The notes under the pieces: generated by a model
Databases searched by the model: none
Told to the model about the DNA's origin: nothing
What the model saw: the letters and a program-made list of their open reading frames with translations, nothing else
Translations under genes and position numbers: made by a program
In this document: one piece after another, positions 1-64,000 of the stretch
Position numbering within the stretch: the first letter of the stretch is position 1
Layout: the number at the start of each line of letters is the position of its first letter
Assembly: GCF_014279755.1 (NCBI RefSeq)
Contig: NZ_CP047951.1
Coordinates: forward strand, 186,001 to 250,000
From: Synechococcus sp. PROS-U-1
GTDB lineage: Bacteria; Cyanobacteriota; Cyanobacteriia; PCC-6307; Cyanobiaceae
DNA length: 64,000 nucleotides
Direction: 5' to 3'

Positions 1-1
1 T

Positions 2-922
2 CCCGATGCCGGTCAGATCGCGGTGCCCTGGTACCTCACGGTGCGCTTGAGTCTGGTGAACCGTGCGCTGTTGGATCAAGCCGGGATTGCAGCACCGCCG
101 ACCCGCTGGGATCAGGTGCCGGCTTTCGCACGGCGCATCCGAGAGCGTACGGGCCGTTATGGCCTGTTCCTTACCACCGTTCCGGATGACTCTGCCGAGC
201 TCTTGGAAACCTTGGTGCAGATGGGGGTGACTCTGTTGGATTCCCAACGCCGGGCCGCTTTCGATAGCCCAGCGGGTCGCCGGGCCTTTCGCTTTTGGAG
301 TGATCTCTATCAGGAGGGGTTGTTGCCCCGGGAGGTGGTGAGTCAGGGGCAACGGCGGGCGATCGAGTTGTTTCAGAGCGGCGATCTGGCTCTTTCGGCC
401 ACGGGGGCGGAATTTCTGCGCAGCATCCAGACCAACGCTCCACGGGTTGCCTCGGTGACGGAGCCCCATCCCCCGGTGACCGGGTCTGATGGCACGGCCA
501 ATGTGGCCTTGATGACCTTGGCTGTGCCGCGTCAGAGCCAGCGCGCCCAGGACGCGGTGGATTTGGCTCTGTTTCTCACCAATGCAGACCATCAGGCGCG
601 CTTTGCGGCCGAGGCTCGGGTGTTGCCGTCGTCGCTGGAGGCCTTGGTCCGGGTGCGTGAGGAGTTGGAGCAGGAGGTGCCCGGTTCAGCGGCGGAGCGT
701 CAGATTCGACAGGCTCGTTTGTTGTCCGCCAGCACGCTGGATCGAGCCCGGGTGTTGGTGCCGGCGTTGCCAGGCATCAAGCGCCTGCAGAAGATCCTCT
801 ACACCCAGATGCAGAGGGCGATGTTGGCCCAGGTCTGCCCTGATCAGGCGCTAACAGATGCCGCGTCGGAATGGAACAGTTACGCCCGTTCACGCTGGCC
901 AGAGACCGGTTCCAATTCTTAA
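2..922 (+). CDS. ABC transporter solute-binding protein (sugar type), 5' truncated by window edge
   Basis: This is the C-terminal part of a periplasmic binding protein of the bacterial extracellular solute-binding protein family 1, which delivers sugars or polyols to an ABC importer. The reading frame is open to the left edge, so the GTG at 23 is internal and the true start lies outside the window. The visible 306 residues carry the hinge-type pattern of the family (WDQVPAFA, a GDLALSATG-like loop, and DAVDLALFLTN near the end). Neither signal peptide nor permease genes are in view. The substrate cannot be read from the sequence; osmolyte uptake would be plausible in a marine cyanobacterium but is a guess. 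Confidence 0.72.
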   Translation, partial: PDAGQIAVPWYLTVRLSLVNRALLDQAGIAAPPTRWDQVPAFARRIRERTGRYGLFLTTVPDDSAELLETLVQMGVTLLDSQRRAAFDSPAGRRAFRFWSDLYQEGLLPREVVSQGQRRAIELFQSGDLALSATGAEFLRSIQTNAPRVASVTEPHPPVTGSDGTANVALMTLAVPRQSQRAQDAVDLALFLTNADHQARFAAEARVLPSSLEALVRVREELEQEVPGSAAERQIRQARLLSASTLDRARVLVPALPGIKRLQKILYTQMQRAMLAQVCPDQALTDAASEWNSYARSRWPETGSNS

Positions 923-1014
923 GACAATCGGTAAACCAGCTGCGCGCCAGGGTGTTTGCTTCGATCTTCATCCCCTGACAGGTATGGTTGCGGCTCGTTA
1001 AGGGTTTGATTCGG

Positions 1015-1776
1015 ATGACGGGCAACCTGCCCTCACAACCGAAAGCGACCATTCTTGTCGTTGATGACGAGGCGGCTGTACGGCGCGTTCTGGTGATGCG
1101 CCTCCAGTTGTCGGGTTACCGCGTCATTTGCGCTGAGGATGGTGAGCAAGCCCTGGAGATGTTCCACAACGAGTCCCCTGACTTGGTGGTGCTCGATGTG
1201 ATGCTGCCCAAGCTGGATGGCTTTGCAGTGTGCCGCCGCCTGCGGGCTGAATCGTGTGTGCCGATCATCTTCCTTTCTGCCGTTGAAGCGATCTCCGAGA
1301 GGGTTGCTGGCCTGGACTTGGGTGCTGATGATTACTTGCCCAAACCCTTCAGTCCCAAGGAACTCGAAGCTCGTATTTCAACAATTTTGCGCCGGGTGGG
1401 CCGGGGCAATGCAGTCGTCGAAAGCCGCGAATTGCCGACGGGGCAGGGTGTGCTGAGGCTTGGTGATCTTGTTGTTGACACCAACCGACGCCAGGTCACC
1501 CGAGGTTCGGAGCGCATCAATCTCACCTATACGGAATTCAGCCTGTTGGAATTGCTGTTCCGTGATCCAGGTCATGTGGTTCCTCGGGCGGAGATCCTCG
1601 AGCAACTTTGGGGCTATCCCCCACGTCGGGCTGCTGACCTTCGCGTGGTGGATGTTTATGTGGCGCGGTTGCGCGGCAAGCTTGAGCCCGATCCCCGCAA
1701 TCCCGAGCTCATACTCACAGTTCGCGGCATCGGTTATGCCTCCCAACGCATGGGTGAAGCTTCTGCTGCGGGTTGA
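1015..1776 (+). CDS. OmpR/PhoB-family response regulator, RpaB (Ycf27)-like
   Basis: A two-component response regulator of 253 residues. The receiver domain (about 10-125) has the acidic pair D17/D18, phosphoacceptor D61 in LDVMLPKLDG, S88 and K110. The C-terminal half (about 150-245) is a winged-helix DNA-binding domain of OmpR type ending in VRGIGY. The blocks KPFSPKELEAR and RVVDVYVARLR are close to RpaB/Ycf27, the essential light-responsive regulator of cyanobacteria. However, the alpha4-beta5 face (FLSAVEAISERVAGL) departs from the RpaB consensus, so it may be a paralogue. I chose ATG 1015 over TTG 988 because the family begins MTG..PSQPK just before the first beta strand. It lies 44 nt upstream of lysS on the same strand. 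Confidence 0.88.
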   Translation: MTGNLPSQPKATILVVDDEAAVRRVLVMRLQLSGYRVICAEDGEQALEMFHNESPDLVVLDVMLPKLDGFAVCRRLRAESCVPIIFLSAVEAISERVAGLDLGADDYLPKPFSPKELEARISTILRRVGRGNAVVESRELPTGQGVLRLGDLVVDTNRRQVTRGSERINLTYTEFSLLELLFRDPGHVVPRAEILEQLWGYPPRRAADLRVVDVYVARLRGKLEPDPRNPELILTVRGIGYASQRMGEASAAG

Positions 1777-1787
1777 TCAACCCGCGG
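1766..1787 (+). promoter_or_regulatory. Perfect palindrome/RNA hairpin over the regulator stop codon
   Basis: Positions 1768-1785 read identically on both strands (arms GCGGGTT and AACCCGC around GATC). In RNA a further C-G and a U-G pair extend the stem to nine pairs. It contains the TGA stop of the regulator. No T-tract follows, so it is not a classical intrinsic terminator. It could be an RNA processing or stability element between the regulator and lysS, or a DNA operator. Confidence 0.5.
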
Positions 1788-1820
1788 GCGGGCAGGATGG
1801 CGCCCGACTGATCTGCTGCT

Positions 1821-3329
1821 GTGTCTGAGCTGCGCGACACCCGTCTGGAGAAGGCGAAGACATTGGAAGAGCTGGGGCAGGGTCCCTATGCCCTCACCTT
1901 CAGCCCCAGCCACCGCATGGCTGAGCTGCAGGAAACCCACGCCGATCTGCCCAAGGGCGAAGAACGGGAGGTCAGCGTCTCTGTGGCGGGACGGGTGATG
2001 ACGCGCCGGGTGATGGGAAAGCTGGCCTTTTTCACCTTGGCCGATGAGACGGGATCCATTCAGCTGTTCTTGGAGAAGGCGGGTTTGGAGGCGCAGCAGG
2101 AGGGCTGGTTCAAACAGATCACCTCTTTGGTGGACAGTGGCGACTGGCTGGGGGTGAGCGGCACCCTGCGTCGCACCGACCGCGGCGAGCTGTCGGTGAA
2201 GGTGAGCGATTGGCGCATGCTGACCAAGGCGCTGCAGCCTCTCCCGGACAAGTGGCATGGTCTGGCCGATGTGGAGAAGCGCTACCGCCAGCGCTATCTC
2301 GATTTGGTGGTGTCTCCCGACAGCCGGGAGACCTTCCGGCGTCGGGCCCGCCTGGTGAGTGGCATCCGTCGCTGGCTTGATCAGCGGGATTTTCTCGAGA
2401 TCGAGACCCCTGTGCTGCAGAGCGAACCCGGTGGTGCTGACGCCCGGCCCTTCGAGACCCATCACAACGCACTCGATCTTCCCCTAACCCTGCGGATTGC
2501 GACGGAGTTGCACCTCAAGCGCTTGGTGGTGGGCGGCTTTGAGCGGGTGTACGAGCTCGGCCGGATCTTCCGCAATGAGGGGGTCAGCACCCGCCACAAC
2601 CCCGAATTCACGTCGGTGGAGATCTATCAGGCCTACAGCGATTACATCGGGATGATGGAGCTCACCGAACAGATGGTGAGCACGGTGTGTCAGGAGGTCT
2701 GCGGCACGACCACCATCACGTATCAGGGCAGCGAGATCGATCTGGCACCGCCGTGGCGGCGCGCCACTATGCACGACCTCGTGCAGGAGGCGACGGGGCT
2801 TGATTTCAACGGCTTCAGCAGTCGGGAGCAGGCGGCCGCGGCGATGACGGCTAAGGGCTTGCATGCGCCTGAACTGGCCGATTCGGTGGGCCGTCTGCTC
2901 AATGAGGCCTTCGAGCAAGCGGTGGAGACGACCCTGATGCAGCCCACCTTTGTTACCGATTACCCGGTGGAGATTTCGCCCCTGGCCCGGCCCCATCGCA
3001 GCAAGCCCGGACTGGTGGAACGCTTCGAGTTGTTCATCGTCGGCCGCGAGCATGCCAATGCCTTCAGTGAACTCACTGATCCTGTGGATCAACGTCAGCG
3101 ACTGGAGGCCCAGCAGGAGCGCAAGGCCGCCGGCGACCTGGAAGCTCAGGGTTTGGACGAGGATTTCGTCATGGCCCTGGAGGTGGGCATGCCTCCTACA
3201 GGAGGTTTGGGCATCGGCATCGATCGCCTGGTGATGCTTCTCACCGACAGCCCTTCAATCCGCGATGTGATCGCGTTCCCCCTCCTGAAACCGGAGGCTC
3301 GCAAGCAGGACACACCCTCAGTGGAATAA
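1821..3329 (+). CDS. lysS: Lysyl-tRNA synthetase (class II)
   Basis: Charges tRNA-Lys with lysine using ATP, in the cytoplasm. The 502-residue product has the usual bacterial length and order: an N-terminal OB-fold anticodon-binding domain (about 50-160), then the class II catalytic core. Motif 2 is visible in [11 protein letters not shown] followed by [11 protein letters not shown], and motif 3 in [13 protein letters not shown] near residue 460. The start is GTG. The gene follows the response regulator closely and is itself followed, 27 nt on, by a small conserved unknown, so the three may be co-transcribed. Confidence 0.97.
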
Positions 3330-3356
3330 TGAAGGCAGTGGCATGGTCCAATCCTC

Positions 3357-3620
3357 ATGAGTGGAGAACGCGTCGGGTTTCGCTTCAAGCACGCTGATGC
3401 AGTGGTCAAGCGGAATCCCCAGGGCCGTTCCCGCCGGGGATGGGTGATGGAGCCGGTGGAGCAGACCACCAGTCGCGGCACCAAGATGCCCGCCTATCGC
3501 ATCCGCTGGCGCGACAGTGAGCGCCCTGAAATCGTGCTGCAGCACATGTTGATTGCTGATCCTGACCCCACGCCTCCGCCCGAGGGTGTCAGCCTTGAGC
3601 CCCCCGCTCCCAAGGCTTGA
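3357..3620 (+). CDS. Small basic hypothetical protein downstream of lysS
   Basis: An 87-residue soluble protein without recognised catalytic motifs. It is rich in Arg and Lys in the first half (HADAVVKRNPQGRSRRGW) and has a proline-rich acidic tail. A central stretch, PAYRIRWRDSERPEIVLQHML, resembles a small beta-barrel or nucleic-acid-binding fold, but this is only an impression. It is co-directional with lysS and ends 1 nt before the end of the convergent coiled-coil gene. I do not recognise a function; I believe similar proteins occur next to lysS in related cyanobacteria, but that needs a search. Confidence 0.7.
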   Translation: MSGERVGFRFKHADAVVKRNPQGRSRRGWVMEPVEQTTSRGTKMPAYRIRWRDSERPEIVLQHMLIADPDPTPPPEGVSLEPPAPKA

Positions 3621-3621
3621 G

Positions 3622-4101
3622 TTAAGTCAGGCCAGCGTCGCGGCGCAACTGTTGCAACTCTTGCTCCGCTTCAAACAACGCCCAGTCCTTCTCCAACGTT
3701 GAAGGGCTGGGCGTTTGCTCTTGCTGGCGAAGCTCCTCCAGCTGCAGCTCCACCTCGTTGAAGCGGCGTCCCAGGTCTTCGAGATCCGCCCAGAGGGCTC
3801 GCCCCTGGTTCATCAGGCTGGTGAGGTGTTGTTCGGCCCGCTCGGCCAGATCGTCTGCACCTGCTGCCCTGGCGCGGTTCACCCGGCTGCGCCAAGCCCG
3901 CACATCTTCGGCTAGCCGCAGCAGTTGCTGGCGTTGCTGCTTTGCTTCGCTTTGCAGTTGCTGGCGTTGCCGTTGCAGAGCACTGGCCCGGTCCTTCAGG
4001 TGCTGCTCGCTGAACAGGTTCTCCTGGACGGGGTTGTTGCGCAGGAAGGCAGAGAGTCTTGCGTCCAGCTCCCGCTCAAGCTGCTCCAGCCAGCTGCTCA
4101 T
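3622..4101 (-). CDS. Coiled-coil protein of the egt operon (hercynine metabolism protein)
   Basis: A 159-residue, Gln/Glu/Arg/Leu-rich protein that is almost entirely predicted coiled coil (roughly residues 30-150), with a short amphipathic N-terminus (SSWLEQLERELDARLSAFL). It has no catalytic motif, signal peptide or membrane segment. Its ATG overlaps the stop of the preceding small gene (ATGA), so translation is probably coupled within the egtB-egtD transcript. Proteins of this kind in picocyanobacteria have been named 'hercynine metabolism protein' purely from their constant linkage to egtB/egtD; no biochemical role is known to me. A scaffold or complex-forming role is inference. Confidence 0.75.
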   Translation of the reverse strand: MSSWLEQLERELDARLSAFLRNNPVQENLFSEQHLKDRASALQRQRQQLQSEAKQQRQQLLRLAEDVRAWRSRVNRARAAGADDLAERAEQHLTSLMNQGRALWADLEDLGRRFNEVELQLEELRQQEQTPSPSTLEKDWALFEAEQELQQLRRDAGLT

Positions 4102-4331
4102 GGCTCACCCGGGGTGGTGATCACCGGTTTTTCAATCTCCTTTTCCAGGGGCTCGATTGCAGCTGTTTTGGAGTTGAGAATCATTTGGGTGAGTTGAGCC
4201 GCTTTGACCTCACCCACTTCACCCTCCAGTTCCCCCAGGCGATCAAAGGCCGCCATGTACACCGCTTCTAGGTCCTGGATCAGCTGCTGGCGCTGCCGCT
4301 TGATCGCTTGACGCCGTTCGTCTGTTTTCAT
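4098..4331 (-). CDS. Small protein of the egt operon (hercynine metabolism small protein)
   Basis: A 77-residue, mostly helical protein with alternating charged and hydrophobic residues (QRQQLIQDLEAVYMAAFDRL). It lies 33 nt downstream of egtD and overlaps the next gene by 4 nt (ATGA). There is no cysteine, histidine cluster or membrane segment. Its position between egtD and the coiled-coil gene, and its similar helical character, suggest the two short proteins act together, perhaps as a heteromeric partner for EgtB or EgtD. That is inference; homologues are known only by gene neighbourhood. Confidence 0.72.
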   Translation of the reverse strand: MKTDERRQAIKRQRQQLIQDLEAVYMAAFDRLGELEGEVGEVKAAQLTQMILNSKTAAIEPLEKEIEKPVITTPGEP

Positions 4332-4364
4332 GCCGCCATGAGCTTCTGAGCTCTGTCTGTGGGT

Positions 4365-5318
4365 TCAGTCTGCCGGCAGAAGCAGATGCAGAGCCATCTG
4401 CTGGTGCGGATCTTCCCAGCTGCGCTCGATCCGCCAGCCAGCCCGTGCCACAAGAGCGGCTGCGGCGTCCTGGGAGTATTTGACGCTGTGTTCGGTGATC
4501 CAGGCCTCGCCGTTGCGGAAAAACCAGGCCTCACCGCCCAGGTGCACGGTCTGATCCCGCCTGCTGATCAGGGCCATTTCGATCCGCTGATCTTGCGGTT
4601 GCCAGCTGGCCTGGTAGCGGAACTGCGTGGGATCGGCATCGCCCTGGAGGTCGCGATTGAGCCGCTGCAGCAGGTTGCGGGCGAAGGCGGCAGACACCCC
4701 GGCGGCATCGTCGTAGGCGGCCTCCATCAGGGCCGGCTCCCGCGGTTGATCTACCCCCAGCAACAGCGGGCCTCCGGCCAGCAGCTGCCGGGCATTGCGC
4801 AGGAAGTCCACAGCTTCCTCCGGGGTGAAGTTGCCCAAGGAGCTGCCGGGGAAGAAGCCAATGCGCCGTTCTCCGTCCAGAGCAGGATGCCGCGGCAGCT
4901 GTTGCAGGCGGGTGTGGTCACAGCAGACGCCCACCATGGCGGTGTTGGGGTGTTGGGCGGCGAGACCGGACAGGGCTTCCTCCAGGGCGCTGAGGCTGAT
5001 GTCCAGCGCGGCGAAGACGCTGCTGCCAAGGGCCGTGAGCAGCGGATCCACCTTGCGGGCATTGCCGATGCCGAACTCCACCACCAGCCCAGCTCCCGTG
5101 GCGTCGGCGATGGCTTCAGCGTGTTGCTTCAGCAGGGTGATCTCCCGGTTGGTGAGGGTGTATTCCGGCTGGCGGCAGATTTCGGCGAACAGCCGGGATC
5201 CTTCGGCGTCGTAGAGCATCCAGGCCGGCAGTTGGCGAGGTTTGCGGCGCAAGCCGTCTCGCACAAGGCGCTGCAGATCAGCCTGGGGTGGGTGGAGGTT
5301 GAGCAGAGTGATGCTCAT
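4365..5318 (-). CDS. egtD: L-histidine N-alpha-methyltransferase
   Basis: Transfers three methyl groups from S-adenosylmethionine to the amino group of histidine, giving hercynine, the first step of ergothioneine synthesis. The 317-residue product has the family length. Visible signatures are the substrate-proximal PEYTLTNREI (51-60), the SAM-binding EFGIGNARK (81-89), LDIS about 105-108 and PGSSLGNF (157-164). I placed the start at the ATG that overlaps the egtB stop (ATGA, 5315-5318), because this gives the conserved MSITLLNLHP beginning; the longer open frame upstream lies inside egtB. Translational coupling to egtB is likely. Confidence 0.95.
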   Translation of the reverse strand: MSITLLNLHPPQADLQRLVRDGLRRKPRQLPAWMLYDAEGSRLFAEICRQPEYTLTNREITLLKQHAEAIADATGAGLVVEFGIGNARKVDPLLTALGSSVFAALDISLSALEEALSGLAAQHPNTAMVGVCCDHTRLQQLPRHPALDGERRIGFFPGSSLGNFTPEEAVDFLRNARQLLAGGPLLLGVDQPREPALMEAAYDDAAGVSAAFARNLLQRLNRDLQGDADPTQFRYQASWQPQDQRIEMALISRRDQTVHLGGEAWFFRNGEAWITEHSVKYSQDAAAALVARAGWRIERSWEDPHQQMALHLLLPAD

Positions 5319-6475
5319 CGGGCCAGACGGATGCCAGCGGCCATCCAGCGGCTCGCTGGCGGGAAGAAATTGCGGTAGCTGTCGCGCTCGTGGCCGTTGG
5401 GGGTGAGCCAACTGCTGCCCCGCAGCACCATCTGGGAACTCATGAATTTGCCGTTGTATTCGCCGATGGCTCCCTCCACCGGGAGAAAGCCGGGATAGGG
5501 GCTGTAGGCACTGGATGTCCACTGCCACAGCACCCGGTGGGCGTGCTCCATGGCGCTCCCCTGCACGCTGCAGGCGTGCTCCCATTCCGCCTCTGTGGGG
5601 AGACGGGCACCGCTCCAGCGGGCATAGGCATCCGCTTCGAACCAGCTCAGATGCCGCACCGGTGCCTTGAGTTCGCGCTGGCGGCGGCCAGCAAGGGTGA
5701 ATTCCTCGTTGTCTCCCCGCCAGTAGCGCGGCGCCTGCCACTGGTGCTGTTGCACCAAGGCCCAGCCTTCACTCATCCACAGCTCGGGGCGCTGATAGCC
5801 CCCATCAGCGATGAAGGCGTCATAGGCGGCGTTGCTCACCAGGCTGCTGCTCAGCTCAAACGGCTCAATCCACACCCGGTGCCGTGGCGTCTCGTTGTCG
5901 AAGTGAAAGCCGTCACCCCGGTGGCCGATCTCCGTCAGACCGCCGGGACAGGGGAGCCACTGGTGCGGCTCCATCTGCAGGGTCAGTTCGGCCTTGGGGT
6001 TGTAGACGGGTTCCAACGGCTGGCGGTGGAAGCCATCCAGCAGGTCCATCAGCAGCAGTTCCTGGTGCTGCTGCTCGTGCTGCAGCCCCAGCTCCACTAG
6101 GGCGATCACGTCCGTGGGCGGATCGAGCAGCATTTCTTCCAGCTCGGCATCCACCCGCTGGCGCCAGGCCAGCACCGGGCCAATGGCCGGGCGGCTGAGC
6201 AGCCCCCGCTGCGGTCGGGGATGGCGGGCTCCGACGGCCTCGTAATAAGAGTTGAATTGATAGCTCCAGAGAGGGTCGCAGGCCTGGTGCCCAGGGGCAT
6301 AGGGCTGAAGCACGAACGTGTCAAAGAACCAGGTGGTGTGGCCCAGATGCCATTTGGGTGGGCTGGCATCTGCCATCCCCTGGAGCATCAGGTCTTCCGG
6401 CTCTAGCGGTGCAATCAGTGCTTCGCTGTGGCGTCGCACCGCCCGCAGGGTGTCCAGCAGCACGGGCCCGGCCAA
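5315..6475 (-). CDS. egtB: Ergothioneine biosynthesis protein EgtB (sulfoxide synthase)
   Basis: A non-heme iron enzyme that couples hercynine to a thiol donor (gamma-glutamylcysteine or cysteine) with O2, making a sulfoxide. Residues about 5-160 form a DinB-like domain with the likely iron ligands in HLGHTTWFF (H43/H46) and HEQQHQE (H133/H137). Residues about 170-386 form the formylglycine-generating-enzyme-like domain, with RLPTEAEWEHAC and a C-terminal RGSSW...RNFFPP block. At 386 residues it is slightly short for the family. The start is uncertain: TTG 6475 or the in-frame GTG four codons later. egtA, egtC and egtE are not in the window, so the thiol donor and the C-S lyase are unknown. 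Confidence 0.93.
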   Translation of the reverse strand: MAGPVLLDTLRAVRRHSEALIAPLEPEDLMLQGMADASPPKWHLGHTTWFFDTFVLQPYAPGHQACDPLWSYQFNSYYEAVGARHPRPQRGLLSRPAIGPVLAWRQRVDAELEEMLLDPPTDVIALVELGLQHEQQHQELLLMDLLDGFHRQPLEPVYNPKAELTLQMEPHQWLPCPGGLTEIGHRGDGFHFDNETPRHRVWIEPFELSSSLVSNAAYDAFIADGGYQRPELWMSEGWALVQQHQWQAPRYWRGDNEEFTLAGRRQRELKAPVRHLSWFEADAYARWSGARLPTEAEWEHACSVQGSAMEHAHRVLWQWTSSAYSPYPGFLPVEGAIGEYNGKFMSSQMVLRGSSWLTPNGHERDSYRNFFPPASRWMAAGIRLAR

Positions 6476-6495
6476 TCCTCTGCGGACCCTAGGGG

Positions 6496-8310
6496 GTGCC
6501 GAAGACCATCGGTACCATCAGCGCATCGATACGGCTGAGTCCTTTGAGCGGTTCCGGCACGGTGCTGGTGGAGCATTACCGCCTGGATGAGCGGCTGAGT
6601 GGGCCCGATCCGGTGCAGGGATCACTGTGGCGCGGCGTGGATGTGATGGCCGGTGATCTGCCGGTGGCTATCCGTCAATTGGAGAACACGGCCGCCCAGG
6701 AGCAACTCCAGGCGGTCTGGCCGCAGTTGCAGTCGTTGCTGCATCCGCAGCTGCCCCGCTGCGGAGAGCTGTTGGAGCTGGATGGGGAGTTCTGGTGCGT
6801 GCGCGATTGGCAGGACGGCGTCGCTTACGACGTCCTGTTGCGGTTGCGGGCTGCACGCCAGATGCCCTTCGCTGCCGGCGAGGTGCTGCTGCTGCTGCGC
6901 CAGATCCTGCCGGTGCTGGCGGTGTTGCACGGCTGCGGGCTGGTGCACGGTGATGTGAATCCCCGCCATCTGCTGCGACGGAGCAGCGATGGCCTGCCGG
7001 TGCTGCTGGATGGTGGTCGGGTGCGGAGGAAGGGAGCCACCTCGACGGATGCTCCCTTGAGGGATCTGCATGACCTAGGCATCACCGCTCTGATGTTGCT
7101 CAGTGGTAAGGCAGGCGAGGACGCTGGCTGGCCGGAGGACCTGGCGTTGGAGTCAGGATTTCGCCAAGTGCTGGAGCGCCTGCTCTCAGAAGCACCGGAG
7201 CAGCGTTTCAGCGAGGCTGCCGAGGTGCTGAAGGCCTTGGAGTCGGTCGCGTTGCCTGCATCAGAGCTGGAGTCCAGCGTGGTGTCCCGAACCAGCAGGG
7301 CCATGGCCCGCGACAAGGGAGCGGAGGGTCGTCTCTGGCCCGTTGTGATCGCTCTGGCCCTGTCGGCTCTGGTGGGTTCGGCCATTGGCTGGGTCCTGCT
7401 CCCGCGTAGCTCCACTCCAGATAGGGACCCCCGCACCAACGGTGATGGGGCGGCATTGGCTCCAGACGTCAGCCTGCCGCCGGCGGAGCTGGATCAACGC
7501 CAGCAGCTGTTTAGCCGGCTGCGGGCGCTTCAGGTGGATCGCAGTTGGTTCCTCAATCTGGTGGAAGCCAGCATGCTCAGCCGTTTCCCTGAACGCGGTG
7601 GCAGCCTCCCTTCGGAGTCACTGGAGGATGCACCGCTGCGCAGGGTCTGGACTGAGCTGGCGGAGGAATGGCTGTCTCGCATCGAGCAGCTGCCGCCGGC
7701 GATGCGGGCCCGGTTGGGCCGTCTGCGTGATGGGGACTGGGAGCAGCCGCGTCAGACGTTGCTGAAGCAGGGCGTTCACCCGCAGGTGGTGGAACATCTG
7801 GTGAGTGCCGCTGCTCAGGATCTGCTGCCGGGGACCATGCAGGGCCAGAAACCTGCCGAACCGTTCCGTCAGCTTTGGATTGCAGCGGCCATGCAGAGCC
7901 TTGATGACGTCGACATTGAGCGACTCGTAGCGCGTCCCCTCGAACCCACGAACACGTCCTTGCGCATCCCCGCCGGTGGCGCCCGCCTGGTGCTGGTTCA
8001 AGTGCCGGCCGGTAATGCCTTGGCCCTTGGCATCAACGGCACGCCGCTGATGCAGATGATGGTGTTCGCTGCCAACGGGCAGGTGGTGGAGGAGCGCGGT
8101 CCGCTGCGGGTGGCCCGGATTGCGGCGGAAGCGGGCTCGCCGTTGCAAGTGCTGATCACCAATGAGGGGGTCTCCTCCGGTCTGCTCACCTTGTCCTGCA
8201 GGGCGGACCGTCCTCGCCCCCCCTTGCCGGATGTGGACCTGGATCCGTTGCCCGACTCGGCCACTGGAGAGCTGGTAAGGCCACCGGGGCTGGATTCGAA
8301 CGTTCAGTAG
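6496..8310 (+). CDS. Membrane-anchored protein kinase-like protein (probable pseudokinase)
   Basis: A 604-residue protein with three parts. Residues about 25-255 resemble a Ser/Thr protein kinase, with a catalytic-loop-like [10 protein letters not shown] at 151-160 and LLDGG at 170-174 in place of the DFG motif. The usual HRDxKPxN pattern is broken (N for K, H for N) and no clear glycine-rich loop is visible, so catalysis is doubtful. A single membrane helix lies at about 280-302. The C-terminal 300 residues are predicted extracytoplasmic and unrecognised. The start may be GTG 6496 or GTG 6562. The 3' end overlaps the convergent smpB by 7 nt. A sensory or scaffold role is inference. Confidence 0.78.
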
Positions 8311-8804
8311 CGAGCTATCGCCGCCTTCACCTCTTTCTTGGATTGCTTCTCCTTTTCAGCAGCTCGCTTGTCGTGCAGCTTTCGGCCTTTGCCCAGCCCG
8401 ATGGTGAGCTTGATCCACGAACCCTTGAGCTGGAGGCTCAGCGGGATCAGCGTGAGCCCTTTCTGATCAACTAGACCGCGAAACTTGTCGATCTCGCGGC
8501 GATGGGCCAGCAGTTTGCGGGTGCGCAGAGGGTCGTGGTTGAAGTAGCTACCGGCGTGGGTGTGGGGTGAAATGTGCACGTTGTGCAGCTGCAGTTCTCC
8601 ATTGCGGATCAGGCAGAAGCCATCGCGCAGGTTGGCTTTGCCGTTACGGATCGACTTCACCTCGGTTCCCACCAGCTCGATGCCGGTTTCCAGGGTTTCG
8701 AGGATCTCGTATTGATGCCGGGCCTGACGGTTGTCCGCCAGCATTCGGTTGGCTGCGGCCCGTGCGGCGGCTGCGGCTGCTTTTTTCGCTCCTCCCTTGG
8801 CCAT
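8304..8804 (-). CDS. smpB: SsrA (tmRNA)-binding protein
   Basis: Binds tmRNA and delivers it to stalled ribosomes for trans-translation. The 166-residue product carries the SmpB core: [22 protein letters not shown], the GKANLRDGF block, the [19 protein letters not shown] loop and a basic C-terminal tail ([16 protein letters not shown]) that enters the mRNA channel. It has an alanine/lysine-rich N-terminal extension of about 25 residues before the core that most bacterial SmpB proteins lack. No tmRNA gene was seen in the window. It is divergent from ruvB, whose ATG lies 50 nt away. Confidence 0.96.
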
Positions 8805-8854
8805 GGCTGTGGCTGCGTCTTCCGACCCTATCCAGGTCTGGGTACCCTGCCCGC

Positions 8855-9901
8855 ATGGCGATTGTCTCTTCTAGTTCCGGTCGCAAGCCACCACGCCGCC
8901 CTGAAGCGCTGGTGGATCCTCAGCCGGCCCCTGAAGAGGGGGTGAGTCGGCCGGAAGACAAGCTTCGGCCTCAGCGCCTTGACGACTACATCGGTCAGAG
9001 CGAGCTGAAGCAGGTTCTGGGCATTGCGGTGCAAGCGGCGCTCGGCCGCGGTGATGCCCTCGATCATGTGCTGCTCTACGGCCCGCCTGGGTTGGGCAAA
9101 ACCACCATGGCCATGGTGTTGGCCGAAGAAATGGGGGTCCACTGCAAGGTCACCAGTGCGCCGGCCCTGGAACGACCTCGAGACATCGTTGGGCTGTTGG
9201 TCAATCTGCAGCCCCGCGATCTGCTGTTCATTGACGAGATTCACCGCCTCAGCAGGGTTGCGGAGGAGTTGCTTTATCCGGCGATGGAGGACCGTCGCCT
9301 CGATCTCACCGTTGGTAAAGGAAGCACGGCGCGCACTCGTTCCCTCGACTTGCCGCCATTCACCCTGGTGGGGGCCACCACCAGGGCCGGATCCCTGAGT
9401 TCACCGCTCCGGGATCGTTTTGGCCTAATTCAGCGGTTGGAGTTTTACGGGCAAGCGGATCTGGAGGCGATTGTGTCGCGAACTGCAGGGCTGATCGGGG
9501 TGACCCTCACGCCGGAGGCCTGCAGAAGCATTGCGGCGTCTTGCCGCGGCACGCCTCGGATCGCCAATCGGTTGCTGCGCCGGGTGAGGGATGTAGCCAG
9601 CGTCCGCGGTACTGGCACCGGTCCAATAGATCAGTCCCTGGTGGGGGAGGCCCTCAGCCTTCACCGGGTCGACCATCGTGGCCTTGATGCCAGTGATCGG
9701 CGATTGCTGCAGCTCCTAATCGAACACCATGGTGGTGGTCCGGTGGGCCTAGAAACTCTGGCGGCGGCCCTTGGCGATGACCCCGTCACCCTGGAGACCG
9801 TGGTGGAACCGTTTTTGTTGCAGCAGGGGTTGTTGATGCGCACCCCTCGCGGCCGGATGGTCACGGATGCGGCCCGAACCCATCTTGCGGAGGCGGCATG
9901 A
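8855..9901 (+). CDS. ruvB: Holliday junction branch migration helicase RuvB
   Basis: Hexameric AAA+ motor that drives branch migration with RuvA during recombination repair. The 348-residue product has Walker [10 protein letters not shown] near 76, Walker [11 protein letters not shown] near 125, sensor 1 VGATTRAG, the arginine-finger region PLRDRFG and sensor 2 [15 protein letters not shown], then the winged-helix C-terminus. The ATG at 8855 gives the typical short, basic N-terminus; an open frame further left runs antisense over smpB and is not coding. It heads an overlapping five-gene run, its stop sharing ATGA with the TPR gene. Confidence 0.97.
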
Positions 9902-10662
9902 ACAGGCTTCTGGTGCTGCTGTTGAGCCTGGTGCTGGCGCTGCCGGCGCAGGCTCTGGATCTTCAGGGGCTCTATGAGCAGGCGCTGACGGCCAGCCGCC
10001 AGGGGGATTTTGTGGAGGCGCTGCCTCTCTGGGATCGGTTCCTGGAGCAGGCCCCTGAGGATGCAGCCGCGCTGAGCAATCGCGGCAATGTTCGCCTTGC
10101 GCTTGGAGATGCGTTCGGGGCCATCGAAGACCAGAGTGCCTCGATCGTTCTGGCGCCGGAGGAAAGTGATCCGCGCTTGAACCGCGGCACGGCGGAGGAG
10201 GCGCTTCAAGACTGGTCCGCTGCAGCGGACGACTATCTCTGGATCCTGGATCGGGATCCGCAGGATGCCTCAGCCCTGTACAACTTGGCCAATGTGCGTG
10301 GGTCGCAAGGGGACTGGACTGAGGCCCGTGCGCTCTACGGCCGGGCCTCTCTCGCCCGCCCCGGCTTTGCGATGGCCCGTTCCAGCGAGGCCTTGGCGGC
10401 CTGGCAGGCGGGAGATCTCGATTGGGCGGAGGCGGAATTGCGCAAGCTGATTCGCCGCTACCCCTTGTTTGCTGATGCTCGGGCGGCCCTCAGTGGTCTG
10501 CTGTGGCGATCGGGATCCAGTGGTGAAGCCGAAAGCCACTGGGCCGCGGCGGCGGGTCTGGATCAGCGCTACCGACAGGCGGACTGGCTGCAGCAGGTGC
10601 GCCGTTGGCCCCCTCAGCCGACGGCGGATTTGATGGCATTCCTGGCCTTGGAGGCGTCTTGA
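9898..10662 (+). CDS. TPR-repeat protein with signal peptide (lumenal or periplasmic)
   Basis: A 254-residue protein beginning with a clear Sec signal peptide (hydrophobic [14 protein letters not shown], cleavage likely after residue 19) and followed by about five to six tetratricopeptide repeats, e.g. [22 protein letters not shown] and [25 protein letters not shown]. It should act outside the cytoplasm, in the thylakoid lumen or periplasm, as a protein-interaction module. The C-terminal RRWPPQPT block is recognisable in cyanobacterial relatives as I recall them, but the partner is unknown. Its ATG overlaps the ruvB stop by 4 nt and it ends 1 nt before the M20 hydrolase start. Confidence 0.85.
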
Positions 10663-10663
10663 G

Positions 10664-11845
10664 ATGACCCAAGCGCAGCCTCTCGCTGATCGACTCAGTC
10701 GTGAGCTACCAGAGCTACTGGAGCTGCGCCGGCATTTGCATGCTCATCCCGAACTCAGCGGTGAAGAGCACCAGACAGCTGCCCTGGTGGCGGGCGAGTT
10801 ACGTCAGCTGGGTTGGCGCGTTCGTGAGGGGGTCGGCCGCACAGGCGTCTTGGCGGAACTGGGGCCGGATCAGGGCCCAACGGTGGGGTTGCGGGTCGAC
10901 ATGGATGCTCTTCCTGTGGAGGAACGCACAGGCTTGTCCTATGCCTCCACCCGCCAGGGCCTGATGCATGCCTGTGGCCATGATCTGCACACCTGCACGG
11001 GCCTGGGGGTGGCGCGGTTGTTGGCCCAGGAGCCGAAGTTGGGCTGCCGGGTGCGGCTGCTGTTTCAACCCGCTGAAGAGTTGGCCCAGGGGGCGGTGTG
11101 GATGCGGGATGCGGGGGCGGTGGAGGGCCTCGATGCCTTGTATGGGCTGCATGTGGTGCCGAATCTGCCGGTGGGCACGGTGGGGATCCGGCGGGGCTGT
11201 CTCACGGCGGCGGCTGGTGAGCTGGAGATCCTGGTGCAGGGGGAGGGTGGCCATGGCGCTCGCCCCCATCAGTCGGTGGACGCTGTCTGGCTGGCGGCAC
11301 GGGTGATCACGGAGCTGCAGCAGACGATTGCCCGCCGCCTGGATGCGTTGCAGCCGGTGGTGATCAGTTTCGGCAAGGTGGAGGGCGGTCGCGCCTTCAA
11401 CGTGATTGCTGATCAAGTGCGTTTGCTGGGTACCGTGCGCTGTCTGGATCTGCAGCAGCACGCCCAGCTGCCGGCCTGGATCGACGAGACGGTGCAGGGA
11501 ATCTGTGCCAGCGGCGGTGGCACGGCTGTGGTGAACTACCGCTGCATTGCCCCGCCGGTGCACAACGACCCGCATCTCACAAATCTGTTGGAGCGCTGTG
11601 CGGTGGATTGTTTGGGCCGCGACAAGGTGCTGCCGGTGGAGCAACCCTCCCTGGGCGCCGAAGATTTTGCTGAGTTGCTTCGGGATGTGCCGGGAATGAT
11701 GGTGCGCCTGGGGGTGGCTGGGCCGGAGGGTTGTGCGCCCTTGCATAACGGGGCCTTTGCCTTGGAAGAAGATGCCCTCGGTGTTGGTATTGCGGTGCTG
11801 ACGTCCACCGTGCTGGCTTGGATCACGGAGAACACCTCGGCATGA
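10664..11845 (+). CDS. M20-family amidohydrolase (N-acyl amino acid / IAA-amino acid hydrolase type)
   Basis: A zinc-dependent metallohydrolase of 393 residues that cleaves amide bonds of N-acyl or N-aryl amino acids. Metal-site and catalytic signatures are in order: RVDMDALPVEE near 85, MHACGHDLHT near 104, QPAEELAQGA near 138, GLHVVPNLPVGTVG near 165, and the lid dimerisation HGARPHQSVD near 204. The family includes AmaA, AbgB and plant IAA-amino acid hydrolases; substrate cannot be told from sequence. It begins 1 nt after the TPR gene and its stop overlaps the next start, so it belongs to the ruvB operon, although no functional link to recombination is apparent. Confidence 0.9.
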   Translation: MTQAQPLADRLSRELPELLELRRHLHAHPELSGEEHQTAALVAGELRQLGWRVREGVGRTGVLAELGPDQGPTVGLRVDMDALPVEERTGLSYASTRQGLMHACGHDLHTCTGLGVARLLAQEPKLGCRVRLLFQPAEELAQGAVWMRDAGAVEGLDALYGLHVVPNLPVGTVGIRRGCLTAAAGELEILVQGEGGHGARPHQSVDAVWLAARVITELQQTIARRLDALQPVVISFGKVEGGRAFNVIADQVRLLGTVRCLDLQQHAQLPAWIDETVQGICASGGGTAVVNYRCIAPPVHNDPHLTNLLERCAVDCLGRDKVLPVEQPSLGAEDFAELLRDVPGMMVRLGVAGPEGCAPLHNGAFALEEDALGVGIAVLTSTVLAWITENTSA

Positions 11846-12069
11846 ACCAACGTCGCGCGGTGATTTGGGTTTCCCTCGGGGCACCGTTGTTGATTCTGCT
11901 GGCCTTGTTGGCCACCCAGCAGCGGCAGGGCAAAGACCGGGTTCAGGTGTTGCCGGCGATGCTGGTGGGGTCGGGCCTGATGATCAGCAGCGCTCTCGGT
12001 CGGCAGCGTCGCCGCGCCAGGCTGTTGGCCGATCTTCAGCGGGCGCGCACCCCCGGCAGCAACCCATGA
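11842..12069 (+). CDS. Small membrane protein with two hydrophobic segments
   Basis: A 75-residue protein with two predicted membrane helices (about residues 7-24 and 36-52), separated by a short charged loop (QQRQGKDR) and followed by a basic tail (GRQRRRARLLADLQRAR). The ATG at 11842 overlaps the stop of the amidohydrolase (ATGA), and its own stop overlaps the HEAT gene start in the same way, which supports it as a real gene. I do not recognise the family. The positive tail should stay in the cytoplasm by the positive-inside rule, giving a hairpin topology. Confidence 0.75.
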   Translation: MNQRRAVIWVSLGAPLLILLALLATQQRQGKDRVQVLPAMLVGSGLMISSALGRQRRRARLLADLQRARTPGSNP

Positions 12070-12680
12070 GTGAGACCGATCCACAGAAGCCTGATCTCGA
12101 CTCCGTGCGCCAGGCCATTGCCAGTGGAGATCCTGTGAAGGCGATGCCGGCGATCACCCAGCTTCGTCATTGTTCTGATGCTGAGGCAGTGCCGTTGCTG
12201 GTGCTGGGCACGGAGCAGAAGCCCTTTCTGGTGCGCTCGTTGAGTTGCAGCGGACTGGGTTACAAGCGCACTGAGCAGGGTTGGGCTGTGCTGAGTGCAT
12301 TGATCACGGCGGATGAGGACCCCAACGTTCGGGCCGAAGCCGCCAATGCCCTGGCCAGCTACGGGGTGGAGCGCGCCTGGCCCTTGCTGCGCTCGGCGTT
12401 TGAAGCTGATGCCGCCTGGTTGGTGCGCTGCAGCATTCTTTCCGCCTTGGCGGAACAGCCCGACATTGATCTGGCTTGGTTGCTTGAGTTGGCAACCATG
12501 GCCATCGCTGATGCTGACGCCATCGTGCGGGTGAGTGGGGCCGAGATTCTCAGTCGGATTGTCCGGGAGGGGGGCAGCGACCCCATCGCGGTGCAGGCCA
12601 GAGGCCTGTTGCAATCCCTGCAGCAGGACAGCGATCACCGGGTGGTGGCTGCGGTTCTCAATGGTTTGCAAGCTGGCTGA
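12066..12680 (+). CDS. HEAT-repeat protein
   Basis: A 204-residue cytoplasmic protein built of HEAT-like helical repeats, seen in units such as DEDPNVRAEAANALASYG and DADAIVRVSGAEILSRI. In cyanobacteria such proteins include phycobilin lyase and chaperone relatives (CpcE/NblB types) as well as many unknowns; no lyase partner is present here, so no function is assigned. The start ATG 12066 overlaps the preceding stop by 4 nt (ATGA). It is the last gene of the ruvB run and is followed by a small inverted repeat at 12695-12710 and then the TPP riboswitch. Confidence 0.82.
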   Translation: MSETDPQKPDLDSVRQAIASGDPVKAMPAITQLRHCSDAEAVPLLVLGTEQKPFLVRSLSCSGLGYKRTEQGWAVLSALITADEDPNVRAEAANALASYGVERAWPLLRSAFEADAAWLVRCSILSALAEQPDIDLAWLLELATMAIADADAIVRVSGAEILSRIVREGGSDPIAVQARGLLQSLQQDSDHRVVAAVLNGLQAG

Positions 12681-12694
12681 ATGGGGCTTTGAGA

Positions 12695-12710
12695 AACGCT
12701 TGCTAGCGTT
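12695..12710 (+). promoter_or_regulatory. Short inverted repeat between the HEAT gene and the riboswitch
   Basis: Arms AACGCT and AGCGTT surround a TGCT loop (6-bp perfect stem), 15 nt after the HEAT-gene stop. No T-run follows, so it is at best a weak terminator of the upstream operon. It could instead lie in the thiC promoter, since the riboswitch begins only 8 nt later. No convincing -10 box can be placed. Confidence 0.35.
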
Positions 12711-12717
12711 CAGGCAT

Positions 12718-12805
12718 CACTAGGGGTGTCTGGGTTTCATCGTGAACTCGGACTGAGATCACACCCTCCGAACCTGATCCCGGGTCATGCCGGCGCAGGG
12801 AAGTG
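12718..12805 (+). promoter_or_regulatory. TPP (THI-box) riboswitch upstream of thiC
   Basis: The leader contains the thi-box consensus in order: GGGGTG near 12723, the pyrimidine-sensing CTGAGATCACACCC at about 12752-12766, GAACCTGATC at about 12770-12779, and CATGCCGGCGCAGGGAA at about 12786-12802. CACT and AGTG at the two ends pair to close P1. Binding of thiamin pyrophosphate should reduce thiC expression. No terminator hairpin with T-tract follows before the thiC ATG 60 nt downstream, so control is more likely at translation initiation or by RNA processing. Confidence 0.95.
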
Positions 12806-12864
12806 TTAGAGCGTGATCTACGGCCACAACGTCGACCCCTGGGCTGTCCGTCGCACCTCAGATC

Positions 12865-14268
12865 ATGCGCGCTTCCTGGGTTGAGTCCCGCAAGGGCCAG
12901 GCCAACGTCTCTCAGATGTACTACGCCCGCCAGGGTGTGGTGACCGAAGAAATGGCTCATGTGGCCAAGAGGGAGAACCTGCCTGAGTCGCTGGTGATGG
13001 AGGAGGTGGCCCGGGGGCGGATGATCATTCCAGCCAACATCAACCACGCGAATCTTGAGCCGATGGCGATCGGCATCGCCAGCAAGTGCAAGGTGAACGC
13101 CAACATCGGCGCATCACCCAATGCTTCGGACGCCGCTGAGGAGGTGAAGAAGCTCAAGTTGGCGGTGAAGTATGGCGCCGACACCGTGATGGATCTCTCC
13201 ACCGGTGGCGTCAATCTCGATGAGGTGCGCACAGCGATCATCGGTGCCTCCCCAGTGCCGATCGGCACGGTGCCCGTTTATCAGGCGCTTGAGAGCGTGC
13301 ATGGCTCGATCGAGAAGCTCGATGAGGATGATTTCCTCCACATCATTGAGAAGCATTGCCAGCAGGGCGTTGATTACCAGACCATCCACGCCGGTCTGTT
13401 GATCGAGCACCTGCCCAAGGTGAAGGGGCGCATCACCGGCATCGTCAGCCGCGGCGGAGGGATCCTGGCCCAGTGGATGCTTTACCACCACCGTCAGAAC
13501 CCGCTATACACGCGCTTCGATGACATCTGCGAGATCTTCAAGCGCTACGACTGCACCTTCTCCCTGGGGGACTCGCTGCGTCCCGGTTGCCAGCACGATG
13601 CGTCGGATGCTGCTCAGTTGGCTGAATTGCACACTCTTGGTGAACTGACGCGTCGCGCCTGGAAGCATGACGTCCAGGTGATGGTGGAAGGCCCTGGTCA
13701 CGTGCCCCTCGACCAGATCGAGTTCAACGTGAAGAAGCAGATGGAGGAGTGCAGCGAAGCGCCCTTCTATGTGCTTGGTCCCCTGGTCACCGACATCGCC
13801 CCTGGTTACGACCACATCACCTCCGCCATCGGCGCGGCGATGGCCGGTTGGCATGGCACAGCGATGCTCTGCTACGTGACCCCGAAGGAGCATCTCGGTC
13901 TGCCCAATGCTGAGGATGTCCGCGAAGGCCTGATCGCCTACAAGATCGCTGCCCATGCGGCCGACATCGCCCGTCACCGCCCGGGTGCTCGCGATCGTGA
14001 CGACGAGCTCAGCCGGGCCCGTTACAACTTCGACTGGAACAAGCAGTTTGAGCTGTCCTTGGACCCTGAGCGGGCCAAGGAGTATCACGACGAAACCCTG
14101 CCGGCTGACATCTACAAGCAGGCTGAGTTCTGCTCGATGTGCGGACCGAAGCACTGCCCAATGCAGACGAAAATCACCGATGAGGACCTCGAAGGTCTGG
14201 CCAAGGTGCTTGAAACCAAAGCAGGCGCTGCAGAGCTCACCCCGGTCAAGCTCGACAAAGCTGATTGA
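12865..14268 (+). CDS. thiC: Phosphomethylpyrimidine synthase ThiC
   Basis: A radical-SAM [4Fe-4S] enzyme that rearranges aminoimidazole ribotide to hydroxymethylpyrimidine phosphate, the pyrimidine half of thiamin. The 467-residue protein is the short form without the long N-terminal domain of some bacteria. It carries the NINHANLEP and [10 protein letters not shown] blocks, the substrate/metal region MVEGPGHVP and the C-terminal cluster motif [14 protein letters not shown] 12865 gives the family start; there is no good Shine-Dalgarno before it. It is preceded by a TPP riboswitch and followed by a strong intrinsic terminator. Confidence 0.97.
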
Positions 14269-14294
14269 TCGCGTCGCTTGAATTCAGTCGTTGG

Positions 14295-14323
14295 CCCGGC
14301 GTCCTTCAGGACGTCGGGTTTTT
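14295..14323 (+). terminator. Intrinsic terminator of thiC
   Basis: A 10-bp stem (CCCGGCGTCC with GGACGTCGGG, one G-T pair) and a TTCA loop, followed directly by five Ts and a T-rich stretch, 27 nt after the thiC stop. It matches a Rho-independent terminator in the plus direction. Confidence 0.93.
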
Positions 14324-14336
14324 GTTGTTAGGCATT

Positions 14337-14368
14337 AAAAAAGACCCTCTGCCTCGGCAGAGGGTCTT
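14337..14368 (-). terminator. Intrinsic terminator of the acpP-fabF-tkt unit
   Basis: Arms AAGACCCTCTGCC and GGCAGAGGGTCTT give a 12-13 bp perfect stem with a tiny loop. An A-run at 14337-14342 on the plus strand provides the U-tract in the minus direction. It lies 20 nt beyond the transketolase stop. Confidence 0.93.
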
Positions 14369-14388
14369 GCGTTGAAGCTGTGTGGAGA

Positions 14389-16398
14389 TCAGCCGAGCAG
14401 AGCTTTGGCCTTGGCGACCACGTTCTCCACGGTGAAGCCGAATTCCTTTAGGCAGGTGCCGCCGGGGGCGGAAGCACCGAAGCGGTTCATTGTGACGCTG
14501 TCGCCATCCAGGCCAATGAAACGGTGCCAGCCGAAGGATTCTGCCGCTTCCACCACCATGCGCTTGCGCACGGCGTTGGGGAGTACTTCTTCCTTGTAGG
14601 CATCGGTCTGCTCGTCGAACAACTCGACGCAAGGCATGGACACCACGCGCACTTTCTTGCCTTCAGCGGTGAGCTGCTTGGCGGCCTGGACGCAGAGGTC
14701 GAGCTCGGTACCTGTGCCAATCAGAATCAGATCGGGAGTGCCGGCGCAGTCCTCGAGCACGTAGCCGCCGAGGGCGACCTTGTCGATGGAGGAGTTCGCC
14801 TGGTTGGCCATGCCTTGGCGGCTGAGGCACAGGGAGCTGGGGCGATTGCGGTTTTGGATGGCCACCTTGTAGGCACCGCTGGTCTCGTTGCCATCGCCAG
14901 GACGGAACACCAACATCCCGGGCATTGCTCTGAGAGATGGGATGGTTTCGATCGGCTGGTGGGTTGGGCCGTCTTCGCCGACGCCGATGGAGTCGTGGGT
15001 GAGCACGTAGATCACACCCAGCATGCTCAGGGCAGACAGGCGCATGGAGCCGCGCATGTAGTCGGCGAACACCAGGAAGGTGCCGCCGTAGGGGATCAAG
15101 CCACTGTTGTGGTAGGCGATGCCGTTGAGGATGGCGGCCATGGCGTGCTCGCGCACACCGAAGTGGAGGTAACGCTTCTCCGGGCTGCTGGCCTGGTAGG
15201 AGCCGGTTTCACCCTTGATGTCCGTGTAGTTGGAATGGGTGAGGTCAGCGGAGCCGCCAATGAGTTCGGGCAGGTTGGGACCCAATGCACCCAGGCAGAT
15301 CTGGGAGTGTTTGCGGGTGGCCAAGCCACCGTCTTCGGGGCTGTAGGTGGGCAGGTCCTTGTCCCAACCCTCTGGCAGCTCACCGCGCAGCATCCGCTCG
15401 AACTCGGCGGCCTCGGTGGGGTATTTGGTGCGGTAGGTGGCCAGGGTCTGGTTCCACTCGGCCTCGAGGCTGGCGCCACGGTCGATGGCCTTGCGGAACT
15501 GGTCGTAGGCATCCTGGGGGATTTCGAAGGGTGCGTAGTCCCAACCCAGCTGCTGACGGGTCAGACCTGCCTCCTCTTCACCCAGAGCAGCACCATGCAC
15601 TCCGGCGGTATCGGCCTTGTTGGGGGAGCCGTAGCCGATGGTGGTGGTCACCTTGATGATCGACGGCTTGTCGGTCACGGCCTTAGCGGCTTCGATCGCC
15701 TTGGCGATGGCATCCACATCAGTGTTGCCCTCGGCCACGTGCTGAACGTGCCAGCCGTAGGCCTCGTAGCGCTTCAACACGTCTTCGGTGAAGGACACAT
15801 CGGTGCGGCCATCGATGGTGATGTTGTTGTCGTCGTAGAGGGCGATCAGTTTGCCCAGCTTCAGGTGGCCAGCCAGGGATGCAGCTTCTGAAGAGACACC
15901 TTCTTGGTTACAGCCGTCACCCATCACCACATAGGTGTAGTGATCCACCACGGTGGAGTCAGCCTTGTTGAACTTGGCTGCCAGGTGGGATTCAGCGATG
16001 GCCAGACCCACAGCGTTGGAGATGCCGGCACCCAGGGGGCCGGTGGTCACCTCAACACCTGGGGTCTCAAACGTTTCGGGGTGCCCCGGGGTCTTGGAGC
16101 CCCACTGCCGGAACTGCTTGATGTCATCGATGGTCACCGAGTCGTAGCCGGTGAGGTGCAGCAGCGCGTAGAGCAGCATGCAGCCGTGGCCAGCCGACAG
16201 CACGAAGCGGTCGCGGTTGAACCACTTGGGGTTCTTGGGGTTGTGATTGAGGAACTTGTCCCAGAGCGCATAACCCATGGGTGCGCAGCCCATTGGCAGG
16301 CCGGGGTGGCCGCTGTTGGACTTGTTGATGGCGTCGACAGCCAGCATCCGGATGCTGTTGATGCAGAGCGTGTCGAGTGACGCGGGCGCAGCGACCAT
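14389..16398 (-). CDS. tkt: Transketolase
   Basis: Thiamin-diphosphate enzyme that moves two-carbon units between sugar phosphates in the Calvin cycle and pentose phosphate pathway. The 669-residue product has the full family length. Visible are the N-terminal [15 protein letters not shown] block, the ThDP/metal-binding GDGCNQEG near 155, and the central [15 protein letters not shown] and [10 protein letters not shown] motifs of the pyrimidine domain. I took ATG 16398 as start. It is downstream of acpP and fabF on the same strand, ends at a strong terminator, and is convergent with thiC, which makes the precursor of its cofactor. It supplies xylulose-5-P, the substrate of the phosphoketolase at 29-31 kb. 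Confidence 0.97.
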
Positions 16399-16451
16399 GG
16401 TGTTAAGAGGAAAGTTGGAGCGATTTTGACGCACAGCGTGAGCGGGAAGGC

Positions 16452-17699
16452 TCAGCTGGCGCGTTTGAAAGCCAGGCAGACGTTGTGGCCGCCGAAGCCG
16501 AAGGAGTTGGACAACACGGTTCCCAGTGTCTGATCCCGCGCCTGATTCGGCACGACATCCAGATCACAGTCGGGGTCCGGGGTGGTGTGGTTGATCGTGG
16601 GGGGCACGACGCCGTGTTGGAGCGCCAGCACGCAGGCCACGGCCTCAATGCCGCCGGAGCCACCTAGCAGGTGACCGGTCATCGATTTTGTGGAGCTCAC
16701 GGGAATGTGCAGCGCCCGGTCGCCCAGTGCGCTCTTGATCGCCGAGGTCTCGTTCTTGTCGTTCGCCGGAGTGCTGGTGCCGTGGGCGTTGACGTAGTCG
16801 ATCTCCGAAGGATCAATGCCGCCATCGGCCAGGGCGAGACGCATGGCTTCCGCACCACCAACGCCGCCCGGTGTGGGTGAGGTGATGTGGTGGGCGTCGC
16901 AGGTCATGCCGTAACCGACCACTTCAGCGAGGATCGTGGCGCCACGGGCTTGGGCGTGCTCGAGGGTTTCGAGCACCAGAACGCCTGCACCTTCACCGAT
17001 CACAAAGCCATCCCGCTCCTTGTCGAACGGACGGCTGGCCGTGGCCGGATCGTCATTGCGAAACGACAGGGCCTTGGCGCTGGCGAAGCCGGCCACCCCG
17101 AGGGGTGTGATCGCCGATTCGGCACCACCGCAGACCATGGCATCTGCCTTGCCCAGCTGCAGCAACCGGAAGGCATCGCCAACGGCATTCGAGCCGGCGG
17201 CGCAAGCGGTGGCCACCGCTGAGCTGGGGCCCTTGGTGCCTAAGGCAATGGCCGCCAAGCCTGTGGCCATGTTGGGGATCATCATTGGCACCGTGAACGG
17301 GCTCACCCGTCCCGGGCCGCGACCCTCAAGCACGTGAGCTTGCGTTTCCATCGTCAGCAGGCCGCCGACGCCAGAGCCAATGATTGTGCCGATCCGATCC
17401 GCATTCGCTTCGCTGATCTCAAGGCCTGCATGGGCCACAGCCTGTTTGGCTGCCACCACGCCGAACTTGCAGAACCGATCCCAGCGCTTGGCTTCCTTCG
17501 GTTCGATGAAACCTGTCGGATCGAAATCCTTCACCTCCGCCGCAAAGCGACAGGCGTGCTCGGATGCATCGAACAGGGTGATGGCCTCAACTCCGTTGCT
17601 GCCGGAGGTAAGGCCGTTCCAGTAGTCCTGAACCGTGTTGCCGATCGGTGTGACCGCGCCGAGGCCGGTAATGACGACGCGATGGAGACCATCCACCAT
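16452..17699 (-). CDS. fabF: 3-oxoacyl-[acyl-carrier-protein] synthase II
   Basis: Condensing enzyme of fatty acid elongation, joining malonyl-ACP to acyl-ACP. The 415-residue protein has the KAS II triad: active-site C166 in [10 protein letters not shown]306 in NAHGTST and H343 in KSMTGHLLG, with K338 nearby. It starts 8 nt after the acpP stop and lies 53 nt upstream of tkt, so acpP-fabF-tkt is probably one transcript. Confidence 0.97.
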
Positions 17700-17707
17700 T
17701 GCGTTGC

Positions 17708-17950
17708 TCAGGCCTGCTTGTCTTCGATGTACTTGACGGCGTCGCCGACGGTGGTGATGCCTTCAGCGGCCTCGTCGGGGATCTCGATGTCGAAGGCCTC
17801 TTCGAGGGCCATCACGAGTTCCACGGTGTCCAGAGAATCAGCACCCAGATCGTTCTGAAAGTTGGATTCAGGCTTCACTTCACCGGAATCAACACTCAGT
17901 TGCTCCGCAACGATCGAACGCACCTTCTCGAGAATCGCTTCCTGGGACAT
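17708..17950 (-). CDS. acpP: Acyl carrier protein
   Basis: An 80-residue acidic four-helix protein carrying the growing acyl chain on a 4'-phosphopantetheine attached to S39 in the motif [16 protein letters not shown]. The start ATG at 17950 gives the canonical [14 protein letters not shown] beginning. It is the first gene of the acpP-fabF-tkt unit and is divergent from psaC, with 146 nt between the start codons. That region must hold both promoters. Confidence 0.97.
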
Positions 17951-17952
17951 AG

Positions 17953-18342
<390 letters not shown>

Positions 18343-18369
18343 TCTGATTCGTTTCACCTCATAAGCTCT

Positions 18370-18395
18370 GCCCGGCTTGAGCCGGGCTTTTTTTT
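18370..18395 (+). terminator. Intrinsic terminator of psaC, abutting glmS
   Basis: Stem GCCCGGC/GCCGGGC (7 bp) with loop TTGA, followed by eight Ts (18388-18395). The glmS ATG begins only 2 nt after the T-run, so the terminator occupies the place of the glmS ribosome binding site. Confidence 0.95.
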
Positions 18396-18397
18396 GT

Positions 18398-20287
18398 ATG
18401 TGCGGAATCGTTGCCCTGGTGGGCTCCAGAGAAGCGGCACCCCAGCTCCTGGAGGGTCTCCGCCAGCTGGAGTACCGCGGTTACGACTCCGCCGGGATTG
18501 CCACGGTGGCCGCTCAGGGGGAGCTGACCTGTCTGCGGGCCAAAGGCAAGCTGCGCAATCTCACCGCCTGTGTGGATACGGAAGGGGCCCCCGGGCAATG
18601 CGGCATCGGCCACACCCGCTGGGCCACCCATGGCAAGCCTGAGGAGCGCAATGCCCACCCGCACCGCAGCAGCGATGGGGCGGTGGCCGTGGTGCAGAAC
18701 GGAATCATTGAGAACCATCGTTCCCTGCGGGAGCAGCTGGAGGCTGCGGGGGTGGTGTTTCAGTCGGAGACGGACACGGAGGTGATTCCGCATCTGCTGG
18801 CTGCAGAACTGCAGCAGTTGCAAGCCGCGGGTGGAACCCCAGGCGGTGGGTTGTTGCTGGAGGCCCTGCAGCACGTGCTGCCTCAGCTGCAGGGGGCTTA
18901 CGCCCTGGCGGTGATCTGGGATCAAGCTCCGGGGGCGTTGGCGGTGGCTCGCAAGGCGGCACCCCTCTTGATCGGCTTGGGTGAAGGGGAGTTTCTCTGT
19001 GCCAGCGACACGCCTGCACTGGCGGGGTTCACCCGCACGATCCTGCCGATGGAAGACGGTGAGGTGGCCTTGCTTTCACCACTAGGCGTTGAGCTTTACG
19101 ACGCTTCAGGGGTGCGTCAGCAACGCATGCCCACCCAGCTCAGTGGCGTGGATCACGTGGCGGACAAGCGTGAGTTCCGTCACTTCATGCTCAAGGAAAT
19201 CCATGAGCAACCGGAGACGGCGGAGCTGTGGGTCGCACGCCATCTCCCCCAGGGGCTGCCGGCTGATCAGCAGGTGGCTCTGCCTTTGGACGATGCGTTT
19301 TATGCCGGGGTTGAGCGGATTCAGATCCTGGCCTGCGGCACCAGTCGCCATGCCGCGATGGTGGGGGCCTATCTGCTGGAGCAGTTCGCCGGGATCCCCA
19401 CGTCGGTGCACTACGCCAGTGAATTTCGCTACGCCCCGCCGCCCCTGGCCCCCCACACCCTCACGATCGGGGTGACCCAGTCCGGTGAAACGGCCGACAC
19501 CCTCGCTGCCCTGGCGATGGAGGCGGCGCGAAGGCGCGCCCATGGGGATCCGGCTTTTGCTCCTCGCCAGTTGGGGGTGACCAACCGACCCGAGAGCTCG
19601 CTGTCGCGCCAGGTGCCCCACATCCTCGACATCGGCGCCGGTATTGAAGTGGGTGTGGCTGCCACCAAGACCTTCCTGGGGCAATTGCTGGCTTTCTATG
19701 GCCTTGCTATGGCGTTTGCTGCGCGTCGTGGCGCACGCCCCGCTGCTGAGATCAAGGCTCTCGCCGATGAACTTCGCGGCTTGCCTCAGCAGCTGCGTCA
19801 GCTCGTGGATCTGCACGATCAGCGTTCTGAGGCTCTGGCTCATCGCTTTGCCGACACCCAGGATGTGATTTTCCTGGGACGCGGCATCAACTATCCGATT
19901 GCCTTGGAGGGGGCGTTGAAGCTCAAGGAAATCAGCTACATCCATGCCGAGGGTTATCCGGCAGGTGAGATGAAGCATGGCCCGATCGCCTTGCTCGATT
20001 CCCGTGTGCCGGTGGTGTCCATCGCCGTGCCCGGTGTGGTGTTCGACAAGGTGCTCAGCAACGCTCAGGAAGCCAAGGCCCGCGATGCTCAACTCATCGG
20101 GGTTGCGCCCAAAGGGCCAGATACTGATTTGTTCGACGAACTGCTGCCGGTGCCTTCGGTGAGCGAGTGGATCAGCCCCCTGCTTACCGTCGTGCCGATG
20201 CAGTTGCTGAGCTATCACATCGCAGCCCATCGGGGCCTGGATGTGGATCAACCCCGCAATCTGGCCAAGAGCGTCACGGTGGAATGA
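18398..20287 (+). CDS. glmS: Glutamine--fructose-6-phosphate aminotransferase (isomerizing)
   Basis: Makes glucosamine-6-phosphate from fructose-6-phosphate and glutamine, the entry to peptidoglycan and LPS amino sugars. The 629-residue protein has an N-terminal class II glutaminase domain whose nucleophile is the Cys directly after the initiator Met (MCGIVALVG), and two SIS domains in the C-terminal half (GTSRHAAM, TQSGETADTLAAL). The nucleophile must be N-terminal, which fixes the start at 18398 and rules out the in-frame TTG 18377. The start is 2 nt downstream of the psaC terminator T-run, without room for a Shine-Dalgarno other than the terminator itself. Confidence 0.97.
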   Translation: MCGIVALVGSREAAPQLLEGLRQLEYRGYDSAGIATVAAQGELTCLRAKGKLRNLTACVDTEGAPGQCGIGHTRWATHGKPEERNAHPHRSSDGAVAVVQNGIIENHRSLREQLEAAGVVFQSETDTEVIPHLLAAELQQLQAAGGTPGGGLLLEALQHVLPQLQGAYALAVIWDQAPGALAVARKAAPLLIGLGEGEFLCASDTPALAGFTRTILPMEDGEVALLSPLGVELYDASGVRQQRMPTQLSGVDHVADKREFRHFMLKEIHEQPETAELWVARHLPQGLPADQQVALPLDDAFYAGVERIQILACGTSRHAAMVGAYLLEQFAGIPTSVHYASEFRYAPPPLAPHTLTIGVTQSGETADTLAALAMEAARRRAHGDPAFAPRQLGVTNRPESSLSRQVPHILDIGAGIEVGVAATKTFLGQLLAFYGLAMAFAARRGARPAAEIKALADELRGLPQQLRQLVDLHDQRSEALAHRFADTQDVIFLGRGINYPIALEGALKLKEISYIHAEGYPAGEMKHGPIALLDSRVPVVSIAVPGVVFDKVLSNAQEAKARDAQLIGVAPKGPDTDLFDELLPVPSVSEWISPLLTVVPMQLLSYHIAAHRGLDVDQPRNLAKSVTVE

Positions 20288-20290
20288 GCT

Positions 20291-21751
20291 TCAGCTGGCG
20301 CTGATGCTGAGATTGCTGCGGCCGTAGCGATCCTCGAAGCGCACGATGTCGTCTTCCCCGAGGTACTCCCCGCTTTGCACCTCAATCAGCTCGACGGGGA
20401 TTTTTCCGGGATTGCTGAGTCGGTGTTTGCAACCCAGGGGGATGTAGGTGCTCTGGTTCTCACCCAGCAGTTGCTCTTCGCCGTCGCGTTCGACGATCGC
20501 TGTTCCGCGCACCACGATCCAGTGCTCAGCCCGGTGGTGGTGCATTTGCAGTGAAAGGCTGGCACCGGGTTTGACCGAGATCCGCTTCACCTGCCAGCGG
20601 CTGTCCTCCACCACACCGGTGTAGGAGCCCCAAGGCCGGTAAATCTTGCGGTGGGCCTTGCCCTCAGGGCTGCCGTCGGCCTCCAGCTGTTTCACCACGG
20701 TCTTGATCTCTTGGGCCTTCGAGCGATCAGCAATCAACACAGCGTCGTCGGTTTCCACCACCACCAGGTTCTCGATCCCCAAGCCCACCACCAGGCGGTG
20801 TTCACTGCGCAAGTAACAGTCACGGCTGCCTTCGGCGATCACGTGGCCCTGAAGCACGTTTCCTTGGGCGTCCCTCTGTTCTGAGGTTTCCCAAAGGGCA
20901 CTCCAACTGCCGACATCGCTCCAACCCGCATCCAGCGGCAGCACACTGCCCAGTTCCGTTTTTTCCATCACGGCCACGTCAATGGCCACGTTGGGGCACT
21001 TGGCAAAGGCCTCCCGCTCCAGCCGTAAAAATTCCAGGTCTGCGGTGTCCTGCTCGAGTGCTGCCCGGCAACAGCTCACCACCTCCGGGGCCAGCCGCTC
21101 CAATTCCGCCAGCATGGCGCTGGCACGGAACAGGAACATGCCGCTGTTCCAGGTGAAGCGGCCGGTGGAGAGGAACTGTTCCGCTGTGGCCTGGTCGGGC
21201 TTCTCCACAAACCGCTTGATCGGCATGTGTTCGGCTCGACCGGCGCTGAAGGGTTCGCTGGCTTCGATGTAGCCGTAGCCGGTTTCCGGCGCCGTTGGCA
21301 CGATGCCGAAGGTCACCAGACGTCCCTCTTCAGCGGGTTTGCGGCCCGCGTCGATGACCTGGCGGAATTGAGCGGCATCGCGGATCAGGTGATCCGCCGC
21401 TAGCACCAGCAGCAGGGGGTCGTCGCCATTGGAGGTGGCCTGCAGCGCAGCCACCGTCACCGCCGGGGCGGTGTTGCGGCCCATTGGCTCCAGCAGGATC
21501 GCGTTCGGTTCGACCCCGATCTGCCGCATCTGTTCGGCCACGATGAAGCGGTGGTCCTCGTTGCAGATCAGCAGGGGAGCTGCCAGGGCGTCCAGGCCAT
21601 GGAGCCGTTGTTGGGTCTGCTGCAGCAGCGTTGCTTCGCCGTCACCACTGAGCGGCCAGTATTGCTTGGGATAACTCGCCCGCGATAGCGGCCACAGCCG
21701 TGTGCCGGTTCCTCCGCAGAGGATCACAGGAATCAGCGGTGTGGCGGCCAT
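20291..21751 (-). CDS. manC: Mannose-1-phosphate guanylyltransferase / mannose-6-phosphate isomerase
   Basis: Bifunctional type II enzyme making GDP-mannose for surface glycans. Residues 1-350 form the nucleotidyltransferase domain (CGGTGTRLWPLSRASYPKQY near 12-31, FVEKPDQA near 161). The C-terminal 120 residues form the cupin-type isomerase domain with the metal-site segment LQMHHHRAEHW near 411. The 486-residue length is normal for the fused form. It is convergent with glmS, the stop codons only 3 nt apart and no terminator visible between them. It likely feeds the glycan genes at 40-61 kb. Confidence 0.95.
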   Translation of the reverse strand: MAATPLIPVILCGGTGTRLWPLSRASYPKQYWPLSGDGEATLLQQTQQRLHGLDALAAPLLICNEDHRFIVAEQMRQIGVEPNAILLEPMGRNTAPAVTVAALQATSNGDDPLLLVLAADHLIRDAAQFRQVIDAGRKPAEEGRLVTFGIVPTAPETGYGYIEASEPFSAGRAEHMPIKRFVEKPDQATAEQFLSTGRFTWNSGMFLFRASAMLAELERLAPEVVSCCRAALEQDTADLEFLRLEREAFAKCPNVAIDVAVMEKTELGSVLPLDAGWSDVGSWSALWETSEQRDAQGNVLQGHVIAEGSRDCYLRSEHRLVVGLGIENLVVVETDDAVLIADRSKAQEIKTVVKQLEADGSPEGKAHRKIYRPWGSYTGVVEDSRWQVKRISVKPGASLSLQMHHHRAEHWIVVRGTAIVERDGEEQLLGENQSTYIPLGCKHRLSNPGKIPVELIEVQSGEYLGEDDIVRFEDRYGRSNLSISAS

Positions 21752-21826
21752 CTCGTCCTGAAAGCGGTGACCCAGATTCGCTTGCCCCAGGGGCTTCTGT
21801 CGATGCCCTGGTGCGATGGGTTTGCT

Positions 21827-22360
21827 TCAGAGCTCCAGGAGGCCAGGCGGAGGGGTGATCAGCAACCAGCCCTCGTTGAGATGCACTTCCGGCACGATCG
21901 CCTCCACAAAGGGGATCAGCAGCTTGCGGCTGTCGGCTGTGGTCACCTCCAGCAGATCGTTGCCGCCGCTGATCAGGTTCGTCACGCTGCCGATGCTGGG
22001 GCCGGCGGCTGAGAGCCGTGCGTCCAGCCCGACCAGATCGAGCAGGTGAAATTCTCCCTCCTCCAACTCGGGGCGATCATCTGCCGACACCAGTAGCTCT
22101 TGCCCTACGAGGGCTTCAGCGGCTCCGCGGTTGTTGATTCCCTCAAAGCGCACAACAAACAGCGACTTGCCCGGCAGTTGCCGGCCTTTTTTGAGTTGGA
22201 TTTCCGTGGGCTCACCCCCCTGGCGGCTGCGCAGCCATCGGGGCCCTGGTGCCGTGAAGCGCTCAGGGAAATCACTGGCGGGGTTCACCCGCAGTTCCCC
22301 CTGCAGCCCCTGAACCCCAACGATCTTGCCGACGCTGAGCCAGTCGTCGCTTTCTGCCAT
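21827..22360 (-). CDS. rimM: Ribosome maturation factor RimM
   Basis: Assists maturation of the 30S subunit head by binding S19. The 177-residue protein starts at ATG 22360 with the canonical [19 protein letters not shown] block and has a C-terminal PRC-barrel ([14 protein letters not shown]...[12 protein letters not shown]). A longer frame to 22474 would overlap the start of the divergent ndhS-like gene and is not supported. The two ATGs are 55 nt apart on opposite strands. Confidence 0.95.
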
Positions 22361-22415
22361 GCCATCCGCCGCACACTCTGCCGATAATGGCGCCAGATCC
22401 GTTCGCGACCGAGCC

Positions 22416-22601
22416 ATGGCGTCTGCAGCTGCTCCGATCCTCCCCGGCTCCACCGTGACCGTGGCCGATGCCACCTCGATTTACAACGGTTACACCGGCT
22501 TCGTGCAGCGGATCAGCGGAGATCGCGCGGCCGTCTTGTTTGAAGGTGGCAACTGGGACAAGTTGGTCACCCTGCGTTTGAAAGACCTCCAGCCGGCTTA
22601 G
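22416..22601 (+). CDS. ndhS: NAD(P)H dehydrogenase subunit S-like protein
   Basis: A 61-residue SH3-like small protein. The stretch [28 protein letters not shown] matches what I know of the NdhS family, the ferredoxin-docking subunit of cyanobacterial NDH-1 on the cytoplasmic side of the thylakoid. It lies 4 nt upstream of the K+ channel gene and is divergent from rimM. Assignment rests on the FEGGNWDKL signature and length; older annotations call such proteins 'NAD(P)H dehydrogenase assembly family'. Confidence 0.8.
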
Positions 22602-22605
22602 GGCA

Positions 22606-23433
<828 letters not shown>

Positions 23434-24145
23434 AGGGCGGTTGCCGCCGCGATTTGCTCCGCTTCCTTGCGGGAGCGGCCCTTTGCTTCGGCCAGCTCCT
23501 TGTTGTCGACGCTCACCCGGCAACGGAAGCGCTCAGGGTCGCCGTGCTGGCGGTTGCATTCCTCGGTGAAGTACTGGGGCAGTCCCAGCCCCTGGCCCTG
23601 GCTCCACTCCTGCAGGGCTGTTTTGCCGTTGAACTGATGGGGGGTGGCCAGCATCGCTTGGGCTGTGGCCCGCCAGTGGGGGGTGAGCCAGCGGTGAATC
23701 GCCTCAAGGTCGCCAAGGGCCGTGTACAAGGCACCGATGAGCGCTTCGGTGGCATCGGCCCGCAGCCTGGATTGAGCAGAACGATCCCCCTGGGCGTGCC
23801 GTCCCAGCAGCAGGTGTTGTTCGATGGCAAGCGTTGCACCCACATCCGCCAGCCAGCGATCGCTGACCAGCTGGGCCCGCAGGTTCGAGCAGGCACCCAC
23901 CGCGAGATCGGCATGGTGGCGGTCGATGAATTCGGTGGCGGCGAGCCGCAGCACCGCATCGCCGAGGAATTCCAGCCGTTCCAGGTTGCGGGCGCGACCT
24001 GTCGAGACGTGGGTGAGGGCCTGATCCACCTGGGCCAGCAGTTCCGGGTCGATTGGGACTTCAGCGTCCAGGCGCTGGATCAGGCCGGTGAGCTCTGCGG
24101 CGCGGGATGGATCCACAGGCACTCCTGAGCAACACTGATAGGGGG

Positions 24146-24538
24146 TTGAAAGCAGGACATAAGCCGGGTTCTGTTCACGCCACCACAGAGTTTGATCTGC
24201 AGAGGGTGGGTGGCTATCTATCTGGGACCGCCGTTGCCGACGGCCTCGAGCGGCGCGTTCAAGCGGAACGGGGCCAATGGCCAGCCGTCGTTCCTTGGCC
24301 TTGCTCCCAGCCGGGGTTTACCGAGCCAGCACCTCTCGATGCTGCTGGTGCGCTCTTACCGCACCTTTGCACCCTTGCCTGTGCCAGCGAACCGGCCATC
24401 GGCGGTGTGTTTCTGTGGCACTCTCCTCACGGTCACCCGCACTGGGCGTTACCCAGCAAGCCTGGCCATCAGGGAGCCCGGACTTTCCTCAGCCGACACT
24501 CAAAGAGATCGGCCGCAACCACCTCGCCTGCTTTCAGA
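24146..24538 (-). ncRNA. rnpB: RNase P RNA (M1-type)
   Basis: Catalytic RNA that matures the 5' ends of tRNAs. On the minus strand the conserved GAGGAAAGTCCGGGCTCC (complement of 24472-24489) and the 3' block ACAGAACCCGGCTTAT (complement near 24158-24173) are present. The ends GAAAGCAGG and CCTGCTTTC pair to form P1. The roughly 390-nt length and type-A-like layout fit cyanobacteria. The exact 5' and 3' ends are estimated from P1. It is co-directional with and immediately upstream of rnc. Confidence 0.95.
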
Positions 24539-24573
24539 TCTCATCATGCCTCGTGGGCATAATTCAGAGGTCT

Positions 24574-24647
<74 letters not shown>

Positions 24648-24740
24648 TGAGAATCACCGAAGACGTAGTAAGCGCTACATCTGGTGGGGTGGGCAGATCG
24701 CTCACCACCGCTAGGGTTGCCCTAACCGGGTGTGGGTGCC

Positions 24741-25067
24741 ATGACCCAGCTTCACGATCTGCGTCTGAGGCTGTTGGTGCAGCAGGAAAGCGAACGGATT
24801 GCTGAATCCCAGCCCACGGATCTGGATCTATCCGTGGTGCAGGCCCGCTGCCTCTGCTGGCTGGCTTTGCTGGCCGAAGCCCATGAGGATCAGGCCAGTG
24901 ATGCCGAACGTCGGGGAGACACCGAACAGGCCATGGGTTGGTTTGCAGATTCGATGCGACTGCGTGACGTCATCGGTGTGGTGTCCTCGATTGAGATCCC
25001 TTTGCCCGACACGGCTGGTGAGGATGGCCCCCAGGCAGAGGAGGACTTTGGACCTCAGGCGGCTTGA
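24741..25067 (+). CDS. Hypothetical protein, helical and acidic
   Basis: A 108-residue soluble protein, helical in its first 80 residues (DLRLRLLVQQESERIAES..., DAERRGDTEQAMGWFADSMRLRD) with an acidic, proline-containing tail. I do not recognise the family. ATG 24741 follows a GTG three codons upstream; neither has a clear Shine-Dalgarno. It is 37 nt upstream of another unknown gene and probably co-transcribed with it. The 90 nt before it, after the tRNA, contain only weak imperfect inverted repeats. Confidence 0.68.
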   Translation: MTQLHDLRLRLLVQQESERIAESQPTDLDLSVVQARCLCWLALLAEAHEDQASDAERRGDTEQAMGWFADSMRLRDVIGVVSSIEIPLPDTAGEDGPQAEEDFGPQAA

Positions 25068-25104
25068 TCAGTGGCATAGTGGGGAATGACCGCGAGGGAC
25101 TGCA

Positions 25105-25569
25105 TTGCCGGAAGAGCCCTGCCAGTGCCCGGATTGCCAACGGTTTTACCGGGAGCATGATCGGCTGATCCGGGAATCGCCCACCCTTCGTCAGCAGCAG
25201 GAACTCAACTGGGCAGCACTCCAGTCGTTCCGCACACTTTCGGGCCGGGTGCTGGAGGATCTGCAGAAGCAACATGGGTCCCGCCAGACCGCCGAAGCAG
25301 CTGCCAAGTCTGCAGCCGCCGGACCTCCAGTTCCGGAAGAATCAGGTGATTCACTCCAACAGGCCATTGCTGATCTGGAGAACATCAACGCCCATCTGTT
25401 TTCAATCGAGGCCTTGATGGAACGGGTGTTTGATGTGCGCGTCCCGGAAGAGATCGAGCATAAGTTCCGTGAACTGGCCGGTGAGTTGGCTCCTGACCCG
25501 TTGAATGTGGACCGTCTGCGGCTCAACCGCTTGTTGCATCAGACGCCCGACTTACCCGATCGCAGCTGA
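25105..25569 (+). CDS. Hypothetical protein with N-terminal Cys cluster
   Basis: A 154-residue protein beginning MPEEPCQCPDC, with C6, C8 and C11 plus a nearby His (YREHDRL), a possible small metal site. It continues as mainly alpha-helix with an Ala/Ser/Pro-rich linker near 60-80. The start is TTG 25105, well supported by GAGGG six nt upstream; no in-frame ATG exists at the correct place. The last 18 nt overlap the convergent ackA. No function is recognised. Confidence 0.68.
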   Translation: MPEEPCQCPDCQRFYREHDRLIRESPTLRQQQELNWAALQSFRTLSGRVLEDLQKQHGSRQTAEAAAKSAAAGPPVPEESGDSLQQAIADLENINAHLFSIEALMERVFDVRVPEEIEHKFRELAGELAPDPLNVDRLRLNRLLHQTPDLPDRS

Positions 25570-26628
25570 TTTCACCGAAGTGCTGTGGCGCTGGCACAGC
25601 CGGGCAATCATTCCCTCCTCATCAGCGGGAACCACAATCACGTCGACGTCTCCCCACCAGGCCAAGGCCTGACGCAGTTCGTTCTGCAGCTGCAGGTCGT
25701 GCTCGCCGATGCCGCCCGTCAGGGCCAGTACATCCACCCCGCGCAGGCTGGCGGCCATGGCCCCGAGCAACTGAATCAGGCGGTGAAGGAACACGTTCAG
25801 GGCCCGGATCGCCCCGTTGTGGCCGTTCCCGGCAGCAGCTCGGATCTCTCGCATGTCTCCGCTCAGGCCCGATAGCCCCTTCAGGCCAGAGTCCTTCTGC
25901 AGGATGTCGGCCATGGCATCGGCGCTGTATCCCTCACGCATCAGTTCCAGCAGCAGGCCAGGATCGATGGAGCCAGAGCGGGTGGCCATCACAAGCCCCT
26001 CCAAGGGGGTGAACCCCATGGTGGTGTCGATGCAGATTCCGCCTTTGATGGCGGCCAGGGAGGCTCCGGCCCCCAGGTGAGCACTGATCAGCCGCAGGCT
26101 GGCCGGGTCTCGGCCCTGCTGCCGCCATTGCTCCGCCACCGATTCGGCCACGTGCTGGTGGTTGATGCCATGAAATCCGAAGCGGCGGAAACCTTTGCCC
26201 CGCAACTGCTGGGGAATGGCATAGGTGCTGGCCGCCGCCGGCAGGCTGCTGTGAAAGGCCGTGTCGAAGCAGGCCCACTGCGGGCAGTCCGGTGCCCGCT
26301 GTCGTGCCCAGGCCAATCCTATTAATGCCGGTGGGTTGTGCAGGGGGGCTAGAGGGATGAGTTCTGTGAGCCGGGATTCCACCTCGGGCGTGATCAGTGT
26401 CGGTGCAGTGAACCGCTCCCCGCCGTGGACCACGCGATGGCCGATGCGCTGCAGCCGGTGCCCATGGGGCGCAATTGCCGGCGTCAGCCAGCTGTCGAGC
26501 ACGTCTTCCAGCACGTCATCTTTGGCCAGGCTGCGCCCCTCATGCCAGACGAAAGCCCCGGTGGAGTCCACCAGGGCCGCCTTGAGGCTGGAACTGCCCA
26601 GATTGATCACCAGGCAGAGGTCGCCCAT
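25552..26628 (-). CDS. ackA: Acetate kinase
   Basis: Interconverts acetyl phosphate + ADP and acetate + ATP. The core signatures are present: VINLGSSSLKAAL, GHRVVHGGE, CFDTAFHSSLP, RRFGFHGINHQHV, DTTMGFTPLEGL, TRSGSIDP and LTGGIGEHD. At 358 residues it is about 40 shorter than typical AckA, the loss being spread through loops, and the usual acidic residue of TRSGDIDP is Ser. The start overlaps the glgP stop by one nt (TGATG), so it is translationally coupled. With the phosphoketolase upstream it would gain ATP from acetyl phosphate. Confidence 0.93.
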   Translation of the reverse strand: MGDLCLVINLGSSSLKAALVDSTGAFVWHEGRSLAKDDVLEDVLDSWLTPAIAPHGHRLQRIGHRVVHGGERFTAPTLITPEVESRLTELIPLAPLHNPPALIGLAWARQRAPDCPQWACFDTAFHSSLPAAASTYAIPQQLRGKGFRRFGFHGINHQHVAESVAEQWRQQGRDPASLRLISAHLGAGASLAAIKGGICIDTTMGFTPLEGLVMATRSGSIDPGLLLELMREGYSADAMADILQKDSGLKGLSGLSGDMREIRAAAGNGHNGAIRALNVFLHRLIQLLGAMAASLRGVDVLALTGGIGEHDLQLQNELRQALAWWGDVDVIVVPADEEGMIARLCQRHSTSVKSAAIG

Positions 26629-29150
26629 CAGCGCACGTCGCAGGTGATCTCCACGTTGAGTGGATCCACGGCCCAGATGTTGTTGCAGTATTCGCTGATC
26701 GATCGGTCGGAAGAGAAGAACCCGGTGCGTGCCGTGTTGAGCAGCGACATTCGATTCCAGTGCATCCGATCGCTCCAGGCGCGGCTGACCGCCTCTTGGG
26801 CCCGTAGGTAGTCGGCGTAGTCGGCCATCACATAGAACGGGTCGCTGCCAGTGAGGTTGTCGAGCAGGGGGCGGAACAGTTCGCCGTCACCGTTGCTGAA
26901 GTGGCCCATCTCAATCAGCCGAAGGGCCTCCTGAAGTTCCGGCAGCGCGGCGATGACGTCGCTTGGGTGGTAGCCGCCCTGCTTCAAGGCCGTGATCTCC
27001 TCAACGGTCTTGCCGAAGAGGAAGAAGTTCTCCCCTCCCACCAGCTCGCGGATCTCCACATTGGCTCCATCGAGGGTGCCGATGGTGAGGGCACCATTCA
27101 TGGCGAACTTCATGTTGCCGGTGCCGGAGGCTTCCTTGCCAGCGGTGGAGATCTGTTCGGAGAGGTCGGAGGCGGGGTAGACCTGCTCGCCCAGCTTCAC
27201 GTTGTAATCCGGCAGGAACACCACCCGCAGCAGGCCATCCATGTCCGGGTCGGCGTTGATGGTGTCGGCAATGCCGTTGATGAAGCGGATGATCAGCTTC
27301 GCCATGTAGTACCCCGGAGCGGCCTTGCCACCGAAGATCACGGTGCGGGGGGCCATGCCGTCGGTCTGGCCGTTTTTGATCCGCAGGTACTGGGTGATCA
27401 CCTGCAGGGCATTGAGGTGCTGGCGCTTGTATTCGTGGATGCGCTTCACCTGCACGTCGAACAGGCTGGAGGGATCCACCAGCACGCCGGTGTTGCGGTG
27501 GATGTAGGTCGCCAGCTTGCGCTTCACCGACAGTTTGGTGTTGCCCCAGAGCTCGAGGAAGCCCTGGTCGTTCTGATGCTCCTCCAGTTTGTGCAGGTTC
27601 TCCATGTTGGAGATCCAGTCGGGGCCCACGTGCTCATCCAGTAGGGCGGACATCTCGGGGTTGGCCAAGGCCACCCAGCGGCGTGGGGTGACGCCATTGG
27701 TGACGTTGGTGAACTTCTCCGGCCAGAGTGCTGCGAAATCCGGCAGCAGGTCGCTTTTCACTAGATCGGAATGCAGGGCTGCCACACCGTTCACGTGGTG
27801 AGCGCCAATCGTTGCCAGGTGCGCCATGCGCACGGCTTTGCTGCCCTCTTCATCGATGATCGAGAGCTTGCGCTGGATGGCGTCGTTGCCGGGGTAGCGC
27901 AGTCGCACCTGTTGCAGGAAACGCCGGTTGATTTCGTAAATCAGCTCGAGATGGCGGGGCAGCAGGCTGCTGAACAGGTCGAGATCCCACTTTTCCAGAG
28001 CCTCGGGCAGCAGGGTGTGGTTGGTGTAGGCCACGGAGCGGGAGGTGATGTCCCAGGCCTTGTCCCACTCCAGGTGCCGATCGTCGATCAGCAGGCGCAT
28101 CAGCTCCGCCACGGCGATGGCGGGATGGGTGTCGTTGAGCTGAACCGTCCAGTAGCTGGGGAAGTCTTCAACGGCCAGCCCACGGTTGTCGAGGCTGCGC
28201 AGCATGTCCTGAAGGGAGCAGCTGACGAAGAAGTGCTGCTGCTTCAGGCGCAGCCGCCGGCCTTCGTCGGTGCCGTCGTTGGGATACAGCACCTTGGAAA
28301 GCGTTTCGCTGCCCACCTTTTCGTCAACGGCGCCGTAGTAGTCGCCGATGTTGAAGGCATAGAAATCAAAGCTTTCGGTGGCATCGGCACGCCAGAGGCG
28401 CAGCCGGTCGCAGATGTTGACCCGATACCCAAGCACCGGCACGTCATGGGGGATGCCGATCGCGTGTTCCGCAGGAATCCAGCGCGAGCGGTAGTTACCT
28501 TTGTCGTCGATGTAGCTCTCGGTGCGGCCACCGAAGCCCACGAAGCAGGCCTCATCGGGCTGAGGCAGTTCCCAGGGCCAGCCGCCTTTGAGCCATTTGT
28601 CGGTGATCTCCACCTGCCAGCCATCGCGGATCAGCTGGTCGAAGATGCCGAACTCATAGCGGATCCCGTAGCCGGTGGCTGGAATCTTCAGGCTCGCCAA
28701 CGACTCCATATAACAAGCCGCCAAACGGCCGAGACCGCCGTTGCCCAGCCCTGGCTCCTCCTCCACATCCAGGATCTGCTGTAGCGACTCAATGCCGAAA
28801 TTCTTCAGCGCGTCCTCGGCCTCCTTCTGGATCCCCAGGTTCAGCAGGTTGCTGTGGAGCTGAGGACCGATCAGGAATTCCGCCGAGAGATAGGCCACCG
28901 ATTTCTGGGGGTGGGCCCGCATCGCCTCGGTGGTGGCGAGGTAGCGCATCATCAGCCGGTCGCGCACCGCATAGCTCAGGGCCATGTAGAGGTCATGGCG
29001 GCTGGCGGTGGGAGCGAGCTTGCCGAGCGTGAAGAACAGGTGTTCGGTCATGCCGTCGAACACACTCTTGGCATCCAGGCCGGCGCGCTCAGGGTCGTTG
29101 TAACAACCGGGTGTCGGCAGACGCAGATCGAAGGGTTGGGCGGTGGTCAT
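26628..29150 (-). CDS. glgP: Glycogen (alpha-glucan) phosphorylase
   Basis: Releases glucose-1-phosphate from glycogen. The 840-residue protein has the GT35 blocks EEEPGLGNGGLGRLAACY, NLHKLEEH and the pyridoxal-phosphate lysine region TGNMKFAMNGALTIGTLDG. I chose ATG 29150 (MTTAQPFDLRLP); an in-frame ATG at 29189 is possible and neither has a good ribosome site. It follows the phosphoketolase by 60 nt and is joined to ackA by TGATG. The cluster order suggests glycogen breakdown feeds the phosphoketolase route. Confidence 0.96.
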   Translation of the reverse strand: MTTAQPFDLRLPTPGCYNDPERAGLDAKSVFDGMTEHLFFTLGKLAPTASRHDLYMALSYAVRDRLMMRYLATTEAMRAHPQKSVAYLSAEFLIGPQLHSNLLNLGIQKEAEDALKNFGIESLQQILDVEEEPGLGNGGLGRLAACYMESLASLKIPATGYGIRYEFGIFDQLIRDGWQVEITDKWLKGGWPWELPQPDEACFVGFGGRTESYIDDKGNYRSRWIPAEHAIGIPHDVPVLGYRVNICDRLRLWRADATESFDFYAFNIGDYYGAVDEKVGSETLSKVLYPNDGTDEGRRLRLKQQHFFVSCSLQDMLRSLDNRGLAVEDFPSYWTVQLNDTHPAIAVAELMRLLIDDRHLEWDKAWDITSRSVAYTNHTLLPEALEKWDLDLFSSLLPRHLELIYEINRRFLQQVRLRYPGNDAIQRKLSIIDEEGSKAVRMAHLATIGAHHVNGVAALHSDLVKSDLLPDFAALWPEKFTNVTNGVTPRRWVALANPEMSALLDEHVGPDWISNMENLHKLEEHQNDQGFLELWGNTKLSVKRKLATYIHRNTGVLVDPSSLFDVQVKRIHEYKRQHLNALQVITQYLRIKNGQTDGMAPRTVIFGGKAAPGYYMAKLIIRFINGIADTINADPDMDGLLRVVFLPDYNVKLGEQVYPASDLSEQISTAGKEASGTGNMKFAMNGALTIGTLDGANVEIRELVGGENFFLFGKTVEEITALKQGGYHPSDVIAALPELQEALRLIEMGHFSNGDGELFRPLLDNLTGSDPFYVMADYADYLRAQEAVSRAWSDRMHWNRMSLLNTARTGFFSSDRSISEYCNNIWAVDPLNVEITCDVR

Positions 29151-29210
29151 GGCAGGAGGGGGAAAGGGGAGAGCGTTGACTCCCCCCATGGGATGGATGG
29201 TGCTGACGGG

Positions 29211-31640
29211 TCAGGTGTTGGACCCTCCGTGGCCGAAAGTCCAGCGCCAGTTATTGATCTCCGGTGCATCCATGCCGTGGGTGTAGGCGTAGCAGCGGTG
29301 TTTCTGGATCTCGTCTTTCATCCGCTCCTTGATGTGAGCGGCACGTGACCCGAGTTTGTCAACCCGGTCGATCACATCGATCACCAGGTTGAAGCGGTCG
29401 ATCTGGTTGCTGATGGCCAGTTCCAGCGGAGTGTTGATGTTGCCGTTCTCCTTGTAACCGCGAACGTGGAAGTTGGCATGGTTTGTTCGGCGGTAGGTGA
29501 GCCGGTGAATCAGCCACGGGTAACCGTGGAAGTTGAAAATCACCGGTTTGTCTGGCGTGAATAGGCTCGTGAAATCCTCTTCTCTGAGACCCTGGGGGTG
29601 TTCGCTGGAGGGGGCCAGCGAGAACAGTTTCACCACGTTCACGTAGCGAACCTTGAGCTGTGGGATCTGCTCTCGCAGGATTTCGATCGCTGCCAGGCAT
29701 TCCTTGGTGGGGATGTCACCGGCGGAAGCGAGCACAACATCCGGTTCATCAAGGTCGGTGCCGCAGTCGTCGTTGCAGGCCCAATCCCAGATGCCGATGC
29801 CCTTCGCCACATGGCGACGCGCCTGATCCAATGTCAGGTATTGCAGATGTTTCTGCTTGTCGCAAACGATGATGTTCGAGACGTTGGTTTCGGTAAGGGC
29901 GTTCTCGGCGACAGCGAGAAGGCTGTTGGCATCAGCGGGCAAATAGACCCGGGTGATCGACCCTTTTTTGTTGCCGGCCAGATCCATGAAGCCGGGATCC
30001 TGGTGGGTGAAGCCGTTGTGGTCCTGCCGCCAGACAGTGGAGGAAATCAGACAGTTCCAGGGTCCGATTGGGGCGCGCCAGGGGATCTCCTCGCAGTGTT
30101 CCAGCCACTTGCAGTGCTGGTTGTACATCGAGCTGATCACGTGGGCGAAGGCTTCGTAGGTGTGGAAGAAGCCGTTACGACCGGTGAGCAAATAGCCCTC
30201 CATCATTCCCACGAGGGTGTGTTCAGAGAGCATCTCGATCACCGAGCCATCGCGGGAAAGTTCACTGCCGTTGAGATCCTCGGGCAGAAAGTTGGCCATC
30301 CACACTTTCTTGGTGGTCTCGTAGACCGCCTGCAGTCGGTTGGAGTGGGTTTCGTCCGGTCCGAAGAGCCTGTAGCCGCCGGGGTTCTCTCGAATCAGAT
30401 CGCGGATCACCTCTCCCAGGGGGTAGGTGTTTTCAACTTCGCTGCTGCCAGGGCTCTGCACATCAACGGCATATCTCTCGATCGCAGGGAAGAGCAGGTC
30501 TTTGCGCAGTACACCGCCGTTGGTGTGGGGGTTGCTGCCCATCCGGCGCTTGCCTGTTGGGGAGAGCGCGCGGATGTGCTCACGCACGGCGCCGTTGTCG
30601 TCGAACAGCTCCTCCGGGCGATAGCTCTTCATCCAGTCTTCGAGCAGCCGCAGGTGGCTCTCGTTGGTTTTCACGTCAGCAACGGGAACCTGGTGCGAGC
30701 GCCAGAAGTTCTCGATTTTTTTCCCGTCGATGTCGCTGGGGCCGGTCCATCCCTTGGGGGACCGCAGCACGATCATTGGCCAGCGCGGACGGAAGGCTTC
30801 CCCGTTGCTGCGGGCCTGTTCCTGCACAGCTTTGATCTCGAGCACGGCCTGCTCAAAGGCCACCGCCATCTCGCGATGCATCGTGATCGGATCGGATCCT
30901 TCAACGAAGATCGGCGTCCAGCCGTATCCCTTGAACAGGTTCTCCAGTTCCTCGTGATCGATCCGGCTGAGGATCGTTGGGTTGGCGATCTTGTAGCCGT
31001 TCAGGTGAAGAATCGGCAGAACGGCGCCGTCGCGGATTGGGTTGATGAATTTGTTGATGTGCCAGCTGGTGGCCAGCGGGCCTGTTTCAGCTTCACCATC
31101 ACCCACGCAAGCGATGGTGATCAGCTCGGGGTTGTCGAGCACCGAACCACAGGCGTGCGAGAGCACATAGCCGAGTTCGCCGCCTTCATGAATGGAGCCG
31201 GGCATTTCGGCAGTGCAGTGGCTGCCGATGTGACCGGGGAAGGAGAACATTTTGAAGAACTTGCGCAGTCCTTCGGCGTCGAGGGATTTGTCGGGATAAC
31301 GATCGCTGTAGCTGCCGTCGATGTACACCGGCCCCCGGGCGCCAGGAGCTCCATGACCTGGACCGGACATGTAGATCATGTCCAGGTCGTATTTGTTGAT
31401 CAGCCGATTGGCATGGGTCCAGATGAAGGCCTGGCCTGGGCTGGAGCCCCAGTGCCCCAACAAGCGATTTTTGATGTGGTCAGGATGAAGGGGCTCTTTG
31501 AGCAGGGGATTGTCCTGCAGATAGATCATTCCCACGGCCAGATAGTTGGCCGTGCGCCAGTAGGCGTCGAGTAGATGCAGTTCCTCGTCGCTTGGGGCCG
31601 AGACCGGCGCCAGGGATGCTTGATGGGGGGCAGTGGTCAT
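29211..31640 (-). CDS. xpk: Xylulose-5-phosphate/fructose-6-phosphate phosphoketolase
   Basis: Thiamin-diphosphate enzyme that splits xylulose-5-P (or fructose-6-P) with phosphate into acetyl phosphate and glyceraldehyde-3-P (or erythrose-4-P). The 809-residue product carries the ThDP motif GDGEAETGPLATSWH, the PKGWTGP block and QDHNGFTHQDPGFMD. Start at ATG 31640; an upstream in-frame ATG at 31658 is possible. It is the first gene of xpk-glgP-ackA, which lacks a phosphotransacetylase, as expected because acetyl phosphate is made directly. About 200 nt separate it from the divergent antiporter. Confidence 0.96.
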   Translation of the reverse strand: MTTAPHQASLAPVSAPSDEELHLLDAYWRTANYLAVGMIYLQDNPLLKEPLHPDHIKNRLLGHWGSSPGQAFIWTHANRLINKYDLDMIYMSGPGHGAPGARGPVYIDGSYSDRYPDKSLDAEGLRKFFKMFSFPGHIGSHCTAEMPGSIHEGGELGYVLSHACGSVLDNPELITIACVGDGEAETGPLATSWHINKFINPIRDGAVLPILHLNGYKIANPTILSRIDHEELENLFKGYGWTPIFVEGSDPITMHREMAVAFEQAVLEIKAVQEQARSNGEAFRPRWPMIVLRSPKGWTGPSDIDGKKIENFWRSHQVPVADVKTNESHLRLLEDWMKSYRPEELFDDNGAVREHIRALSPTGKRRMGSNPHTNGGVLRKDLLFPAIERYAVDVQSPGSSEVENTYPLGEVIRDLIRENPGGYRLFGPDETHSNRLQAVYETTKKVWMANFLPEDLNGSELSRDGSVIEMLSEHTLVGMMEGYLLTGRNGFFHTYEAFAHVISSMYNQHCKWLEHCEEIPWRAPIGPWNCLISSTVWRQDHNGFTHQDPGFMDLAGNKKGSITRVYLPADANSLLAVAENALTETNVSNIIVCDKQKHLQYLTLDQARRHVAKGIGIWDWACNDDCGTDLDEPDVVLASAGDIPTKECLAAIEILREQIPQLKVRYVNVVKLFSLAPSSEHPQGLREEDFTSLFTPDKPVIFNFHGYPWLIHRLTYRRTNHANFHVRGYKENGNINTPLELAISNQIDRFNLVIDVIDRVDKLGSRAAHIKERMKDEIQKHRCYAYTHGMDAPEINNWRWTFGHGGSNT

Positions 31641-31842
31641 GGGTGTTGAGGGCGCCATGCAACGTCAAATCACCGTCAGGCCCTGGGTGTGCTACCAGAT
31701 CGCCTGTTGGGGATATTTGGACCGTAGCCATCGCGACACAACCTGCCAGTGCCGCATCGCGCCACTACAACATTCCCGGTCAATCGGGATCATTCAGCGA
31801 ACAGTTCGTCGGCGGAATCACCACTAAGGTTCGGCGTGAGAG

Positions 31843-33228
31843 ATGCCCGGCGTGATGCTGTTGCCCACCCTGCTGAGCGAAATCAGCAGCCATGACCTCG
31901 AGTTGGCGGAAACGCTGATCGGCGTCCTTCGCTTCATGCTGATCTTTGTAGCGGCCCGCTCCCTAGCGGAGGTGCTGGTTCGCTTTGAGCTCCCCACCAT
32001 TCTTGGTGAACTGCTGGCTGGCGTGCTGATCGGCGCCTCGGGCCTGCACCTTTTGGTGCCGCCGGAGACCCAGGTGCAGCTCTCAGGAGCCTTCTCAGAA
32101 GTGGTCTCCAGCCTGTCGCATGTGCCGGTGGAGGAAATCCCAACTCTCTACAACGAGAGCTTCGGTGCCCTGCAGGCAGTGGCCACGTTGGGTCTCTACT
32201 CCCTGCTTTTCCTCACCGGTCTCGAGAGTGAGCTGGAGGAACTGATGGCGGTGGGTGCCCAGGCCTTCAGCGTCGCTGTGGTGGGTGTGGTGCTGCCCTT
32301 CGCCCTTGGCACCCTTGGTCTGATGGCGATCTTCCATGTGGATGCGATCCCAGCCATCTTTGCCGGTGCCTCGATGACGGCCACCAGCATCGGCATCACC
32401 GCCAGCGTCTTCGGAGAATTGGGATATTTGCGGACGCGCGAGGGGCAGATCGTGATCGGCGCCGCCGTCCTTGACGACATCCTCGGCATCGTCATCCTGG
32501 CCATCGTGGTGTCCCTGGCCGCCGGCGGCAGCCTGGAGGTTGGCCCCATCGTTCAGCTGGTGGTGGCAGCTGTGCTTTTTGTGGTGGTGGCGCTGCTTTT
32601 GAGCCAAAAGGCAGCTCCTGCCTTCGACTGGGTGATTGATCAGCTCAAAGCCCCCGGCGCCAAACTGATCGGGTCTTATCTGCTGCTCGCCGCCAGCTGC
32701 TTTGTGGCGTCTGCCATCGGTCTGGAAGCTGCGCTCGGGGCTTTCGCCGCTGGCTTGATTGCCAGCACGTCCAAGCACCGCCACGAGATTCAGGCGGCGG
32801 TGACCCCCATCGTTGGGCTTTTCGCCACCGTCTTCTTTGTGCTGGTGGGTGCCGGCATGGATCTGTCAGTCATCAATCCCTCTGAACCCGGTGCCCGTTC
32901 CGCTCTGGTGGTGGCTGCCTTCCTCTTTGTGGTGGCGATCATTGGCAAGGTGGCCGCAGGCTGGGCCATCTTCGGCAAGGAAAAGACCAATCATCTTGTG
33001 GTTGGTCTGGGAATGATGCCCCGAGGCGAAGTCGGCTTGATTTTCTTGGGCTTGGGAACAGCATCCGGCCTGCTCAGCCCTAGCCTTGAGGCGGCCATCC
33101 TTCTGATGGTGATTGGCACCACCTTCCTCGCGCCGGTGCTGCTGCGCATCGTTCTGAAGGGCAAGCCCCCAGAGGATGGCAATCAGGTGCCTGAAGAATT
33201 TGCCGCTGATCCACTGGCTGGCAACTGA
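31843..33228 (+). CDS. Cation:proton antiporter (CPA2, NapA/KefB-like)
   Basis: A 461-residue membrane protein with about 12-13 hydrophobic helices, exchanging Na+ or K+ for H+. It shows the CPA2 features FELPTILGELLAGVLIGASGL in the first helices and AAVLDDILGIVILAIV, whose Asp pair is the ion-binding site in electrogenic members. GMMPRGEVGLIFLGLG is in a late helix. No RCK/TrkA domain follows, so it is the short form. Start ATG 31843 or 31855. The 200-nt region shared with xpk contains an imperfect CCCG/CGGG inverted repeat near 31774-31790 but no clear promoter boxes. Confidence 0.9.
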   Translation: MPGVMLLPTLLSEISSHDLELAETLIGVLRFMLIFVAARSLAEVLVRFELPTILGELLAGVLIGASGLHLLVPPETQVQLSGAFSEVVSSLSHVPVEEIPTLYNESFGALQAVATLGLYSLLFLTGLESELEELMAVGAQAFSVAVVGVVLPFALGTLGLMAIFHVDAIPAIFAGASMTATSIGITASVFGELGYLRTREGQIVIGAAVLDDILGIVILAIVVSLAAGGSLEVGPIVQLVVAAVLFVVVALLLSQKAAPAFDWVIDQLKAPGAKLIGSYLLLAASCFVASAIGLEAALGAFAAGLIASTSKHRHEIQAAVTPIVGLFATVFFVLVGAGMDLSVINPSEPGARSALVVAAFLFVVAIIGKVAAGWAIFGKEKTNHLVVGLGMMPRGEVGLIFLGLGTASGLLSPSLEAAILLMVIGTTFLAPVLLRIVLKGKPPEDGNQVPEEFAADPLAGN

Positions 33229-33231
33229 GCG

Positions 33232-33549
33232 TTAATCCTCCCGATTGAAGGCAACCAATAGAAGGCTCCAGCCAATGGCGATGGCCGCCAGGCTGGAGGC
33301 CCAGCCTGGTCCGAGAGCCCAGCTGGCCCCGAGTTGCGTAATCAGCCCCACCACCAGCGCCAGCAGAAGACTGCTGGTCACCAGCACAATCTGGCGCCAC
33401 AGCTGAGGCAGAGGGCTGTCCGCAAGGCTGGCCTCAAAGGCTGCCAGAGGTGCACTCAAGGGGATGTAAAGGGCAATGGCCCAGAGCAGGGCACCCCGCC
33501 AGATCCCTCCATCGGCGAGGGGGCTGATGAATACACCGGTCTCCTGCAT
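33232..33549 (-). CDS. Small integral membrane protein, unknown
   Basis: A 105-residue protein with three predicted membrane helices (about 16-36, 52-70 and 80-99) and short charged ends (FNRED). It ends 3 nt from the end of the convergent antiporter gene and is divergent from the alpha/beta hydrolase, with start codons about 50 nt apart. No signature motif is seen. Similar three-helix proteins are common unknowns in cyanobacteria. Confidence 0.7.
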   Translation of the reverse strand: MQETGVFISPLADGGIWRGALLWAIALYIPLSAPLAAFEASLADSPLPQLWRQIVLVTSSLLLALVVGLITQLGASWALGPGWASSLAAIAIGWSLLLVAFNRED

Positions 33550-33597
33550 CCAGATCCCCGAAACTGCTGCCTAGCATCGCGGCTCTTGCGCGACGTT

Positions 33598-34506
33598 GTG
33601 GAGTCCACGCCCTGGAACCATCTCGGCCACACCGTTCATGCGGTGCAGCAACAGCCTGATGCCTCTGAAGATCGCCCGGCCCTTCTGTTGGTGCACGGTT
33701 TCGGGGCGTCCACGGATCACTGGCGTCACAACATCCCCGTGTTGGCCCAGACCCATGCCGTGCACGCCATCGATCTGCTGGGCTTCGGCAGGAGTGCCAA
33801 GCCGGCGGAGCTCAACTATGGCGGTGCCCTTTGGCGCGATCAGCTGGTGGCCTACGTGCGTGAACGAATCGGTCGCCCGACCGTGATTGCCGGCAATTCC
33901 CTCGGCGGGTTTGCAGCCCTCGCCGCCGGGGCCGCATTGGGCTCTGATTGTGCGGGTGTTGTGCTGCTCAATGCTGCCGGTCCCTTCAGTGACGAGCAGA
34001 AACCTCCGCAAGGTTGGGGGGCGATCGCCCGCCAGAGCATCGGCACGGCGCTGCTCAAGAGCCCGGTGCTGCAGCGGCTGATGTTCGAGAACCTTCGCCG
34101 TCGGGCCACGATCCGCCGCACCCTCAACCAGGTGTATGTGGACAAAACCAACGTCGATGACTGGCTGGTGGAGTCGATCCGCCGCCCGTCGCTGGATCCC
34201 GGTGCCTTCGGGGTGTTCCGCACCGTCTTCGATATCCCCCGCGGTCAGCCCCTCGATGAGCTTTTCGCGGAACTCACGGCGCCGCTGCTGCTGCTCTGGG
34301 GCATCCGTGATCCCTGGATCAATGCCCCCGGTCGCCGCTCCACTTTCCAGCGCCATGCGCCGGCTGCCACCACAGAGGTGGTGTTGGAGGCAGGGCACTG
34401 CCCCCATGATGAGGTGCCGGATCAGGTGAATGCAGCTCTTTTGGAGTGGCTTGCGGGTTTGACGTCGGCCACAGCACCGACAAAACCTGATCACGCCGCT
34501 ATTTGA
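33598..34506 (+). CDS. Alpha/beta-hydrolase fold protein
   Basis: A serine hydrolase of about 302 residues. The oxyanion region LLLVHGFGASTDHWR, DLLGFGRSAKP, nucleophile elbow AGNSLGGFAAL (Ser), the late acid in LLLWGIRDPWI and the catalytic His in LEAGHCPHDEVP are all present, so it should be active. The family includes esterases, haloperoxidases and the magnesium-chelatase-associated BchO; nothing nearby decides the substrate. The start is GTG 33598 (giving ESTPWNHLGH) or TTG 33586; the much longer open frame upstream is antisense to the small membrane protein gene. Confidence 0.87.
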   Translation: MESTPWNHLGHTVHAVQQQPDASEDRPALLLVHGFGASTDHWRHNIPVLAQTHAVHAIDLLGFGRSAKPAELNYGGALWRDQLVAYVRERIGRPTVIAGNSLGGFAALAAGAALGSDCAGVVLLNAAGPFSDEQKPPQGWGAIARQSIGTALLKSPVLQRLMFENLRRRATIRRTLNQVYVDKTNVDDWLVESIRRPSLDPGAFGVFRTVFDIPRGQPLDELFAELTAPLLLLWGIRDPWINAPGRRSTFQRHAPAATTEVVLEAGHCPHDEVPDQVNAALLEWLAGLTSATAPTKPDHAAI

Positions 34507-34540
34507 TTGGGCCAGACTTTCCGCAACCTGGCGGATGCCG

Positions 34541-35389
34541 ATGACCCTCACCCAGCAAGCTGCTCCCTATGCCCATTGGGAGTATGTGCACCCCACCAGC
34601 GGTGACCGGCTGCGGATCATCCCCGAGCGGGGAGGAATCGTCAGCGAGTGGCGTTGCGGTGAACGCGAAGTGCTTTATTTCGATCAGGACCGCTATGCCG
34701 ATCCTGCGAACAGCATTCGCGGTGGCATTCCGGTGTTGTTCCCCATTTGCGGCAACCTTCCCGGCGACCTGCTCACCGTTGATGGCGTCGACCACACGCT
34801 CCAGCAGCATGGCTTTGCCCGGAATCTTCCCTGGAATTTGCAGCTGCTTGATGACCAGAACGGGGTGCGTCTCAGCCTTTCCAGCACCGATGAAACGCTC
34901 AAGGCTTTCCCCTTCGCTTTCCTGGTGGAGATGGAGGTGCGGCCGGTTGATGGTGCGTTGGAGATCAGCACCACCATCCACAACCGCAGCGCTGCAGTGA
35001 TGCCGTTCAGTTATGGGCTGCATCCCTACTTCAATGTGAGTGATCTGGCCCAGACCCGTCTCACGGGCTTGGCGGAGCGCTGTCTCAACCATCTGGAGAT
35101 GGCGGATGCCGCCACGGCTGATCAGCTCACCCGGTTGCCCGAGGGGGTGGATTTCCTCTGCCGTCCAGCCGGTGCTGTCACTCTGATCGATGACACCAAC
35201 GGTGCCCAGCTGCAGCTCCAGCACCAGGATCCGATGGATCTCACGGTCGTCTGGACCGAGCCCCCCCGCCCGATGGTTTGCTTGGAACCCTGGACGGGTC
35301 CGCGCCAGGCTTTGATCAGCGGTGATCGAAAACTGGTGCTGGAGCCTGGTGCTGAGCAGACCCTCGCCTGTCGCTACAGCGTCTCCTGA
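34541..35389 (+). CDS. Aldose 1-epimerase family protein (sugar mutarotase)
   Basis: A 282-residue galactose-mutarotase-like beta-sandwich protein. GGIPVLFPICGNLPGD near 67, LQQHGFARNLPW near 88 with a His, SYGLHPYF near 163 with a second His, and VCLEPWTGP near 247 with a Glu match the catalytic layout of the family. It interconverts sugar anomers; hexose-6-phosphate versus free sugar cannot be told. ATG 34541 or 34535. Its 3' end overlaps the convergent glcE by 16 nt. Confidence 0.88.
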   Translation: MTLTQQAAPYAHWEYVHPTSGDRLRIIPERGGIVSEWRCGEREVLYFDQDRYADPANSIRGGIPVLFPICGNLPGDLLTVDGVDHTLQQHGFARNLPWNLQLLDDQNGVRLSLSSTDETLKAFPFAFLVEMEVRPVDGALEISTTIHNRSAAVMPFSYGLHPYFNVSDLAQTRLTGLAERCLNHLEMADAATADQLTRLPEGVDFLCRPAGAVTLIDDTNGAQLQLQHQDPMDLTVVWTEPPRPMVCLEPWTGPRQALISGDRKLVLEPGAEQTLACRYSVS

Positions 35390-36525
35390 TCCACCCCGGG
35401 GAGCCGGCCGCGGCTGAGTTGCAGCTTGGGATCGAATTGGCGTTTCACCGCTTCGATCAGCGATCGGGAGGGCCGGTCAACCCAAGCTGGCATGGTCGAT
35501 CTAGCGGTGCGTTTTAACAGCGTCATTTCGCCGCCGAGGCGACTCACGCTGCGGCGCAGTGCTTGCAGCTGGTGATCCGGTGTCGCTGCATCGCACCAGC
35601 CATCACCACAGCCGGCTCCGGCGGCCAGCTCCCAGCACCACGACTTCAGGGCCGTCATGGCCTCGTCCTGCAACAACTCCTGCAATTGGGCCGGCGGCAG
35701 CACCAGCCGCAGCAGCTGCGCCGAGGGGCTGGCATCGATGGGGGTGGTCAGGGGATCAGCGCAAGCCTGCCGTTCTGTACTGAGCGGCTGGTTCAGCGCC
35801 AACGTTTCGAGCCGCAGCAGCTGGTCTTCCACCGCCTGGTCCGACACGCTGCTCACCACAAGCCGCAGCCGCCAGGAGCCATCGCCGCTGTTGATCCAGT
35901 CACAGCGTTCTGGGGTCAGGCTGGAGCGCAGAACTGCATTGCGGAAGTCGTCTTGCGCGGCGAGGTCTCCATCCACGAGCAGGCTGCTTCGGGCAGAGCG
36001 CACCGGCTGCAGCCGCAGGGTGAGTTCGGTGATCAGTGCCAGGCTTCCCCAGCTGCCGCAGAGCAGCCGCATCAGGTCGTAGCCCGCCACGTTTTTCACC
36101 ACCCGTCCACCGGCTCGGGCTTCGACGCCATCAGTCCGTAACAGGCCGATCCCGATGATCTGATCGCGCACCCCCAGATGGCGTTGACGCAGTCCCCCCG
36201 CCAGACCCCTGGCCACCAGGCCGCCGATGCTTCCGGGAGCTCCGGCTCGAGGCCAGTCAACCGGCAGCCATTGGCCCTGTTCCGCCAGCAGATCCTGCAG
36301 GTCCTGCAGTGGCAGGCCGGCTTCCACCGTGATGGTCAGATCGTCCACGGCATGGTCGATCACCCGGTTGAGGTGGCGACAGGAGAGCACCTCGTGGCTG
36401 GGATGCAGCGGCGGGCCCCAGTCCAGGCGAGTTCCCAGGCCACTGGGACTCCAGGGTGTGGCGCTCTGATGCCACTGGCGCACCAGGTTGATCAGATCGC
36501 TGCGGTTGGCGGGGGAATGGCTCAC
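35374..36525 (-). CDS. glcE: Glycolate oxidase FAD-binding subunit GlcE
   Basis: A 383-residue FAD-binding oxidoreductase subunit that with GlcD and GlcF oxidises glycolate from photorespiration to glyoxylate. The FAD-binding PCMH domain shows PRAGAPGSIGGLVARGLAGG and GRVVKNVAGYDLMRLLCGSWGSLALI, typical of GlcE. glcD is not in the window and glcF lies 1.3 kb upstream on the same strand, separated by a divergent kinase gene. Its start is 14 nt from the start of that kinase gene on the other strand, so both promoters lie inside coding DNA. Confidence 0.9.
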   Translation of the reverse strand: MSHSPANRSDLINLVRQWHQSATPWSPSGLGTRLDWGPPLHPSHEVLSCRHLNRVIDHAVDDLTITVEAGLPLQDLQDLLAEQGQWLPVDWPRAGAPGSIGGLVARGLAGGLRQRHLGVRDQIIGIGLLRTDGVEARAGGRVVKNVAGYDLMRLLCGSWGSLALITELTLRLQPVRSARSSLLVDGDLAAQDDFRNAVLRSSLTPERCDWINSGDGSWRLRLVVSSVSDQAVEDQLLRLETLALNQPLSTERQACADPLTTPIDASPSAQLLRLVLPPAQLQELLQDEAMTALKSWCWELAAGAGCGDGWCDAATPDHQLQALRRSVSRLGGEMTLLKRTARSTMPAWVDRPSRSLIEAVKRQFDPKLQLSRGRLPGVDQETL

Positions 36526-36539
36526 GGCACGATGGTGCC

Positions 36540-37886
36540 ATGAAGGTTGTGGTCATTGACGACGATCCCACCGGCTCACAGACGGTGCACAGCTGTCCGC
36601 TCTTGTTGCGGTGGGATGTCGACACCCTGCGCCGGGGGCTGCGCCATGCGTCGCCGTTGTTGTTTCTGCTGGCGGACACGCGGGCGCTGACGCCAGAGGA
36701 TGCAGCCGAACGCAACCGCAGCATTGCCGCTGCGTTGGACCAGGCGTTGCAGCGGGAGGGGTTGGCGCGTGACCAGGTGCTGTTGGTCAGTCGTGGCGAT
36801 TCCACCCTGCGCGGCCATGGGGTGGTGGAACCGGAGGCCCTGCAGGCATCCTTCGGCCCCTTTGATGCCACTTTTCATGTGCCGGCTTTTCTGGAAGGGG
36901 GTCGCACCACCGTGAATGGGGTGCATCTCCTCCACGGCGAACCGGTGCACACCACGCCGTTTGCTCAGGACCGGCTGTTTGGTTTCAGCAGCAGTGATCT
37001 GGCCTGCTGGCTGGAGGAGAAAAGCGATGGGGCCATTGCCGCGGCTTCGGTGCAGCGGATGTCTGGCCGGGAGCTCGATGCCTCCTGTGGTGCGGGCTTG
37101 CCGCTGTTGATCAATCGCCTCCGTTCTCTTCAGGCCAATGCATCGGTGGTGGTGGATGCCGAGCGTCAGGAGCAGCTCAACGCTTTGGCCGCAGCGGTGC
37201 GCGCCCTCCAGGGGAAGAAACGGTTTCTGTTCCGCTCCGCCGCCAGCATGGTCAAGGCGCTGGCGGATCCAGGCCCGCCGCCGTTCGATCCCAAGGGCTT
37301 GGCGGCGTTGCGGAGACGGGCTGACGACGGCACATCCCAACCGGGACTTGTGATGGTGGGCTCCCATGTGCCCTTGGCGGATCAGCAGCTGGAGAAGCTG
37401 CTGGCGGAACCGGGGTGCCAAGGGGTTGAGCTGCCAGTGCATCGCATCGCTCGGGTGCTGGAGGGACCAACGCCCGATCTGCTGCTGACGGATCTGGAGC
37501 GGGTCTGGCTGAAGCAGCTGCGAGCGGTGCTCGAGGCTGACGCCACACCGGTGCTGTTCAGCAGCCGCGGTGAGCTGCGCTGTGCCTCGGAGCGGGAGGG
37601 CCGGCAGTTGTCTTGCGCTTTGGCGGAGTTGATGGGACGACTGGCAGCTGCCCTCACCCCAGATTTGGGTTATTTGATCAGCAAAGGCGGCATCACCACC
37701 CAGACGCTGTTGGCCCGAGGCCTGGCCCTTCAGTCGGTGCAGTTGGAAGGTCAGCTGCTGCCTGGGCTGTCGCTGGTGAGGCCGTCAGCGGGGCCCTGCC
37801 GTGGCCTGCCGATTCTCACCTTTCCCGGCAATCTCGGCACTGCTGACACTTTGCGGGACGCCTGGCAGCGGATGGAGGCCGGCTGA
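36540..37886 (+). CDS. Four-carbon acid sugar kinase family protein
   Basis: A 448-residue protein of the D-threonate/D-erythronate kinase family (formerly DUF1537). The N-terminal domain begins VVIDDDPTGSQTVH, with SRGDSTLRGH and VPAFLEGGRTTVNG as the substrate site. The C-terminal ATP-binding domain has LVMVGSHVPLADQQ and LISKGGITTQTLL. Characterised members phosphorylate C4 sugar acids for breakdown, normally beside a dehydrogenase and aldolase or decarboxylase; none is here. Instead it stands between glcE and glcF, on the other strand, starting 14 nt from glcE and overlapping the end of glcF by 102 nt. A role in salvage of sugar acids formed in photosynthesis is speculative. Confidence 0.85.
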   Translation: MKVVVIDDDPTGSQTVHSCPLLLRWDVDTLRRGLRHASPLLFLLADTRALTPEDAAERNRSIAAALDQALQREGLARDQVLLVSRGDSTLRGHGVVEPEALQASFGPFDATFHVPAFLEGGRTTVNGVHLLHGEPVHTTPFAQDRLFGFSSSDLACWLEEKSDGAIAAASVQRMSGRELDASCGAGLPLLINRLRSLQANASVVVDAERQEQLNALAAAVRALQGKKRFLFRSAASMVKALADPGPPPFDPKGLAALRRRADDGTSQPGLVMVGSHVPLADQQLEKLLAEPGCQGVELPVHRIARVLEGPTPDLLLTDLERVWLKQLRAVLEADATPVLFSSRGELRCASEREGRQLSCALAELMGRLAAALTPDLGYLISKGGITTQTLLARGLALQSVQLEGQLLPGLSLVRPSAGPCRGLPILTFPGNLGTADTLRDAWQRMEAG

Positions 37887-39143
37887 GGCTGCCAGCAGTT
37901 CCATTGGGTGCTGCACTCGGGCGCAATCGCCCAGGTGCCGCCGCAGTTGCAGGGTGCAACCGATGTTGGCGCTCGCTACGAATGCAGCGCCGGTACCGCT
38001 GAGGTCATCGGCTTTGATTCGGCCCAGTTCGGCGGCTTCCTCGTACTGCACAAGGTTGTAGATGCCGGCACTGCCGCAGCAGACCCCAGCCTCGGTCGCC
38101 TCCCGGAGTTGGATGTCGGGGATGGCCCGCAACAGCTGGCGGGGCTGGGAATGGATTCCCTGGCCGTGAATCATGTGGCAGGCGTCGTGCATGGCCACGA
38201 TCCCGGGAAGAGGTTGCAATTGCGTGCGGAACGTCTCCAGGAGGCCGCGGTCAGCCAGGAACTCCTGCACATCCAGCACCGGCGCACGGAATTGGATGTC
38301 GCCGTTCAGCAGCTCGCCGTAGGCCTTCATTGTGTGGCCGCAGCCGGAGGCGGCCACTAACACTGCATCCAGATCTCCCTCAATAGCGTTCATGCTTCGC
38401 ACCAGGTCGGCCGCAAGTTGGCGGGTGAGTTCCAGCTCTCCTTGGTGATGGCTCACGGCACCGCAGCAGCCCTGCTCCTGTGGAATCACCACCTCGAAGC
38501 CGTTGGCCTGCAGCACCTTGACTGTTGCCGTGCTCACGCTGGGATCGAAGCAGCGCTGTACGCAGCCCAGCAGCAGCGCTACGCGGCCGCGGCGTTCAGC
38601 TTTGGCGGGGTTGATCAGAGGCAACTGATCGCTGAAGGCCTCCGCTGCCAGGGGCGGCAGCAACCTCTCCATCGCTTCGATCTCAGGGCCAAACAAACGG
38701 GTGAGCCCTGTGCGGCGGGCCAGGGCCTGGAGCGGTGTACCGGTGTAGGCCCGCAAGGGTTGCAGCAGGGCTCGCAGGCGACCTGGATAGGGAAGTACCT
38801 GCAACAGCAACTGGCGGAAGCTGGTCTGCCAGGCGCTGCGTTGCCCGGCATTGATCAGTTTTGGACGGGTGGCCTCGATCAGCTGGTCGTAGCGCACCCC
38901 CGAAGGGCAAGCGGAGACGCAGGCGAAGCAGCCCAGGCAGGTGTCGAAATGGCTCGCCACCGTGGCATCCAGTTCCAGTTCACCGGCTTCGATCGCCCGC
39001 AGTGCATGGATGCGGCCGCGGGGGGAGTCCATCTCACTGGCCAGCACGCGATAGCTGGCACAGGTGGGCAAGCAGAAGCCGCAGTGCACGCAGGGGTCCG
39101 CGGCGCCAGGCGGTAGACCAGGAAGCTGGGTGGGAGAGGCCAT
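37785..39143 (-). CDS. glcF: Glycolate oxidase iron-sulfur subunit GlcF
   Basis: The electron-transfer subunit of glycolate dehydrogenase, 452 residues. Two [4Fe-4S] motifs, CVHCGFCLPTC near 18 and CLGCFACVSACP near 69, are followed by two CCG (heterodisulfide-reductase-like) domains seen in EQGCCGAVSHHQGE and AGVCCGSAGIYN. The last 30 residues (after LHPLPG) look like an unconserved extension that lies over the 3' end of the acid-sugar kinase gene. It is 34 nt downstream of icd's stop on the same strand. Confidence 0.94.
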   Translation of the reverse strand: MASPTQLPGLPPGAADPCVHCGFCLPTCASYRVLASEMDSPRGRIHALRAIEAGELELDATVASHFDTCLGCFACVSACPSGVRYDQLIEATRPKLINAGQRSAWQTSFRQLLLQVLPYPGRLRALLQPLRAYTGTPLQALARRTGLTRLFGPEIEAMERLLPPLAAEAFSDQLPLINPAKAERRGRVALLLGCVQRCFDPSVSTATVKVLQANGFEVVIPQEQGCCGAVSHHQGELELTRQLAADLVRSMNAIEGDLDAVLVAASGCGHTMKAYGELLNGDIQFRAPVLDVQEFLADRGLLETFRTQLQPLPGIVAMHDACHMIHGQGIHSQPRQLLRAIPDIQLREATEAGVCCGSAGIYNLVQYEEAAELGRIKADDLSGTGAAFVASANIGCTLQLRRHLGDCARVQHPMELLAASAGLHPLPGVPQSVSSAEIAGKGENRQATAGPR

Positions 39144-39177
39144 CGCCTGAGTCTGGCGTGAATGGCAGCTCTCGTGA

Positions 39178-40602
<1,425 letters not shown>

Positions 40603-40684
40603 GGCGGTTGGTCGGGCGTCAGCAGGCCGAGCCTATGACCGAGCCGGGAGCCCTACGGTTCACTGCAGTGCAGACCACTCATTG

Positions 40685-41635
40685 ATGGCCAGCGAGCAGG
40701 TATGGGTGGTGGCGGCCTGCTTCAACGAAGAGGCGGTGATCACCCGCTTCATCGAACGGGTTCTGGCCCTGCCGGAGGTGGACCGTCTCCTCCTCGTTGA
40801 TGACGGCTCGTCCGATGCCACGGTTGCGGTGATTCGTGCCTGCCAGCAGAGCCATGCCGATCAGAGCGTCACGCTGCTGGAGCTCACCCGAAATTTCGGA
40901 AAAGAGGCGGCAATGCTGGCGGGGCTCGACCATGCCAATGGACGCTGTGCTGCTGCGGTGCTGATCGATTCCGACCTGCAGCACCCTCCGGAGCGGATTC
41001 CCGCGATGGTGCAGGCCTGGCGAAATGGCGCTGAGGTGGTCACGGCGGTGCGGGATGACCGGGATGCCGAAGGATTGGTGAAGGTGGCCACCGCGTCTTG
41101 GTTTTATCGAGTGTTCAACCGCCTGGTGGATTCGATCCAGCTTCAGGAGGGGGCTGGCGACTTCCGTTTACTGAGTGCACAGGTGGTGGAGGCGGTGACC
41201 CAGTTGCGTGAGGCCACGCGCTTTTCCAAGGGGTTGATGCCCTGGACCGGTTATCGCAGCGAGGAGATCGCCTACAGCCGCGTAGCCCGCGTTGGAGGAA
41301 GCACGTCCTGGAGCTCCCTCAAGCTCTGGCGCTATGCCCTGGACGGCATCTTTTCGTTCACGGTGAAGCCGTTAAAGGTTTGGGGCGTGATCGGTGTTCT
41401 GATTTCGTTCCTGAGCTTCATCTATGCCGCACTGATCGTGCTGCGCACCTTGGTCTTTGGTGTCGACTTGCCGGGCTATGCCTCATTGATCGTGGCTGTT
41501 CTGTTCCTGGGGGGGATTCAGTTGATTGGTATCGGTGTTTTGGGCGAATACATCGGCCGGATCTACATCGATGTGAAACGACGGCCGCATTATTTCGTCA
41601 GAGCCGTGCACCAGAGTTCAGAGCTGTTGCGCTGA
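40685..41635 (+). CDS. GT2 glycosyltransferase, GtrB/DPM1-like, with C-terminal membrane helices
   Basis: A 316-residue inverting glycosyltransferase of family 2, likely attaching a sugar to a polyprenyl phosphate at the inner face of the membrane. The nucleotide-sugar fold shows VVAACFNEE, LLVDDGSSDAT near 40 and the metal motif DSDLQHPPE near 99. Two membrane helices follow at about 233-255 and 262-290 and the usual GEYIGRIYIDVKRRPHYFV tail. ATG 40685. Its last 18 nt overlap the convergent GtrA-YdjC fusion, the kind of flippase partner GtrB proteins need. Confidence 0.92.
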   Translation: MASEQVWVVAACFNEEAVITRFIERVLALPEVDRLLLVDDGSSDATVAVIRACQQSHADQSVTLLELTRNFGKEAAMLAGLDHANGRCAAAVLIDSDLQHPPERIPAMVQAWRNGAEVVTAVRDDRDAEGLVKVATASWFYRVFNRLVDSIQLQEGAGDFRLLSAQVVEAVTQLREATRFSKGLMPWTGYRSEEIAYSRVARVGGSTSWSSLKLWRYALDGIFSFTVKPLKVWGVIGVLISFLSFIYAALIVLRTLVFGVDLPGYASLIVAVLFLGGIQLIGIGVLGEYIGRIYIDVKRRPHYFVRAVHQSSELLR

Positions 41636-42832
41636 CGACCACTCTTTTTGGCGGTTGGTGGCACTGAAAAAGGCCACGGACTGCTGAAAGGCGTCCTGAT
41701 CCATGCCCGATACGGCATGGCGGCGGGCTGGATGAATCAGAACAAGGGGCCTTGACGCGCGACGGACCTTGCCAGGGCTGTGGGCGGTGATCCAGCTACG
41801 ACGCAATGCCTTGCCGAACATCGATCCACTGAACAACACGCCGGCAAAGCGACGGTTGGTTTGAATCCCGGCTCGGCGCAGTCGGGGCATGGCCAGCCCG
41901 CTCAGCAGCTGCAGCACAAACCATTTGATCAGGCCCCCTGTCTGCAGGCTTCGCCACCAGAGCGCCAGAGTCAGGCCCTCGGGCAGGGGTTCCCGTGTCG
42001 TACGCACCCAGGTGATTGATTCGGAACGGGCCAAATCCAGCACCGCATCCAGCACGAGAGGAACGAGGTGGATGTGCTGGTGGCCATCGAGGCGGATCTG
42101 CCGCAGCCCGGTGAGCTGGCGGTAGCGGCTGATCTGCTCCAGCAGAACTGTGCGCAGCTGGGGTGCGATGCGTCGGCGCTGCCAGGGCAGGATCGAGGCC
42201 AGCAGCAAGGTGCCGAATCCGGTTGGCAGATCTGGACAGTTGTGCAGCCGATGCCCTTCGGTGAGGCAGAGGTGAAGGGTGAGCGGCGGTGGCTCAGCAA
42301 GCCTGCGCCAGGTTTCGACAGCGTCGCTTGCACTTGGGCCATTCACCAGCAGGCTGGCTCCCTGGAGCCGCCCGCTGCGGGCGAGATCGACAATCGCTGC
42401 ATCAACGCCGGCCGCCAGCCCGAGGTCGTCGGCATGGAGCAGCGGTGGTTGGCCGTTGTGTTGCTGGCGGCTCCTTGCACTAAACCGGGCCGCGCGGCTC
42501 CAGATCAGGGCATTCAGCACCGTGGGTGTGAACACCAGCACCAATGTCGGGGCTTTGAGAAGCGGCAGCAGGGCGCAGACGCTGATGTTGACGACGTACT
42601 GCAGCAGCAACCAGCGACGGGCGAACTGGCGACCACCGGTCTCTTCCCGGAAGGTCAGCAGGGCGTGGCCGAGATACCCCGCCACGGAGGCGGCCAGGAA
42701 GGCGATGGGATTGGCCAGGCTGAGGGCCATCCACTGGCCGAGCAGCAGCAGCACGCCGAAGTGCACGGCCGCGGCGGTTCCTCCCACCACGCCATACCGC
42801 AGCAAGCGGTTCAGCAGAGCAATTATGCGCAT
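41618..42832 (-). CDS. GtrA-like flippase fused to YdjC/ChbG-type deacetylase domain
   Basis: A 404-residue two-domain protein. Residues 1-115 form a four-helix GtrA-type membrane domain (LLRYGVVGGTAAAVHFGVLL; FLAASVAGYLGHALLTFRE), associated with translocation of polyprenyl-linked sugars. Residues 130-400 form a YdjC/ChbG-type carbohydrate deacetylase domain with the metal-site motifs HADDLG (133-138), LHLCLTEGH (186-194) and LDGHQHIHL (248-256). The fusion is in one frame without a break. ATG 42832 overlaps the nucleosidase gene by 10 nt; an upstream ATG at 42853 is possible. The two activities could modify and flip the same lipid-linked sugar. Confidence 0.85.
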   Translation of the reverse strand: MRIIALLNRLLRYGVVGGTAAAVHFGVLLLLGQWMALSLANPIAFLAASVAGYLGHALLTFREETGGRQFARRWLLLQYVVNISVCALLPLLKAPTLVLVFTPTVLNALIWSRAARFSARSRQQHNGQPPLLHADDLGLAAGVDAAIVDLARSGRLQGASLLVNGPSASDAVETWRRLAEPPPLTLHLCLTEGHRLHNCPDLPTGFGTLLLASILPWQRRRIAPQLRTVLLEQISRYRQLTGLRQIRLDGHQHIHLVPLVLDAVLDLARSESITWVRTTREPLPEGLTLALWWRSLQTGGLIKWFVLQLLSGLAMPRLRRAGIQTNRRFAGVLFSGSMFGKALRRSWITAHSPGKVRRASRPLVLIHPARRHAVSGMDQDAFQQSVAFFSATNRQKEWSSAQQL

Positions 42833-43578
42833 CGTTGGGGAGTCTCGTTGCACCGCTGCAGCAGGGCCTCAATCAGCCGCCAGGCCTGTTTTTCGTAGCG
42901 TTTGACGAAGTCTTCGAAGCTTTGGGCTGCCGCTTCGTCGGCACCATCGGAAATCACCCGCAGAACCAGCCAGGGGACGCCCTCTTGCTCGGCCACTTGC
43001 GCGACGGCAGCACCTTCCATTTCAACGGCCCGCAGATCGGGAAGGGCGTCCCGCAACGATTGCAGCACCGTGGGATCGCCGATGAAGCGATCCCCTGTGG
43101 CGATCAGACCGCTGATTGGACAGGCAAATCCCTCCAGATCGCCAGCTCCGTGTGCCTCCAGGAGTGCGGCCTTGGCCCAGTTGAACCAGGCCGGCTGTGG
43201 TTGGAGTCGGTCCTGATTCAGGGCTGGCAGGGTGAACCGTGGGAACAGGGGGCGAGCATCCATGTCGTGCTGCAACACCGCATCGGCCAACACCACATCC
43301 CATTGACGCAGGGCTGGATCTGCAGCGCCTGCGACACCGGTGAACAACAGCAGATCAATGCTGGGATCGCTGGCGAGCAGGCGTGTGGCGGCCCGCGCAG
43401 CGCTCACCTTGCCCCAGCCGCTCCAGGCGAGGCTGAGGCGGACCTTCTCACTCCAAGATCCCCGATGGATCTTGAGGTCTCCGTGTTCGCTGCAGCTCAG
43501 CTCTTTGAGGTGGCTGAGATCGGAGCCGATCTCCTCCGGCATCGCGCCAAGCAGGGCAATGTGCAGCGGTTGCGTCAT
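42823..43578 (-). CDS. mtnN: 5'-methylthioadenosine/S-adenosylhomocysteine nucleosidase
   Basis: Cleaves the N-glycosidic bond of MTA or SAH, recycling products of SAM-dependent reactions. The 251-residue protein has the general motif AMPEEI near 12-17, the FTGVAGA block, the substrate-binding VEMEGAAVAQVA (E188) and catalytic D211 in ISDGAD. It is a little divergent from E. coli Pfs, so a futalosine-type or other purine nucleosidase cannot be fully excluded. Its 3' end overlaps the GtrA-YdjC start. Confidence 0.85.
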   Translation of the reverse strand: MTQPLHIALLGAMPEEIGSDLSHLKELSCSEHGDLKIHRGSWSEKVRLSLAWSGWGKVSAARAATRLLASDPSIDLLLFTGVAGAADPALRQWDVVLADAVLQHDMDARPLFPRFTLPALNQDRLQPQPAWFNWAKAALLEAHGAGDLEGFACPISGLIATGDRFIGDPTVLQSLRDALPDLRAVEMEGAAVAQVAEQEGVPWLVLRVISDGADEAAAQSFEDFVKRYEKQAWRLIEALLQRCNETPQRCA

Positions 43579-43655
43579 GGTTTCTTAAACCTCGGGCAAC
43601 CGTAACGGCGACCTCTTGCATCTCCCTGCACACTGTGCGGAAGTCGGAGGTTTAA

Positions 43656-44099
43656 GTGAACGCGGGCGAGTCGGTACAGAGCGTGGCCCGGGTGCGTGCA
43701 CTGGCCTCCACGATCACGCTGGTGCGTCACCAGTTTCCGGCTGCGCAGGCCAATCTCAGTCCCTGGCGAGACGATCCGCAGACCCGTCAATGGAGTGAGG
43801 AAGAATCGCTGGATCTGTCGTTTCACTTCCCCGGCTGGAGCCCACGCTTGGAATGCCGCAGTTTGCTGATGCAGCTGCATATCAGTGCTGAGCGAGGTGA
43901 TGAACAGCTGCGTCTGCTGGGAGTGTTAATGCGGGGCATGACCTATGACGGCGAACGTTGGCGCCTCGCCACGGTTGGTGAATGGTTGCCGGAAGGTCCT
44001 CATTTGCCTCAGCAGCAGCAGGTGAAGCAGCTTCAGCAGATCTGTCGCGAGCTGTTTGAGTTGTTCGATGCAAATGCTGCGTCCGATACAGCGGCGTAA
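43656..44099 (+). CDS. Conserved-type hypothetical protein upstream of heme oxygenase
   Basis: A 147-residue soluble protein of mixed alpha/beta character, with a central LDLSFHFPGWSPRLECRSLLMQLH segment and a helical Gln-rich end. No catalytic motif is recognised. The GTG start at 43656 is supported by GGAGG five nt upstream. It is 75 nt upstream of ho1 on the same strand; the LSFHFPGWSPR style resembles small cyanobacterial unknowns, but I cannot name a family. Confidence 0.72.
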   Translation: MNAGESVQSVARVRALASTITLVRHQFPAAQANLSPWRDDPQTRQWSEEESLDLSFHFPGWSPRLECRSLLMQLHISAERGDEQLRLLGVLMRGMTYDGERWRLATVGEWLPEGPHLPQQQQVKQLQQICRELFELFDANAASDTAA

Positions 44100-44138
44100 C
44101 CCTTCGCAACGCTCAAGACCACGCTTCCGTGGACTGCT

Positions 44139-44144
44139 TATAGG
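44139..44144 (+). promoter_or_regulatory. Possible -10 element for ho1
   Basis: TATAGG lies 31 nt before the ho1 ATG, just after a small CCACG-CTTC-CGTGG hairpin (44119-44132). No clear -35 box is placed 16-18 nt upstream. Offered as the best promoter candidate in this 75-nt gap only. Confidence 0.3.
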
Positions 44145-44174
44145 GTCCTCCTATCGGTCCAATCACAAGCATTC

Positions 44175-44888
44175 ATGTCCGTTGCACTGGCTGCCCAGAT
44201 CCGTGAAGGCACGAAAAAGTCTCACACCATGGCCGAAAACACCGGCTTCGTGAGCTGCTTCCTTAAAGGTGTCGTCGACAAAGCCAGCTATCGCAAGCTT
44301 GTTGCAGACCTCTACTTCGTCTACGAGGCGATGGAAGAGGAGATCGACAAGTTGGGCGATCACCCGGTTGTCGGACCCATTGGCAAGAAAGAGCTCAACC
44401 GTCGCGAATCTCTCGAGCAAGACCTCACCTATTACTTCGGTGATGGTTGGAAAGAGCAGATTCAGCCGTCTCCGTCTGCAGCGATGTACGTCGAACGGAT
44501 TCATGCCGTCGCGAAAGAGTCCCCTGAGCTTCTGGTCGGGCATCACTACACCCGCTACCTGGGTGATCTGTCTGGTGGTCAGATCCTCAAGAACATTGCT
44601 CAGAAGGCGATGAACATGGATGGCGACGATGGACTTCGGTTCTACGTCTTCGATGACATTGCTGATGAGAAGGCGTTCAAGACCAACTACCGCGCTGCCA
44701 TGGATAGTCTCCCGATCGATCAGGCCACGGCCGATCGCATCGTTGAGGAAGCCAACCATGCCTTCCACTTGAACATGAACATGTTCAAGGAGTTGGAAGG
44801 CAACCTTGTTGCCGCGATTGGCAAAGTCTTGTTCGGTTTCCTGACGCGGCGTCAGCGGGCGGGCAGTACAGAGGCCGCCGCCGCTTGA
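44175..44888 (+). CDS. ho1: Heme oxygenase (biliverdin-forming)
   Basis: Opens heme with O2 and ferredoxin electrons to biliverdin IX-alpha, precursor of the phycobilin antenna pigments. The 237-residue, all-helical protein has the proximal heme ligand H17 in KKSHTMAE and the distal-helix block RYLGDLSGGQILKNIAQ. Length and ends are those of cyanobacterial HO1. It is followed 10 nt later by a glycosyltransferase gene in the same direction, so read-through into the glycan genes is possible. Confidence 0.96.
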   Translation: MSVALAAQIREGTKKSHTMAENTGFVSCFLKGVVDKASYRKLVADLYFVYEAMEEEIDKLGDHPVVGPIGKKELNRRESLEQDLTYYFGDGWKEQIQPSPSAAMYVERIHAVAKESPELLVGHHYTRYLGDLSGGQILKNIAQKAMNMDGDDGLRFYVFDDIADEKAFKTNYRAAMDSLPIDQATADRIVEEANHAFHLNMNMFKELEGNLVAAIGKVLFGFLTRRQRAGSTEAAAA

Positions 44889-44898
44889 GTTCTCGCTG

Positions 44899-45936
44899 GT
44901 GCCCACCGAACTGATTCGTTTCCTGGTCCCCGGGACCAGCCGTCGCTTTCGATGTGGTGGGCTTAGCGTTGAGTTGCAGACCGCAAATCTGGTTGGACGT
45001 TGCTGTCCGACCGAGATCGTGACGTACCGCGAGCGTTGTCACGATCACCCATTTCTGGCCGACCTCTTACAGCGTGAATCCGTTCGCGATGAGGTGATTT
45101 GGATTGTGAGCTGGGGGTTCGATGTTCCTCGGCTCATCCACCGTTTGCGAGGTCATCGCGTGGCCTATCACGCCCACAGCAGCGGCTATGGATTTGACCT
45201 CCCACGAGGGGTTCCTGTGTTGGCGGTGAGTCGGAACACGTTGGGCTACTGGGGGGATCGAGCACCCCGCAATCCGCTCTATCTCGTGCCCAATGCCCTG
45301 GAACCCCAGTGGATGGATCGGGGTGATCATTTGGGCTCAGGCTCACGTTCCATTGATGTCCTTGTCCAAGCGCGCAAGAGCAGCCCTTATGTGTTGAATC
45401 AGCTGGTGCCAGCGTTGCGGCAAGCCGGCCTTGTGGTGGAGGTTCAGGCTGGCTGGGTGGATGACTTGGTCGATCTGTTCAATCGCTCCACGGTGTACCT
45501 CTACGACTCAGCCGAGTACTGGCGTGGACGCAGAGTGACCGAAGGTTTCGGGTTGCCACCGCTGGAGGCTCTGGCCTGCGGTTGCGTTGTGTTCAGCAGC
45601 CTGAACCATGCCCTGGCCGACTACGGCGACCCAGGTCGCACCATGCATCAGATCGGTTGTGGCCGGCTGACGTTCGATCTGGAACGGATCAAGAGTGCCG
45701 TTGATGCTCCCCAGCGCTGGCGACCCTCAGTCGATCGTTTGGAGGCTCTGCTGCAGGAGTGTTCAGAAACTGTGCTGCTTGAGCGCTGGCGCGATGCCTT
45801 CGCTCACCTGGATGTGCTGGAGGCTTCATCGGGAACGCACCTAAGCAGTCTTCCCACATGGCGATTGCGGCTTCAGCAGGTGGTCTCTCGGCTTCAGCGA
45901 GTGGTCAATCGGTTGCCCGGCTGGCCGAAGGGATAA
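44899..45936 (+). CDS. Glycosyltransferase (GT-B fold, GT4-like)
   Basis: A 345-residue protein of the GT-B fold. The N-terminal half is poorly conserved; the C-terminal half has the retaining-transferase pattern EGFGLPPLEALACGCVVFSS near 213-232 (E-x7-E). Preceding segments RSIDVLVQARKSSPYVL and VYLYDSAEYWRGRRVTEGF fit sugar-nucleotide binding. The start is GTG 44899. It opens the plus-strand glycan run, 82 nt before the ABC transporter; that gap shows nothing beyond AT-richness. Donor and acceptor are unknown. Confidence 0.82.
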   Translation: MPTELIRFLVPGTSRRFRCGGLSVELQTANLVGRCCPTEIVTYRERCHDHPFLADLLQRESVRDEVIWIVSWGFDVPRLIHRLRGHRVAYHAHSSGYGFDLPRGVPVLAVSRNTLGYWGDRAPRNPLYLVPNALEPQWMDRGDHLGSGSRSIDVLVQARKSSPYVLNQLVPALRQAGLVVEVQAGWVDDLVDLFNRSTVYLYDSAEYWRGRRVTEGFGLPPLEALACGCVVFSSLNHALADYGDPGRTMHQIGCGRLTFDLERIKSAVDAPQRWRPSVDRLEALLQECSETVLLERWRDAFAHLDVLEASSGTHLSSLPTWRLRLQQVVSRLQRVVNRLPGWPKG

Positions 45937-46018
45937 ATCCATCTCCCACAATCACGGCCTAAGTTCCTGAAATGGACTGCCAGGGCTTGAATCAGACCAA
46001 AGTTCTGCATGTTGGAAC

Positions 46019-47836
46019 ATGTTGATGCGGAGCAGAACCCTCACTGATCTAGCGGTTCTGTTGAATCAATTGCCGCGGCGGCGTCTGCGGCTCATGGGCG
46101 TCGTTCTTGTTGCGTCCTTTCTTCAAGGCTTGCTCGACATGCTGTTGGTGGGCCTGATGGCTCGCATGGTCGGTTTGCTTGCGGGAGTGAAGCTGCAGGA
46201 TCAAATCCCAGGGATTCGCGTGTTTGGTGGATCGTTGTTGGATCAAGCGGGTTGGCTGATTGGTCTCCTGATTGCAGCCTTTTGGTTCACCTCCATCATT
46301 CGTTTTGGTGTTTCGCTGATGCAGAGCATGCTCAGCGCTGAAATTTGGAATGATTTGGTGAATAGGGTTTATGCCAACTTGATGCGGCAAAACTATGCTT
46401 TTTTTACAGAAAATAGAACAGCAAATCTCTCCGAAAGTTTTAATCGTGTTCTGAATCGTATTTCGACGGCAGTCATCAGTCCCCTGATTACCATTGCGGG
46501 AAATTTGCTGTCTGTTGTCGTTCTTCTTGTCGGCGTCAACATCATTCTTGGCTGGAAGGCTTTGTTGATGTTTGCTTTGATGCTGATGGCCTATGTGATG
46601 TCGTCGCGTTTAATTACGCCCTATTTGCGTCTGGGTACAAAGCAGCGTGTTCGATATACCAGGCGCATCAATATGATTCTGATGGAATCACTTCGCTCGA
46701 TGCGTGATGTTCAGCTTTACTCGGCAGATCAATATTTCACGTCTCGTTTCTCGCGTGATGGTGTGATCGCCAAGCGCTACGACCGTTTGACGCGATTGCT
46801 CCCCGATGTTCCGCGATATGTGATTGAACCTGTGGCCGTCACGGTGCTTTTCGCCATTGGTGTCGGCCCTTCTCTGATGGCAGGTGATATGGAGAGTGTT
46901 CGCGAGAGTTTGCCGCTGATTTCGGTGATTTTGGTGACTCTTCTGCGGATTTCCGGCCCGCTTCAGTCAATGTTCCGGAGCGTTAACAAGCTTCGTGGCG
47001 GGTTGCCGGAAATTCAGGATGCCCTTGACCTCTTGCAGCTGAAGCCGGAACGCCTCACCTTGCAGAGTCCGGGTGTTCCCTCCCCCAGTGGAGTGACCCC
47101 TCGCAGATTGATTCAGCTGGACAATGTTGGCTTCACTTATGCAGGGCGCGATCAGCCTGTTCTCCAGGCGATCAATCTGTCGATTCCTGTTGGCTCCCGG
47201 ATTGCACTGGTGGGTCGCACGGGTAGCGGGAAAACAACGCTGGCCCACATCATTCTTGGTCTCTATACCCCCAGTTCGGGTGAGCTTTGCCTTGATGGAA
47301 TTCCCATCACGGCTGAGGAAATGCCTGCTTGGCAGGCCAACTGTGCCTTGGTTCCGCAAGACATCCGTTTGCTTGATACGAGTGTTCGCGAGAACATCGC
47401 CTTTGGTCAATCCGGTGATGAGATTGAAGATGATGAGGTTTGGAATGCTTTGGCCGCGGCTCAGTTTGATGATGTTGTGAGTCAAATGCCTTATGGGCTT
47501 TACACCATGATTGGAGAGAATGGTGTCAAATTGTCAGGTGGGCAGCGGCAGAGATTGTCTTTGGCACGCGCTTTTTATCGCAAGGCAAGTGTTTTGATTC
47601 TGGATGAAGCGACGAGCGCATTGGATAACAAAACTGAGCACGAAGTGATGCAGGCTCTGGACATCATTGGTCGACGTTGCACCACGATCGTGATTGCTCA
47701 TCGGTTGTCGACGGTCCGAAAGTGTGACCAGGTGTTTGAAGTTGGTGACGGTCGGATCAAGGCCTCCGGCAGCTTTGAAGATCTCGTCAAAATCTCAGAC
47801 AGCTTCCGCGAGATGAATCAGCTGGAATCAACTTGA
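46019..47836 (+). CDS. ABC exporter, fused permease-ATPase (lipid or lipid-linked glycan flippase type)
   Basis: A 605-residue half-transporter. The N-terminal 330 residues hold about six membrane helices; the ATPase domain has Walker A GRTGSGKTT near 398, signature LSGGQRQR near 504, Walker B VLILDEATSAL near 524 and switch His in IVIAHRLSTVR. It resembles MsbA and PglK exporters. Its place in a run of glycosyltransferases suggests it flips a lipid-linked glycan; this is inference. The gene is visibly richer in A/T, with T-runs and AT-ending codons, than its neighbours, a possible sign of transfer. Confidence 0.9.
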   Translation: MLMRSRTLTDLAVLLNQLPRRRLRLMGVVLVASFLQGLLDMLLVGLMARMVGLLAGVKLQDQIPGIRVFGGSLLDQAGWLIGLLIAAFWFTSIIRFGVSLMQSMLSAEIWNDLVNRVYANLMRQNYAFFTENRTANLSESFNRVLNRISTAVISPLITIAGNLLSVVVLLVGVNIILGWKALLMFALMLMAYVMSSRLITPYLRLGTKQRVRYTRRINMILMESLRSMRDVQLYSADQYFTSRFSRDGVIAKRYDRLTRLLPDVPRYVIEPVAVTVLFAIGVGPSLMAGDMESVRESLPLISVILVTLLRISGPLQSMFRSVNKLRGGLPEIQDALDLLQLKPERLTLQSPGVPSPSGVTPRRLIQLDNVGFTYAGRDQPVLQAINLSIPVGSRIALVGRTGSGKTTLAHIILGLYTPSSGELCLDGIPITAEEMPAWQANCALVPQDIRLLDTSVRENIAFGQSGDEIEDDEVWNALAAAQFDDVVSQMPYGLYTMIGENGVKLSGGQRQRLSLARAFYRKASVLILDEATSALDNKTEHEVMQALDIIGRRCTTIVIAHRLSTVRKCDQVFEVGDGRIKASGSFEDLVKISDSFREMNQLEST

Positions 47837-47842
47837 TCATCG

Positions 47843-50098
47843 ATGGCTGATTTCGTTGTCTTGGCAACGGCGGATTGGGATCACCGCCTGTGGACCAACA
47901 AGCAGCACACAGCCCTTTCGTTGCAGCGGGCTGGGCACCGTGTGTTGTACATCGAGTCGTTGGGGTTGCGCCCCCCGCGTGCCGATAGGCAGGACAGTCA
48001 GCGGATCGTCAAGCGACTGAGGCGGATGTTCCGGCCGCCGCGCCAGGTCGAGCCAGGGTTATGGGTGTGGTCACCGATGGTGATACCCGGTGGGACGCGC
48101 GGTGTTCTGCTTCATATCAACCGAGTGTTGTTCAGCAGTGCTCTGGGTTGGATTCTCAGGGGTCTTCGCTTTCGTTCACCACTGCTGTGGACCTACAACC
48201 CGCTCACCGGTCGCTATCTGAATCTGAAACGACGTGCAGGAACGTCGAAGCCATCGATGTTTTCTGCTGCCGTTTATCACTGTGTTGATCGCATCCATGC
48301 TCAACCAGGCATGCCCGCGACGTTGATTGCCGACAGCGAGCGTCAGCTCTGTCGCACGGTGAATGTGGTGTTCACCACGTCTCCCGATCTTCAGGCGTCG
48401 CTGATGCGAATCAATGCCTGCACTTACCACTACGGCAATGTTGCCGATCAGGCACATTTTGCTGCCGCTTTGGATGCTCTGCCCGCTCCCGATGGCCTTG
48501 CAGGTATCCCTAAGCCTCGCCTGATGTTTGTTGGTGCGATCGATGCCTACAAGCTCGATCTGCCCATGCTGACGGCCTTGGCCCGTCAACGGTCCGATTG
48601 GTCGTGGGTTCTTTTGGGTCCCGTTGGCGAGGCCGATCCGGACACGAGCATTGCGGCGCTTCAGGCTTTGCCGAATGTGCACGTCATGGGTCTGCAGGCC
48701 TATGACGATCTGCCGGCATGGCTCGCGCACGCCGATGTGGCTCTGCTGCCCCTGCAGGAGAACACCTACACGCAGCACATGTTCCCGATGAAGTTCTTCG
48801 AATATCTCGCTGCGGGGCGCCCCGTGGTGGCCACCCAGATTCCTGCTTTGCGGCCCTACGCCTCCGGGGCGTTGCTTTGTCCTCCGGATCCGGAGGCATT
48901 TGAAGCTGCCATCGCGACGGCATTATCGGGCGATGGTCCATCGCTGGATCAGCGCTTGGCGCTGGCCGCAGAACACACCTACGAGAGCCGTACGCAGAAG
49001 ATGCTGCATGACCTGCAACGGGATGGACTGTTGGACGCGGCGTCCAGCGGTCAGTCGATGCTGCGTCTCCAAGGCCGAACCTGGCCGTTGCAGCGGGTGT
49101 TGATGCCTGCCTTGTTCCGTTCGGTGCGGTTGCGCAATCGTTGCGGGCGCAGCGAAGCAGGCCGGCAACTGTTGCGCTGGATCGATGGGCATCATCCCGT
49201 TGAGCCGCAGGTGCTCGATGCGCAGATTCCCCGCTTGATCAAAAGGGGTCTGTACTCAGAGGCCTTGGCACTAATGGAGCGCTCATGGTTGGAGCTCGGC
49301 CGCACCGATCACCTCCATCATTTGTTGTTTCGGCGTGGTGCCAGACCCAAGGCCTTGCAGGAGCAGATCTCGCTGTTCGAGACCCTGGGTGCCAGTTCCC
49401 GCTTGCCCCTCAGCTATCGCGCCTATTGCAGGGTGGTGTGTGCCTACCGATCTGCTGAACTCAACGACCCTCAGCTGATGCGCGCTTCCATTGCAGCTTT
49501 GGATGCAGTTGCCACAGGGTTGGAAGACGATCCCAACACACGCCTGTGTCGCCAGGGGAATCGCTTCAACCGAGCCAAACTTCTGATCTCCTGTTACGCC
49601 ACCACGCTGCGGCTTCAGCTCACCTTGGCAGATCGGGACGGGGCCGCGAGCCTCGGCAGACGTGGGTTGCAGTTTAGTGAATCCCTCGATCTCACCATGA
49701 TCGAAACAGAAACCTCCTTCCGGCTCACTCGCAATCTGATGCGGGTGCTGTCGATCAACATTGTTGAGGCATGGGCCTCATCCGATGCCACTCTTTACTG
49801 GCGGGCGAGACGGGCCTTGCAGGCCGTTCATGACCATGCGCATCGACCGGAGCATGACGAACGAGAAGTGCAGGAAGACCATCGTGCGTTTGCGGTGCAG
49901 GTGATGGAGCGTGTCGTACTGATGGATCCCGCACTCGCTGATGCGGATGCGATGGGTCGTGCCGTCGAAGATCTGATGCTGTTGCTGTTCCGCGCCAAGA
50001 TCGTGAGTGAGGCCTGGCGGGCGGAGCGGCTGCCTGGGGTTTTGCCCTGTTTCAAGAGATTCCTGCACCCCGACCAAGGGAATCCGGGCACGTCATGA
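47843..50098 (+). CDS. Large glycosyltransferase with C-terminal helical-repeat domain
   Basis: A 751-residue protein. Residues 1-395 are a GT-B glycosyltransferase: WDHRLWTNKQHTALSLQRAGHRVLYIESLG at the start is typical of a GT4 subgroup, and PMKFFEYLAAGRPVVATQIPAL near 316 is the donor-binding end. Residues 400-750 are an unrecognised helical region with several TPR-like helix pairs (e.g. RLIKRGLYSEALALMERSWLEL) and no second catalytic motif. It starts 7 nt after the ABC gene and overlaps the next start by 4 nt (ATGA). The C-terminal part may dock other enzymes of the cluster. Confidence 0.83.
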   Translation: MADFVVLATADWDHRLWTNKQHTALSLQRAGHRVLYIESLGLRPPRADRQDSQRIVKRLRRMFRPPRQVEPGLWVWSPMVIPGGTRGVLLHINRVLFSSALGWILRGLRFRSPLLWTYNPLTGRYLNLKRRAGTSKPSMFSAAVYHCVDRIHAQPGMPATLIADSERQLCRTVNVVFTTSPDLQASLMRINACTYHYGNVADQAHFAAALDALPAPDGLAGIPKPRLMFVGAIDAYKLDLPMLTALARQRSDWSWVLLGPVGEADPDTSIAALQALPNVHVMGLQAYDDLPAWLAHADVALLPLQENTYTQHMFPMKFFEYLAAGRPVVATQIPALRPYASGALLCPPDPEAFEAAIATALSGDGPSLDQRLALAAEHTYESRTQKMLHDLQRDGLLDAASSGQSMLRLQGRTWPLQRVLMPALFRSVRLRNRCGRSEAGRQLLRWIDGHHPVEPQVLDAQIPRLIKRGLYSEALALMERSWLELGRTDHLHHLLFRRGARPKALQEQISLFETLGASSRLPLSYRAYCRVVCAYRSAELNDPQLMRASIAALDAVATGLEDDPNTRLCRQGNRFNRAKLLISCYATTLRLQLTLADRDGAASLGRRGLQFSESLDLTMIETETSFRLTRNLMRVLSINIVEAWASSDATLYWRARRALQAVHDHAHRPEHDEREVQEDHRAFAVQVMERVVLMDPALADADAMGRAVEDLMLLLFRAKIVSEAWRAERLPGVLPCFKRFLHPDQGNPGTS

Positions 50099-51249
50099 CC
50101 CGGAGGGTCGTGTTGTACATCGATTCACTCAAGACCGGTGGAGCCGAGCGCGTCACGCTTCTGTTCGCCCGCTGGCTTGCTCAGGAAGGGTGGCGGGCCA
50201 CGGTGCTCACCCGCCACGGTCCATCCCGAGACTTTTATCCCGTCCCGGCGGGAGTGCATCGGGCCATTGAGCCGTCAGATCCGCCCTGGTTGCGCTGTCT
50301 TGGGCTACTTGGTTTTCCGCTTCGCGTGCTGCGTCTGCGGGCATGGCTGCAGCGTCATCAACCCGATTTGGTCCTGGGCATGACCACCCTGCCCGCGATC
50401 AAGCTGCTGCTGGCGGTGCGGGGCATGGCGTGTCCATGCATCGTGTCGGAACGAAACTTCCCACCCTTGAAACGGCCCGGTTGGCCCTGGCGGCTTCTGC
50501 GGCGGCTCACCTATCCATGGGCCCATCTGCATTTGGTTCAGACCGAATCCACGGGCCGTTGGCTGGCCCAGCACTTGAACGCCCGACCTCAGCTATGTCT
50601 GGCCAACCCCGTGGCCTGGCCTCTGCCGAGGTTTGCGCCTGACCCTGACCCCACCGATTGGCTGGCGCGCCAGAAGGTCGGGGCCGACCAGCAGGTGCTC
50701 CTTGCGGTGGGAACCAAAGCCCATCAAAAGGGCTTTGATCGATTGGTCGCCATGTTTGCGCTGTTGAGGGAGCGGCATCCCCAGGTGCATCTTGTGATTC
50801 TTGGCATGGATGCAGTGCCGTATCACGGTGTGGATCAGCAGGCCCAGTTGCGTCGGATGCTGCCGCAGGCATCGCATTCCTTGCACTTTCCAGGGCGGGT
50901 GGGCAATGTGCAGGATTGGTACGAGCGGGCCGATCTGTTCCTGCTCCCCTCCCGTTACGAGGGTTTCCCCAACGTGCTGCTTGAAGCCATGGCCAGCGGC
51001 TGTTGTTGTGTCTCCTCCGACTGCCCCCAGGGTCCAGCCGAGTTGATTCGCGATGGCGTCAATGGTCGTTTGTTGCCGAACGATGCCAACCCGCAAACCT
51101 GGGCCGACGTGGTGTCGGCGCTGCTGGTGGATTCAGACGTACGCCGGCGCTTGGCGTGTCGGGCCCTGGAGGTGCGGCAACGCTTTTCCGAGGGACGCTT
51201 GCGTCAGTGTTTCATGAGCGGCGTGTTGCAGCTGGTGAGTGATGACTGA
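50095..51249 (+). CDS. GT4-family glycosyltransferase
   Basis: A 384-residue retaining glycosyltransferase. The N-terminal SLKTGGAERVTLLFARWLAQEGW and the C-terminal LLPSRYEGFPNVLLEAMASGCCCVSSDCPQGP with E-x7-E are classic for GT4. An AVGTKAHQKGFDRLV block marks the start of the donor domain near 203. The ATG overlaps the preceding stop (ATGA) and its stop overlaps the next gene by 8 nt, so the enzymes are probably made together. Confidence 0.92.
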   Translation: MTRRVVLYIDSLKTGGAERVTLLFARWLAQEGWRATVLTRHGPSRDFYPVPAGVHRAIEPSDPPWLRCLGLLGFPLRVLRLRAWLQRHQPDLVLGMTTLPAIKLLLAVRGMACPCIVSERNFPPLKRPGWPWRLLRRLTYPWAHLHLVQTESTGRWLAQHLNARPQLCLANPVAWPLPRFAPDPDPTDWLARQKVGADQQVLLAVGTKAHQKGFDRLVAMFALLRERHPQVHLVILGMDAVPYHGVDQQAQLRRMLPQASHSLHFPGRVGNVQDWYERADLFLLPSRYEGFPNVLLEAMASGCCCVSSDCPQGPAELIRDGVNGRLLPNDANPQTWADVVSALLVDSDVRRRLACRALEVRQRFSEGRLRQCFMSGVLQLVSDD

Positions 51250-52498
51250 AGCGGAGCCAGCTGCAGGCCGTGATGATCTGTGGCTGGTGTTGCCGCATCT
51301 CGGAGCCGGGGGCGCTCAAAAAGTTGCCTTGATTGCCGCCCGTCATTTCGCGGCTCAGGGCTTGAAGGTGAAGCTTGTGACGCTCATCTCAGGGCATCCC
51401 GTGACTCATGCCCTTCCGGATGGGATCCCTCTGCTCGAACTGGGGGCACCGACCCATCGTTCCTGGTGGGCCCGCGGTGGTCGTTTCACCCTGGCGCAGC
51501 TCGACAAGTTGATCCGCTGGTTGTTCCAGCTGCAGCTGCGCTGGTTCGCCGGCTGGTTCCAAGCCCATATCCATCCGGGAGGTCGGGGCCTTGCGATGCA
51601 GCTCTTTCAAGTCGGAACAGAGGCGACGGCTGGCTTGCGTCTCCGCCAACTGCGTCGGCAGTTCCGCCGTCAGCGGCCCCATCGGGTCCTGTCGCTGCTC
51701 ACCCGTACCAACATCATCTGCTGTTGTGCTGCCTGGGATCTGCCGATTCATCTCGTGGTCTCGGAGCGCAACGACCCTTCGCGACAGCTTCTCCCGGAGG
51801 TGTGGCAGCGCATGCGTCCCCTGACCTACCGACGGGCCGATGTCGTGACAGCCAACACGTCGGGTGTTCTCTCAGCTCTGGAATCGATGGGGCCCTGGGA
51901 GAGACTGGCCTTGCTGCCCAATCCATTGCCGAGTGCGCCTGCGCTGGCTGCCGGCGGCGGTGTGTCCAGCCCCAGTGGCTTCATCACCGTGGCCAGGTTG
52001 GTGCCCCAGAAGGGACTGGATGTGTTGATCGCTGCCTTGCCCAGGCTGAGTGGAGCTGCGGCGACTTGGCCCGTCACCTTGGTGGGTGATGGTCCGGAGC
52101 GTGCCGCGTTGGAGCAGCAGGCAAGGGATCTTGGGGTGTCGCGCCGATTGCGAAGCCTGGGGTTCCGTTCTGATCCGGAGCGGTTCCTGGCCGAGGCTGC
52201 CGTTTTCGTGTTGCCCTCCCGTTTTGAAGGCATGCCCAATGCACTGTTGGAGGCCATGGCTGCTGGTCTGGCGGTGATCGTGACGGATGCTTCCCCTGGC
52301 CCCCTGGAGGTGGTTGAGCCTGGGGTGAGCGGTTTGGTGATTCCCAGTGATGATCCGGCTGCACTCGCTAGAGCGATGGACGCGCTGGCTTCAGATCCCG
52401 AGCGTTGCAGGCGGATGGGTGCAGCGGCCAGAACGCGGATTGCTGCGTTGGACTGGCCCCAGTTGGAACCGCTCTGGCGGTCGATCCTGGCGTTGTGA
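51242..52498 (+). CDS. GT4-family glycosyltransferase
   Basis: A 418-residue GT4 enzyme. LVLPHLGAGGAQKVALIAARHFA opens the acceptor domain, VARLVPQKGLDVLIAALPRL the donor domain near 241, and VLPSRFEGMPNALLEAMAAGLAVIVTDASPGP carries the E-x7-E near 322-340. A middle segment (about 75-165) with several arginines and tryptophans is longer than in the preceding gene. I chose ATG 51242 over the adjacent GTG. Overlaps its upstream neighbour by 8 nt and the next gene by 1 nt (TGATG). Confidence 0.92.
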   Translation: MTEAEPAAGRDDLWLVLPHLGAGGAQKVALIAARHFAAQGLKVKLVTLISGHPVTHALPDGIPLLELGAPTHRSWWARGGRFTLAQLDKLIRWLFQLQLRWFAGWFQAHIHPGGRGLAMQLFQVGTEATAGLRLRQLRRQFRRQRPHRVLSLLTRTNIICCCAAWDLPIHLVVSERNDPSRQLLPEVWQRMRPLTYRRADVVTANTSGVLSALESMGPWERLALLPNPLPSAPALAAGGGVSSPSGFITVARLVPQKGLDVLIAALPRLSGAAATWPVTLVGDGPERAALEQQARDLGVSRRLRSLGFRSDPERFLAEAAVFVLPSRFEGMPNALLEAMAAGLAVIVTDASPGPLEVVEPGVSGLVIPSDDPAALARAMDALASDPERCRRMGAAARTRIAALDWPQLEPLWRSILAL

Positions 52499-53622
52499 TG
52501 CCCGCTCGCGTTCTGGTGTTGGCTCCAACCCGGCGCGCCCGGACGGAAACGTTCGTGCGCGCCAATTTGGCCCGCTTGCCGTTTGCTGTGGAGGCCTGTT
52601 TCGGGGATGAAGTGCCCTGGTGCGAGCCCCTTAAAGCGCTCTATGGCCTGGCGGTGCTCACCAGCAAAGTCTGCACTCGCCTGGGTTGGCTCCGGCTTGC
52701 CACGTGTCCAACTTCACTCGTAGCCCTGCTTTTGGTATGTCGCCACCGTCCGGACGTGGTGATGGTGGAGTTCGGTTTTCATGCCGTTCGGGTGATGGAG
52801 CTGGCCCGCACGGGAGTTCCCCTTGCAGTTCACTTCCGCGGCGCCGATGCCTCGGCGGACCGCTACGTGAAGCATCTGGAGCAGCGCTACCGCCGTTTGT
52901 TTCAGCTCACTTCGGCTGTGATCGTCAAGAATCAAACGATGCGGAGCCGCTTAATCGCCTTGGGCGCGCAGCCGGCACAGCTGGTGATCAGTCCATCCGG
53001 TGCTGATGAGCAGCGCTTTCAGGGGGCCACTCCTGCGTCCATGCCGCCGCGGTTTCTGGCGGTGGGCCGCTTTGTGGCCAAAAAAGGTCCGATGGATACT
53101 CTGGAAGCCTTCGCCAGCCTGCTTGGTCTGAGTGACCATGCCGAGGCTTGCCGGCTGGTGATGGTTGGGGATGGCCCTCTGCTCCCCGAGGTGCGGGAAC
53201 GGGCGCGCCAGCTTGGCCTCGAGCAGATGGTTCAGTTCCCTGGCGTGCTTGCCCCCGATGCGGTGGTGAAGGAGATGCGGCGTGCGCGGGTGTTTGTGCA
53301 GCATTCCCGGACAGCGGAGGATGGTGATGAGGAGGGATGCCCGGTCTCCGTGATGGAAGCTCAGCTTTGTGGTTTGCCGGTTGTGGCCACCCGTCACGGT
53401 GGGATCCCTGACGTGGTGGTGGATCAGCAGACCGGGTGGCTGGTGGGGGAAGGCGACCGCCGGGCGATGGCGGAGGCCATGGCCGTGCTGGCAGATCGTC
53501 CGGATCTCGCCGGTGCTTGGGGTGCTGCCGGTCAACGGCGGGCCCAGGCTCGCTTCACCGTGGCGCACCACGTCGATCAGATCACAACGCTGCTCAATGG
53601 TTTGGTGGATCACAGACGATGA
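52498..53622 (+). CDS. GT4-family glycosyltransferase, colanic-acid WcaL-like
   Basis: A 374-residue GT4 enzyme. TRRARTETFVRANLARLP at the N-terminus and EGCPVSVMEAQLCGLPVVATRHGGIPDVV near 279-307 resemble WcaL/AmsK-type transferases of exopolysaccharide synthesis, where a TETF(V/I) segment is common. Donor domain begins near FLAVGRFVAKKGPMDTLEAF. Start ATG overlaps the previous stop by 1 nt (TGATG), and its stop overlaps the sulfotransferase start by 4 nt (ATGA). Confidence 0.91.
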   Translation: MPARVLVLAPTRRARTETFVRANLARLPFAVEACFGDEVPWCEPLKALYGLAVLTSKVCTRLGWLRLATCPTSLVALLLVCRHRPDVVMVEFGFHAVRVMELARTGVPLAVHFRGADASADRYVKHLEQRYRRLFQLTSAVIVKNQTMRSRLIALGAQPAQLVISPSGADEQRFQGATPASMPPRFLAVGRFVAKKGPMDTLEAFASLLGLSDHAEACRLVMVGDGPLLPEVRERARQLGLEQMVQFPGVLAPDAVVKEMRRARVFVQHSRTAEDGDEEGCPVSVMEAQLCGLPVVATRHGGIPDVVVDQQTGWLVGEGDRRAMAEAMAVLADRPDLAGAWGAAGQRRAQARFTVAHHVDQITTLLNGLVDHRR

Positions 53623-54473
53623 GCAGCAATCGCTTGAAGTTGCTGCTCATCCGTGGTCTTGGCCACAGCGGCACAACGATGCTGGATTTGGCTCTGGGGG
53701 CCCATCCGCAGATCATTGGCCTGGGCGAGGCGGCGCGAATTCTGGCGACGCCCCAACCTGGCGATGAACATCGCGGGCCCAGTCAGCTGCGCGGTGCTCA
53801 CCGGTTTGAACGGCGTTGCACCTGTGGTGCGATCGCTGCGGATTGCCCCCTCTGGGGCCCTCAGCTCGAGTGGCTGCGCCTGCATGATCAAACGCCGATG
53901 CAGGAGAAAGTGCAGCGCCTGCTGACCGGTTCACCCCACGCCGGTATGGAGGTGTGGCATGTCGACTCTTATCAGGACGATCTGGTGATGACGCAGCTGC
54001 CTGAGGCGATGTTTGACATCCGAATCATCCATCTCGTGCGGGATGTGCGTTCCTGGGTGCATTCCCGAGCCCGTGCCGGTCGCAAGTCAGGCCAACGCTG
54101 GCCTGCCGCACGTCAGCTGGCGCGCTGGTGGCGAGTCAACGCCAAGTTCGAACGAGCGTTTCAGCAGTCCCCTTACCCGCTCTTTCGTCTGGGGTATGAG
54201 GAATTTGCGCTTCAGCCCCAGCGCAGTTTGGAGTTGCTCTGCGCCTGGCTGTCCATCGATTTCCAGGAGGCGATGCTGGCTCCTGGTCTGAACAGCACCA
54301 GTCACATCCTCGCGGGGAACCGGGTGCGTTTCGATGCGGAGCGCAGCCGAACGATTGCCTATGACGGTGGCTGGCTGGCTGCCCCAGCACCTACGGCTGC
54401 GCATCTCGGCTTGCTCATGCCCGGTGTGGCCAGGATGAACCGCCGCCTGGTGTATTCCAACGGTTTGCTGTGA
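53619..54473 (+). CDS. Sulfotransferase family protein
   Basis: A 284-residue PAPS-dependent sulfotransferase-type protein. The 5'-phosphosulfate loop is IRGLGHSGTTMLD (11-23) and the 3'-phosphate-binding region is IIHLVRDVRSWVHSRAR near 130. A short Cys-rich insert (RRCTCGAIAADCPLW near 66-80) is typical of some bacterial members. It is the last gene of the plus-strand glycan run, coupled by ATGA to a glycosyltransferase, which argues that its target is the glycan made by the cluster. Cytoplasmic; acceptor unknown. Confidence 0.88.
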   Translation: MSSNRLKLLLIRGLGHSGTTMLDLALGAHPQIIGLGEAARILATPQPGDEHRGPSQLRGAHRFERRCTCGAIAADCPLWGPQLEWLRLHDQTPMQEKVQRLLTGSPHAGMEVWHVDSYQDDLVMTQLPEAMFDIRIIHLVRDVRSWVHSRARAGRKSGQRWPAARQLARWWRVNAKFERAFQQSPYPLFRLGYEEFALQPQRSLELLCAWLSIDFQEAMLAPGLNSTSHILAGNRVRFDAERSRTIAYDGGWLAAPAPTAAHLGLLMPGVARMNRRLVYSNGLL

Positions 54474-54497
54474 CGGGCTGCTGTGCGGTGGGTCGCC

Positions 54498-55328
54498 TTA
54501 GGCGTCTCTCCAGGTCATCGCGGTGGCCCAGTGCTGTTCAACTCTGAGATCCGGACAACGGTCCTGGACCGCCGTCACCAACGGGGCGAAGTGGTGGCCA
54601 AGACGCCGCAACACCTCCGTTGGAACAGCTGTGGTGGCCTGACTGGCATTCACCCGGTGGCTCAGTTCGGGGATCTGCTCTGGGATGCCCAGACACCGGC
54701 ACAAGGCACAGTGATCCGCTGCTGTGAACAGGGTTTCGTAGAGGCCGATGAACACCTCGGAGGCTGCAAGACCTGTCCGGAGTGCATCGAGGGTCGCGGG
54801 GTAATCGCTCCGGGGAGATTCACGTTTGAGCAGCTTGAGGCTGGCCTTGCTCAGATGTTCGGTTTCATGCTCGGGTTTGAGCAGGCCACGCTTGCGCAAT
54901 TGCATGCGTTGCTGTGACAGGAACCGTTCCACCGGGTCACGCATGATGAACACCGCTCGCATCTGCACGCCACGTTCCTTGAAGGCGTCTTTGATGCGCT
55001 TGAAGCTTGGCGCGCTTAATCCGGCATAGGACGGGGTGATGTCTCCCGTCAGTCGAATCTGGGACGGCTTGAGCCGTGATGCGAAGTAGTCGAAGTAGCG
55101 CTCGGGTCGTTCCATGAACCGCGCCCGACGCCAGGTGCGCCACTGAATTGGTGTGGGGTTGTTCGCTCGGAAGGAGGAAAAGTGTTCCAGCTCCAGAGCA
55201 TCAAAGACGTGGTATTCCTTCAGGAAGCCGAAATCAGCATCCTTCCTGCGGTTCAGTTGATCGTGCAGCCAGGAGGTTCCTGCTTTCTGGGCGCCAACGC
55301 CGAGCAGAAAGGTTGCGTCAGAGGCCAA
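54498..55328 (-). CDS. Sulfotransferase domain protein
   Basis: A 276-residue sulfotransferase: 5'-PSB loop GVGAQKAGTSWLHDQL (10-25), a later LTGDITPSYAGL segment and 3'-PB motif FIMRDPVERFLSQQRMQLR near 127-145. The layout is that of heparan-type carbohydrate sulfotransferases found in bacteria. The start is TTG 55328, with no in-frame ATG available before the PAPS loop and no strong ribosome site. It is 24 nt from kdsA's stop in the same direction and convergent with the sulfotransferase at 53.6-54.5 kb. Confidence 0.88.
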   Translation of the reverse strand: MASDATFLLGVGAQKAGTSWLHDQLNRRKDADFGFLKEYHVFDALELEHFSSFRANNPTPIQWRTWRRARFMERPERYFDYFASRLKPSQIRLTGDITPSYAGLSAPSFKRIKDAFKERGVQMRAVFIMRDPVERFLSQQRMQLRKRGLLKPEHETEHLSKASLKLLKRESPRSDYPATLDALRTGLAASEVFIGLYETLFTAADHCALCRCLGIPEQIPELSHRVNASQATTAVPTEVLRRLGHHFAPLVTAVQDRCPDLRVEQHWATAMTWRDA

Positions 55329-55352
55329 GAGGTTTTGCCGAGAAACACCGCA

Positions 55353-56231
<879 letters not shown>

Positions 56232-56245
56232 CTACCCGCCTTCCT

Positions 56246-57139
56246 TTAGCTGCTCTGCAGACTCAAGCCGATGCTGCTGGGGTCCAGGCTGTAGCTCCCA
56301 AGCTTGAAGTCGGCGTTGTAGAGATCCACCACAGCCTTGATGGTTGTAGGGCTGTAGTAGCGCGACAACTTGCTGGAGGCTTGGGTGAGTTTGCTGTGCT
56401 GGTTGCTTTCAATGCGGTGCGGTTGTTGCAGCTGCTCGGCGCTGGGCAGGGTTAAGCCTGATTCGGCCAGGGCATTGGGAAGTTCGGTCGAGAGATGTTC
56501 AAGCCTGCAAATGCTTTTGAAATGGGATGCGGGCAGGATTAACGCAGCGTTCTGTGGTTTCCAGTGGTGGTTGGTATGCAACCCACCGCCGCCAAGAAAG
56601 GTGACGAAGGCTTCGAAACCGGCTTTGCTGTTGTCGCCAAATCCAGGGATGGATCCGTATTTGTCTTGAGGACCGTTGGCAATTTTGTCGAGAAATGCAG
56701 ATAATGTTCGTGTCCACGGATTGCGAACGACCGTAAAAAATAAAGCCTTTTTCAGGCATGCGCGGTCTTTTTTTGTCCTCGACATTTCAATCAGGCTTTT
56801 GCCTGTGCCCATGGCGCTGCGTTTCGCTTGCTTGTAGTCGTTTTGATGGCTGCTTGGACCCCTGATTGCTTCATCCAGGTAAAGAATGACGGATGAATTG
56901 CCGCTTTTGGCGATTCTATTAAAAGCAATGTTGTGTTCTGGGTAAAACACGACGCGATCAAGATTATCGCGCCTGATTTCTAATGTTTTGCGCTCGATGG
57001 CCAGGCTTAGGAGAGCTCGCTGCTCTCGCAACTCTCTGCGAATGCGTTTCTGAGTGAGAGAGAAGGGCAAGAACGTCTGATGGCTCAGGATTGACTTTAC
57101 CGATGGCTGTTGAAGTTCCAGGCCAGAGGGGCGACGCAA
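56246..57139 (-). CDS. Sulfotransferase family 2 protein (carbohydrate type)
   Basis: A protein of up to 297 residues resembling Golgi-type carbohydrate O-sulfotransferases. The PAPS loops are FNRIAKSGNSSV (73-84; R/K and Ser for phosphate binding) and FTVVRNPWTRTLSAFLDK (135-152). The C-terminal YYSPTTIKAVVDLYNADFKLGSY is the usual end block of the family. The TTG start at 57139 overlaps the upstream gene by 43 nt; a later TTG is possible. Base composition is lower in GC than the surrounding genes. Target unknown, presumably a cell-surface glycan. Confidence 0.82.
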   Translation of the reverse strand: MRRPSGLELQQPSVKSILSHQTFLPFSLTQKRIRRELREQRALLSLAIERKTLEIRRDNLDRVVFYPEHNIAFNRIAKSGNSSVILYLDEAIRGPSSHQNDYKQAKRSAMGTGKSLIEMSRTKKDRACLKKALFFTVVRNPWTRTLSAFLDKIANGPQDKYGSIPGFGDNSKAGFEAFVTFLGGGGLHTNHHWKPQNAALILPASHFKSICRLEHLSTELPNALAESGLTLPSAEQLQQPHRIESNQHSKLTQASSKLSRYYSPTTIKAVVDLYNADFKLGSYSLDPSSIGLSLQSS

Positions 57140-57990
57140 TCCTTTGCAGGAGAGTGGAGGTCGGAGAGGAGGTAGGGCAGGAGGGCACCCAGGTTGTCGT
57201 CGCAGCCGAACAATTTCGTCGCGATCGCCTCAACGGATTCACGTTGGTTGAAGCCAATATCCCCGATTTTGATTTTCCGAGTAGTTGACATGTTGACCTT
57301 GACCGCGTTGTTTGTTCTGTCGGGCTGCAGAGGGCTTTGATAGTCCTCGGGCAAGAGTGAGTTGATCTTCGCGAGCAGCTCGTTCTGGGCTCCAGTGATG
57401 CCTTCGAAAGGCACAAAAAAGAGAGGGATCTTGTTTGTCCTTGTTGCTTCAATCCAGCTGCGAACCAGCAGATGGATCTGGGGGAGATAGAGGATGCCCA
57501 GGAGGTGGAACAAATCGCTTTCCGAGCGCTGATGGAGGTTCGGGATGCCATCCGTGAGTCCTGGACAGCGGAGGTCGAGGGGGCCGTAGCTCTTGCGGCG
57601 GGTGTGGTGAATCAGGGAGCACAACAAGGCGCCTAGGGGGCGCACTGGCATCACCACAGCAGCTGTGCTGTAGCGCCGCTTGAGCTGCTTGAGGTTGTGG
57701 TGGGAGGCCGGGTAATGCCCGTAAACCAAGAGGCGTTTGTGCGGTTGGTGGAACCGGATCCTGCGCATCCAACGTTCGCGGCGGCCAAGCTCGGGAACGT
57801 CCAGGAGCAGGTGTCCAAATCCCTTGGTGGTTTTGTGGCGCACAACCGGCGCCTCAAGGTGATTGCTCAGCAGGGCAGCGAGGGTTTGACTGGCACATTT
57901 CGGTGGAGCTGGAACGAGAAGCGCGCGCTGTGGCCCTTTGGGGGATGGCATTGATATCTCGCCAGTCATCCGCAGCTGCGTTGGAAGCAT
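57097..57990 (-). CDS. Sulfotransferase-like protein
   Basis: A 297-residue protein with a PAPS-loop-like PAPPKCASQTLAALL (28-42) and a later VVMPVRPLGALLCSLIHHT (112-130) at the position of a 3'-phosphate site. The middle is His- and Arg-rich. Similarity to sulfotransferases is recognisable but weaker than for its neighbours, and the RDP-type motif is changed to RPLG, so activity is uncertain. ATG 57990, with later in-frame ATGs at residues 8 and 14. Its 3' end overlaps the next sulfotransferase by 43 nt. It is divergent from pcrA (23 nt between the start codons). Confidence 0.7.
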   Translation of the reverse strand: MLPTQLRMTGEISMPSPKGPQRALLVPAPPKCASQTLAALLSNHLEAPVVRHKTTKGFGHLLLDVPELGRRERWMRRIRFHQPHKRLLVYGHYPASHHNLKQLKRRYSTAAVVMPVRPLGALLCSLIHHTRRKSYGPLDLRCPGLTDGIPNLHQRSESDLFHLLGILYLPQIHLLVRSWIEATRTNKIPLFFVPFEGITGAQNELLAKINSLLPEDYQSPLQPDRTNNAVKVNMSTTRKIKIGDIGFNQRESVEAIATKLFGCDDNLGALLPYLLSDLHSPAKDCVAPLAWNFNSHR

Positions 57991-58013
57991 CTAAGCACCA
58001 CTAATCTCCACCC

Positions 58014-60410
58014 ATGAGCTTTTTGGCCGGCCTCAACGACGCCCAGCGGAGGGCTGTCGATCATCACGTAGGTCCACTGCTGGTGGTGGCAGGAGCTGGC
58101 AGTGGCAAGACACGCGCCCTCACCCATCGGATCGCTCATCTCATCGGTGAGCACGGTGCCGATCCGGCCCAAATTTTGGCGGTGACCTTCACCAACAAAG
58201 CCGCCCGCGAGATGAAAGAGCGGCTTGAGCTGCTCCTGGCGCAGCGTCTGGCCCAGAGCCAATACGGCCAGCCCTGGAGCACGCTCCCACCGGTGGATCA
58301 GCGCCAGTTGCGTTCACGCATCTACCGGGAGGTCACCAAGGAACTCTGGATCGGCACCTTCCATGCCTTGTTTGCCCGGATGCTCCGCTACGACATCGAC
58401 AAGTTCAAGGATTCGGAGGGGCTCACCTGGACCAAGCAGTTTTCGATTTACGACGAGGCTGATGCCCAGAGCTTGGTCAAAGAAATCGTGACCCAGGAGC
58501 TGCAGCTCGATCCCAAGCGGTTCGAGCCGAAAAAGACCCGCTGGGCCATCAGCAATGCCAAAAATCAGGGTTGGTTGCCGGAGCAGCTGGAAGCGAATGC
58601 CGAAGGCCAGCGGGGAAAACTCACGGCTGATGTGTATCGGCGTTACCGCAAAGCCTTAGCTGCCAATAACGCGCTTGATTTCGACGATCTCTTGTTGCTG
58701 CCGGTTCAATTGCTTCAGCAGAACGAGCAGGTGCGCAGTTACTGGCACCGCCGTTTTCGCCACGTTCTGGTGGATGAGTACCAGGACACCAATCGCACCC
58801 AGTACGACCTGATCAAGCTGTTGGTGACGGATGGCAAAGATCCTCAGGACGTCGAAGACTGGTCTGGACGTTCCGTCTTCGTCGTCGGCGATGCCGACCA
58901 GAGCATCTACAGCTTCCGTGCGGCTGACTTCACGATCCTGATGGGCTTCCAGGACGATTTCGGCGATCAAGCGCCGGATGACATCACCAAGACGATGGTG
59001 AAGCTGGAGGAGAACTACCGCTCCACGGCCACGATTCTTGAGGCAGCGAATGCCCTGATTGCCAACAACAGCGAACGGATCGACAAGGTGCTGCGGCCCA
59101 CCCGCGGGGAAGGTGAGTTGATCACGCTCACGCGTTGTGACGATGAAATTGCCGAGGCGGAAGCCGTGGTGCATCGCCTGCGCACGATGGAAGCCGCCAA
59201 CCCTGAGCTGAGCTGGGGAGACATGGCGGTGCTGTATCGCACCAACGCTCAGTCCCGTTCGATTGAAGAATCCCTGGTGCGCTGGGGCATTCCCTACATC
59301 GTGGTTGGGGGACTGCGCTTCTACGACCGGCGCGAAATCAAGGATCTGCTGGCCTATCTGCGGCTGTTGGTGAATCCGGCCGACACCGTCAGCCTCCTGC
59401 GGGTGATCAATGTGCCGAAACGGGGCATCGGCAAGACCACGATTCAGCGCCTCACCGATGCGGCCAATCAACTGGGGATCCCGCTCTGGGATGTGGTGAG
59501 TGATCCCGAAGCGGTGCGCTCCCTTGGCGGCCGTTCGTCCAAGGGGCTTCTGCAGTTCTGTGACCTGGTTAATGATCTGAAGGCTCGCAGCCGTGATGTG
59601 GCGCCATCGGAACTAATTCAGCAGGTGATGGAGAAGAGCGGCTACGTCAGCGAGTTGATTGCCGATGGCACCGATGAGGCTGATGAGCGTCGCCGCAATC
59701 TTCAGGAACTCGTGAATGCCGCTCTCCAGTACCAGGAGGAAAATGATGAGGGGGACCTGGAGGGATTCCTGGCCACGGCGGCCTTGTCCAGTGATGCCGA
59801 CAGCAAAGACACCGCTGCCGACCGCGTCACGTTGATGACCCTGCACAGCAGCAAGGGGCTGGAGTTCCCGGTGGTGTGTCTGGTGGGTCTTGAGCAGGGT
59901 CTCTTCCCCAGTTATCGCTCCCTGGATGATCCGGCCTCTCTGGAGGAGGAGCGCCGGCTTTGTTATGTCGGCATCACCCGCGCGAAGGAACGCTTGTTCC
60001 TCTCCCATGCCAGTGAGCGACGTCTCTGGGGTGGCATGCGGGAAGCGGCCGTGCCTTCGGTGTTCCTTTCCGAGCTCCCGGAGGCTTTGATTCAGGGAGA
60101 CATCCCGCAGACCGGTGGTGCGGCGCTCCGGCGTGAACGTCGTCTGGACCGACTCACGCGTGTGGACCGTGACAAGCCCTCATCGGCCCCGGCCAATGCC
60201 GTGCGTCGCCGTCAGGCTGGGCCTGCCCCCGGCCGCAGTTGGCAGATCGGCGATCAGGTCATCCACGCCAGCTTCGGGGTTGGTGAAATCACCCACACCT
60301 TCGGCAGCGGTGAGAAGGTGTCGATCGCGGTGAAGTTCGCCGGTATGGGGCCAAAAATTCTTGACCCGAGGCTGGCGCCGATCGAACCCCTGGCCAGCGC
60401 TGATGGATGA
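58014..60410 (+). CDS. pcrA: ATP-dependent DNA helicase PcrA/UvrD
   Basis: A superfamily 1 helicase of 798 residues acting in nucleotide excision repair and replication-fork clearance. Motif I is AGAGSGKTRALTHR near 26, motif II LVDEYQDTNRTQY near 250, motif III GDADQSIYSFR near 299, and motifs V-VI TLHSSKGLEFPVV and VGITRAKERLFLSHA. The C-terminus (VIHASFGVGEITHTFG...) is the Tudor-like RNA-polymerase-interacting domain of PcrA. Its end overlaps or abuts the GT-A-type gene downstream. Confidence 0.96.
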   Translation: MSFLAGLNDAQRRAVDHHVGPLLVVAGAGSGKTRALTHRIAHLIGEHGADPAQILAVTFTNKAAREMKERLELLLAQRLAQSQYGQPWSTLPPVDQRQLRSRIYREVTKELWIGTFHALFARMLRYDIDKFKDSEGLTWTKQFSIYDEADAQSLVKEIVTQELQLDPKRFEPKKTRWAISNAKNQGWLPEQLEANAEGQRGKLTADVYRRYRKALAANNALDFDDLLLLPVQLLQQNEQVRSYWHRRFRHVLVDEYQDTNRTQYDLIKLLVTDGKDPQDVEDWSGRSVFVVGDADQSIYSFRAADFTILMGFQDDFGDQAPDDITKTMVKLEENYRSTATILEAANALIANNSERIDKVLRPTRGEGELITLTRCDDEIAEAEAVVHRLRTMEAANPELSWGDMAVLYRTNAQSRSIEESLVRWGIPYIVVGGLRFYDRREIKDLLAYLRLLVNPADTVSLLRVINVPKRGIGKTTIQRLTDAANQLGIPLWDVVSDPEAVRSLGGRSSKGLLQFCDLVNDLKARSRDVAPSELIQQVMEKSGYVSELIADGTDEADERRRNLQELVNAALQYQEENDEGDLEGFLATAALSSDADSKDTAADRVTLMTLHSSKGLEFPVVCLVGLEQGLFPSYRSLDDPASLEEERRLCYVGITRAKERLFLSHASERRLWGGMREAAVPSVFLSELPEALIQGDIPQTGGAALRRERRLDRLTRVDRDKPSSAPANAVRRRQAGPAPGRSWQIGDQVIHASFGVGEITHTFGSGEKVSIAVKFAGMGPKILDPRLAPIEPLASADG

Positions 60411-60453
60411 CTCATGTTCAGCGCCTAATCTCGACCGCAATCAACGAAGGCCC

Positions 60454-61164
60454 GTGCCGACTGTCTGCCAGCCGATCCCCATTTTTATCGGCTACGACCC
60501 TCGGGAGCGGGCTGCCACCAATGTTCTGATCGACAGCCTCTACCAGAACAGCAGTGTTCCTCTGGCGATCACCCCCCTTGTCACTCCGCAGCTGGAGGCC
60601 CAAGGTCTGTTCAAGCGCGAGCGTGATCCGAAACAGAGCACAGCGTTTTCATTCACGCGGTTTTTAGTGCCCCATCTGATGGGCTACCAGGGCTGGGCGC
60701 TGTTCATGGATTGCGACATGCTTTGCCGGGCTGATATCAAGGATCTCTGGGATCAACGTGATGACGCCTACGGCGCCATGTGCGTCCAGCACGAGCATGT
60801 GCCCGGAGAGACCGTGAAATTTCTCGGTGAGGTGCAGAGCGCCTACCCCAAGAAGAATTGGAGTTCCCTGATGCTGCTCAACTGCAGCCGCTGCACCAAG
60901 CTCACGCCCGATTACGTCAACACGGCGACGGGGCTGGAGCTGCACCGCTTTCATTGGCTGGACGGTGATCATGAAATCGGTGCGATCATGGGCGGTTGGA
61001 ATCACCTGGTTGATGTCCAGGCTCCACCCGAGCCGTTGGATGCCTCGCCGATGCTGCACTGGACCCTCGGTGGTCCGTGGTTTCGCGAACAGCGCACCAT
61101 GGGTGGGCCGTTGGCCGCGGAGTGGTTCAGCGCCCGGGATGACGCGATGAAGCTCTGGGATTGA
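60454..61164 (+). CDS. GT-A-type glycosyltransferase-like protein coupled to kdsB
   Basis: A 236-residue protein (252 if the ATG at 60403, overlapping the pcrA stop, is used). IPIFIGYDPRERAATNVLIDSL and TRFLVPHLMGYQGWALFMDCDMLC resemble the nucleotide-sugar and DxD (DCD) regions of GT8-like GT-A enzymes. WFREQRTMGGPLAAEWF ends the protein. No membrane segment is seen. Its stop overlaps the kdsB start (TGATG), which suggests that it uses or accompanies KDO metabolism, though such a donor role is inference. I do not know a characterised member. Confidence 0.78.
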   Translation: MPTVCQPIPIFIGYDPRERAATNVLIDSLYQNSSVPLAITPLVTPQLEAQGLFKRERDPKQSTAFSFTRFLVPHLMGYQGWALFMDCDMLCRADIKDLWDQRDDAYGAMCVQHEHVPGETVKFLGEVQSAYPKKNWSSLMLLNCSRCTKLTPDYVNTATGLELHRFHWLDGDHEIGAIMGGWNHLVDVQAPPEPLDASPMLHWTLGGPWFREQRTMGGPLAAEWFSARDDAMKLWD

Positions 61165-61943
61165 TGGCCATCAAACGATCCGTCGTCGCGGTTCCTGCCC
61201 GCTTGCAGTCGTCCCGTTTGCCGAACAAGGTGTTGGCTGATATTGGCGGAAAGCCAATGATCCAGCGGGTTCTGGAGCGGTGCCGTGAGGCCAGCAGGGT
61301 CGCGGCTGTGGTGCTCTGCACGGACAGTCCACAACTGCAGTCCCTCGCCAAGGGCTGGGGATTTCCCGTGCTGATGACGGCCGAGTCCTGCAGCTCGGGG
61401 AGCGAACGCATCGCCTCCGTTGCTGATGACCTCATGGCCTTGGCCTGGGGAGACAGCCCGGTGGTCGCGGACCAAACCGCCATCATCAATGTGCAGGGGG
61501 ATCAGCCCTTCATTGATCCTGCTGTGATCGATGCCATGGCGGCCGAGTTCCTGCGGCTTGATCCAGTGCCTGCCGTGGTTACTCCGGTGTATGCGCTGAA
61601 GCCGGAAACCGTTCACAACCCCAATGTGGTGAAGACCCTGCTGGCCCATGACGGTCGCGCCTTGTACTTCTCCCGCTCCGCCATCCCCCATGTTCGGGAT
61701 GTGGACGCGGCTGATTGGCACAAGCACACCACCTACTGGGGGCATGTGGGCATGTACGGCTTCCGGGGTGATGTGCTGGCTGGCTGGGACGAGCTGCCCG
61801 CTTCACCACTTGAAGATTTGGAACGTCTGGAGCAGCTGCGCCTGATTGAAGCTGGTCTCACCATCGCCACGTTCCCGGTGCAAGGCACATCACTGTCGGT
61901 GGACACCGCCGAACAGCTGGAGGAGGCCCGGACTCTGGCCTGA
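61164..61943 (+). CDS. kdsB: 3-deoxy-manno-octulosonate cytidylyltransferase
   Basis: Activates KDO with CTP to CMP-KDO. The 259-residue product has the start VVAVPARLQSSRLPNKVLADIGGKPMI, SGSERIASV, INVQGDQPFI with the metal Asp, and HVGMYGFRGDVL, all in the family order and length. The ATG overlaps the preceding stop by 1 nt. With kdsA at 55.4-56.2 kb it shows the strain can make CMP-KDO if kdsC and kdsD functions exist elsewhere. Confidence 0.96.
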   Translation: MAIKRSVVAVPARLQSSRLPNKVLADIGGKPMIQRVLERCREASRVAAVVLCTDSPQLQSLAKGWGFPVLMTAESCSSGSERIASVADDLMALAWGDSPVVADQTAIINVQGDQPFIDPAVIDAMAAEFLRLDPVPAVVTPVYALKPETVHNPNVVKTLLAHDGRALYFSRSAIPHVRDVDAADWHKHTTYWGHVGMYGFRGDVLAGWDELPASPLEDLERLEQLRLIEAGLTIATFPVQGTSLSVDTAEQLEEARTLA

Positions 61944-61973
61944 CTGGCGGTCGGAATCACCAACCATCAATAG

Positions 61974-64000
<2,027 letters not shown>

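Follow-up and report, generated by a model that had tools for sequence, protein, structure and literature searches.

Why should a predicted flippase of lipid-linked sugars be joined in one chain to a sugar deacetylase? The question is raised by a pair of convergent genes in the stretch of 64,000 nucleotides of Synechococcus sp. PROS-U-1 that was analysed here (the window). It reaches beyond this organism: flippases of single lipid-linked sugars are poorly assigned, and a fusion of GtrA with a deacetylase is a strong pointer to both the flippase and the order of the steps. A sequence-only reading had described an in-frame GtrA-YdjC fusion with its metal motifs, on which a GtrB-like gene converges with an overlap of 18 nt. 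This description is borne out, since both halves of the fusion score above their Pfam cut-offs, the active-site residues are intact and the overlap (41618-41635) indeed measures 18 nt.

The two genes and their domains

The features of the locus, in window coordinates, are as follows.

40685..41635, + strand: GtrB/ArnC-type polyprenyl-phosphate glycosyltransferase (GT2), 316 aa; ATG at 40685, stop ending at 41635; Pfam PF00535
40967..40975, + strand: DXD metal motif of the GT2, D95-S-D97, aligned to GtrB D94/D96
41618..41635, no strand: tail-to-tail overlap of the GT2 and fusion genes, 18 nt, from the gene coordinates
41618..42832, - strand: GtrA-YdjC fusion protein, 404 aa; ATG at 42832, stop at 41618, no internal stops
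42458..42832, - strand: GtrA half with four TM helices (residues about 13-112); Pfam PF04138, AlphaFold2 helices and charge distribution
41636..42439, - strand: YdjC/ChbG-like deacetylase half (residues 132-399); Pfam PF04794; ChbG fold, Z 18.3
42419..42436, - strand: HADDLG, residues 133-138; by alignment, D135/D136 correspond to ChbG D10 (acid/base) and D11 (metal)
42254..42283, - strand: LTLHLCLTEG, with metal ligand H187 aligned to ChbG H61
42065..42091, - strand: LDGHQHIHL, residues 248-256, with H251/H253 aligned to the ChbG H125 region
41729..41734, - strand: H367-P368, by alignment the counterpart of the catalytic ChbG H206

The 316-aa protein matches PF00535 with 99.4 bits and consists of a GT2 domain followed by two C-terminal TM helices, recognizable as hydrophobic segments near the C terminus. 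Its closest solved structure is Synechocystis GtrB, sll0501 (E 3e-86; 141/294 identities, 48%), and ArnC structures come next. The GtrB sites that are essential by mutation, together with the DXD pair, are all kept (12 of the 12 checked: D94, D96, R122, R125, K132, A136, Y140, D157, R200, L212, A216 and R290). With the DXD motif, the acceptor residues R122/R200, the catalytic D157 and the two C-terminal helices, the protein belongs to the GtrB type, and it falls outside the ArnC equivalog NF007986 (159.8 bits vs 529). The closest studied GT2, Synechocystis GtrB, uses UDP-glucose, an acetyl-free donor. T120, S181 and S192 separate GT2s with a deacetylase partner from those without, a weak split that involves five unpaired sequences.

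In the fusion protein, residues 12-103 match GtrA_DPMS_TM with 42.1 bits (cut-off 26.1) over positions 1-91 of the 117 of the profile, and this match together with four TM helices places the N-terminal half in the GtrA family. Residues 132-399 match the YdjC domain with 135 bits (cut-off 29.7). No Pfam family besides these two is found in the chain at E values up to 0.1. The host genome (2.58 Mb, one contig) has no other YdjC domain and only one other GtrA, which is fused to a GT2.

The active site of ChbG is formed by D10, D11, H61, H125 and H206 (PMC9402603). The corresponding D135, D136, H187, H251, H253 and H367 are invariant in 20 aligned fusions with identities down to 58%. The AlphaFold2 model of the fusion (mean pLDDT 72) shows four helices and then a barrel. 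In a structure search with residues 127-404, this barrel matches EF3048 and ChbG with Z 18 over about 228 residues, the range for ChbG, EF3048 and TTHB029 being Z 15-18, and ChbG is the nearest solved relative. The PF04794 match, the catalytic D, D, H, H, H set and the ChbG fold thus make this half a member of the YdjC/ChbG family with a predicted deacetylase activity. Positive charges are found at the N terminus, in loop 2 and after TM4, which suggests an N-in/C-in topology and, therefore, a cytoplasmic location of the deacetylase half.

Distribution, linkage and natural deletions

The full-length fusion occurs in 24 of the 34 genomes of the genus and in 11 genomes from five further genera of the family, 35 in all; relatives in the GTDB collection are from marine Synechococcus and Prochlorococcus MIT 0701. 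A frameshift or assembly artefact, which would have split the chain into two genes, is ruled out because there is no internal stop and the fusion is intact in these 35 genomes. Outside the picocyanobacterial family, the YdjC matches among 386 sampled genomes of the phylum are free-standing. As far as searched, the fusion is confined to one cyanobacterial family; the patterns of the genome-wide scan lay in the GtrA half, so that fusions in other phyla may exist. A phage or plasmid origin was considered and dropped, as the fusion was not found in the phage, plasmid and viral collections. The literature search yielded no paper that pairs GtrA with YdjC.

Association of the domains with random partners was not seen either, for the fusion and the GT2 are kept and lost together. 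They are convergent in 35 of 35 pairs, adjacent or near, which is the linkage of a polyprenyl-phosphate GT2 with a YdjC deacetylase known from NaxD-type systems. The spacing is at most 110 nt in 31 pairs. Within the genus, a GT2 orthologue is present in all 25 genomes that have the fusion or its GtrA half (24 plus G033, described below) and in none of the nine others. The 11 fusion genomes of the other genera likewise all contain it, with 57-76% identity, while GT2 copies in fusion-free genomes are absent or only distant (up to 53%).

Two natural deletions are instructive. In G001 both genes have been removed by one deletion that joins the GT2 start to the GtrA start. In G033 exactly the YdjC domain is lost; the remaining GtrA half is 81% identical and continues, without a change of frame, into the final residues of the fusion, which overlap the GT2 end. 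At both ends the G033 GT2 matches that of the window; in the middle the agreement falls to 9-17 of 20 residues per block (19-20 in siblings), so that the middle looks replaced. In this one genome, the GT2 seems to have changed along with the deacetylase, as would be expected if the GT2 picks the sugar and a deacetylase is needed for an acetylated sugar only. Together with the deacetylase-free relatives G165 and G188, G033 and G001 are useful natural variants.

In most lineages the pair is flanked by icd and the ho1 region; in G315 and G367 it is found elsewhere. In two of the four wider gaps between GT2 and fusion, a gene has been inserted whose 254-aa product is methyltransferase-like (L050:5860-6624 and L051:6394-7158, in sister genomes). 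The same sisters carry sulfotransferase-like genes adjoining icd (L050:2467-3189 and L051:1841-3013). The GT2/fusion junction and the icd side form a small hot spot where glycan-decorating genes are inserted. On the same strand as the fusion, the end of mtnN (5'-methylthioadenosine nucleosidase) overlaps its start at 42823-42832. An operon with mtnN was rejected, as only the genus and one nearby lineage have mtnN upstream, and the pair occurs without it in deeper lineages. An Rfam search of positions 36000-48000 of the window gave no RNA elements.

DUF2079 as candidate final transferase

A pathway that loads and flips a lipid-linked sugar also needs an enzyme that transfers it, and such a gene is not present at the locus. 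The sequence-only reading of a three-step unit of loading, deacetylation and flipping is for this reason incomplete, although linkage, co-loss, catalytic residues and topology agree with the three steps themselves. GT-C genes adjoin GtrA or GtrB genes in four other genomes, though not in the window genome. In G165 and G188, from genera without the fusion, a GT2, a DUF2079 gene and a separate convergent GtrA stand in a row free of a deacetylase, which is a plain three-part Gtr system. In G367 the pair is flanked by two DUF2079 genes, and in G315 a PMT/ArnT-family GT-C gene precedes the fusion.

DUF2079 is found in 24 of 27 fusion genomes against 4 of 18 others (Fisher p 1.6e-5, with phylogeny only partly corrected), and within the genus in 15/16 against 0/3. 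The exceptions are G031, G315 and G328, which have the fusion without a DUF2079 orthologue, and G190, which has DUF2079 without the fusion. In a Foldseek search with the predicted model of DUF2079 (pLDDT 83), the top match was ArnT with undecaprenyl phosphate (5f15, E 4e-5), for which a second comparison gave Z 19.8 over 405 residues, and the remaining high-probability solved matches are GT-C enzymes. On this model, DUF2079 is a GT-C protein of the ArnT/PMT fold. By association, the orthologue of the window genome (G000:C1:2248808-2250253), situated among other GT-C genes 2 Mb from the pair, is most likely the final transferase, and a candidate function is thereby suggested for the DUF2079 family.

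Other candidates were discarded. The PMT_2 proteins of the window genome gave one weak match to the ArnT-like protein of G315 (31% identity, E 4.8e-6). A membrane protein of 612-620 aa next to icd, considered as a fourth component, has no Pfam match and does not occur in the window genome; this polytopic protein is encoded at L057:1283-3124, L059:1342-3183, L077:11741-13603 and L079:11694-13532. The cluster G000:C1:2236977-2251755, which encodes the GT2-GtrA fusion (376 aa), three PMT-like and two DUF2079 proteins, is a second, separate Gtr-like system.

The probable pathway, its rivals and its precedents

The gene structure, the protein families, the conserved active sites, the linkage and joint loss of the genes and the GT-C fold seen in the partner can be brought together in one scheme, which we regard as probable: a Gtr-type lipid-sugar pathway with the deacetylase built into the flippase and with DUF2079 as the probable last step. 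The GT2 would transfer a HexNAc, presumably GlcNAc or GalNAc, from UDP onto polyprenyl phosphate at the cytoplasmic face. The cytoplasmic YdjC half, with a single metal ion, would then take off the acetyl group from the lipid-linked sugar to give polyprenyl-P-hexosamine with a free amine, and the GtrA half of the same chain would move this product to the periplasmic leaflet. Finally, an ArnT-fold GT-C enzyme, most likely DUF2079, would put the amino sugar on an outer glycan or on lipid A. Several points count against the pathway: convergent genes are not co-transcribed, Synechocystis GtrB takes a sugar that has no acetyl group, and DUF2079 lies 2 Mb off in the window genome.

In the window, 44899-54470 (+) is a surface-glycan cluster; besides five group-1/4 glycosyltransferases it encodes an ABC exporter (46019-47836) and a sulfotransferase (53436-54470). 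The presence of these genes nearby makes a surface glycan a likely target; lipid A is a possible one. The LPS of marine Synechococcus lacks Kdo, heptose and lipid A phosphate, glucosamine is minor, and the review of this LPS reports no added cationic sugar (PMC4515613), a further point against the pathway. The pathway looks like a compact route by which the cell surface would receive positively charged amino sugars. It is a testable one, in very abundant marine phototrophs, and bears on their contact with phages and grazers. It could further be imagined, tentatively and with more doubt than confidence, that in picocyanobacteria GtrA accepts and flips only the sugar lipid freshly deacetylated by its own YdjC half, with DUF2079 as ArnT-like final transferase. 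If true, such coupling would unite a flippase and a sugar-modifying enzyme in one chain, as a flippase with its own quality control.

Since GtrA-like domains can be no more than the TM portion of a DPMS-type synthase, a part that PF04138 also covers according to its Pfam name, flipping by GtrA is something we infer. The GtrA half could instead serve just to anchor or dock the deacetylase at the membrane, close to the lipid-linked sugar, while another protein does the flipping. The fusion of the other GtrA of the same genome to a GT2 would fit this, as would the match to only positions 1-91 of the 117 in the profile. All four of the four TM helices are predicted, however, and G033 has retained its GtrA half without the deacetylase, where an anchor would not be needed. 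In G165 and G188, moreover, a free-standing GtrA takes the same place, and the anchor seems on the whole unlikely.

The remaining rivals concern the deacetylase and its product, and all of them are far less probable. Least credible is an HpnK-like enzyme of hopanoid side-chain synthesis: HpnK (TIGR03473) is the best NCBIfam model for the fusion, but its 79 bits are far under the cut-off of 232.6. Among the solo cyanobacterial YdjC genes that were examined, the majority, including that of G225 within the picocyanobacterial family, adjoin genes that we take, by sequence resemblance, to be HpnJ- and squalene-synthase-like, and these solo copies therefore look HpnK-like. The fusion has no such neighbours; it is surrounded by icd, mtnN and ho1 and not by hopanoid genes. 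In the tree, a branch with 100/99 support separates the fused YdjC domains from the groups of solo cyanobacterial and of Melainabacteria-like copies. Also very improbable is a ChbG-like role in the breakdown of chitin, in which the enzyme would deacetylate a soluble sugar and its membrane part would be incidental. ChbG is indeed the closest solved relative, and some marine picocyanobacteria encode a chitinase (PMC11851481), but the score against the ChbG equivalog NF002559 (60.3 bits) stays below the cut-off of 227, a polyprenyl-phosphate glycosyltransferase is always paired and co-lost with the fusion, and a chb-like cluster was never seen around it. Hardly more convincing is a free amino-sugar glycolipid as product, such as the GlcN-phosphatidylglycerol of Pseudomonas gpgSDF, without a role as GT-C donor. 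That system shares the logic of synthase, deacetylase and flippase (PMC12713373), but GpgS is a family-4 glycosyltransferase and GpgF a YbhN-type protein, whereas the GT2 here is of the GtrB/ArnC type with a conserved polyprenyl-phosphate site, and an ArnT-fold GT-C protein, DUF2079, is linked to the pair.

The preferred pathway, with the deacetylase built into the flippase, is reminiscent of several known systems. The proposed comparison with ArnC-ArnD-ArnEF holds in part. The order of loading, deprotection, flipping and, with ArnT, transfer is shared, but "different folds" applies to the deacetylase family and the flippase and not to the GT2, which is homologous to ArnC, or to DUF2079, which has the ArnT fold. 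The Arn pathway uses a NodB/CE4-type deformylase, ArnD, and an EmrE-type pair, ArnEF; the fusion protein is neither, and it carries YdjC and GtrA in one chain. In the GtrA-GtrB-Gtr O-antigen systems, and with Synechocystis GtrB, a GtrB-type transferase likewise works with GtrA and a GT-C enzyme, but an unmodified sugar such as glucose is moved, whereas GtrA here bears a deacetylase. Closer precedents than Arn are NaxD, Lgm and a Brucella gene set. FlmK is a member of the FlmF2-NaxD-FlmK pathway; in Bordetella, transferase and deacetylase roles are assigned to single Lgm proteins, and we know of no fusion in lgm.

In Francisella and Acinetobacter, the ArnC-like GT2 FlmF2 acts with the YdjC-superfamily deacetylase NaxD in adding galactosamine to lipid A (PMC11279074, PMC8149597), and NaxD deacetylates undecaprenyl-P-GalNAc before transfer (PMC11279074). 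NaxD is a separate protein without a GtrA fusion, and the lipid A phosphate is absent in marine Synechococcus (PMC4515613). Bordetella lgmABCD brings about a glucosamine modification of lipid A, for which lgmA, lgmB and lgmC are required and lgmD is not essential (PMC4993483). For Brucella, the likeness is drawn from the annotation in a gene table, where BAB2_0132-0135, with consecutive locus tags, appear under polysaccharide biosynthesis/modification as gtrA, the glycosyltransferase wcaA, a chbG/YdjC deacetylase and arnT, that is, as separate genes with the GT-C enzyme within the set (PMC10746212). The order of the steps is thus already known from separate genes, in the Brucella set by annotation. 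What is new is the presence of both domains in one chain, the range within a single family as far as searched, the co-presence and co-loss with the GT2, and the link to DUF2079.

Some further arrangements of these domains came to light. Two IMG/VR viral contigs (L165:4001-4480 and L166:4001-4480) contain a YdjC-like domain with 32-33% identity to that of the fusion, and the match includes no GtrA. Another type of GtrA fusion, to DUF6311 (717 aa), is encoded downstream of a GT2 on plasmid pHM1 of Rhizobium sp. SSA_523 (L164:4947-7100). In the Melainabacteria-like genome G133 (L124:3502-5364), a free-standing YdjC gene lies next to a GT2 gene in divergent orientation; the two may form a related unit that lacks the fusion.
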